From positions 1-42,407 of the forward strand of contig JAAWLV010000003.1 in the NCBI GenBank assembly GCA_022798105.1: DNA of 42,407 nucleotides, given 5' to 3'. The notes beneath the pieces were generated by a model. The model did not search any database. It was not told where the DNA came from and saw nothing but the letters and a program-made list of their open reading frames with translations. The DNA comes from Hungatella sp. (GTDB taxonomy: Bacteria > Bacillota > Clostridia > Lachnospirales > Lachnospiraceae). Both the position numbers and the translations under genes were made by a program. Below are positions 1-42,407 of the stretch, in pieces. How positions within the stretch are numbered: the first letter of the stretch is position 1; every line of letters starts with the position of its first letter.

Positions 1-215
1 TTTTCTAACCAGTCAGGAATACCGTCCAGCCAGCTGAATTTAGACCGGCGAATCCTGTTTTTGCCCGGGAGAATCTGTGTGGTGTCCGGGTGAATATATT
101 CCGTGGAGATGAGACCAGGAAAACAGGAGGGCCGCACCCCGAGTGTTTTCTGCTTTAAGGGCTCATCGGAATGTCTGGCATATCTGAACCCGGACACCAC
201 ACAGATTCTCCCGGG
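1..215 (-). repeat. Copy A of an interspersed palindromic repeat family
   Basis: Perfect 28-bp inverted repeat 64..91 / 188..215 (cccgggagaatctgtgtggtgtccgggt). The core (gagatgagaccaggaaaacaggaggg...gggctcatcggaatgt) recurs at 33.8, 34.5, 35.0 and 42.4 kb. Bases 1..42 recur at 34276..34316. Confidence 0.85.
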
Positions 216-317
216 CCCACAACATCATCGCCCCCACAATACAGCAACATAACGAAATTAAAGCCCCAGTTTATCCGGATCAGGATAATTAAAGCAGTCT
301 TTGTGACCAGATTACAG

Positions 318-371
318 ACACCGCCCTTCTTTTGTGATACAATTGAGTTGACTATCACAAAAAGGCGGTGT
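318..371. promoter_or_regulatory. Imperfect dyad immediately upstream of the ferredoxin gene
   Basis: acaccgcccttcttttgtgata (318-339) versus tatcacaaaaaggcggtgt (353-371), with a small bulge; overlaps a possible -10 TACAAT at 338. Confidence 0.5.
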
Positions 372-375
372 TTTA

Positions 376-573
376 ATGAAATCAAAGAGATTTGCCAGTG
401 CAGATAAAACGGTGTGCGTCGCCTGCGGCAGCTGCGTGCTGGTATGCCCCAAGCAGGCCATTGGGGTGGTAAAAGGGTGTTATGCCCAGGTGGACGGGGA
501 TGTGTGCGTGGGGTGCGGAAAGTGCGCCGGCGTCTGCCCTGCGGGCTGTATCTCACTTAAGGAGAGGGGGTGA
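376..573 (+). CDS. 2[4Fe-4S] ferredoxin-type protein
   Basis: 65 aa with two motifs: CVACGSCVLVCP and CVGCGKCAGVCP. Confidence 0.9.
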   Translation: MKSKRFASADKTVCVACGSCVLVCPKQAIGVVKGCYAQVDGDVCVGCGKCAGVCPAGCISLKERG

Positions 574-580
574 ACGGGGG

Positions 581-1159
581 ATGAAAAAGAAGTGGTACGA
601 CTATCTGTGGATATATGAGATTGTATATTTTTCTCTGGGATTTTTCAATATCCTGTTTGCATGGCTGGGGATGATTGATTTCCTTCTTCCGCTGTGTCTG
701 GCAATTTTCGGCGGCAACAAGTGGTTCTGCAACCGCCTGTGCGGGCGTGGGCAGCTGTATGCGAAACTTGGGGGGCAGCTTAAGTGTTCCAGGAACAGGC
801 CCACGCCCAGGTGGATGTATTCCAAATGGTTCCGCTATGGTTTCCTTTTGTTTTTCCTGGCCATGTTCGGCAATATGGTTTTTCAGACGTATCTGGTGGC
901 GGCAGGGGCCGAGAGCCTTAAGGAGGCCATTAAACTGTTTTGGACCTTCCGGATTCCCTGGGGCTGGACGTACACGGCTGGGACAGTGCCTGACTGGGTG
1001 GCCCAGTACAGCTTCGGATTTTACAGCCTGATGCTGACATCCCTCCTTCTGGGGTTCGGAGTTATGGGACTTTTTAAGCCCAGGACCTGGTGCACGTTCT
1101 GCCCGATGGGGACTATGACCCAGGGGATATGCAGGCTGAAGGCGCGGGATTTTAAATAG
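581..1159 (+). CDS. NapH-like membrane 4Fe-4S binding protein
   Basis: Start moved to ATG 581 inside ORF 482..1159. Hydrophobic segments plus CNRLCGRGQLY and CTFCPMGTMTQG motifs. Confidence 0.75.
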   Translation: MKKKWYDYLWIYEIVYFSLGFFNILFAWLGMIDFLLPLCLAIFGGNKWFCNRLCGRGQLYAKLGGQLKCSRNRPTPRWMYSKWFRYGFLLFFLAMFGNMVFQTYLVAAGAESLKEAIKLFWTFRIPWGWTYTAGTVPDWVAQYSFGFYSLMLTSLLLGFGVMGLFKPRTWCTFCPMGTMTQGICRLKARDFK

Positions 1160-1165
1160 TTCTGC

Positions 1166-1194
1166 TTGACAAGCCGGCCGGATTTTGCTATCAT
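1166..1194 (+). promoter_or_regulatory. Sigma-70 type promoter
   Basis: TTGACA (1166) - 17 nt - TATCAT (1189). Confidence 0.7.
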
Positions 1195-1241
1195 GTCACA
1201 TGAAAACATTGTGGATTTTTCCGGACTATGTCTTCTTTTCG

Positions 1242-1273
1242 CCACGCAGATTAATAACTGCGTGGTATTTTTT
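1242..1273 (+). terminator. Intrinsic terminator / attenuator in the MATE leader
   Basis: ccacgcag (1242-1249) / ctgcgtgg (1258-1265) followed by tattttttt; lies between the promoter and the MATE start at 1322. Confidence 0.7.
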
Positions 1274-1321
1274 TGCGCAAATCAGCGCGCGGAATCAAAT
1301 CAGAGCGGAGGTATGTAACGA

Positions 1322-2686
1322 ATGGATCAGAATTATATGAAAGAACGCCCGGTGTTTCCCCTTGTGCTTGCCATGTCATTTCCCATGGTACTGTCCATGC
1401 TGGTCAATGCATTGTACAACATTGTGGACAGCTATTTTGTGGCAAAGATCAGCGAGCACGCCATGACGGCTCTGTCCCTTGTGTATCCGGTTCAGAACCT
1501 GACGGTGGCAGTGGGCGTGGGATTTGGAATCGGCATCAACGCGGCTGCGGCGTTTTACCTGGGAGCCGGGGATAAAGCGAAGGCGGACAGCGTGGTTTCC
1601 CAGGGGATGGTGCTCAACGGGATTCACGGAATCATCCTTACCTTTCTGTGCATCGGGATTATGCCAGGTTTTTTAAGGCTGTTTACGGAGGATTTGCAGG
1701 TCATAGAGGACGGAATCGCCTATTCCGGAATCGTCTTTTCGTTTTCCGTGGTGCTGACTCTGGGAGTGTCTTTTGAGAAAATTTTCCAGGCAGTGGGGCG
1801 GATGCAGGTGTCCATGGGCTGTATGCTTCTCGGATGCATCGCAAACATCATCCTTGACCCGGTTCTCATCTTCGGGGCAGGGCCCATACCGGCGATGGGA
1901 GTCCGGGGGGCGGCCATTGCCACAGGGATTGGGCAGGCGGCAAGCCTTATGGGGTACGTGGCTGTCTACGCCGTAAAGCCCCTTCCGGTAAGAGTCTGTT
2001 TTAAGAGGGATGTGCTGAAAGGGGACGCGTACAAACGGATGTACCGGGTGGGGATACCGGCGGCCCTGAATATCGGCCTGCCGTCCCTTCTGATTACGGC
2101 GCTTAACGGGATACTGGCGGAGTTTTCCCAGGTTTATGTGTTGATTCTGGGGATTTACTATAAGCTGCAGACCTTTATCTACCTTACGGCCAACGGAATT
2201 GTCCAGGGGATACGTCCTGTGGTAGGCTTTAATTACGGCGCCGGGCGGCAGGATCGGGTAAGAAGCATCTTAAAAGTGTCCCTGATTCTGGGCGCCGGGA
2301 TTATGGCGCTGGGGACGGGGCTGTGTATGGCCGTTCCGGAGCAGCTTATGGGAATGTTTTCCCAGAATCCTCTGACAGTTACTGAGGGGGCTAAGGCTCT
2401 TCGCATGATCAGCTGCGGGTTTGTGCTGTCTGCTGTTTCTGTGATGATAAGCGGGACCTTTGAGGGCATGGGAAAGGGTTTTCCCTCCCTGGCCATATCC
2501 CTCATCCGGTATATAGCCATTATCCCCATTGCCTTTGTGCTGAGCAGGTTTTTGGGGGCTGAGGGAGTCTGGAGCGGCTTTGCGGTTACGGAAATGATTG
2601 GGGCGTTTGCGTCCGCGGCGATGCTTAAGGGCTTTTATAAAAAACAGCGTGGAAACGGCGCATCCGGCACAAAAGGGGGCTTGTAA
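1322..2686 (+). CDS. MATE family multidrug efflux transporter
   Basis: 454 aa polytopic protein; N-term FPLVLAMSFPMVLSMLVNALYNIVDSYFVAKISEHAMTALSLVYPVQNL and later NYGAGRQDRVRSILK are typical of MATE. Confidence 0.92.
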   Translation: MDQNYMKERPVFPLVLAMSFPMVLSMLVNALYNIVDSYFVAKISEHAMTALSLVYPVQNLTVAVGVGFGIGINAAAAFYLGAGDKAKADSVVSQGMVLNGIHGIILTFLCIGIMPGFLRLFTEDLQVIEDGIAYSGIVFSFSVVLTLGVSFEKIFQAVGRMQVSMGCMLLGCIANIILDPVLIFGAGPIPAMGVRGAAIATGIGQAASLMGYVAVYAVKPLPVRVCFKRDVLKGDAYKRMYRVGIPAALNIGLPSLLITALNGILAEFSQVYVLILGIYYKLQTFIYLTANGIVQGIRPVVGFNYGAGRQDRVRSILKVSLILGAGIMALGTGLCMAVPEQLMGMFSQNPLTVTEGAKALRMISCGFVLSAVSVMISGTFEGMGKGFPSLAISLIRYIAIIPIAFVLSRFLGAEGVWSGFAVTEMIGAFASAAMLKGFYKKQRGNGASGTKGGL

Positions 2687-2750
2687 ATCCGATGAAAATA
2701 TGCTATATCATCAGTCAGGTAATCATATTTACAGATATGGAAAGGGAGAA

Positions 2751-3689
2751 ATGATGACAGAGTCAGACAGCCAACTGCACTTTCGGCCTGTAAAGGCGGA
2801 GAGTATCGAGATACTGGAACCGTATTTTTGCCTGCGCCCCAACAAGACATGCGAGAGCGTGTTTCTGGATGGTTTTCTGTGGAGAAACTACAGCGAACTT
2901 CGCTATGCCGTAAGCAGCCGCGGAGCTATTCAGTGGCTTATGAGCCTGGACGGCAGGGAAGTGGGGGCCATGCCTGCCTGCAGGCAGGAGGATCTAAAAG
3001 ACTGTTTTTATGAGATGGTCCGTTTTTTTAATGAAAGCTTGCGCCGGCCTTATGAGATCCGCCTGGCGGACGAGGAGGCGGTGACGGCCCTTAATCTGGA
3101 TCCGGAGAAATATGAGGTCCGGGAGGTGGAGGATTTGAAGGACTACCTTTACGACGGGGAGGCCATGCGGACCCTGGCAGGGAAAAAGCTCCACAAAAAG
3201 AAGAATAATCTCAACGCCTTTCTGAGAGAGTACGGGGACAGGGCAGAGTACAGAAGGCTGTGCTGTTCTGACCGGTGTGACGTGTGGGATTTTCTGGATC
3301 GGTGGAGACAGGACAAGGGGGAGGACGTGGAGGAGCACCTGGACTATGAGATCGAGGGCATCCACGAGATACTGAACAACTGTTCAATCCTGGGCGTCCG
3401 GATGAGCGGTGTTTATGTTGACGGGAACCTGGAGGCCTTTACCATAGGCAGCTACAATCCCTGCGAACAAATGGCCATTATCCACATTGAGAAGGCCAAC
3501 AGCGGAATGCGGGGGCTGTACCAGTTTATCAACCAGCAGTTTCTGATCCATGAATTTCCCGACGCAGTGCTTGTGAACCGGGAGGACGATCTGGGGCTGG
3601 AAGGGCTGAGGCGGGCCAAAATGAGTTACTGTCCCGTGGGATTTGCGCGGAAGTATTCGGTAAAGCAGAGAGAGATGGGGGTCATATGA
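2751..3689 (+). CDS. DUF2156 / phosphatidylglycerol lysyltransferase C-terminal-like protein
   Basis: Start at ATG 2751 after gaaagggagaa; FLWRNYSELRYAVS...KKLHKKKNNLNAFLREYGDRAEYRR pattern of the family. Confidence 0.75.
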   Translation: MMTESDSQLHFRPVKAESIEILEPYFCLRPNKTCESVFLDGFLWRNYSELRYAVSSRGAIQWLMSLDGREVGAMPACRQEDLKDCFYEMVRFFNESLRRPYEIRLADEEAVTALNLDPEKYEVREVEDLKDYLYDGEAMRTLAGKKLHKKKNNLNAFLREYGDRAEYRRLCCSDRCDVWDFLDRWRQDKGEDVEEHLDYEIEGIHEILNNCSILGVRMSGVYVDGNLEAFTIGSYNPCEQMAIIHIEKANSGMRGLYQFINQQFLIHEFPDAVLVNREDDLGLEGLRRAKMSYCPVGFARKYSVKQREMGVI

Positions 3690-4756
3690 TACGGTATTTA
3701 AGGCAGGAGGAAAAGAGGGACACCCTTCCTTTGTGGCGGGAGGCATTTCCGGAGGATTCGGAGAGCTTTTTGGAGTACTACTACAGGGAGAAGGCGCGGG
3801 ACAACCGGATCCTGGCGGCGGTGGACGAAGAGGGGCGGCGGATCGAGGCCATGGTCCACCTAAACCCTTACAGAGTCCGGGCGGGAGTGCAGGTGTGGGA
3901 CACAGACTATATTGTGGCGGTGGCCACGGCGCGGGACAGAAGGCGCCGGGGGCTGATGCGCAGCCTCTTATCCCGGGCGCTTGAGGATTTGTACCGGGAG
4001 GAGAGGGGATTTTGCTTTCTCATGCCGGCGAATGTAATGATCTATGAGCCCTTTGATTTTGTCACGGTCTGCCGGCAGCCTTCCTGGACGCTGGAGCCTG
4101 AGATGGAGACGGCCGCAGGAAAGGTAAGAGTCCCCCGGGACGGGCTGGACGCGGCATGGGCGGCACAGTGGATGAACCGGTGGCTTGAGGAGAGATATCA
4201 GGTTTTTGCCCTGAGGACGCCGGAGTACGTGGAGAGGCTTTTAAAAGAGCTGGAGAGCGAGGCGGGCTGGATGGAGGCCCTGACTGTGAGCCGGGAGGAT
4301 GGCGGCAGGGGAAAGGAAGAACAGACTGTGGAGGGTCTGCGGTGCTGGTGGGGAGAGGAAAAAAAGGAGCAGCGGATGCTTCTGACCAGAGATGAGTGGC
4401 TTAAGCCTCAAAAGGACAAAGCCCCGGTGATCATGGCCAGGATCATCCATCTGAAAACATTTATGACGGCAATCCGGCTGCGCTCCTGCCAAAAGGGGAC
4501 GGCGCCGCTGACCGTGCGGCTGACGGTGGAAGATGGGCTGTGCAGGGGGAATAACGGAGTGTTTCTGTGGAAGATTGGGCCGGATACATCCGGGATATGC
4601 CCCTGGGAAGCCGGGATGGAAGCCGTGGAGAGCCTGGAAGTTACCATAGCAGAGCTGACTGGCTGGCTGTTTGGGCAGGAGAATGCCGCGGCGGCTGCGC
4701 CGTGGATGAGGAAGGTGCAGGTTTTAAGCGGAGTATTTCTGGACGAGATAGTTTAA
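3686..4756 (+). CDS. GNAT family N-acetyltransferase (Eis-like)
   Basis: ATGA overlap with upstream gene; VATARDRRRRGLMRSLLSRALEDLYREERGFCFLMPA. Confidence 0.8.
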   Translation: MIRYLRQEEKRDTLPLWREAFPEDSESFLEYYYREKARDNRILAAVDEEGRRIEAMVHLNPYRVRAGVQVWDTDYIVAVATARDRRRRGLMRSLLSRALEDLYREERGFCFLMPANVMIYEPFDFVTVCRQPSWTLEPEMETAAGKVRVPRDGLDAAWAAQWMNRWLEERYQVFALRTPEYVERLLKELESEAGWMEALTVSREDGGRGKEEQTVEGLRCWWGEEKKEQRMLLTRDEWLKPQKDKAPVIMARIIHLKTFMTAIRLRSCQKGTAPLTVRLTVEDGLCRGNNGVFLWKIGPDTSGICPWEAGMEAVESLEVTIAELTGWLFGQENAAAAAPWMRKVQVLSGVFLDEIV

Positions 4757-4774
4757 AGAAAGGTTTTCAGGCAA

Positions 4775-4811
4775 AAAGAGTATCTGGGATTGGGATCCGA
4801 GATACTCTTTT
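4775..4811. terminator. Bidirectional intrinsic terminator
   Basis: aaagagtatct...agatactcttt stem with A/T tails between convergent genes. Confidence 0.75.
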
Positions 4812-4836
4812 TTCATTTTCAGGTGTGTTTCCGGCC

Positions 4837-5607
4837 CTACAGCACGGAGGTCATCCCGCCGTCCACATAGACGACCTGACCTGTGGTGTAGGAGGAGACA
4901 GGGCTGGCGAAGGCCAGAAGGATACCGCTTAACTCCTCGGCTCTGCCGAAACGCTTCATGGGCGTCTTTGCGATCATCTCCTTCACAAATGGGTTGTCCA
5001 TGGTTTTCGCACTCATCTCCGACTCCACGTTGCCCGGGCCTATGGCATTGACCGTAATGCCGTAGGGAGCCAGATCAGCGGCCATGGCCTTGGTCAGACT
5101 TAAGATTCCGCCTTTGGCTGCGGAGTAGCTGGCAGTGCCCAGGCCACCCTGGATGGCGGCCACGCTGGTCAGGTTGATGATGCGGCCGTATCCGTTGGGG
5201 ATCATGGATCGCTGGGCTGTATAGCGGCTGAAGAGAAAGGCTCCGGTCAAATCCACGGACAAAACCGTGTTCCACTTTTCGGTGGTGTGGGACGGGAAAT
5301 CTCTTGAGTACTTGACTATCCCTGCGTTGTTAACCAGGATGTCGATCTTGGTAAAATCCGTCAGGATAGCGGATACGGCCTCTTCGATGGAAGCCTCCTG
5401 TCCTACGTCGCAGGTATAATAGCGGCAGCGGCGGCCGCTTTCCAGGGTGATTTCCTCTGCCAGGGCTTTCAGCATATCCGTACGGCGGGCCAGGATGGCC
5501 ACATCGGCTCCCCGGGCAGCCAGGGTTTTGGCAAACTGGGCTCCGAGGCCGGCGCTGGCTCCGGTGACCACGGCGACCTGTCCGGTTAAATCAAAATAGT
5601 CAGTCAT
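4837..5607 (-). CDS. SDR family oxidoreductase
   Basis: TGASAGLGAQFA, NNAG, S/YSAAKGG motifs, C-terminal GQVVYVDGGM. Confidence 0.92.
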   Translation of the reverse strand: MTDYFDLTGQVAVVTGASAGLGAQFAKTLAARGADVAILARRTDMLKALAEEITLESGRRCRYYTCDVGQEASIEEAVSAILTDFTKIDILVNNAGIVKYSRDFPSHTTEKWNTVLSVDLTGAFLFSRYTAQRSMIPNGYGRIINLTSVAAIQGGLGTASYSAAKGGILSLTKAMAADLAPYGITVNAIGPGNVESEMSAKTMDNPFVKEMIAKTPMKRFGRAEELSGILLAFASPVSSYTTGQVVYVDGGMTSVL

Positions 5608-6736
5608 TTTTCAGGCTCCTTTCTTTGTAGAGGCGGACAGGCATGACAATACACAAAGGAATGACGATTAAAGGTACTGCCAGGCTGCCCAAAAGACCGT
5701 AACCGGCGCTGATGATGGTTCTCAGGCCGAGAAACGAGATGGCGATGCAGACCGTCATGTAGATGACGCTGGAAATAATGTTTTTTGTCAGATCCTTCAT
5801 CTTCCAGGAAGCGGGATAGAGGGGAAGGACCCGGGAGGCCACGGCGTGAAGCTGAGGGGCTCCGCTGGAGGCAAGGCCGAAGAACATGACAACCGAGTAG
5901 ACCACAGGCAGCCAGGGAACCCTCTCTATAAGGAAGGTGTTGATGATATAGAGATTGGGAACACTCTCTGCCAGGGCTTCGGGGCAGTAGGGCAGGATCA
6001 AAACGGTACAGGCGATAAAAGCGGAGCTGTTTAACACAAAGCTGATAAGCCCTACCATAACGGCGTCTTTTCGGGTGAGGATATTCTGGCTTACGCTGCT
6101 TAAAGTAAGCGCGTTGCTGGCATGGGAGAGCCCCAGGGACAAGGCGGGGACCACACCGCTTAAAAACCCGATCCCTGCCGGAGTTTCCCAGCGGGAAATG
6201 ATGGCGGAAAGCCTCTGGGCCTTTGTGCCTGCGGCAAATACCACCAGGAGGAAGAAACCGACCACCAGGACAATGGTCATGAAGGTGGAGGATTTTCTCA
6301 CCAGATTGGCGCCCCACAAAACCAGAAGGGAGCTGATGAGGGCCATAAGCACAGCGCCCAAAAACACAGGCATTCCCAGAAGGCTGTTAAAAAAGGTGCC
6401 GCCCATGGCAATGACGGAGCTGCCGCCCACAATCATGGCCAAAACCAGAAATATTTCCAGAAGCGGCGACAGGACGGGGGACAGAGGGCCGTAAAGCTTT
6501 CTGGCGTAGGAGGAGTAGTCGTACACCTTCCAGCGGCTGATGCCGATCATCCCGCAGGTGACAATGAAGGCGGCCAGGCCCATGGTCACCAGAGGGAGGA
6601 CAAGGCCCCAGGCGCCGTAAGGCGCAAAGTACACGGCGGCAAATGCGCCGGATACCATGGAAGGGCCTACCAGGGCGCCGAAGTATACAGAAGAAACAGG
6701 AAATGCCACGAGAAACGATGATTGCTTTTTTTCCAT
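5600..6736 (-). CDS. YkvI-like multi-TM membrane transporter
   Basis: Start at MEKKQSSF (complement 6734-6736) with aaaaaaggagacc RBS. Polytopic; overlaps the SDR gene by 8 nt. Confidence 0.65.
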   Translation of the reverse strand: MEKKQSSFLVAFPVSSVYFGALVGPSMVSGAFAAVYFAPYGAWGLVLPLVTMGLAAFIVTCGMIGISRWKVYDYSSYARKLYGPLSPVLSPLLEIFLVLAMIVGGSSVIAMGGTFFNSLLGMPVFLGAVLMALISSLLVLWGANLVRKSSTFMTIVLVVGFFLLVVFAAGTKAQRLSAIISRWETPAGIGFLSGVVPALSLGLSHASNALTLSSVSQNILTRKDAVMVGLISFVLNSSAFIACTVLILPYCPEALAESVPNLYIINTFLIERVPWLPVVYSVVMFFGLASSGAPQLHAVASRVLPLYPASWKMKDLTKNIISSVIYMTVCIAISFLGLRTIISAGYGLLGSLAVPLIVIPLCIVMPVRLYKERSLKND

Positions 6737-6774
6737 AAGGTCTCCTTTTTTCGCAAACGTATTTTTATCTATTA

Positions 6775-6791
6775 TTGCAAAAAACATGCCT
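6775..6791 (-). promoter_or_regulatory. Sigma-54 (-24/-12) promoter for transporter-SDR operon
   Basis: Minus strand AGGCATGTTTTTTGCAA; GG and GC 12 bp apart; about 30 nt leader to the ATG. Confidence 0.75.
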
Positions 6792-6824
6792 GAAATCATC
6801 TTTTTTTGTATAAGAAAGTACAGA

Positions 6825-6840
6825 TGGCATGGTTTTTGCA
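6825..6840 (+). promoter_or_regulatory. Sigma-54 (-24/-12) promoter for CaiB-type gene 1
   Basis: TGGCATGGTTTTTGCA, near consensus TGGCACGN4TTGCW. Confidence 0.85.
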
Positions 6841-6890
6841 TTATTTAACAGAAAAAACACAGAGAAACTGTGGGAAAACGGGAGGTTTAT

Positions 6891-8132
6891 ATGGCAAAAA
6901 GTACGGATATCCCTGAATTCGGGCTGCTGGCCGGCTACAGGGTGGTGATGATGGGTGCCTCTGTGGCGGCTCCTTTTGCGGGGGAACTGTATGCGGAGCA
7001 CGGGGCGGATGTGATCTGGGTGGAGCACCCCAAGGTGATCGATTCCTGCCGCATAGCAAGACGGAGCGGATCCTGGCAGCAGGACAGACGGAACATGAGA
7101 AGCCTGGCTATGGATTACCGGAAGGAGGAAGGCCGGGAGGTTTTCTTAAAACTTCTGGAAACATCGGATGTGCTTATCGAGGCTTCTGTGGGGGGAAGAT
7201 ATGAGAAGCTGGGGCTGTCGGATCAGGTGCTGTGGGAGAGAAATCCCAGGCTGGTGATTGTCCATATCTCCGGGTTCGGGCAGACCGGCGAGCCGGAATA
7301 TGTAAAGAGGGCCAGCTATGACCCCATTGCGCAGGCCTTCGGCTGTGTCATGAGGATGAACGGGCTTCCGGGACAGCCTTCGGCGCCGGCCATGCCGTTT
7401 CCGGGAGATTTTGCCGCGTCCTACTACGGCTTCGGCATGTCCCTGGCAGCGCTCCTTAAAGCCAGGGAGACGGGAAAGGGCGAGAGCATTGACATTGCTC
7501 AGTATGAGCTGATGATGAGGATGCAGGCCAATTACCCCACGGATTATCTGCGGTACGGCCTGGATTATATTAAGGAAGGGAACCACAGCCGCATCTGCGC
7601 CTGCTACGGAACGTATGAGTGCAGGGACGGGATGGAAATCTATGTGCTGTTTTTAGGATCCGGGGCCGTGGCCAAGGGCTTATCGGTGCTGGGGCTGGAA
7701 TACGGAAGCGAGGACTTTCCGGAGGGAAGCACCCTGATCCCTGTGGATACCCCGGCGGCCGAGAAGGTGGAGAAGGCCATGGCGGATTTTGTGGCCAGCC
7801 ACACGGCTGAGGAGGCGGAGAAGGCTTTCGTGGACGCGGGGGTTCCCTGTTCCCGCCTGATGGATTACGAGTCGGCAAAGACCAACCCCCAGTATGTGGC
7901 AAGGGAAGTGTTCACTACATGGAAGGCCGCCGACGGCGTGACGGATATCCCCGGCGTCAATGTGATGCCGAAGCTTACAAATTATCCGGGGCAGGTGTGG
8001 AGAGGCGCGCCCAGCATCGGCATGGATAATGAGGACATTCTGGAGGAGCTGGGGTTTGGCAGGGATATTGCGGACAAAATGTACCGGGAAGGGAAGCTGG
8101 GAAAGAGGGAATATTTTGAGACCACCCAGTAG
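6891..8132 (+). CDS. CaiB/BaiF family III CoA-transferase (CaiB-like), copy 1
   Basis: GGAGG RBS before ATG 6891. CaiB-like stretches: GRYEKLGLSDQVLWERNPRLVIVHISGFGQTGEPEY, RETGKGESIDIAQYE, NPQYVAREVFTTW, NVMPKLTNYPGQVWRGAPSIGMDNEDIL; catalytic Asp candidate in PFPGDFAAS. Confidence 0.92.
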   Translation: MAKSTDIPEFGLLAGYRVVMMGASVAAPFAGELYAEHGADVIWVEHPKVIDSCRIARRSGSWQQDRRNMRSLAMDYRKEEGREVFLKLLETSDVLIEASVGGRYEKLGLSDQVLWERNPRLVIVHISGFGQTGEPEYVKRASYDPIAQAFGCVMRMNGLPGQPSAPAMPFPGDFAASYYGFGMSLAALLKARETGKGESIDIAQYELMMRMQANYPTDYLRYGLDYIKEGNHSRICACYGTYECRDGMEIYVLFLGSGAVAKGLSVLGLEYGSEDFPEGSTLIPVDTPAAEKVEKAMADFVASHTAEEAEKAFVDAGVPCSRLMDYESAKTNPQYVAREVFTTWKAADGVTDIPGVNVMPKLTNYPGQVWRGAPSIGMDNEDILEELGFGRDIADKMYREGKLGKREYFETTQ

Positions 8133-8178
8133 CGCGGAAACCGGAAAGGCGAAGGGACGTCAAAAAGTGACAGAATGA

Positions 8179-8202
8179 TACCTGTGACAATTTGTACAGG
8201 TA
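8179..8202. promoter_or_regulatory. Candidate upstream activator site (dyad)
   Basis: TACCTGT-N10-ACAGGTA perfect 7-bp arms, about 130 bp upstream of the -24/-12 element at 8330. Confidence 0.35.
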
Positions 8203-8329
8203 CAAAATGTGGAAGTTGTATAAAAGAAAAAGGATAGAAAAAGGGAAATTATTAAAAATGTATGGGCGAAAGCGCCGAAAGAAAGGGGAAAAATAAAAAA
8301 AGTAAGAAAATTTTAAAAAATCTATAATA

Positions 8330-8345
8330 TGGTATTAAATTTGCA
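8330..8345 (+). promoter_or_regulatory. Sigma-54 (-24/-12) promoter for MFS gene
   Basis: TGGTATTAAATTTGCA; GG/GC spacing 12. Confidence 0.7.
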
Positions 8346-8425
8346 TAAATAATATGCGGTTGTTTATTGCCGGAAAGGCTAAGCAGGAAGCAAAATCAGA
8401 ATTCCAAGAAAAAAGGAGAGAATTT

Positions 8426-9688
8426 ATGGGAACACAAAAAGAATCTAATTTTAATCCATGGCTCATAGTCCTGGGATGCGTGGGCTGCAGCGCCATGCTG
8501 ATCACCATTCTCTGTAACACTGCTGGTATGTTTCTTACCCCGGTTATGGAGGAGTTCGGATGGTCCAGAACGCAGGCTTCCCTGTACTTGACCATCTATT
8601 CATGGATTGCGGCGGCTCTTCAGCCGGTTATCGGAAAGATCTATGAGAAGTACGACATCCGGTGGATTATGTCCGGCATTATCGTTCTGTTCGGAGCTGC
8701 CTATCTGTGGAGCAGCACATTTACCCAGCTGTGGCAGTGGAACCTGTTCGGTGTCCTTTACGGCGTTGCGGCAGGCTTCTTTATGTATCTGCCCCAGCCG
8801 ATCCTGATTAACCGCTGGTTCAAGAAGAAAACGGCGTTTGCCCTGTCTGTAGTGGGATGTATCACCGGTGTGACCGGATACTTCGTAAATCCCCAGATTC
8901 AGAAGATGATCACCAGCGTCGGCTGGCAGGCTGCCCGTTTCCGCGTCGGCATTATCACAATCATCGGCTGTCTGGTACTGTGCGTATTGTTTGTACGGAG
9001 TTTCCCGGAGAAGATGGGTGCGAAACCTTACGGCGCAGACGATGCCCCGGCGGAGAATAATTCCAAGGCAGCAGCTCCTGCGGCAGCGGCGGAAGGCCTT
9101 ACCCGCAGCCAGGCTGTCAAGACCCCGGCATTTTATATGGTGCTGGTAGTAGCGTTTATTTCCTGTCTGTGCCCGAGCCTTAACCAGCAGCTTCCCAGCT
9201 ACAGCGCCACGGTTCCCATCGGAGCGGCAGCAGGTGCAATGGCGCTTTCCATTCTGTCTATCGCCGGACTTCCCCGCGGACCGATTGTGGGCTGGCTGTG
9301 CGATAAGATCGGCAGTATTACAACCAACATTATCTGCTGTCTTCTGGCAGCAGGCGGACTGGCAGCCATCCTTCTTACAGGCGGCACCAGCACCGGTATT
9401 TTCTACCTTGGCGTAGGCCTTTTCTCCTTAAGCTTTGTTCCTCTGACCATCGGCAACCCCATGATCACGAGAGAGGCTTTCGGAACGAAAGATTACTCCA
9501 ATATCTACTCCCTGGTAACAACCACGGTTATGGTGGCGGCAGGTTTGTCACCGATGATCTACGCACAGATTTATGACCGCACCGGCTCCTACGCAGGATG
9601 TATCGGTATGGTTATCGTTCTGCTCCTGATCCAGGCTGTTCTGCTTCCTGTAGTAAAAGCAAGCAGCAAGGGTTCCAAAGCAGCATAA
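8426..9688 (+). CDS. MFS transporter, OFA (oxalate/formate antiporter-like) type
   Basis: Start ATG 8426 after aaaaaggagag. 12-TM MFS; EEFGWSRTQASLYLTIYSW, LFGVLYGVAAGF, RGPIVGWLCDKIG. Confidence 0.85.
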   Translation: MGTQKESNFNPWLIVLGCVGCSAMLITILCNTAGMFLTPVMEEFGWSRTQASLYLTIYSWIAAALQPVIGKIYEKYDIRWIMSGIIVLFGAAYLWSSTFTQLWQWNLFGVLYGVAAGFFMYLPQPILINRWFKKKTAFALSVVGCITGVTGYFVNPQIQKMITSVGWQAARFRVGIITIIGCLVLCVLFVRSFPEKMGAKPYGADDAPAENNSKAAAPAAAAEGLTRSQAVKTPAFYMVLVVAFISCLCPSLNQQLPSYSATVPIGAAAGAMALSILSIAGLPRGPIVGWLCDKIGSITTNIICCLLAAGGLAAILLTGGTSTGIFYLGVGLFSLSFVPLTIGNPMITREAFGTKDYSNIYSLVTTTVMVAAGLSPMIYAQIYDRTGSYAGCIGMVIVLLLIQAVLLPVVKASSKGSKAA

Positions 9689-9790
9689 CTGATTTTTAAA
9701 ACGGTTGGGATTGGAGGCCGGTTAAACACTTCCGGCGGCAAATCCCGACCGAAATGTACTTCCCTTAGCCAAACAAAGGATATTCAATAA

Positions 9791-9833
9791 AATAGCGGCC
9801 GGATAACTGCCTGTTATCCGGCCGCTGTATTTT
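9791..9833. terminator. Bidirectional intrinsic terminator
   Basis: 14-bp perfect stem agcggccggataac (794-807)/gttatccggccgct (813-826) with flanking A and T tracts. Confidence 0.85.
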
Positions 9834-9836
9834 GAA

Positions 9837-11054
9837 TTATTCTTTGGGGCGGTTGATGATTCCCTTCTCATAGAATGTTTCCAGCTGTTCCTTCGTGTAT
9901 CCGAACTCTTCCATTATATCTTCCGTGTCGGCGCCGTACTTGGCCCCGCCGCGAACCAGCTGCCCGGGATGTTTCTTAAACCGGGGGATCATGGTAACGC
10001 CCTTCACCGGCTTGTCGGTGATCTCGTCATGCCACTCCTCGAACACCTTGCGCGCCTTGTAGTGGGAGTTCTCCTGCATGGTCTGGTAGGTCATGATGGG
10101 GCTGCAGGGAACGGACATGGAGGACATAACCTCAAACACTTCCTCCACCGTGTGGTCGGCACAGTAGCCTTCCAGCTTCTCGTTGAACTTCCTCGCCCGC
10201 TCCGGTTTGTCTCTGGTAATGGACTGGATGATGCCGTCGAAATCCGGGTCGCCGGCCAGGCCGAAGAACTCGATCATCTTGCGGATGGGGCCGCTGCCGC
10301 CTACGGCGATGAAGATCCAGCCGTCCTTGCACTGCTGAGTTCCCTTGCAGGCGCCTACGGTGTCCAGGTTGCCCATACGGGGCGGCTGCTCGCCTCTGTT
10401 TAAGCCGTTGGATAAGTAGGAACCCTGCACTCTGGCCAGCGCCTCAAACTGTGCACAGTCAATGCTGTCGCCGATGCCTGTCTCCTTGGCGCGGATGTAA
10501 GCAGCAAGAGCAGCCCATGCGCCCATAAGGCCGGTCATGTAATCGCCCATAAAGGGTTTTGCCACGTAGGGCGGGTGGGGATCCGGCATTCCGTTGATGC
10601 TCATGTAGCCGCTGAAAGCCTGGCCGATGCTGTCAAAGGAACCGCGGTTAATATAGGAAGGATCGCCAAACTGGCCGAAGCCGGAGATGTGAACGATTAC
10701 CAGAGCCGGATTGGCCTCCCACAGCACCTCGTCTGTAACGCCCCATTTCTCCCAGGTGCCGCCCTTAGAGGACTCCACCAGGATATCGGCCCACTTGCAC
10801 ATGGTGAGGAGGATCTCCTTTCCCTCGGGGGTGGGGATGTTTAAAGAGGTCATTCTCTGGTTGCGGCGCTCCACGGACCAGGCTTCCTGGTACATCCGGT
10901 ACATATCGGGTACGCGGGTGCTCTCCAGCTCGATGACATCGGCGCCCTGCTCGGCAAACAGCTGGCACAGGAAGGGGCCGGCTACTACGGACGCTGCGTT
11001 GAGAACCTTCAGGTTCTGAAGATTGCCGAATTTCGGCATGTCGCTACGTTTCAT
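9837..11054 (-). CDS. CaiB/BaiF family III CoA-transferase, copy 2
   Basis: MPKFGNLQNLKVLNAASVVAGPFLCQLFAEQGADVIELE; GVTDEVLWEANPALVIVHISGFGQFGDPSY; GDYMTGLMGAWAALAAY; RBS aaaggagaa. Confidence 0.92.
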   Translation of the reverse strand: MKRSDMPKFGNLQNLKVLNAASVVAGPFLCQLFAEQGADVIELESTRVPDMYRMYQEAWSVERRNQRMTSLNIPTPEGKEILLTMCKWADILVESSKGGTWEKWGVTDEVLWEANPALVIVHISGFGQFGDPSYINRGSFDSIGQAFSGYMSINGMPDPHPPYVAKPFMGDYMTGLMGAWAALAAYIRAKETGIGDSIDCAQFEALARVQGSYLSNGLNRGEQPPRMGNLDTVGACKGTQQCKDGWIFIAVGGSGPIRKMIEFFGLAGDPDFDGIIQSITRDKPERARKFNEKLEGYCADHTVEEVFEVMSSMSVPCSPIMTYQTMQENSHYKARKVFEEWHDEITDKPVKGVTMIPRFKKHPGQLVRGGAKYGADTEDIMEEFGYTKEQLETFYEKGIINRPKE

Positions 11055-11212
11055 AACTGCATTTCTCCTTTGGTTTCATATTTATTTGCCTGCCGGCAGA
11101 GGGGACAGTTTGTTTACTTCCCGTCCAAGAAAAAGGATATTATCAGGCAATGGCATGGACGTGGGATAATCAAACAGACAGCTTTGCCCTGCAGGCCAAC
11201 TGGTTTTATTTA

Positions 11213-11228
11213 TGCAAAAAATGTGCCG
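11213..11228 (-). promoter_or_regulatory. Sigma-54 (-24/-12) promoter for CoA-transferase copy 2
   Basis: Minus strand CGGCACATTTTTTGCA; GG/GC spacing 12; long leader (~145 nt). Confidence 0.6.
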
Positions 11229-11286
11229 ATCTGCCGGAAAACAGAAAAAGCTTTAAAATAGAAAATTTCTTGAAAAATGAAACGGT

Positions 11287-11302
11287 TGGCACGGAATTTG
11301 CA
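11287..11302 (+). promoter_or_regulatory. Sigma-54 (-24/-12) promoter for the 11.3-22.5 kb operon
   Basis: TGGCACGGAATTTGCA, a full match to TGGCACG-N4-TTGCA. Confidence 0.9.
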
Positions 11303-11345
11303 AATAAAAGGAATAGAAATTTTGAGAAAGGAAAAGGTAGAAGGA

Positions 11346-12635
11346 ATGAGTGAAGAGAGATTTGACGTGATCGTAGTCGGCGGCGGCCTGGCCGGCACTG
11401 CTGCGGCATATCGCCTGGCCAAAGCAGGCCTTTCGGTCTGCCTCATTGAGCGGGGACAGTCCTGCGGCTCCAAGAATATGACCGGCGGCCGGCTTTACGG
11501 CCACAGCCTGGAAAAGCTGATGCCCGGCTTTGCTGAGCGGGCGCCCATTGAGCGCAAGATCACCAAGGAACGGATTTCCATGGCTACCCGCAGGGGCGCC
11601 ATGACCCTGGACTACACCAGCAAAAAGCTGGGCCTGGAAAGCTGCGCTTCCTACACGGTGCTGAGGAGCAAATTTGACAAGTGGATGGCGGACGAGGCGG
11701 AGAAGGCCGGAGCCATGATTATCACCGGTGTCCGGGTGGACGATCTGGTGGTAAAAGGTGGAAAGGTTATCGGCGTGAAATCCGGAGACGAGGAGGCCTA
11801 CGCGGATGTGGTCATCCTGGCGGACGGGGTAAACTCCCTTCTTGCTCAGAAGCTGGGGATGAAAAAGGAGCTTCTTCCCTCTCAGGTGGCAGTGGGGGCC
11901 AAGGAAGTTATCAAACTGGACACAAAGACGGTTTCCGACCGCTTCGGGGTGACGGACGACGAGGGCGCAGGGTGGCTGTTTGACGGCGACTGCACCGGAG
12001 GAAGCATCGGCGGCGGATTCCTCTACACCAACAAGGACAGCGTATCCATCGGCGTTGTGGCCACTGTAAGCGACATTGAGCGCTCCGGCCTGACGGTTGT
12101 GGAGATGGTGGACCGGTTAAAGGAGCATCCGGTGGTAAAGCCGCTGATCGCAGGGGGGAAACTTATCGAGTACTCCGCACACCTGGTTCCCGAGGCGGGA
12201 TACCGGATGGTTCCGGAGTTAGTCGGCGACGGCGTCCTGGTGACCGGGGATGCGGCCGGATTTGTGATGAACCTGGGCTTTATGGTGAGAGGCATGGACT
12301 TTGCCATCGAGTCGGGGCGGCTGGCGGCGGAGACCGTGCTGCGGGCCAAGAAAAAGAGAGACTTTTCCGCGGAGAGCCTGTCCATCTACAAGAAGGCCCT
12401 GGACCGGAACTTTATTATGAGGGATTTGAAGCATTACCGGAGATTTCCGCAGGTCATGGAGATTCGGAGGCTGTTCAGGGAGTATCCGGCCATGATCGAC
12501 GAGGTTCTGGACAATCTCTTCAGAGTGGACGGAAGGCCGCCGGAGAACATCGCCAAGATGGCCATGCGGGCAGCTAACCGGGTGGGCGTGTTCCACATTG
12601 CGGAGGATTTCTGGAAAGCCGTCCGCGCACTGTAA
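11346..12635 (+). CDS. fixC: FixC-type flavoprotein (Etf-quinone oxidoreductase-like), full length
   Basis: Start ATG 11346 (upstream ORF start overlaps the promoter). FDVIVVGGGLAGTAAAYRLAKAG, SCGSKNMTGGRLYGHSLEKLMPGFAERAPIER, LADGVNSLLAQKLGM, GKLIEYSAHLVPEAGYRMVPELVGDGVLVTGDAAGFVMN. Confidence 0.93.
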   Translation: MSEERFDVIVVGGGLAGTAAAYRLAKAGLSVCLIERGQSCGSKNMTGGRLYGHSLEKLMPGFAERAPIERKITKERISMATRRGAMTLDYTSKKLGLESCASYTVLRSKFDKWMADEAEKAGAMIITGVRVDDLVVKGGKVIGVKSGDEEAYADVVILADGVNSLLAQKLGMKKELLPSQVAVGAKEVIKLDTKTVSDRFGVTDDEGAGWLFDGDCTGGSIGGGFLYTNKDSVSIGVVATVSDIERSGLTVVEMVDRLKEHPVVKPLIAGGKLIEYSAHLVPEAGYRMVPELVGDGVLVTGDAAGFVMNLGFMVRGMDFAIESGRLAAETVLRAKKKRDFSAESLSIYKKALDRNFIMRDLKHYRRFPQVMEIRRLFREYPAMIDEVLDNLFRVDGRPPENIAKMAMRAANRVGVFHIAEDFWKAVRAL

Positions 12636-12666
12636 TCCATAAAATGGTTGAAGGAGGAAAGTAAGT

Positions 12667-14748
12667 ATGGGCAGATGTAATATTCTGGCATCACCGATCA
12701 AGGTCGGAAATGTGGTCATGAAAAACCACCTGATGACAACTTCCATGTCGCCGGGTTATGGTTACGTCATAAACGAGGTTCCGACCCAGCGTTTTTATAA
12801 CTATCTGGAGGAGCGTGCCGCCGGGGGTACGGCGCTGATCTGCCAGACCGTGTCGCCGTTCCACAGGGAATTTGCCGACGAGTCGGCACTCCATGTACAT
12901 CCTCTGCCGGGGGCTTTTTGCGACGATCATCTTCCCGGGTTAAAGAAGATGGCCGAGGTGGTACATAAGCACGGAGGCCTTCTGGTGGGACAGCCCTGGA
13001 CTGTACACGCCTGGAAGCCGGACGACGAGGAGAAGGAAAAGACGTGGGGCCCGACTCCCCAGGTGATCTTAAAGGGCATGCCGCCCTTTACGCCCATGGA
13101 GAAGCGGCACATTGACATGTTCATTAACCACTATGTTTTGACGGCGCGGTATATCAAGAAAGCCGGGTGGGACGGCGTGGAGATCATGGCCGGCGTGGGA
13201 GGCGTCATGAACCGGTTCATGTCCCCAGCCACCAATAACCGGACCGACGAGTACGGCGGCTCCTTTGAGAACCGGATGCGCCTGGTGCTGGAGGTTATCA
13301 GGGCTGTCAGGGCCGAGGTGGGACCCGACTATTTAATCACCTGCCGCTGGTCCCCTGTGGAGTACGTAAGCTCCGAGCTGGGGGAGGGCAACGGCATTGA
13401 AAATGCTTTAAAAGTGGCTCCCCTTCTGGAGGAGGCGGGCATTGACATGCACAACCTGGCCATCGGCTGGCACGAGAGCAGCATACCGCTTACCATCAAG
13501 ACCGTTCCCGACGGCTACTGGTCCTGGGTGTCGGAGAAGATCAAGACCGTGGCCAAGAAACCTGTGGCCTGCGCCTACCGCAACACGGATCCCCTGGTGA
13601 TGGAGCAGATCCTTGCGGACAAGAAGGCGGACATTATCGCCGGCCTCCGCTACAACATCGCGGATCCGGAGTTCGGCAGAAAGGTGATGGAGGACAGGCT
13701 GGAGGATCTGAACAAATGTATCTGCTGCTGCCGGTGTCTGGACGACGTGGTCAGTTCCGGAAAGGTGCTGGAGTACTGCGGCGTCAACCCAAGGCTTGGC
13801 AAAGAGCTTGACAGGCCCAGGTTTGAGAAGACCAAAGACCGGAAGAGAGTTATGGTCATCGGAAGCGGCCCGGGAGGCCTGTCTGCGGCGGTGACTGCCT
13901 GTGAGCAGGGCCATCAGGTGACGGTTTACGAGAGGGGCCCCAGAGTGGGCGGATGCCTGGTGATGAGCTCCATCTTCAGCCCCACCTATGAGCGGCTTTT
14001 GCAGCACTACAAGCATGAGTTAAAGAAGCACCCGGAGATCAAGGTGAAGCTGAATACGAAGGTTACCAAGCGGCTGGTGATGAGGGAGAGGCCGGATGCG
14101 GTGATCGTGGCAATCGGCGGTGAGCCCATAGGCCTTGACGTGCCGGGCGCTGACGGCAAGAACGTGGTTCTCTCCCACGATTTCCTGGAGATGCTAAACG
14201 GAAAGGCGCCGAAAAAACCGGGGCTTATCAATAAAGTTATGTGGACCTGCGGTTCCATTTTCTTAAAGTTCTACTACACCCCTGCCTTTGCCAGGCTGGT
14301 GACGGGAATCAGCCCGTGGCCCATCGGCAAGAATGTGGCCATCATCGGCGGCGGCCTTCCGGGGTGCGAGCTGGGAACCCTGCTTTTGCAGTATAAGAGG
14401 AAGATGACCATTTTCGAGGAGCGCAAGAAAGTGGGCTGGGATGTGGGCGGCAGCGACCGGTTCCATGTTACGTCGGCCTTTAAAGAGTCTGAGGACTGTA
14501 CCCTTGAGCCTCTCACAAAGGTGACGGAGATTACCAATAAGGGCGTCAAGGCCGTGCGCCAGGACGGCACCGAGTTCTTTGTGCCGGCCAACACGGTGGC
14601 AGTGACCCTTGGCTTCCAGAAAAATATGGCACTGGCCAAATCCTTAAAGGGCGTGGTGGAAGAGGTGGCCGTTGTAGGCGACTGCATCAACCCGGCCAGG
14701 ATGGCGGACGCCACCAAGGCAGGATATCTGGCAGCGAGAAATCTGTAG
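12667..14748 (+). CDS. OYE-type FMN/4Fe-4S/FAD oxidoreductase (BaiCD/BaiH/FadH/TMADH family)
   Basis: N-terminal TIM-barrel (NRTDEYGGSFENRMRL), Cys cluster CICCCRC-x13-C, Rossmann VMVIGSGPGGLSAAV and VAIIGGGLPGCELG. Confidence 0.9.
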   Translation: MGRCNILASPIKVGNVVMKNHLMTTSMSPGYGYVINEVPTQRFYNYLEERAAGGTALICQTVSPFHREFADESALHVHPLPGAFCDDHLPGLKKMAEVVHKHGGLLVGQPWTVHAWKPDDEEKEKTWGPTPQVILKGMPPFTPMEKRHIDMFINHYVLTARYIKKAGWDGVEIMAGVGGVMNRFMSPATNNRTDEYGGSFENRMRLVLEVIRAVRAEVGPDYLITCRWSPVEYVSSELGEGNGIENALKVAPLLEEAGIDMHNLAIGWHESSIPLTIKTVPDGYWSWVSEKIKTVAKKPVACAYRNTDPLVMEQILADKKADIIAGLRYNIADPEFGRKVMEDRLEDLNKCICCCRCLDDVVSSGKVLEYCGVNPRLGKELDRPRFEKTKDRKRVMVIGSGPGGLSAAVTACEQGHQVTVYERGPRVGGCLVMSSIFSPTYERLLQHYKHELKKHPEIKVKLNTKVTKRLVMRERPDAVIVAIGGEPIGLDVPGADGKNVVLSHDFLEMLNGKAPKKPGLINKVMWTCGSIFLKFYYTPAFARLVTGISPWPIGKNVAIIGGGLPGCELGTLLLQYKRKMTIFEERKKVGWDVGGSDRFHVTSAFKESEDCTLEPLTKVTEITNKGVKAVRQDGTEFFVPANTVAVTLGFQKNMALAKSLKGVVEEVAVVGDCINPARMADATKAGYLAARNL

Positions 14749-14762
14749 GAGAGGGACGGAAT

Positions 14763-15527
14763 ATGGAAGAGAAGGATGTAGTATATCTGGAGAAAAAGGA
14801 TGGGGGCATTGCGGTAATTTACCTGAATCAGCCCAAAAAGAAGAATGCCATCAGCGCCGTGATGATGGATAAGCTGTGCGGGTACTTTACAGAGCTTGAC
14901 AGGGACGACAAGACCCGGGTGATCCTTTTGAGGGGCGCAGGCGACAATTTCTCCACAGGCGGGGATTTAAGCCAGGGAGGCCCGGACATGACCATAGAGG
15001 ACAGCCGGAAGCTTTTGAGGCGGTACATCGCCGCCGTGAAAGCTATCCGCCAGATTGGCAAGCCGGTAATCGCCGTGGCCGACGGGTATGTGGTAGGCGG
15101 GGCGGTGAGCCTTGTGCTGGCCTGCGATCTGGTGGTGGCCTCGGATAAGACCGTGTTCATCCCCAATTTCTGTGCCATCGGCATTATACCGGAGATGGGC
15201 ATTATGGCCATGCTCCAGCAGGTTGTGGGCGCCCAGAGGGCAAAGGAGCTTCTGTTCTTCGGAAAGCGGTTCGGAGCGCAGGAAGGCTGTGACATGGGTA
15301 TTGTGAACCGGGTGGTGAAAAAGGAGGAGCTGGAGGAGAAGGCTCTTGAGTACGCGCAGGCGCTGTCTGCCATACCGGCCAACTCCTTAAGCATCACAAA
15401 GGGTATCATGAACGGGGCCGCGGATCCCATGGTGGGCGCTGTCATGGAGGCCGAGTCCACCGCATCCCCGTTCTGCACCCGGACTTTGGAGTACAAAGAG
15501 ATGGTGGCCAGATTTTCCAAAAAATAG
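14763..15527 (+). CDS. Crotonase-fold enoyl-CoA hydratase/isomerase
   Basis: GKPVIAVADGYVVGGAVSLVLACDLVVASDKTVFIPNFCAIGIIPEMG...AKELLFFGKRFGAQEGCDMGIVNRVV. Confidence 0.9.
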   Translation: MEEKDVVYLEKKDGGIAVIYLNQPKKKNAISAVMMDKLCGYFTELDRDDKTRVILLRGAGDNFSTGGDLSQGGPDMTIEDSRKLLRRYIAAVKAIRQIGKPVIAVADGYVVGGAVSLVLACDLVVASDKTVFIPNFCAIGIIPEMGIMAMLQQVVGAQRAKELLFFGKRFGAQEGCDMGIVNRVVKKEELEEKALEYAQALSAIPANSLSITKGIMNGAADPMVGAVMEAESTASPFCTRTLEYKEMVARFSKK

Positions 15528-15542
15528 CGGGGAGAAGATGCC

Positions 15543-17165
15543 ATGTTTTATCAGAATGTAAGCGAACTGCTGATGGTGAACGTGCGCCGATATCCCCGGA
15601 AAACGGCGGTGATCCACAGGGACGTCCGTCTGTCCTACGAGGAGTTTAACAGGCAGATCAACCGGATGGCCCACATGCTTTTGGATATGGGGGTAAAGGC
15701 AGGCCATAAGGTGGCCTACATGTTTCCCAACAGCATCATGCTGCTTGCGGCCTACTACGCAGTGCAGAAGATCGGCGGGGTGGCGGTGCCTTTAAACTTC
15801 CGGCTGGTTCCAAGGGAACTGCAGTACCTTCTTGAGGCCAGCGACGCGTCGGTGCTTCTGTTTGACGCCCAGTTTCTGGCTCATGTGGAGGAGATTTCCG
15901 GGGCTTTCGGGGACCGCGTATCCTTCCTGTGTTCGGAGGTTTCCGATGCCTGGGGGCCTTCCATCCGGGAGCGGATGGAGGGGCAGCCGGAGGGAGAGCC
16001 AGCGCTTTTTGCAGACGGGGAGGCATTGTCCAGGATCCAGTTTACGGGAGGGAGCACCGGGCTTCCGAAGGGAGCCATGCGGACCCACAGCGCCGACATA
16101 TGCGAGGCCATGGGGGTGATGAACTCCAACATGATGGGTTCGGATCCGGATCATGTGGTGCTAATCCAGTGCCCCCTAGAGCATCACGGAGGCCACAGCT
16201 GGTATCTCTCCGCCTTTGCCAGCGGCGCCACCTTAGTGATCTGCGATGTGTTTGATCCGGAGACCATCCTGGGCCTGATTGAGAAGGAGCGGGTTACTTA
16301 CCTGATGCTTCTTCCCCCAAGCACCTATTTGCGGCTTTTAGACTGCCCCGGGCTGGGAGAGTTTGACTTGTCCGGCGTCAGGCTGGTCCAGAGCGCCGCA
16401 GGGTGTACCACGCCGGAGATTGTGGAGAAGATTTACGCCGCATTTCCCAACTGCGTCATGAACTACGGATGGGGGCAGACCGAGAGCGGCCTGGGAACCA
16501 GCCTGGTGCTGACAAGGCAGATGGCAAAGGAGAACCTTTCCAGGATCAAGAGCGTAGGGCGGCCTATGCCCTTTCTGGAGGCCATCGTGGCCGATGAGGA
16601 CGGAAAAGAGCTGCCGCCGGGCCGGATAGGGGAGTGTCTGGTAAAAAGCCCGGCGGTGATGAAAGGGTACTATAGACAGCCGGAGCTTACAAAAAAGGCG
16701 TTCGGGGACGACGGCTGGCTGCGGACCGGGGATCTGATGTGGAAGGACGAGGACGGGTATCTGTACCTTATGTCAAGAAAGAAGGACATGATTAAGTCCG
16801 GCGGGGAAAATGTCTTTGCCCAGGAGGTGGAGGGCGTTATCAAGCGCCACCCGGCAGTTTTGGAGTGTGTGGTTTTCGGCGTGCCGGAGCGTGCCATGGG
16901 GGAGGCGGTGATGGCTGTGGTCAGCCTTCGCCCGGGGCATACGCTGACCCTTAAGGAGGTGCAGGATCACTGCAGGCAGTATATTTCCAGCTACAAAAAA
17001 CCCCGGTACCTGGATTTTATTGACGAGTTTGACATGGACGACGCGGGGAAGATCAGGAAGAGCCGGGTGGCAGAGCGGTACCGGCTGAAGCTTAGAAATG
17101 AAAAACGCAGGGCAAAGGGCCTTCTGCCTGTAGGCGGAGGTTCCCACTGTATGGAAGAAGAATAA
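15543..17165 (+). CDS. AMP-dependent acyl-CoA ligase (CaiC/BaiB-like)
   Basis: FTGGSTGLPKGAMRTH (AMP-binding), NYGWGQTESG, DGWLRTGDL, SRKKDMIKSGGENVFAQEVE. Confidence 0.92.
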   Translation: MFYQNVSELLMVNVRRYPRKTAVIHRDVRLSYEEFNRQINRMAHMLLDMGVKAGHKVAYMFPNSIMLLAAYYAVQKIGGVAVPLNFRLVPRELQYLLEASDASVLLFDAQFLAHVEEISGAFGDRVSFLCSEVSDAWGPSIRERMEGQPEGEPALFADGEALSRIQFTGGSTGLPKGAMRTHSADICEAMGVMNSNMMGSDPDHVVLIQCPLEHHGGHSWYLSAFASGATLVICDVFDPETILGLIEKERVTYLMLLPPSTYLRLLDCPGLGEFDLSGVRLVQSAAGCTTPEIVEKIYAAFPNCVMNYGWGQTESGLGTSLVLTRQMAKENLSRIKSVGRPMPFLEAIVADEDGKELPPGRIGECLVKSPAVMKGYYRQPELTKKAFGDDGWLRTGDLMWKDEDGYLYLMSRKKDMIKSGGENVFAQEVEGVIKRHPAVLECVVFGVPERAMGEAVMAVVSLRPGHTLTLKEVQDHCRQYISSYKKPRYLDFIDEFDMDDAGKIRKSRVAERYRLKLRNEKRRAKGLLPVGGGSHCMEEE

Positions 17166-17185
17166 AGTCAAAAAGGAGAATGATT

Positions 17186-18340
17186 ATGGACTTTCGGTTA
17201 ACAGAGGAGCAGGAGCTGTTGTTGGAATCCCTGGATGAGGTCATTGAGAGGGACTGTACGGAGGAGTACATGAAGCAGTGCAACGAGGAGGGGCGCTATC
17301 CTCAGGAGTTTGTGGATGCTTTGATGGAGAGCGGGTTCGGACTTCTGGGCGTGCCGGAGGAGTACGGCGGAACACCGGTAGATATTACCACTATGATGCT
17401 GGTGGCCGAGGAGATCACCAAGCACGGCGGCCCTCATTCCGTGTTCGGTCAGGCGCTGTCTATCGCCGATATGCTGGAGTTTGGCAGTGAGGAGCAGATA
17501 AGCCAGTGTATGGAGCAGATCCAGGCCGGGAAGCCGGGATTTGTTTTGGGCTTTACGGAGCCTCAGGCCGGGTCGGACAGCAGCGCCATCGCAACCACCT
17601 ACACCAGAAAGAACGGGAAAGTGTACATAAACGGCCACAAGACCTTTATGAGCAATGCCAAGAGAGCCAAATATATGCTGTGCCTTGCCAAGAACGCCGA
17701 GGAGGAAGACGGCGCGGCCAACAAAAAGAGCGCCTTCTCCATGTGGTGGATGCCCATGGACGCGCCGGGGGTGAAGATCGAGCCCTTAAAGAAGATCGGC
17801 TGGCATTTCATGGACACCTGTGAGGTGTACATGGAGGATGTGGAGCTGGAGGAGAAGGATCTGGTAGGCGTGGAGGGCAACGGCTTTATGCAGGCCATGC
17901 TGAACTTCGAGGTGGAGCGGCTTTTGATCGGCGCCGAGCTTCTGGGCTATGCGGAGTGCGCCTTTGAGGATGCGGCCAGATACGCCAACCAGAGAGTGAC
18001 CTTCGGAAAACCTCTGGCGGACAGGCAGCTGATCCAGGAGAAGATCACGCTGATGAAGATGAAAATTGAGAATATGCGGAACATGGTTTACCGCACCGCA
18101 TGGAAGATCGAGAACAAGGAGTCCGTGCAGGTGGATTCGGCTCTGACCAAACTGTACTGCGGCCGGTCCGCATGCGAGATCATCGACGACGCGCTGCAGA
18201 TCATGGGCGGCATCGGATACACGACGGACTGCCGGATCTCCAGGCTGTGGCTGGATTCCAGGGTTCAGAGGATCGGCGGCGGAACCGACGAGATCATGAT
18301 TCACATTGCAGGGCGCGCGCTGCTTAAGCAGTACCGATAA
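17186..18340 (+). CDS. Acyl-CoA dehydrogenase, CaiA-like
   Basis: FTEPQAGSDSSAIATTYTRKNGKVYINGHK; CAFEDAARYANQRVTFGKPLADRQLIQEK; GRALLKQYR C-terminus closely resembles remembered E. coli CaiA. Confidence 0.93.
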   Translation: MDFRLTEEQELLLESLDEVIERDCTEEYMKQCNEEGRYPQEFVDALMESGFGLLGVPEEYGGTPVDITTMMLVAEEITKHGGPHSVFGQALSIADMLEFGSEEQISQCMEQIQAGKPGFVLGFTEPQAGSDSSAIATTYTRKNGKVYINGHKTFMSNAKRAKYMLCLAKNAEEEDGAANKKSAFSMWWMPMDAPGVKIEPLKKIGWHFMDTCEVYMEDVELEEKDLVGVEGNGFMQAMLNFEVERLLIGAELLGYAECAFEDAARYANQRVTFGKPLADRQLIQEKITLMKMKIENMRNMVYRTAWKIENKESVQVDSALTKLYCGRSACEIIDDALQIMGGIGYTTDCRISRLWLDSRVQRIGGGTDEIMIHIAGRALLKQYR

Positions 18341-18359
18341 AAACAAGGAGGATGGGTAA

Positions 18360-19142
18360 ATGAAAGGGATTGTCAATGATTTTCTGGCCGAGCAGGCCGC
18401 GGTGGACGTGCTGGTGGCGGATCTTACCGAGGAGCAGTGGATGATGCCTCTGGAGGCGTGTGAGAAGTGGGTGCTGAAGGACGCCATTATCCACATCGCG
18501 TTCTTTGACCAGGCGGCCATCAAGCTGATCCACGGGGAGGCGGAGGATCTGGTGCAGATCTCCAAGGCCGAGGCCGGCGAGGACGAGTATGTGCGGGCAA
18601 CCGCTTTCCACCACATGAGCGGCAGGGAGGTGCTGGCCTGGTGGAGAGAGGTGAGGAGCCGCCTGGCAGTTGAGTTTTTGGACAAAAACCCCAAGGATCG
18701 GATTCCCTGGGCTCCCGGGCTTCCCATGTCGGCAAAGAGCCTGTGCTCCGCAAGGCTGATGGAGCTGTGGGCCCACTCCGTTGACATCTACGACGCACTG
18801 GGCATGGACGTGGTGGTTCGCGACCGGATCACCAGCACGCTGTTTTTGTCCTGGCAGGCAAGGCCCAACATCTACCGGATCAACGGACTGGAGCTTCCGG
18901 ATACTCCCATGTACCTGGAGCTGACGCTGCCGTCAGGGGAAATCTGGACCAAGGGCGAGCCGGACGCGGCCAACTATGTGAAAGGCTCGGCAAAAGAGTG
19001 GGCCATGGTGGCTGTGCGCAGAAGAAACTGGATGGACACGGATCTGGAGGTTGTGGGCGACGAGGCCAGACGGTACGCATCCATTGTCCAGACCTACGCC
19101 GGCTGGGCGGATCCGGCGCCGGAGGCCAAGAGGGTGCGGTAG
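18360..19142 (+). CDS. TIGR03084-like / DinB-MDMPI superfamily putative metal-binding protein
   Basis: VLKDAIIHIAFFD ... PMSAKSLCSARLMELWAHSVDIYDALG ... ELTLPSGEIWTKGEPDAANYVKGSAKEWAMVAVRRRNWMDTDLEVVG. Confidence 0.7.
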   Translation: MKGIVNDFLAEQAAVDVLVADLTEEQWMMPLEACEKWVLKDAIIHIAFFDQAAIKLIHGEAEDLVQISKAEAGEDEYVRATAFHHMSGREVLAWWREVRSRLAVEFLDKNPKDRIPWAPGLPMSAKSLCSARLMELWAHSVDIYDALGMDVVVRDRITSTLFLSWQARPNIYRINGLELPDTPMYLELTLPSGEIWTKGEPDAANYVKGSAKEWAMVAVRRRNWMDTDLEVVGDEARRYASIVQTYAGWADPAPEAKRVR

Positions 19143-19240
19143 GCCCGTAAGAGAAAAACCATGTTCCCTGCTGCCACAAACCCGGGAAAGGGGATATCCG
19201 GCGGGAGGGAGCATGAAAAACATAAGGAGGAGTACATAAA

Positions 19241-20359
19241 ATGGATGCTGATTTTGATGTGATCATCGTTGGAGGCGGCATTGCAGGTTCTGTGTGCGCC
19301 CTGCAGCTGGCAAAGGCAGGGATGGGTGTTTTGGTTATTGAGCGGGGGACTTCCTGCGGCTCCAAGAACATGACAGGCGGGCGCATCTACACTCACACCC
19401 TGGCGAAAGTGTTCCCGGACTACGTCCAGGAGGCGCCTCTGGAGAGACGGATCGTGAAGGATATCTTCACCTACGCGGGAAAGACCGTGGAGTACGCGTC
19501 CCAGGATCTTGGCAGCCAGGGGGAGGAGTCCTACTCCGTGCTGCGGGGAGGCTTTGACCAGTGGGCGGCAGACCAGGCGGAGAACGAGGGTGTCATGTAC
19601 ATCACCGGGATCCGGGTGGACGATCTGCTGGTTCAGGACGGCAAAGTGTGCGGCGTTGTGGCCGGGGACGAGGAGATGACCTCGGAGCTTGTGATCCTGG
19701 CAGACGGCGTAAACTCCCTTCTGGCCCAGAAGCTGGGGATGAAGGAGGAGTTAAAGCCTGACGAGGTGGAAGTGGGAGCCAAGGAAGTGATCCAGCTGGA
19801 TGCCGGGCTTATTGAGGAGCGGTTCGGCGTGGCGGCCGGAGAAGGCGTTGCCTGGATGTTTGAGGGCGTGTCCACCCTGGGCCACAAGGGCAACGGGTTT
19901 TTGTACACCAACAAGGACAGCATCTCCCTGGGAATCCTGACCACGGTGGGGGATATTGACTGTTCCCAGGAGACGGTGGCAGGCCTGGTAGACAAGCTTC
20001 ATGAGCTTCCGGAGGTGAAGCCTCTTTTGGAGGGCGGAAAGCTGATCGAGTATTCGGCCCACCTTCTGGGAAAAGGCGGGGAGAAGACCAGACCGAAACT
20101 TTACGGCGACGGCGTACTGGTTATCGGCGACGCCGCCTCCATGGTGGTGAACCGGGGATATGTGGTAAAGGGTATGGATCTGGCTGTGGAGTCAGCCATC
20201 CTGGCCGCCGAGACGGCCGTGAAGGCCAACGAGGCCGGCGACTACTCTGCTGCCTGTCTGGCTTCCTACGAGGAGGCGGTGAAAAACAGCCCTGTGCTTT
20301 CAGGCGCGGAGGATAAAAATAAAAATCTGGAAGAGGTAGCCGAGGTATTTTCAGAGTAG
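19241..20359 (+). CDS. FixC-type flavoprotein, shorter paralog
   Basis: VIIVGGGIAGSVCALQLAKAG, SCGSKNMTGGRIYTHTLAKVFPDYVQEAPLERR; ends about 60 residues earlier than copy 1. Confidence 0.9.
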   Translation: MDADFDVIIVGGGIAGSVCALQLAKAGMGVLVIERGTSCGSKNMTGGRIYTHTLAKVFPDYVQEAPLERRIVKDIFTYAGKTVEYASQDLGSQGEESYSVLRGGFDQWAADQAENEGVMYITGIRVDDLLVQDGKVCGVVAGDEEMTSELVILADGVNSLLAQKLGMKEELKPDEVEVGAKEVIQLDAGLIEERFGVAAGEGVAWMFEGVSTLGHKGNGFLYTNKDSISLGILTTVGDIDCSQETVAGLVDKLHELPEVKPLLEGGKLIEYSAHLLGKGGEKTRPKLYGDGVLVIGDAASMVVNRGYVVKGMDLAVESAILAAETAVKANEAGDYSAACLASYEEAVKNSPVLSGAEDKNKNLEEVAEVFSE

Positions 20360-20380
20360 GCGGAAAGGAAGGAAAAGGAC

Positions 20381-20659
20381 ATGACGATTCAGGATAAGCT
20401 TGGGGTTGACAAATTTAACACGGACGAGCTGCACAGCCATATTCAGGTGGATAAAACTTACGGGGATAAGGAGGAGGTTCAGAGGGTGATCCGCGTCTGC
20501 CCGGCAGGCCTCTACTCTCTGGACGACGACGGAAACCTGATGTTCGACCACCTTGGATGTTTGGAGTGCGGAACCTGCCGCGTACTCAGCGGGGGAAAGG
20601 TGGTAAAGGAATGGAACTACCCGGCAGGGGAAAAAGGGATCGCGTTCCGCCAGGGATAA
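20381..20659 (+). CDS. fixX: FixX ferredoxin-like protein
   Basis: KLGVDKFNTDELHSHIQVD...RVCPAGLYSLDDDGNLMFDHLGCLECGTCRVLSGG...WNYPAGEKGIAFRQG. Confidence 0.95.
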   Translation: MTIQDKLGVDKFNTDELHSHIQVDKTYGDKEEVQRVIRVCPAGLYSLDDDGNLMFDHLGCLECGTCRVLSGGKVVKEWNYPAGEKGIAFRQG

Positions 20660-20685
20660 TGGAAGAAAAAATATGGAGGAAGAAT

Positions 20686-21474
20686 ATGAATATTATCGTA
20701 TGCATTAAGCAGGTGCCGGATACTGCTGAGATCAAGATCGACCCGGTAACCAACACGCTGATTCGGGCGGGAGTCCCGAGTATTGTAAATCCCTACGACA
20801 AAAACGCCGTGGAGGCTGCTCTTCAGCTGAAAGAAGCCTACGGCGGAAAGGTGACGGTTCTGTCCATGGGGCCGCCGGCTGCGGAGGCTGCCCTTCGGGA
20901 GTGCCTGGAGATGGGAGCAGACGAGGCAGTCCTTATGTCCGGCCGGGAGTTCGGCGGATCCGACACCTATGCCACCAGCTACATTTTGTCACAGGGCATC
21001 CGCTACATCGGGAACTACGATATGATCATCTGCGGCAAGCAGGCCATTGACGGGGACACGGGACAGACAGGCGCCAGCATGAGCGAGCACTTAAACATCC
21101 CCCAGCTTACCTTTGCCGTAAAGATTGACGTGGACGGGGAGTACGCGCTGGTGGATCGGGAGGTTGACGAGGGCATCATGAGCCTTAAGGCCAAGCTTCC
21201 GGTGCTGTGCACCGTAGGCAAGGACATCAATGAGCCCAGAACCGCCACCATGAAAGGCAAGATGCGTGCCAAGAAGATGACGGTGAAGGTCATAAACTCC
21301 GCGGATATCGGCAACATGGACACCACAAAGATGGGCCTTAAGGGCTCCCCCACCCGGGTGAAGAAGACCTTTACACCTTCCGTAAAGAAAGCCGGCATGA
21401 AGGTGGAAGGAAAGAGCGCGGCCGAGGCTGTGGAGGCGCTTCTTGGCGATATGAAGGCCAAGGCTTTAATATAA
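20686..21474 (+). CDS. etfB: Electron transfer flavoprotein beta subunit, Bcd/Etf type
   Basis: Start ATG 20686. MNIIVCIKQVPDTAEIKIDPVTNTLIRAGVPSIVNPYDKNAVEAALQLKE; GKQAIDGDTGQTG. Confidence 0.94.
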   Translation: MNIIVCIKQVPDTAEIKIDPVTNTLIRAGVPSIVNPYDKNAVEAALQLKEAYGGKVTVLSMGPPAAEAALRECLEMGADEAVLMSGREFGGSDTYATSYILSQGIRYIGNYDMIICGKQAIDGDTGQTGASMSEHLNIPQLTFAVKIDVDGEYALVDREVDEGIMSLKAKLPVLCTVGKDINEPRTATMKGKMRAKKMTVKVINSADIGNMDTTKMGLKGSPTRVKKTFTPSVKKAGMKVEGKSAAEAVEALLGDMKAKALI

Positions 21475-21496
21475 AGAGGGAGGGGACACGAGAAGA

Positions 21497-22513
21497 ATGG
21501 GAAAATTTAAAGAATATAAAAATGTCTGGTCTTTCATCGAGACCTTTGACGATGAGCCGAAGAACGTTGGCCTGGAGCTTTTGGGCCAGGCTAAGAAGCT
21601 GGCAGGGAAGCTGGGAGAAAAGGTAGGCGCCGTGGTTATCGGCGCGGACTGCGCCAAGGCTGCAAAGGCCGCTGCGGAGCACGGCGCGGACTTTGTGTAC
21701 GTGGTGGAGAACCCGGGCTACAAGAATTTCAGTGCGGAGACCCACGCTTATATCCTGACCGCCCTTATTGAGAAACACAAACCGTCCGCGATCCTGATCG
21801 GCGCCACCAACAACGGCCGTGATCTGGGCTCCAGGGTGGCGGTGCGGATCCACACGGGCCTGACCGCAGACTGTACGGAGCTTGACGTGGATGAGGAGTC
21901 GGGCAATGTGGCCTACACCCGTCCGGCATTCGGCGGCAACCTGATGGCCACCATCCTGTGCGCCGAGACAAGGCCGCAGATGGGAACCATCCGTCCGGGA
22001 GCCTTTAAGAAGGAGGATCCGGAGCCGGGCCGTAAGGCAAAGGTAGTGCGGGAGGACATCCAGGTGCCCGCAGAACTTCTCCTGACAGAGCTTTTAAAAT
22101 TCACCCCCTTTGAGTCTGTGGGCGGAGTGAAGATTGAGGACGCGGAGATCATCGTCTCCGGCGGCCGGGGACTGGGAAAAGCGGAGAACTTTAAGCTTAT
22201 CGAGGACCTGGCGGCCGCCATAGGAGGGGCTGTAGGCGCCTCCAGGGCAGCGGTGGATGCAGGGTGGATCCCCCATCAGCAGCAGGTAGGACAGACGGGA
22301 AAGACCGTAATGCCAAAGATCTATGTGGCTGTGGGAATCTCCGGCGCTATCCAGCACGTGGCGGGTATGAGCTCCTCGGAGTACGTCATCGCCATCAACA
22401 AGGATCCGGAGGCCCCCATCTTCAATGTAGCTGACGTGGGCATTGTGGGAGATTTGTTTGAGATCGTGCCGGCGCTGACCGAGAAGATTAAGGCGCTTAA
22501 GAGCGGACAGTAA
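21497..22513 (+). CDS. etfA: Electron transfer flavoprotein alpha subunit, Bcd/Etf type
   Basis: [83 protein letters not shown]. Confidence 0.95.
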
Positions 22514-22563
22514 CCCTTCATACCGGTCTTGGAGATACCGCCGGGGATGAAAGAGAATTTGAA

Positions 22564-22615
22564 AAACAAGCCCGGGCAGGGGAGGCATCATGGCCTCCGC
22601 TGCCTGAGCTTGTTT
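22564..22615 (+). terminator. Hairpin, probable terminator after etfA
   Basis: aacaagcccgggcaggggaggc / ggcctccgctgcctgagcttgtt imperfect long stem. Confidence 0.6.
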
Positions 22616-22741
22616 GTGCATTATACCGCAATAAAAATGTGACACTATGCGAAGAAATTGAAAAACAGACAAAAAATGTAACAAAATGTAACACAAAATG
22701 GAAAAAATGCAATATTAATTTGCAAATTTTCTTTCTTGATG

Positions 22742-22769
22742 TTGACAAAATGTGAAAAAATGCTAAAAT
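22742..22769 (+). promoter_or_regulatory. Candidate sigma-70 promoter of rpoN
   Basis: TTGACA - 16 nt - TAAAAT upstream of the rpoN start. Confidence 0.5.
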
Positions 22770-22814
22770 AGATAAAAAAGCGACATTGACAAAATCTTGA
22801 CAAAGGAGAGCCCA

Positions 22815-24218
22815 GTGAAATTATCACAGCAGATTCACTCGAAAGCACAGCAGAATACCCGGCAGACTACGAAGCAGAAGGTGACCACGGCTATGATCCA
22901 GGGGGTGAAGATTCTGGCCCTTCCGGTCCAGGAGATGGAGCATTATCTGGAGGAGGCGGTTTATGCCAACCCTCTTTTGGAGGTGGACTATCAGAGGGAA
23001 GCCGTACATGCCATGGAGGAGGAGGAACTGCCTGAGGATTCCTATGACAGCAATTCGGAGTTCAGCTACGACAAATGGCTTCACAGGAAGAAAGATCTGG
23101 GCATTCTGGATCCGGAAGGGCTGTGGAATTTAAAAGGCACGCCCTTTGAGCTGGACTGTCTGGAGGGGGTTTTAAAGCTTCAGCTGGCCTCTCTCAAGCT
23201 TCCGGAGGCCGAGCACCGGATCGGACTGGACATCCTGGGGAATATTGACGGGAGAGGATATTTTGTCGGGAATCTTGCCAGTATCTGCTATGCCATGGAG
23301 GCGCCCCTGGAGATGGGGGAGAAGATCCTTTCCCTGATTCAGACCTTTCTTCCAAAGGGAATCGGGGCCAGGAACCTGGCGGAGTGTTTAAGCATTCAGG
23401 TGGATAAAGATTTTCCTCATGAAAAGATTGCGGGAAAGATGATCAGAGAGTCTCTGGGTGATCTGGCCGAGAGGCGTTTTGCAAAGCTTGCCCGGCAGTA
23501 CGGGGTTAAGAGAAACGCGGTGGAAGAGATTTATGAGAATCTGGCCGCATTAAACCCCAAGCCGGCCAACGGCTACGGCACCCGTGACGCGGTGGGGTAT
23601 ATTATCCCCGATATTACCGTGTGCAGGGAGAAAGGCGGTTTTGGCGTGGTCATAAACGGGGAGGCGGAAAATATGCTCCGGATCAATGAGGAGTATCTGT
23701 CTATGCTGGACGACGACGGGCTTAACGCGGAGGCGGCCGCCTATATCCGGGCAAAGTACCAGGAGGCCAGGCTTCTTATTAACAGTATTCAGATCCGCAG
23801 CCAGAGCCTGTATCAGTTTGCCTGGGCGCTTTTGGAGAAACAGAACCTGTTTTTCAAGATGGGGCCGGAGTATTTAAAGCCTCTGACCATGCAGGAGATG
23901 GCCGACTCCATGGGGGTGCACGTGTCCACGGTCAGCCGCCTGGTTCAGGACAAGTACGCGGACACGCCCTACGGATGCTTTCCCCTGAAATATTTTTTCA
24001 ACGTGGGGATCGTGTGCGGGGAGGAGGATGTGGTTTCCTCCTCCATGATAAAGAGAAGGATCAGCCGGATGATTAGGGAGGAGGATGTGCATAAGCCTTT
24101 AAGCGATGCGCAGATTTGCCAGATACTGAATGAGGAAGGGTATCCCATATCAAGAAGGACCGTAGCAAAGTACCGTCAGATGCAGAACATAGACAGCCAG
24201 GCAAAAAGGAGAAGATAA
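22815..24218 (+). CDS. rpoN: RNA polymerase sigma-54 factor
   Basis: GTG start with aaaggagag RBS. N-term QKVTTAMIQGVKILALPVQEMEHYLEEAVYANPLLE; core-binding and HTH regions; RpoN box SRRTVAKYRQ. Confidence 0.93.
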   Translation: MKLSQQIHSKAQQNTRQTTKQKVTTAMIQGVKILALPVQEMEHYLEEAVYANPLLEVDYQREAVHAMEEEELPEDSYDSNSEFSYDKWLHRKKDLGILDPEGLWNLKGTPFELDCLEGVLKLQLASLKLPEAEHRIGLDILGNIDGRGYFVGNLASICYAMEAPLEMGEKILSLIQTFLPKGIGARNLAECLSIQVDKDFPHEKIAGKMIRESLGDLAERRFAKLARQYGVKRNAVEEIYENLAALNPKPANGYGTRDAVGYIIPDITVCREKGGFGVVINGEAENMLRINEEYLSMLDDDGLNAEAAAYIRAKYQEARLLINSIQIRSQSLYQFAWALLEKQNLFFKMGPEYLKPLTMQEMADSMGVHVSTVSRLVQDKYADTPYGCFPLKYFFNVGIVCGEEDVVSSSMIKRRISRMIREEDVHKPLSDAQICQILNEEGYPISRRTVAKYRQMQNIDSQAKRRR

Positions 24219-26275
24219 TGGAAAGACAGAAGGGGAAATTTGACAGAGCCAAGGTATTGATTGCGTGGAAGAAATTTGTCAACAAAGGCATTATCGACGA
24301 GGGGAAGGTGCGCCCTGAGGTGGCCAGATCCTGGGTCAGGTGCGCCCAGTACGGCGTGGATCCCTGGTCCCATGATTTTCCGGCCTGCGACAACGAGGCT
24401 ATGAAGAGAAGCAGGGAGAAAAATTTCACGATCCTCAATTCGTCCCAATGTATTATGCGCTATATGATGACAGCCCTCAACAGCAATATCAGTCTTGCTG
24501 ATATGGAGGGCTTTGTCTATGACCTGATTTCCCCTTTCCCCGATTATCAGAGGACCTTCGGAACCTACGCCTCGGAAAACATCATGGGCACCGGCAATGT
24601 GGGCGTCTGCCTTTTTGAGAAAAAGCCGATCCGCATAGACGGGTTTGAACACTACCGGGTGGCGTCCCAGGGGTACTCGGGAGTCAGCGCCCCCATTTAC
24701 TTCCACGGGAAGATGACAGGGGTGCTCAACGTCAACAACCCGCTGCGAAGCCTTCCCTCGGAAGCCCTGGATATCTGTATTGAGGGAAGCCGCCTTATCT
24801 CCCTTATGCTGGAGAGCAAAAAGCAGGATCAGATACGTTTCCTGTCTGTGGCCTCCTTTTTTGACAGGCTGATCGATGTGACAGCCTATGCCGTTATTGT
24901 GGCGGATCAGGACGGGATGATCCTGAACGCCAACCGCCAGGGGAAGCTTCTGGTGCCGGGCTATGAGGAAAAGCCTTACGCCTCTCAGTCCATTGCCGGA
25001 TACCTGCAGAAAAAGAGCAGCTTATTTGCCATCCTGGAGGAGCAGAAGCAGGGACAGGAAAGCCAGAAGGTGGTATTTAAAGCCACAAAATCAACGCCGG
25101 TCCAGGAGAGGAAGCTTCTGTGGGTCAATGAGGTGATCCTTTTAAACGGCATGATCCAGAAAGTTTTGGTCTTTGACAGCGAGAATGCCTCCAATGCCCG
25201 GGAGAAGGAGAAACAGCCCAAACTTCCTCTGCGCAGAAAAGAGGGGGAGAAATTTTATATCGGCAGCAGCCAGGTCTGGAAAGAGGTGGACGAGACCGTG
25301 AAAAAGGTGGCCGGATACCGGTCCAACGTGCTGATTTTGGGGGAGACGGGAACGGGCAAGGAGGTGGTGGCCCAGACCATCCACCGCCTCAGCGGCAGGG
25401 AGGGAGCCTTCGTGCCGTTAAACTGCGGCGCTATCCCAAAGGATCTTTTAGCCAGCGAGCTGTTCGGCTATGAGGGCGGCGCGTTTACGGGGGCAAAAGC
25501 CACAGGGGCTGTGGGCAAATTCGAGTACGCCCACAAGGGGACCTTGTTTCTGGATGAGATCGGCGAGATGCCGGTGGATATGCAGGTATCCCTTTTGAGG
25601 GTTCTCCAGGAGCAGACCGTGACCCGCATCGGGGGCAACAAACAGCAGCGGTTTGACGTGCGGATCGTGGCGGCCACCAACCAGAACATCAGCCAGATGA
25701 TTGCGGATAAGCTGTTCCGCTCCGATCTGTTCTACCGGCTCAGCGTTATTGAGATCCATCTTCCCAGGCTGGCGGAGCGGGGGGACGACGTGATCCTTCT
25801 GGCGGAGCACTTTAATCAGGTGCTGAGCCAGACCCTTCAGGTGCGAAGGCAGGAGCTGTCCCGGGAGGTCGTCGAATTTCTGAAAGCCTACTCCTGGCCG
25901 GGAAACGTGCGGGAACTGAAAAATGTCATTGAAAAAGTGCTGATTGTGGCCAACGGAAGACAGATCCAGGTGAAAGATTTCCCCAGGCACATGAGGGACC
26001 AGGCAGAAAAAATAACGGACGGCGGCAAACGGAAGGAGGAGGGGCCCGGCAGGCCGGAGGACAGGCTTTCGGAAGATACGGAGGATGAGACTTTAAGCCC
26101 CAAGGAGAAGAAGGACAAAAAGCAGAGGGAGCAGGTGGCCCGCCTTATGGAAAAGCACATGGGCAACTTGTCCCGGGTGGCCGAGGACATGGGTATTTCC
26201 AGAAACACCCTGTACCGGAAGATGGAGCGGTGGGAAATCGAGATGAAAGTTACAATTCGTCCCAAAAAGAAGTAG
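24218..26275 (+). CDS. Sigma-54 interaction (enhancer-binding) transcriptional activator, GAF-PAS-AAA+-Fis HTH
   Basis: GETGTGKEVVAQTIH (Walker A), GAFTGA (sigma-54 contact), GTLFLDEIGEM (Walker B), C-terminal LSRVAEDMGISRNTLYRKMERW. TAATG overlap with rpoN. Confidence 0.95.
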   Translation: MERQKGKFDRAKVLIAWKKFVNKGIIDEGKVRPEVARSWVRCAQYGVDPWSHDFPACDNEAMKRSREKNFTILNSSQCIMRYMMTALNSNISLADMEGFVYDLISPFPDYQRTFGTYASENIMGTGNVGVCLFEKKPIRIDGFEHYRVASQGYSGVSAPIYFHGKMTGVLNVNNPLRSLPSEALDICIEGSRLISLMLESKKQDQIRFLSVASFFDRLIDVTAYAVIVADQDGMILNANRQGKLLVPGYEEKPYASQSIAGYLQKKSSLFAILEEQKQGQESQKVVFKATKSTPVQERKLLWVNEVILLNGMIQKVLVFDSENASNAREKEKQPKLPLRRKEGEKFYIGSSQVWKEVDETVKKVAGYRSNVLILGETGTGKEVVAQTIHRLSGREGAFVPLNCGAIPKDLLASELFGYEGGAFTGAKATGAVGKFEYAHKGTLFLDEIGEMPVDMQVSLLRVLQEQTVTRIGGNKQQRFDVRIVAATNQNISQMIADKLFRSDLFYRLSVIEIHLPRLAERGDDVILLAEHFNQVLSQTLQVRRQELSREVVEFLKAYSWPGNVRELKNVIEKVLIVANGRQIQVKDFPRHMRDQAEKITDGGKRKEEGPGRPEDRLSEDTEDETLSPKEKKDKKQREQVARLMEKHMGNLSRVAEDMGISRNTLYRKMERWEIEMKVTIRPKKK

Positions 26276-26288
26276 AAGAAGTAGAAGA

Positions 26289-26304
26289 TGGCATGATTTT
26301 TGCA
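26289..26304 (+). promoter_or_regulatory. Sigma-54 (-24/-12) promoter for fixAB
   Basis: TGGCATGATTTTTGCA; about 30 nt leader to the ATG. Confidence 0.85.
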
Positions 26305-26343
26305 TAAATAGTTGCATCAGAATGATGAAAGGATGTAGAAGGT

Positions 26344-27111
26344 ATGAATGTAATCGCATGTTACAAGATTGTGCCCGATGAGCAGGACATTGTGGTCAAT
26401 GGAGACAAGACCCTTTCCCTGGACAAGGCGGCATTGAAGGTGGGCCAGTATGACTTAAACGCAGTGGAGGCAGGAGCGCAGCTTGCGGAGGCGTCAGGAG
26501 GAAAGCTGATGGTTCTGACCGCAGGAGGGGAGGAGGCGGAGAACTCCAAGATGAAGAAGAGCATCCTCTCCAGAGGCCCCCAGGAAAACTACGTGTACTC
26601 CAGCCCTGACATGGCAGGAGCGGACGCCTCCATGACAGCGAAGGTGCTGTGCGAGGCCGTAAAGAAGATAGAGGGCTGGGATCTGGTGCTGTGCGGGGAG
26701 GGATCGTCGGATCTGTATTCCCAGCAGGTGGGGATTCAGCTGGGCGAGCGCTTGGGCCTTCCCACGCTTAACGGGGTGAGCAAGATCACCGAGGCGGAAG
26801 GCGGAAAGCTTATTGTGGAGAGAAGCCTGGAGGATGAGGTGGAGATCATTGAGGTCAGCCTTCCGGCAGTCCTTTCCGTCACTTCGGACATCAATGTAAC
26901 GCGTGTTCCCACCATGAAGGAGATCCTTGCAGCAGGCAAGAAGCCCACAACCGTTTGGAAAGACGGCGAGACGGCGGTTCCGGCACCGTCCATGGAGACC
27001 CTGAGCATTTTGGCTCCGGAAGAGACGGAGCGCAGGTGTGTTGTGGTGGAAGGCGACGACGGGGACAAGATCGCGCAGTTCTGCCAGCTTATTAAAGCGG
27101 AATTACAGTAA
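26344..27111 (+). CDS. fixA: FixA / EtfB, carnitine-type
   Basis: MNVIACYKIVPDEQDIVVNGDKTLSLDKAALKVGQYDLNAVEA; CGEGSSDLYSQQVG; resembles remembered E. coli FixA. Confidence 0.92.
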   Translation: MNVIACYKIVPDEQDIVVNGDKTLSLDKAALKVGQYDLNAVEAGAQLAEASGGKLMVLTAGGEEAENSKMKKSILSRGPQENYVYSSPDMAGADASMTAKVLCEAVKKIEGWDLVLCGEGSSDLYSQQVGIQLGERLGLPTLNGVSKITEAEGGKLIVERSLEDEVEIIEVSLPAVLSVTSDINVTRVPTMKEILAAGKKPTTVWKDGETAVPAPSMETLSILAPEETERRCVVVEGDDGDKIAQFCQLIKAELQ

Positions 27112-27123
27112 GGGGGGAGAACC

Positions 27124-28047
27124 ATGAAGGTAAGAAAGATTGTAGTCTATTCAGAAGACAGAAAAGCAGTTTGCGAATTGGCCTCAGGGGCCGCAGGGAT
27201 GGCCGATGAGGTGACGGCGGTGGTTTTAGGCTCCAAGGAGGACGCCAGGGAGGCGGCAGAGTACTGCAGCCAGGTAGTTCTGGTGCCAAAGCAGGAGGGG
27301 ACGATGGCGGAAGCGTATGTGCCTGCCGTGGAGAAGATCATAAGGGAGGAGAACCCGGTTCTGGTGCTCATGGCGTCTACCCGCCGGGGAAAATGCGCTG
27401 CCGGCCGTCTGGCGGTCCGTCTGGACGCAGGCGTGGCCACCGAGGTAAACCGTGTGGAGCCGGTGTCGGATCATGAGGCTGTGTTAAAGAAGATGGTGTA
27501 CGGCGGTGCGGCGGTGGCTTCCTTAAAATCCGCGGGAAAACTTTCCATCGCCCTGGCAGGGGTGGGATCTTATGAGGCCGAAAAACTGCCTGAGCCCGGA
27601 ACCGTCAGGGAGGCAGAGGTTTCCTTTGAGGAGAGCGGGATGGTGTGCACAAAGGTTCAGCCGAAAGCGGAGGAGCGGGTGAACTTAAACGCGGCCAAGC
27701 GCATTGTGGGTGCGGGCCGCGGCGTGGGGGCCCAGGAAAAGCTTGGCCTTCTGGAAGATTTTGCAAAGAAGATCGGCGCGGAGATGGCATGTTCCCGTCC
27801 CATTGCGGAGGGTGAAAAGTGGATGCCCAAAAACCGCTACCTTGGAGTTTCCGGTGTGGTGGTAAAACCGGATGTGTATGTGGCCTGCGGAATCTCCGGA
27901 CAGGTTCAGCATATGGTGGGAGTCAACGAGGCCCGGGTGATCATAGCGGTCAATAAGGACAAAAACGCGCCGATTTTCAAGCACTGCGATTTCGGGATCG
28001 TGGGGGAGCTGAATAAAGTGGTTCCGGCTTTGACGGAGCTTTTGTAG
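27124..28047 (+). CDS. fixB: FixB / EtfA, carnitine-type
   Basis: ASTRRGKCAAGRLAVRL; AKRIVGAGRGVGAQEKLGLLEDFAKKIGAEMACSRPIAEGEKWMPKNRYLGVSGVVVKPDVYVACGISGQVQHMVG. Confidence 0.93.
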   Translation: MKVRKIVVYSEDRKAVCELASGAAGMADEVTAVVLGSKEDAREAAEYCSQVVLVPKQEGTMAEAYVPAVEKIIREENPVLVLMASTRRGKCAAGRLAVRLDAGVATEVNRVEPVSDHEAVLKKMVYGGAAVASLKSAGKLSIALAGVGSYEAEKLPEPGTVREAEVSFEESGMVCTKVQPKAEERVNLNAAKRIVGAGRGVGAQEKLGLLEDFAKKIGAEMACSRPIAEGEKWMPKNRYLGVSGVVVKPDVYVACGISGQVQHMVGVNEARVIIAVNKDKNAPIFKHCDFGIVGELNKVVPALTELL

Positions 28048-28055
28048 AAAGAACG

Positions 28056-28104
28056 GCCCGGACGGCTGACGGGAATCAGCCCTCTGGCCGTCAGGGCTTT
28101 TTTG
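28056..28104 (+). terminator. Intrinsic terminator after fixB
   Basis: gcccggacggc...gccgtcagggc followed by tttttt. Confidence 0.75.
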
Positions 28105-28116
28105 CGGAGGGACAGG

Positions 28117-29034
28117 ATGAAATATGAAAGCATGACTTTAAAATCAGCGGCAGGGCTGGCGGCGCCCCAGACCTGGGCGGCGACTCTCGGGCCGGTTCTG
28201 GCAGCGGGGGCATACAGCGTCAACCGGCAGGGAAATGCGGATGTTCTGTTATTTTATCTGACCCTCTGCGGAGCCCTGCTTATGCAGTCTTCGGTCAACA
28301 CCCTGAACGATTACTATGATTATAAAAAGGGGACGGACAACCGGGATAATTCTAAAGACCCGGCTGAGGCGGTTTTGGTCTACCAAAACTTAAGCCCCGG
28401 GGCAGTGCTTGGGCTGGCTGCAGGTTTTCTTGGACTGGCGGGGGTTATAGGGCTGTACATAACCCTGCGCTGCGGCCCGGTTCCTCTTGCCATAGGCTGT
28501 TTTGGGGGGCTGGTGATCCTTTTCTACTCGGGAGGGAAATTGCCCATCTCCTATCTTCCGGTGGGGGAACTGGTGTCGGGAATAATGATGGGAGGCCTTC
28601 TTCCCATGGCGGTTATAAACGTGCTGACAGGCGCCCTGGAACGGCCGGCTTTTTATCAGATGGCCCCCCTGATGATGGGAGTGGGCCTTATTATGTATAC
28701 CAACAACTTAAGCGACATTGAAAAAGACAGGCCCGCCGGCCGGATGACCTTATCTGTGTGTCTGGGGCGGAAACGGGCCGGGAGCCTTTACCGCTTTCTT
28801 CTGATCGTGTGGACTTTGTCCGTCGGCCACATGGCATTCTGGCATTTTCGCGGAGGCTTTTGCCTTTACCCTCTGTTTCTGGGGTTTGCCGGCGCAAAAC
28901 TTATAAGGCAGATGAGATTTTCCTTTGTCCGGGGGGAAGAGCGGAGAGAGGCGATGTCGGGGATTACATGGCTGAACCTGTGCACAGCCGTGTTTTACGC
29001 GGTTATGATGCTTGCGGACAGGGCGATTGGCTGA
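28117..29034 (+). CDS. UbiA/MenA-family prenyltransferase (1,4-dihydroxy-2-naphthoate prenyltransferase-like)
   Basis: NTLNDYYDYKKGTDN and NNLSDIEKDRPAGRMTL Asp-rich motifs; polytopic. The start may instead be 28102. Confidence 0.85.
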   Translation: MKYESMTLKSAAGLAAPQTWAATLGPVLAAGAYSVNRQGNADVLLFYLTLCGALLMQSSVNTLNDYYDYKKGTDNRDNSKDPAEAVLVYQNLSPGAVLGLAAGFLGLAGVIGLYITLRCGPVPLAIGCFGGLVILFYSGGKLPISYLPVGELVSGIMMGGLLPMAVINVLTGALERPAFYQMAPLMMGVGLIMYTNNLSDIEKDRPAGRMTLSVCLGRKRAGSLYRFLLIVWTLSVGHMAFWHFRGGFCLYPLFLGFAGAKLIRQMRFSFVRGEERREAMSGITWLNLCTAVFYAVMMLADRAIG

Positions 29035-29078
29035 GAAGACCTTTAAACAGTCCTAAAAAATTTCAGGAGCAAAATCTC

Positions 29079-29888
29079 ATGGAACCAGATATCTATCATA
29101 TATTTCAATCCATAGCTCCCCGCTACGACCGGGCAAACACTGTCATCAGCATGGGAATGCACCGGCGGTGGAAGGGGCGCATGGTCCGCACCCTTTCCCA
29201 AATGATACCAAAAGACAGCCGGATTCTGGACTTGTGCTGCGGGACCGGAGACATTGCCTGGATGTTTCTGAAGGGGGGAGACTCTTTTCAAGTCACAGCC
29301 GCCGATTTTTCTCCCAACATGCTTTCGGAAGCAGGAAGAAAGCTTTCGGGACTTCCGGGAGAAGCAAGGTACTGCCTGGTACAGGCCGACGCCATGGCGC
29401 TTCCCTGGAGGGAGGAAACCTTTGACGCGGCGGTCATCTCCTTCGGGCTGCGCAACACGCCGGATTGGAACCGGGTTTTAAGGGAGATGGTCCGCGTGAC
29501 AAAGACAGGAGGGATCGTCTGTGTGATGGATGCCCATTATCCGGAAAATATCTGGGTGCAGAGGGCATTTTCTTTGTATTTTACGTGGCTTATGCCTGTT
29601 TTGGGAGGGGGAAGGAAGCACAGGCGGGAGTATGGATGGCTGAACCGGTCGGCAAAAGCCTTTGCCGACGTGCCGCGGCTTATGGGTATGATGAAGGAGG
29701 CAGGGCTGATTCACAGAAGGTACAAACGATTTCTCTTTGGCAGCTGTGTATACCAGCTGGGAGAAAAAGCAAACAAGCGGAAAGGGACACAGGATGATGG
29801 AGGACCGGATGGCAGGGGAGCTGGAACTTGTAGAGCAGTATTTGAGGCAGTTCACGGAGGACTTGAGACAAAGAGAGCCGTTAAATGA
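29079..29888 (+). CDS. UbiE/MenG-type SAM-dependent methyltransferase
   Basis: Internal ATG 29079 with caggag RBS. IFQSIAPRYDRANTVISMGMHRRWK, ILDLCCGTGDIAW, SFGLRNTPDWNRVLREMVRVTKTGG. Confidence 0.88.
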   Translation: MEPDIYHIFQSIAPRYDRANTVISMGMHRRWKGRMVRTLSQMIPKDSRILDLCCGTGDIAWMFLKGGDSFQVTAADFSPNMLSEAGRKLSGLPGEARYCLVQADAMALPWREETFDAAVISFGLRNTPDWNRVLREMVRVTKTGGIVCVMDAHYPENIWVQRAFSLYFTWLMPVLGGGRKHRREYGWLNRSAKAFADVPRLMGMMKEAGLIHRRYKRFLFGSCVYQLGEKANKRKGTQDDGGPDGRGAGTCRAVFEAVHGGLETKRAVK

Positions 29889-30780
29889 GATCCTTAAGGA
29901 TGTGCTCGGGGCGCCGGGAAAGCGGCTGCGGCCCCGTATGGTGCTGGCTTTGGGGCTTTTTGGGCAGGATTTTGAGAAGAAAAAGGATCGCCTCTGCAGA
30001 ATCGGGGCGCTTATTGAGATGGTTCACGGCGCGTCCCTGATTCACGACGACATTATTGACGATTCGCCCCTGCGCAGGGGAAAGAGGACGGTTCAGTCCA
30101 AATACGGAAAGGACATGGCCGTTTATACCGGGGATTATATCCTGGGAAAGGTGCTGTACTATCTCATGGAGATGGGAGCCTCAGAGAGCGGCATGATCCT
30201 GGGAAGCTGTGTTCAGGATATGTGCGCCGGGGAATTAAACCAGCATTTCCACCGCTTTGACTGCCAGGTGTCCGAGGAGGAATACTTTGCAAACATTTAC
30301 GGAAAGACGGCGGCCCTCTTTGAGGCAGCCTGCCGGATTGGGGCGCTGGAGGGCGGATGCACAAAGACAGAGCAGGATGCGGCAGGAAAACTGGGGGAGG
30401 CTGTGGGCATGTTTTTCCAGCTTCGGGACGATCTTATGGATTTTCAGGCCTGTAAACAGTGGGACGGGAAACCTGCCTACCAGGATTTTTTCCAGGGCAT
30501 CTACACCCTCCCTGTGATCCATGCCCTGAACCATCCTGCAACGGGAAATAAAATGAGGCTTTTTATTGAGGAGACCAGGCAGGGGGAGATGAAAAGGGAC
30601 GTGGTGCGGGAGCGGCTCAACGGGCTGCTTTTCGAGGCGGGGGGAGTCCGCTATGCAGGCAGCTGTATGGAGAACTACAAGAAGAAGGCGTTTAACCTGT
30701 TAAAGCAGATGCCCGGAGGCAGGGGGAAAGAGGAGATTGAACGGCTTGTAAAGACCCTTGCCTCCAGGATAAGATACTGA
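29794..30780 (+). CDS. Polyprenyl diphosphate synthase (heptaprenyl/octaprenyl type)
   Basis: GKRLRPRMVLALG, LIHDDIIDDSPLRRGKRTVQSKYG, FQLRDDLMDF; start at MMEDRMAGELELVEQYL. Confidence 0.9.
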   Translation: MMEDRMAGELELVEQYLRQFTEDLRQREPLNEILKDVLGAPGKRLRPRMVLALGLFGQDFEKKKDRLCRIGALIEMVHGASLIHDDIIDDSPLRRGKRTVQSKYGKDMAVYTGDYILGKVLYYLMEMGASESGMILGSCVQDMCAGELNQHFHRFDCQVSEEEYFANIYGKTAALFEAACRIGALEGGCTKTEQDAAGKLGEAVGMFFQLRDDLMDFQACKQWDGKPAYQDFFQGIYTLPVIHALNHPATGNKMRLFIEETRQGEMKRDVVRERLNGLLFEAGGVRYAGSCMENYKKKAFNLLKQMPGGRGKEEIERLVKTLASRIRY

Positions 30781-30802
30781 GAAGGGAGAGGTAAAAGCGG
30801 CG

Positions 30803-32221
30803 ATGGCAGATACGAAGCTGAAGAAATTTTTGGAGACGAAGCGGGCGGATTTTATTGCCATGAGCGATGAAATCTGGGGTTATGCGGAACTGTGTTTTAA
30901 GGAGGTGCGCTCCTGCCGCCTTCAGAAGGAGTATCTGATAAAAGAGGGGTTTGAGGTACAAGAGAAGGCAGGGGGCCTGGACACCGCCTTTGTGGGAAGT
31001 TTTTCCCTGGGAAGCGGGAAGCCGGTTATCGGAATCCTGGGAGAGTACGACGCTCTGGAAGGCCTGAGCCAGAAGGCGGGAATCAATTATAAGGAGCCCC
31101 TTAAGGAGGGGGAGGCAGGGCACGGCTGCGGCCACCAGGCCCTGGGGTGCGGCGCTCTGGAGGCCTGCGTGGCCGTAAAGGATTATATGGAGGAGAACCA
31201 TCTGGAGGGCACCATCCGCTATTACGGCTGTCCGGCGGAAGAAGGCGGTTCTGGGAAAGCCTTTCTGGTGAAGGCGGGGGTGTTTGACGACGCGGACATA
31301 TGCCTTACGTGGCATCCGGGGCTTAATAACTCCCTGTTTAACCAGGCCCTGGCCAACATCCAGGTGGATTTTCAGTTCCATGGGGTCAGCGCCCATGCGG
31401 CGGGACAGCCCCATATAGGAAGAAGCGCCCTGGATGCGGTGGAGCTGATGAACGTAGGCGCCAACTATCTGAGGGAACACATGGTAAGCGACGCAAAAGT
31501 TCACTACGCCATCACCGATTCCGGAGGAACGGCCCCCAACATCATCCCGGCCTACGCCTCGGTCCGGTACGGAATCCGGGCCCTTAAGATGAGCACGGTG
31601 AAGGAGCTTTATGACAGGGTGGTGGACATTGCCAGAGGGGCGGCCCTTATGACTCAGACGTCGGTGGAGTATCAGGTGGGGCAGGTGTATCAGGATTTTC
31701 TGCCCAATGAGACCCTGGACAGCCTGGCAGTCCGCCACATGCGTCAGGTTATCCCGGCCCGGTACACAAACGAGGAGATGGAGGAGGCCAAGTACTATCA
31801 GCAGATGATTGCGCCGGAGACTGTGGAGGGGATGAAGGCCAAGATGCTTGGGGCTATGACTTGTGAAAAGCCTTCCCAGGATCTGTACACCCCGGTGGTG
31901 AATTTTGTGTACGAGGGGGAACCGCCTTTTGGACTGGCCTCCACAGACGCGGGAAATGTAAGCTGGGTGGTTCCCATGACCGCGGTCTACACGTCCTGCT
32001 ATGTGCTGGGAAGTTTTGGACACTCCTGGCAGATGGTGGCCCAGGGCAAATCAAAGATCCTTCACAAGGGGATGTATCTGGCGGCGGAGATTTTGGCATC
32101 CATGGCAGTGAACCTGATGGAGGAGCCTAAGCTGGTTGAGATGGCAAAGGAAGATTTTAAGAAGGCGACAGAGGGAAAAGAAGGGAGGTATTTTTGTGGC
32201 GATACACCAGGCAATGACTAG
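30803..32221 (+). CDS. M20-family amidohydrolase (AbgB-like)
   Basis: LGEYDALEGLSQKAG, GHGCGHQALG, GCPAEEGGSGKAFLVKAGVFDDAD, HGVSAHAAGQPHIGRSALDAVELMN. Confidence 0.88.
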   Translation: MADTKLKKFLETKRADFIAMSDEIWGYAELCFKEVRSCRLQKEYLIKEGFEVQEKAGGLDTAFVGSFSLGSGKPVIGILGEYDALEGLSQKAGINYKEPLKEGEAGHGCGHQALGCGALEACVAVKDYMEENHLEGTIRYYGCPAEEGGSGKAFLVKAGVFDDADICLTWHPGLNNSLFNQALANIQVDFQFHGVSAHAAGQPHIGRSALDAVELMNVGANYLREHMVSDAKVHYAITDSGGTAPNIIPAYASVRYGIRALKMSTVKELYDRVVDIARGAALMTQTSVEYQVGQVYQDFLPNETLDSLAVRHMRQVIPARYTNEEMEEAKYYQQMIAPETVEGMKAKMLGAMTCEKPSQDLYTPVVNFVYEGEPPFGLASTDAGNVSWVVPMTAVYTSCYVLGSFGHSWQMVAQGKSKILHKGMYLAAEILASMAVNLMEEPKLVEMAKEDFKKATEGKEGRYFCGDTPGND

Positions 32222-33692
32222 GAACGGAATGGTGTCAGGAGTTCCCGGAGGCAACCCGGGCATTACGGTTTTTAAGGGGATCCCTTACGCTGCCCCGCCG
32301 GTGGGGGAGAACCGGTGGCGGGCCCCCCAGCCGGTAAAGGACTGGGAAGGCGTGAGGAAGGCTGACCGTTTCCGGGGTTTCTGTCCTCAGGAGGAGGAGC
32401 AAAGCCCCATGTTTCTGAGGGAGAATCCAAAACCTTTTGAGGAGATGGACGAGGACTGCCTGTACCTCAATGTGTGGACTCCCGCCCATACCCAGGATGA
32501 AAAACTGCCTGTGGTGATGTGGATTCACGGGGGAGCCAATGTGCGGGGCTGGGGCCATCAGCCTTCCTTCGACGGGGAAGGTTTTGCAAGAAGAGGCGTG
32601 ATCCTGGTAACCTTTAACTGGAGGGTCAACATCTTCGGCTGGCTGGCCCACCCTGAGCTTAGCGAGGAAAATCCCGACCATATATCAGGCAACTACGGGG
32701 TGTTAGATCAGGTGGCCGCGCTTCACTGGATAAGGGACAACATCGCGGCTTTCGGCGGGGATCCGGACAATATTACGGTGGCAGGGGAGTCGGCAGGCGC
32801 CAGCTCCACTATGAATCTGTGCTGTACACCTTTGACTGCCGGGCTGTTTAAACATGCCGTTATGCAGAGCGGAGGCGGCTTTGATCTGTTTTCTTCCACC
32901 ATGATTCCAACCCTCAAAATGGCGGAGAAAACCGTTGATTTGAAGAAATGCCTTCAGGTGGACTCTATCAGGGAGGCAAGGAAGCTGGATGCCGGGGAGA
33001 TTGTCCGCCGTATGAGCCGGCCCGAGGCCGCAGGCGCCTACCTGCCCATGCAGGTGGTGGACGGGGTGGTGTTTGACGGCACCATAACCGATATCTGCAA
33101 GGCAGGCAATTATCACAAGATCGATTACATCATCGGCTTTACAAAGGACGAGACGGGGATGTATGAGCTGCCGGAGGATCGGGAATTTTTCTTAAAGGAC
33201 GTGAGAGACGAGTACGGTGCTTATGCGGACAGATATCTGGAACTGTGCGATTTTCTGAAGGAGGATGAGGCTTTCAGGGCTCACTTAAAGGTGCGCAGCG
33301 CAGAGCAGCTTAAAACAGGCGCGCTGGTGTTTGCGGAGCTTCTGGAGGAGCAGGGCCATGGGCCGGTGTACATGTACTGTTTTGACAGGCAGCTGCCCGG
33401 GGACGATGCGGGCGCCTACCACTCCTCAGAGCTGTGGTACCTGTTTGAGACCTTAAACCGCAGCTGGAGGCCTTTTACCGGAAAAGATTTTGAACTTTCC
33501 AGGGCCATGGCTGATTACTGGTGCAATTTTGCAAAAACCGGCGATCCCAACGGCGGGAAACTGCCTTTGTGGGAGAGCTACCGGAAAGAGGATCACAGGA
33601 TGATGGAGCTGGGGCTTTCCATAGGGATGAAGGACTTCGGGGAAAATGACCGGGTGAAATTCCGAAAAGACTTTGTGATGAAGAGAGTGTAA
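32196..33692 (+). CDS. Type-B carboxylesterase
   Basis: GTG start with gggaggta RBS. GIPYAAPPVGENRWRAPQPV, EDCLYLNVWTP, MWIHGGANVRG, VAGESAGASS, YHSSELWYLF. Confidence 0.92.
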   Translation: MAIHQAMTRNGMVSGVPGGNPGITVFKGIPYAAPPVGENRWRAPQPVKDWEGVRKADRFRGFCPQEEEQSPMFLRENPKPFEEMDEDCLYLNVWTPAHTQDEKLPVVMWIHGGANVRGWGHQPSFDGEGFARRGVILVTFNWRVNIFGWLAHPELSEENPDHISGNYGVLDQVAALHWIRDNIAAFGGDPDNITVAGESAGASSTMNLCCTPLTAGLFKHAVMQSGGGFDLFSSTMIPTLKMAEKTVDLKKCLQVDSIREARKLDAGEIVRRMSRPEAAGAYLPMQVVDGVVFDGTITDICKAGNYHKIDYIIGFTKDETGMYELPEDREFFLKDVRDEYGAYADRYLELCDFLKEDEAFRAHLKVRSAEQLKTGALVFAELLEEQGHGPVYMYCFDRQLPGDDAGAYHSSELWYLFETLNRSWRPFTGKDFELSRAMADYWCNFAKTGDPNGGKLPLWESYRKEDHRMMELGLSIGMKDFGENDRVKFRKDFVMKRV

Positions 33693-33739
33693 AGGAACTG
33701 TATTGAACTTTGCAAAGTAAACTATATAGAGCAAGGGCG

Positions 33740-34170
33740 GAGGTTGTCGCGGAGCCAGCGAGGGGAGGCAGGCTGTGTGCCGACCGGGTTCAGATATGCC
33801 GGACATTCCGATGAGCCCTTAAAGCGGAAACCAGTCGGGGTGAGGCCCTCCTGTTTTCCTGGTCTCATCTCCATGGCATATATTCACCCGTCTGGCACAC
33901 GGCCTGCCTCCCCTCGCTGGCAAAAGCAGAATTCGCCGGCTGAACCCTGCTAACTTAAGGTGTATCCGATAGGGGACGCGGTTTCAACGCTGTGGCGGAA
34001 AGATAGCAGCTTTATCGGCTTAATAGGTTGTACCTTGTATTTATGGGAACAAATCCTGTTTATATCGTTTGTGTGTCAGGCAATGCATGCACGGATTGCC
34101 ATATGTTTTAAGAACCCGAATACAAATTCCTGAAAGTGCGGTCTTTTTATGGCTTTCGTTAGTTTATCAG
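33740..34170 (+). repeat. Copy B of the palindromic repeat family
   Basis: 28-nt arms 33754..33781 / 33894..33921 (27/28 plus one G-U type pair); core shared with A, C, D, E; 3' ~230-bp tail resembles copy C. Confidence 0.85.
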
Positions 34171-34275
34171 GCAAGCTGTACAACTGCCGATTCATGTATA
34201 CGTACATAAATCCGAATATGCCGCTTTGCGGAAGAACCAGAACGTTGATATTATATTCAGGTCTGCGGGGAGCTG

Positions 34276-34316
34276 TTTTCTAACCAGTCAGGAATACCAT
34301 CAGCCAGCTGAATTTA
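34276..34316. repeat. Second copy of the 1..42 segment
   Basis: ttttctaaccagtcaggaatacc(a/g)tc(c)agccagctgaattta occurs at both places. Confidence 0.8.
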
Positions 34317-34369
34317 ACTCGTTGTGCCAGTTGATTGTTGATGTGGAAAGACTTTAATTTTCACCTTAA

Positions 34370-34790
34370 TTGAGTGAGCAAATAGGGCGGATTTGGTCGT
34401 GGGGTCAGGGAGTGAAGGCAGGCTGTGTACCGTTCGTGTTCAGATATGCCAAACATTCCGATGAGCCCTTAAAGCGGAAACCAGTCGGGGTGAGGCCCTC
34501 CTGTTTTCCTGGTCTCATCTTCACGGCATATATTCACCCGCCCGGCACACAGCCTGCCTCCCCTCCCTGGCAAAATCTGAATTCGCCGGTCGGGATTTGC
34601 TCACGCAAGGTGTTTCCGGCAGGGGCGCAGGTTCGATGCTGCTGCGGAATGGTGCCTGTTTTATCGGCAGTAACGGTTTGTGTATCGTTATCGGGGCAAA
34701 GCTGTTTATATGTTTGGGAGACAGCAAAAAAGTGTGTTGTCAGAACCTGTAAATACGGTATTTTTACGGCTTTCCATATAATTGAGTGAA
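34370..34790 (+). repeat. Copy C of the palindromic repeat family
   Basis: Arms ~34405..34431 / 34544..34571; core attccgatgagcccttaaagcggaaaccagtcggggtgaggccctcctgttttcctggtctcatct identical to copy B. Confidence 0.85.
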
Positions 34791-34880
34791 GGCGATGTTA
34801 TTGTGAGCCTGGGAGAATCTGTCGGCTATGCATAAACCTTACTGCTGATAAAGCACATATCTTTTTGCTATAAAGTAGAA

Positions 34881-35100
34881 CCTGCGACCCTACCGGAAAC
34901 ACCTTGCGTGAGCAAATGTTGGTCAGCGAATTTAAGGTTTTGCCAGTCAGAGAAGGAGGGATGTCCCGGCAGGGTGAATATATGCCATGGAGATGAGACC
35001 AGGGAATCAGGAGGGCATAACCCCTCCTGATTTCCGCTTTAGGGGCTCATCGGAATGTTTGGCATATCTGAACCCGGACACCACACAGATTCTCCCGGGC
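34881..35100 (-). repeat. Copy D of the palindromic repeat family (inverted, mosaic arms)
   Basis: Begins with sequence resembling the reverse complement of copy C; ends with the copy-A arm acccggacaccacacagattctcccggg. Internal 11-bp stem 35005-35015/35022-35032. Confidence 0.8.
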
Positions 35101-35213
35101 ACCACAACAGCATCGCCCTAATTCTTTTGCCATCTTGCACAAGAAATCGTTCTTAAGTTCCTAATTTCATTTCCGCTACGTCTCCCTCATCTGGGCCTGA
35201 TCCTCCACAAAGC

Positions 35214-35375
35214 AGTACTGCCTTGCGGAGATTCCAGTGAATAAAGCACCCGCTGTCTACGTCCTCTGCACGTTTGCAAAGCTAGACATAGACACCGCTA
35301 CGATGTCGCTTTGCAGACAAAAGATGCCGCAGATATCTGGCACTTTTTTCACCGTTATTTCCGCAAGGCAGTACT
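35214..35375. repeat. Nested inverted repeat element
   Basis: 16-bp perfect arms agtactgccttgcgga (35214-35229)/tccgcaaggcagtact (35360-35375) with a second inner inverted repeat gcaaagc..gacat / atgtcgctttgc. Confidence 0.7.
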
Positions 35376-35411
35376 TGAGCGTGTTTGACGGAAAGCATTT
35401 CCAAACACACC

Positions 35412-36449
35412 TTAGAGCTCCCTGGACCAGTAGAGGATTCCGTCCCGGCTTACGCGGGAGCATTCTCCTGAGTCATAGAGATACTCCAGGCAGGAAAATG
35501 TCTTGGTGAGAATCATCTTTATCTTGATAATCTGGTTGTTTCTGTCCGGGGCCGGAAGCGGCGATATGCCGTAGGCCTGGAAAGCCACCTCCATGACAGT
35601 CATGGGCCCGGAGGCGAACGCGATTATGTGGCGGATTAAATCCAGCTTTTTATAGTAGGCGTCCAGGATCGTTTCCACAATGGCCGAGGCGTCCTTAAAA
35701 GGCTTGTTGTGGGACGGATATATCGTACAGCCCCGGTACTGCTCCTCAAACGAGGAGAGAGACTTAAAATACATCTGCAGAAGGTGCTCATTCATGTAGG
35801 CGGTGGCCACGATGGGGACGATGCCATCGATTAGCTGGTCCGCAGAGAAGAGGATGGCATGTTCTCTGTCACAGAGCCCCATCTGGCCGAAAGTGTGGCC
35901 TCTTAAAGGCACCGCCCGGAAGCGGTAGCCGCCATAGCAAAACAGCTGATCCTTCTTTATGGGGGAGTACGGGAAGGCCTTTTCCCCCAGAAGAGTTTTC
36001 TTCCCGGGTTTTTTCAGCTGTTTGTTGAGAGCCATAAAGTCCTCCCACAAAGAGGGAGTCAGCTCCTTTGTTACTCCTACGGTTCTCAAGACCCGCAGCT
36101 GCTCGTCCAGAGCCTTTTCGCTGCGGCTGTAGTAAAGGCAGTCGTAGGGGTGCCTGTCCTCCTCCGGGTTCATGAAAATCCGGGCCCCCCTGTCAGAGAG
36201 GATCCGGGCCAGGCCTGTGTGGTCGTGGTGCTTGTGGGTCAGGAATACATCCAGATCCCAAAAGGCAATCCCCTGCTTTTTCAAAGCATCCTCCAGGGCG
36301 CAGAGGCTCTCTTGGTTTTGAAAGCCGGCGTCGATGAGCAGGCTTCTCTGCCCGGACTGTCCGGGAATCAGGAAAATGTGAATCTCGTTTACACTGTTGG
36401 TACGATCATACAGGGTGATCTCATAAATACCCGGCGCACATTCAGTCAT
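35412..36449 (-). CDS. MBL-fold metallo-hydrolase
   Basis: FLTHKHHDHTGLARIL (HxHxDH), PLRGHTFGQMGL, FSADQLIDG, YPSHNKPF. Confidence 0.85.
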   Translation of the reverse strand: MTECAPGIYEITLYDRTNSVNEIHIFLIPGQSGQRSLLIDAGFQNQESLCALEDALKKQGIAFWDLDVFLTHKHHDHTGLARILSDRGARIFMNPEEDRHPYDCLYYSRSEKALDEQLRVLRTVGVTKELTPSLWEDFMALNKQLKKPGKKTLLGEKAFPYSPIKKDQLFCYGGYRFRAVPLRGHTFGQMGLCDREHAILFSADQLIDGIVPIVATAYMNEHLLQMYFKSLSSFEEQYRGCTIYPSHNKPFKDASAIVETILDAYYKKLDLIRHIIAFASGPMTVMEVAFQAYGISPLPAPDRNNQIIKIKMILTKTFSCLEYLYDSGECSRVSRDGILYWSREL

Positions 36450-36466
36450 GGGATAGGGTCCGTCCT

Positions 36467-38178
<1,712 letters not shown>

Positions 38179-38235
38179 TGACAGTTAAATTTTACCATGG
38201 AGGGTATAGGTTGTCAATTCAGACGGGCAAATCTA

Positions 38236-38265
38236 TTGACAGGTTGGGAAAAACAGGGGTATAAT
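38236..38265 (+). promoter_or_regulatory. Sigma-70 type promoter reading toward cysK
   Basis: TTGACA - 18 nt - TATAAT. Confidence 0.75.
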
Positions 38266-38297
38266 TCCGCCATAAACCATTGATGTATTCTCTAAGT

Positions 38298-38476
38298 CTC
38301 TTTGTGCCTGATTTTGTGAGATGTTTTTTGTCAGATGTGCATAAATTTATGAGGCGTATGTGGAACGTATGTTGATTAAATTTATGTGCATATGGCGGAA
38401 AATCAGCCAATCAGCCAATCAGCCAATCAGCCAATCTGCCACAAAGGCAGGTGCAGGAGAGATTCCGGGAGTACAT
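38298..38476. repeat. Duplicated intergenic element, unit 2
   Basis: Homologous to 37977..38178; contains (AATCAGCC)4-AATCTGCC at 38401..38440. Confidence 0.85.
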
Positions 38477-38502
38477 ATTGAGGATGGGAGGAGGAAAAGG
38501 AT

Positions 38503-39435
38503 ATGTCCAGGATTTATAAAAGCGCTGACCAGCTAATCGGAAAAACCCCCCTTTTGGAGCTGGGGGGTATTGAGAGGGAGCTTGGCTTAAAGGCGAGGAT
38601 TCTGGCCAAGCTGGAGTATTTTAATCCGGCAGGCTCTATAAAGGATCGGGTTGCCAGGGCTATGATTGAGGATGCCGAGGCAAGGGGGCAGCTTACGAAG
38701 GACTCGGTAATCATCGAGCCCACATCCGGCAACACAGGGATCGGACTGGCAGCCGTGGCTGCGGCCAGGGGATACCAGGTTATCATCACCATGCCGGAGA
38801 CCATGTCCGTGGAGCGCAGGCAGATCATGAAAGCCTACGGCGCCCAGGTGGTGCTTACAGAGGGAGCTAAAGGGATGGAGGGGGCCATCAGGAAGGCAGA
38901 GGAGCTGGCGGAGGAGATCCCCGGGGCTTTTGTCGCCGGACAGTTTGTAAATCCCGCCAATCCCAGGGCCCACTACGAACACACAGGGCCGGAGATCTGG
39001 GAGGATACAGAAGGGCAGGTGGATATCTTTGTGGCCGGCGTGGGAACCGGAGGCACCATCACCGGCGCAGGCGGATATCTTAAAAGCCGAAATCCCCATG
39101 TGAAGGTGGTGGCGGTGGAGCCGGCGTCCTCGCCGGTGCTTTCCTTGGGGGTTGGTGGAGCCCACAAGATTCAGGGGATCGGCGCAGGGTTTGTCCCGGA
39201 GGTTCTGGATACGACCATTTATGATGAGGTTATCCGGGTTGAGGACGAGGCAGCCTTTGGGGCGGGAAAGCTTGCGGGCCGCAAAGAGGGCGTGCTGGTG
39301 GGGATCTCCTCCGGCGCCGCCCTGTCAGCCGCCATAGAACTGGCAAAGAGGGAGGAAAATGAAGGAAAAATGATCGTGGTGATCCTTCCCGATACGGGGG
39401 ATCGGTACCTGTCAACGCCGCTGTTTGAGGATTGA
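38503..39435 (+). CDS. cysK: Cysteine synthase A
   Basis: [65 protein letters not shown]. Confidence 0.93.
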
Positions 39436-39470
39436 CTTCCGCAAACAAAGGTTCTGGAAGGAGGAGGGTT

Positions 39471-41081
39471 ATGGCAGCACAACAAGAGACCGTGATCCGG
39501 TGGATCAGGGAGGAGAGGACGGTTTTGGGGATCGAACTTGGATCCACCAGGATAAAAGCAGTACTCATAGGGGAGGATCACAGCCCTATAGCCGCAGGGA
39601 ACCATTGCTGGGAGAACCGGTTGGCGGACGGGGTCTGGACCTATACTCTGGAGGATATCTGGGGAGGCCTTCAGGAGGCTTACAGAAATCTGGCCTGTGA
39701 TGTGAAGGAGCGCTGGGGAGAAGATCTGCGGAAGGTAAAAGCCATGGGGATCAGCGCCATGATGCACGGCTACATGGTGTTTGACAGGGAGGGAAAGCTT
39801 CTGACGCCTTTTAGGACCTGGCGCAATACCATGACCGGGGAGGCATCCCGCAGGCTGACAGAGCTTTTCAACTATCCTGTTCCCCAGCGGTGGAGCATTG
39901 CCCACCTGTATCAGGCCATCTTAAACGGGGAAGACCATGTGGGCCGCATTGACTATATGACTACCCTGGAGGGGTATGTCCACTGGAAACTGACCGGGCA
40001 GAGAGTGCTGGGAATTGGGGATGCGGCGGGCATGTTTCCTGCAGACAGCCGCACCCATGATTTTGACCAGGCTATGGCGGAGGCTTTTGACCGTCTTATT
40101 GAGGAGCGCCGTTATCCGTGGAAGCTGCGGGACATTCTGCCCAGGGTCCTGACGGCGGGAGAGGACGGCGGAGTTCTGACCCGGGAGGGAGCCGGGCTTT
40201 TGGATCCCGGCGGCACCCTGCAGCCGGGGATTCGGATGTGTCCGCCGGAGGGGGACGCGGGAACCGGTATGGCGGCTACCAACAGCGTCCGGCCCCGCAC
40301 AGGCAACGTGTCCGCGGGGACCAGCGTATTTGCCATGGTGGTTCTGGAACATCCGCTGAAAAAGGTTCACCCGGAGATCGATCTGGTGACTACGCCTGCG
40401 GGAGATCCGGTGGCCATGGTCCACTGCAACAACTGCACTTCGGATCTCAACGGATGGGCGGGGCTTTTCGGGGAGTTTGCCGGGGCGCTGGGGGCGGAGG
40501 CTGATTCGGACAAAGTCTTTGGCCTGCTCTACAAAAAAGCCATGGAGGGGGATCCGGACTGCGGAGGGCTTCTGGCCTACAATTATGTGTCAGGGGAGCA
40601 CATTACAGGATTTGAGGAGGGAAGGCCTCTGTTTGTCCGGTGCCCGGGAAACCGGTTTACCCTTGCCAATTTTATGCGCGCCCATCTTTGCACCGCGTTT
40701 GGGGCCTTAAAGCTGGGGCTTGACATCCTTTTTAAGGAGGAGGATGTGAAGCTGGATCTGCTTTTAGGCCACGGCGGATTGTTTAAGACCCGGGGAGCGG
40801 GCCAGGAGCTTATGGCTGCGGCGGCCAAAGTTCCGGTGGCGGTAATGGAGACGGCAGGGGAGGGCGGCGCCTGGGGCTGTGGGTTGCTGGCCGCCTACAT
40901 GGTCTGGAAAAAGGAGAACGAGACTTTGGATGAGTATCTGGAGCGGGCGGTGTTTGCAGGGAAGACAGGCTGCACAACCCGGATTCCCTCTAAGGAAAGT
41001 ATTGCCGGGTTCGAACGCTTTATGGAGCGGTACCGGGCCGGGCTTTCGGTGGAGCGGGCAGCGGTGGACAGCCTGAGATGA
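39471..41081 (+). CDS. FGGY-family carbohydrate kinase
   Basis: Start ATG 39471 with ggaggaggg [66 protein letters not shown]. Confidence 0.88.
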
Positions 41082-41140
41082 CAGGCAGGATTGAAAACTA
41101 TTTGACGGAAAAGATTTGACGGGAAAGAAGAGGGGAATTT

Positions 41141-41845
41141 ATGTTAGAGGAATTGAGAAGGCAGGTGTGGGAGGCCAACATGGAGCTTTCCAGGAGAGGG
41201 CTGGTGACCTACACATGGGGGAATGTCAGCGGTATTTTTCGGGAAGAAGGGCTGGTGGTCATTAAGCCCAGCGGCGTGGAGTACGAAAAGCTGACCCCCG
41301 GGATGCTGGTGATCCTGGATCTGGAGGGAAACCGGGTAGAGGGAGATTTGAATCCTTCATCCGATACCCCTACCCACCTGGAACTGTACCGGGCCTTTCC
41401 CGGAATCGGAGGCGTGGCCCATACCCACTCGGTTTATGCCACGGCCTGGGCCCAGGCGGGAAGAGGGCTTCCCTGCTACGGAACGACCCACGCAGATTAT
41501 TTTTACGGGGAGATCCCCTGTACCAGGAACCTTACTCCCCAGGAGATCGGGGAGGGCTATGAAAAAAACACGGGAAAAACCATTGTGGAGGCATTTGACG
41601 GCAGAAATCCGGCCTATGTGCCGGGAGTCCTGTGCAAAAACCACGGCCCCTTTACCTGGGGCAGAGACGCGGCTCAGGCCGTGTATCACGGGGTGGTTTT
41701 AGAGGAGGTGGCCAGGATGAATCTGATGACGGAGCTGTTAAGCCGCGGCGGAGACTGCAGGGCCCCAAAGTCCATGGTTGAGAAACATTTTTCCCGGAAA
41801 CACGGCCCGGACGCTTACTACGGGCAGCGGCGGGAACAATCATAA
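41141..41845 (+). CDS. araD: L-ribulose-5-phosphate 4-epimerase / class II aldolase
   Basis: GNVSGIFREEGLVVIKPSGVEYEKLTP, SSDTPTHLELYRAFPGIGGVAHTHSVYATAWAQAGRGLPCYGTTHADYFYGEIPCTR. Confidence 0.9.
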   Translation: MLEELRRQVWEANMELSRRGLVTYTWGNVSGIFREEGLVVIKPSGVEYEKLTPGMLVILDLEGNRVEGDLNPSSDTPTHLELYRAFPGIGGVAHTHSVYATAWAQAGRGLPCYGTTHADYFYGEIPCTRNLTPQEIGEGYEKNTGKTIVEAFDGRNPAYVPGVLCKNHGPFTWGRDAAQAVYHGVVLEEVARMNLMTELLSRGGDCRAPKSMVEKHFSRKHGPDAYYGQRREQS

Positions 41846-41917
41846 TAAACTTTTAAGCAGTGGGAACATGTTACCGAAAAGGGAGTAAATTTTAAGAAAA
41901 AGAAGGAGGAAGCAGTT

Positions 41918-42259
41918 ATGCCGTTTATTGATTCGAAAATTACAGTGTCTGTCAGCAGGGAGAAGAAGGAGGAGATTAAGGCAAAGCTTGGCCAGGCTAT
42001 AACTGCGCTGCACAAGACGGAGCATTATCTGATGGTTGGCATTGAGAGCGATTATGATCTGTGGCTGGCGGGAAAGAAGCTGGAGAAGGGGGCCTATGTG
42101 TCCGTAAGCCTGTACGGAAGCGCGTCTCCGGAGGACTATGACAGGATGACCGGAAGGATATGCGAGATCCTGAACCAGGAGCTGGGTATCCCTGCCTCAT
42201 CAGTTTATGTGACCTACCATCCGGTGACAGATTGGGGATGGAACGGAAGGAATTTTTAG
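41918..42259 (+). CDS. MIF/phenylpyruvate tautomerase-like protein
   Basis: MPFIDSKITVSVSREKKEEIKAKLGQAI (Pro-2 retained), 113 aa. Confidence 0.8.
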   Translation: MPFIDSKITVSVSREKKEEIKAKLGQAITALHKTEHYLMVGIESDYDLWLAGKKLEKGAYVSVSLYGSASPEDYDRMTGRICEILNQELGIPASSVYVTYHPVTDWGWNGRNF

Positions 42260-42313
42260 GTTCTTGAGAAGGGTTGGTTGCGGAAAATGGGTAAATAATG
42301 AAATTGCTGTTTA

Positions 42314-42407
42314 ATTGAGTGAGCAAATGGGGCGGATTTGGTCGTGGGGCCAGGGAGAGAAGGCAGGCTGTGTGCCGTTCGTGTTCAGATATGCCAAACA
42401 TTCCGAT
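42314..42407 (+). repeat. Copy E of the palindromic repeat family, cut by window end
   Basis: ttgagtgagcaaatggggcggatttggtcgtggggccagggagagaaggcaggctgtgtgcc...cagatatgccaaacattccgat parallels copy C from ~34370. Confidence 0.85.

Follow-up and report, generated by a model that had tools for sequence, protein, structure and literature searches.

A partial menaquinone pathway that probably supplies a putatively sigma-54-controlled Fix/ETF island with quinone made from salvaged DHNA in a Hungatella genome

Why would a Hungatella genome carry the late steps of menaquinone synthesis beside a set of fix genes, and where would the quinone ring come from? The window analysed here, a stretch of 42,407 nucleotides, is an entire contig of a 2.63-Mb MAG that is 73% complete and lies in 210 contigs; its family, Lachnospiraceae, also contains Parasporobacterium and a Roseburia MAG. 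An earlier note had read MenA-, MenG- and polyprenyl-diphosphate synthase (PPS)-like genes at 28117-30780, with fix genes as neighbours and no menF/D/H/C/E/B in the window, and all of this holds: the three ORFs are intact and co-directional in the order menA-menG-PPS; fixAB (26344-28047) lies directly upstream, with 70 nt between the end of fixB2 and the start of menA, and fixC/fixX (19241-20659) lies 7.5 kb upstream; and none of the ring genes occurs there, the enoyl-CoA hydratase of the island (14763) being rejected as MenB (115 vs 343 bits) and its acyl-CoA ligase (15543) as MenE, with a score far under the cut-off. We posit that the trio is probably a menaquinone module fed by salvaged 1,4-dihydroxy-2-naphthoate (DHNA) and dedicated to the Fix/ETF electron-transfer island (Table 1). 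Partial menaquinone pathways that salvage DHNA are already known; the proposed dedicated wiring to a Fix/ETF island is new. Beyond the earlier note, the trio appears to share a sigma-54-driven unit with fixA2B2, an ETF of the non-bifurcating cai/ydi type, and is rare in its family and genus.

Table 1. Island genes, the menA-menG-PPS trio and promoter sites, in window coordinates
Feature	Position	Strand	Remarks
CaiB-like CoA-transferase (CaiB1)	6870..8132	+	sigma-54 site at 6825
MFS transporter	8354..9688	+	sigma-54 site at 8330; likely true start ~8426
CaiB-like CoA-transferase 2	9837..11054	-	
sigma-54 site	11287..11302	+	upstream of fixC1 and genes through fixB1
FixC1, ETF-quinone oxidoreductase	11346..12635	+	T. 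maritima EtfC, 6e-84
Old-yellow-enzyme/BaiCD-like flavin Fe-S reductase	12667..14748	+	
Enoyl-CoA hydratase, not MenB	14763..15527	+	115 vs 343 bits
Acyl-CoA ligase, CaiC/FadK-like	15543..17165	+	
Acyl-CoA dehydrogenase/reductase	17180..18340	+	YdiO model, 652 bits, above cut-off of 537
FixC2, YdiS-like	19241..20359	+	C-terminus ~57 aa shorter than FixC1 and YdiS, though within fixCXAB run
FixX, ferredoxin-like	20381..20659	+	T. maritima EtfX, 4.5e-14
FixA1/EtfB, bifurcating type	20686..21474	+	GLKGSPTRV
FixB1/EtfA, bifurcating type	21497..22513	+	RPAFGG
RpoN (sigma-54)	22797..24218	+	TIGR02395, 361 > 277 bits
Sigma-54 enhancer-binding activator	24218..26275	+	AAA+ and Fis-type HTH domains
sigma-54 -24/-12 site TGGCATGATTTTTGCA	26289..26304	+	upstream of fixA2-fixB2-menA-menG-PPS
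FixA2	26344..27111	+	YdiQ 47%, E. coli FixA 44%; without GxxxSPTxV bifurcation motif
FixB2	27124..28047	+	E. coli FixB/YdiR 38%; KMVYGG where bifurcating type has RPxFGG
MenA, DHNA polyprenyltransferase, UbiA/UBIAD1 family	28117..29034	+	ATG 28117; alternative start TTG 28102
MenG/UbiE, demethylmenaquinone methyltransferase	29079..29888	+	ATG; TIGR01934, DLCCGTGD motif
Long-chain polyprenyl-diphosphate synthase (PPS), HepT-like	29794..30780	+	ATG; Pfam, motifs, best PDB match

The UbiA-family protein of the trio, the only one encoded in the host MAG, matches Pfam UbiA at 4e-29 and keeps both Asp-rich motifs (NDYYD and DIEKD) intact; the curated models that it fits best all describe DHNA polyprenyltransferases, led in NCBIfam by a match at 5.5e-44, but it falls under the cut-off of each of them and under every equivalog cut-off. 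Its sole relative of solved structure in the PDB is UBIAD1 (1e-16), the vertebrate menaquinone-4 synthase. The function is anchored by the ten MenD-positive genomes described below, because they use a UbiA enzyme of the same clade, nine of them having one UbiA gene and one having two; the tree and these single-UbiA genomes support the identification as MenA. MenG scores 205 bits with TIGR01934, whose cut-off is 158 bits, its SAM motif reads DLCCGTGD, and the 3' end of its gene overlaps the PPS gene by ~95 nt. PPS (Pfam, 1e-59) retains both Asp-rich motifs and has Ala, a small residue as in long-chain synthases, at the chain-length position (-5 from the first motif), and its best PDB match is component 2 of heptaprenyl-diphosphate synthase.

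The search of the whole genome for men and mqn genes that the earlier note proposed found neither MenD nor MqnA/D (PF02621) in the 73%-complete host MAG, and none of its proteins reaches the MenB cut-off; what the MAG presents is the set expected for DHNA salvage, with MenA, PPS and MenG, no Men ring genes and no futalosine pathway. Because this MAG is incomplete, relatives were brought in. A MenA scan across 84,980 species genomes yielded 116 loci, of which 80 were kept, and in 38 of 50 genomes with window-type MenA none of MenD, MenB or MqnA/D scored over its cut-off; seven of these 38 are isolates (Parasporobacterium paucivorans, [Eubacterium] yurii, Frisingicoccus caecimuris, Megasphaera sp. 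NM10, Slackia equolifaciens, S. faecicanis and a Gordonibacter), and the near relatives L018 (G200) and L019 (G201) likewise have none of these over cut-off. MenD exceeded its cut-off in 10 of the 50, all Eggerthellaceae/Coriobacteriia, and MqnA/D, among the carriers tested, only in two Thermoguttaceae. DHNA and MK-4 induce growth of Gordonibacter pamelaeae (PMC5738691), and its response to DHNA fits the MenA+ MenD- state of the Gordonibacter in our survey. Within the family this MenA was present in 4 of 200 Lachnospiraceae genomes, and its distribution in the genus is sporadic, since just 3 of 26 genomes have a strong menA match. The two Thermoguttaceae MAGs (L020 and L024), which are planctomycetes, possess futalosine MqnA/D, yet their MenA nests inside the Eggerthellaceae clade, which suggests horizontal transfer; on this nesting, and on the absence of MqnA/D from the host, MqnP, the futalosine prenyltransferase, was rejected as the identity of the window enzyme. 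A Methanomassiliicoccus MAG (L067) has a menA-menG pair on a 159-kb contig and no MenD or MqnA/D in the MAG, and either transfer or a binning error could account for it.

What ties the trio to the fix genes is linkage. We compared 40 non-actinobacterial MenA loci, the window excluded, with 40 actinobacterial ones, counting neighbours within 7 kb of menA: fixC on the same strand was found at 16 of the non-actinobacterial loci, menG at 26, PPS at 21, lutB at 14 and Hdr/Asr genes at 7, against 0/40 in every case for the actinobacterial set. Because fixC is rare (3/200 family genomes, 7/393 class genomes) and the adjacency frequent, chance does not explain it, shared ancestry within layouts being allowed for. 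These counts carry the argument, not class-level co-occurrence, which is too weak (menA in 5 of the 7 genomes with fixC, against 75 of all 393). The layout of the window (fixCX, rpoN, activator, fixAB, menA, menG, PPS) recurs at ~50% identity in an Oscillospiraceae MAG (L019) and, as far as the contig extends, at 75-90% identity in a Hungatella MAG (L018). Most fixC-linked loci instead have a lut-type operon (lutC, a lutB/A fusion, PPS, menA, menG, fixC, fixX), found in Lachnospiraceae, [Eubacterium] yurii, Frisingicoccus and Megasphaera, and a third layout, read from domain calls, combines a pyrogallol-transhydroxylase-like molybdopterin enzyme, PPS, HdrCBA, MvhD, AsrA/B and menA, in some cases with menG, and occurs in Parasporobacterium, a Roseburia MAG and Family XIII MAGs; fixC and menA form divergent pairs in L025 and L035. 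The refuting pattern named in the earlier note, complete men genes elsewhere and no co-occurrence of the trio with fixCX, was sought and did not appear; distant taxa that lack ring synthesis again have the trio together with fixCX. The main counter-example is a 99%-complete relative (G013) whose fixABC/ETF/acyl-CoA island has no menA, so FixC need not accompany quinone genes; the UbiA gene of that genome was rejected as an alternative MenA, its neighbours being glycan and transport genes. A limited literature search found no report of menA linkage to fixCX, lut or hdr in Clostridia. In three genomes far apart from one another (L015, L059, L066), an ArsA/GET3-type ATPase pair (PF02374 with ArsA_HSP20) borders the lut-type menaquinone operon. 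In a Lachnospiraceae MAG (L082:2651-10933), fixCX-PPS-menA stands by a di-haem cytochrome c peroxidase/MauG-type protein and a ResB-like cytochrome c biogenesis gene, and contig C50 (L151, L152) of a genome of the same genus as the host (G636) has menA-menG with no adjoining PPS, together with bifurcating-type EtfAB, acyl-CoA dehydrogenases and an exported FMN/FAD reductase.

FixC, FixX, FixA and FixB are all present in the island, and FixC1 and FixX match the menaquinone-binding EtfC and the ferredoxin-like EtfX of T. maritima EtfABCX; EtfC has been found to bind menaquinone (PMC10734219). Judged by the motifs of bifurcating (Group 2) ETFs, RPxFGG (R140 of T. maritima EtfB) and GxxxSPTxV, FixA1B1 has both; the two are missing from FixA2B2, the pair next to menA, as they are from E. 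coli FixAB, YdiQR and the counterparts in L018 and L019; the ETF adjoining menA thus appears to be of the non-bifurcating cai/ydi type and the other ETF of the bifurcating type. Because of these ETF types and the match to the YdiO model, the island resembles a combination of the cai-fix and ydi genes of E. coli to which a bifurcating ETF has been added. A cai-fix carnitine operon proper was rejected: CaiB1 (388) and CaiB2 (364) both miss the CaiB cut-off of 413, and the acyl-CoA dehydrogenase scores 418 with the CaiA model, whose cut-off is 540, and fits the YdiO model instead.

Trio and island also seem to share a switch. In the window, a strict sigma-54 pattern (TGGYAYN4TTTGCA) has four matches where 0.04 would be expected, and none of 100 shuffles reached four. 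Each of these sites closely precedes an island gene: CaiB1 (6825), the MFS transporter (8330), fixC1 (11287) and fixA2 (26289). The last, TGGCATGATTTTTGCA, is identical ahead of fixA in L018, and the genes for RpoN and the enhancer-binding activator lie between the sites. The simplest reading is that quinone synthesis would be switched on jointly with the acyl-CoA genes. A single transcript from fixA2 to PPS is not certain, because a hairpin with a T-run (28082-28096) stands between fixB2 and menA; it could lower read-through, is absent in L018, and belongs to a region where hairpins number no more than chance.

In the mechanism that we propose, DHNA from neighbouring microbes would enter the cell, PPS would make the tail, MenA would prenylate and decarboxylate DHNA, and MenG would methylate the product, as their homologs do. 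The resulting menaquinone would connect FixC/FixX with the non-bifurcating FixA2B2 and the YdiO-like acyl-CoA dehydrogenase, the bifurcating-type ETF probably coupling the system to NADH and ferredoxin, and, to judge from the promoter sites, the sigma-54 activator of the island would induce quinone synthesis along with the acyl-CoA genes. We lean towards menaquinol driving enoyl-CoA reduction, because MK (-74 mV) lies under the enoyl-CoA/acyl-CoA couple (~-10 mV); the reverse direction may apply instead. Menaquinol-driven enoyl-CoA reduction has been proposed for E. coli cai-fix. This arrangement suggests that the chemistry of the island, electron exchange in either direction with fatty-acid-like CoA compounds, would run only when neighbours supply the quinone ring. 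The predictions that could be checked support the earlier proposal of a quinone pool serving the island and possibly made from scavenged DHNA; DHNA uptake and quinone content, like the enzyme activities, the direction of electron flow and the regulation, are inferred.

The ring could have another origin. That the MAG merely misses contigs with a complete men pathway is suggested by its 73% completeness and 210 contigs, and is made highly improbable by L018 (G200), L019 (G201) and the seven isolates, which share the lack of MenD, MenB and MqnA/D over cut-off. A third, unrecognised route to the ring, or prenylation of some other aromatic acceptor, would explain why MenA stands without any known ring pathway in 38 genomes; we find this very improbable, given that the same clade provides the UbiA enzyme of MenD-positive Eggerthellaceae, that UBIAD1 is the sole PDB relative, that MenG accompanies MenA at 26 of 40 non-actinobacterial loci, that no unknown gene is constantly linked to menA and that Gordonibacter responds to DHNA (PMC5738691). 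The starting material might instead be whole or short-chain quinones (MK-4, menadione) that the enzyme would re-tail; UBIAD1 does this, and it has been reported for S. agalactiae, which can start from DHNA or MK-4 (PMC6030563). The similarity of the window enzyme to UBIAD1 is in keeping with this, but re-tailing itself does not need MenG, and DHNA is the soluble, known cross-fed form, which leaves DHNA replacement by such quinones quite improbable.

The quinone could also have another use, serving mainly general anaerobic respiration, with its position beside the Fix island reflecting shared acquisition. Outside the window, the host genome (G000) encodes at least four exported reductases of the lipoprotein type with FMN_bind + FAD_binding_2 domains (L221:1555-3564, L230:13044-15254, L168:6489-8369, L159:7639-9675), which are candidate anaerobic terminal reductases and could be quinol-linked acceptors; the menA-menG pair of G636 shares its contig with such a reductase, and menA of L082 lies near the di-haem cytochrome. 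Any quinone link of these reductases would be putative, however, and the trio recurs with fixCX in varied arrangements and shares the sigma-54 control of the island. Oxygen respiration via cytochrome bd was rejected, CydA being found neither in the host nor in any Lachnospiraceae carrier tested, as was a classical fumarate reductase, PF02910 being absent from the host genome; in the 1.47 of 2.63 Mb (56%) covered by tblastn, no match to Rnf, Dms, Ndh2, LutBC or Hdr genes appeared, and a 36-base E. coli probe had no match. We therefore consider general respiration as the main use unlikely, and keep to menaquinone dedicated to the Fix/ETF island as the probable reading.

Among known systems, partial DHNA-fed pathways have been described in S. 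agalactiae, lactobacilli and Prevotella (PMC6030563, PMC4746308, PMC5738691), and Ravcheev and Thiele (2016; PMC4746308) listed Lactobacillus and other gut genomes with partial menaquinone pathways. Like those of S. agalactiae and Lactobacillus, the window pathway keeps the late steps and lacks ring synthesis; S. agalactiae, which converts exogenous DHNA into quinone (PMC6030563), respires oxygen with the DMK-10 that it makes (NDH-2, cytochrome bd), whereas the window pathway includes MenG, a search of the host for CydA found none, and the genes lie in a Fix/ETF island. The dmkA-dmkB genes of FLEET/EET systems in Listeria and L. plantarum, the latter using exogenous DHNA, likewise place MenA-like and polyprenyl synthase genes beside one dedicated electron-transfer system (PMC9888254), but without MenG and with Ndh2, EetA/B and PplA as partners in extracellular electron transfer; none of these partners is among the window genes, and Ndh2 is also missing from the 56% of the genome read. 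The island is like E. coli caiTABCDE-fixABCX and ydiO-ydiQRST-fadK (FixC 50-52%, YdiO 54%, YdiQ 47%, CaiB 37-41%, FixX 50%), and differs in its extra bifurcating ETF, RpoN and activator and in the MFS transporter that replaces CaiT; E. coli synthesizes its own menaquinone, and its cai-fix and ydi operons are without men genes. It is also like T. maritima EtfABCX and A. vinelandii FixABCX, with FixC and FixX homologous to EtfC and EtfX and bifurcation motifs in FixA1B1, unlike these in that the menA-adjacent FixA2B2 is without those motifs.

It is possible, though less likely than not, that Clostridia repeatedly use menaquinone as a dedicated shuttle between two peripheral enzymes rather than for classical respiration, the ring always coming from other microbes; the partners would be FixCX/ETF with an acyl-CoA dehydrogenase, LutABC, or Hdr/Asr. 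If so, a whole branch of clostridial acyl-CoA or lactate metabolism would be switched on by neighbours. Quinones are known gut growth factors, and these operons name specific candidate partners for a borrowed quinone: FixCX/ETF/acyl-CoA dehydrogenase, LutABC and Hdr/Asr. Since such partners are named in cultured Frisingicoccus caecimuris, [Eubacterium] yurii, a Megasphaera and Parasporobacterium paucivorans, DHNA dependence is directly testable, and a role for quinones is suggested in Lachnospiraceae, where this MenA is rare.

Two further features mark the contig itself. At its left end (376-1159) a two-cluster ferredoxin is followed by a NapH/NosR-looking 4Fe-4S membrane protein with no Pfam match, and imperfect intergenic repeats of ~100-240 nt, dispersed in direct and inverted orientation, lie at both contig ends (75-216, 42311-42407) and near 34-35 kb (33716-35101).
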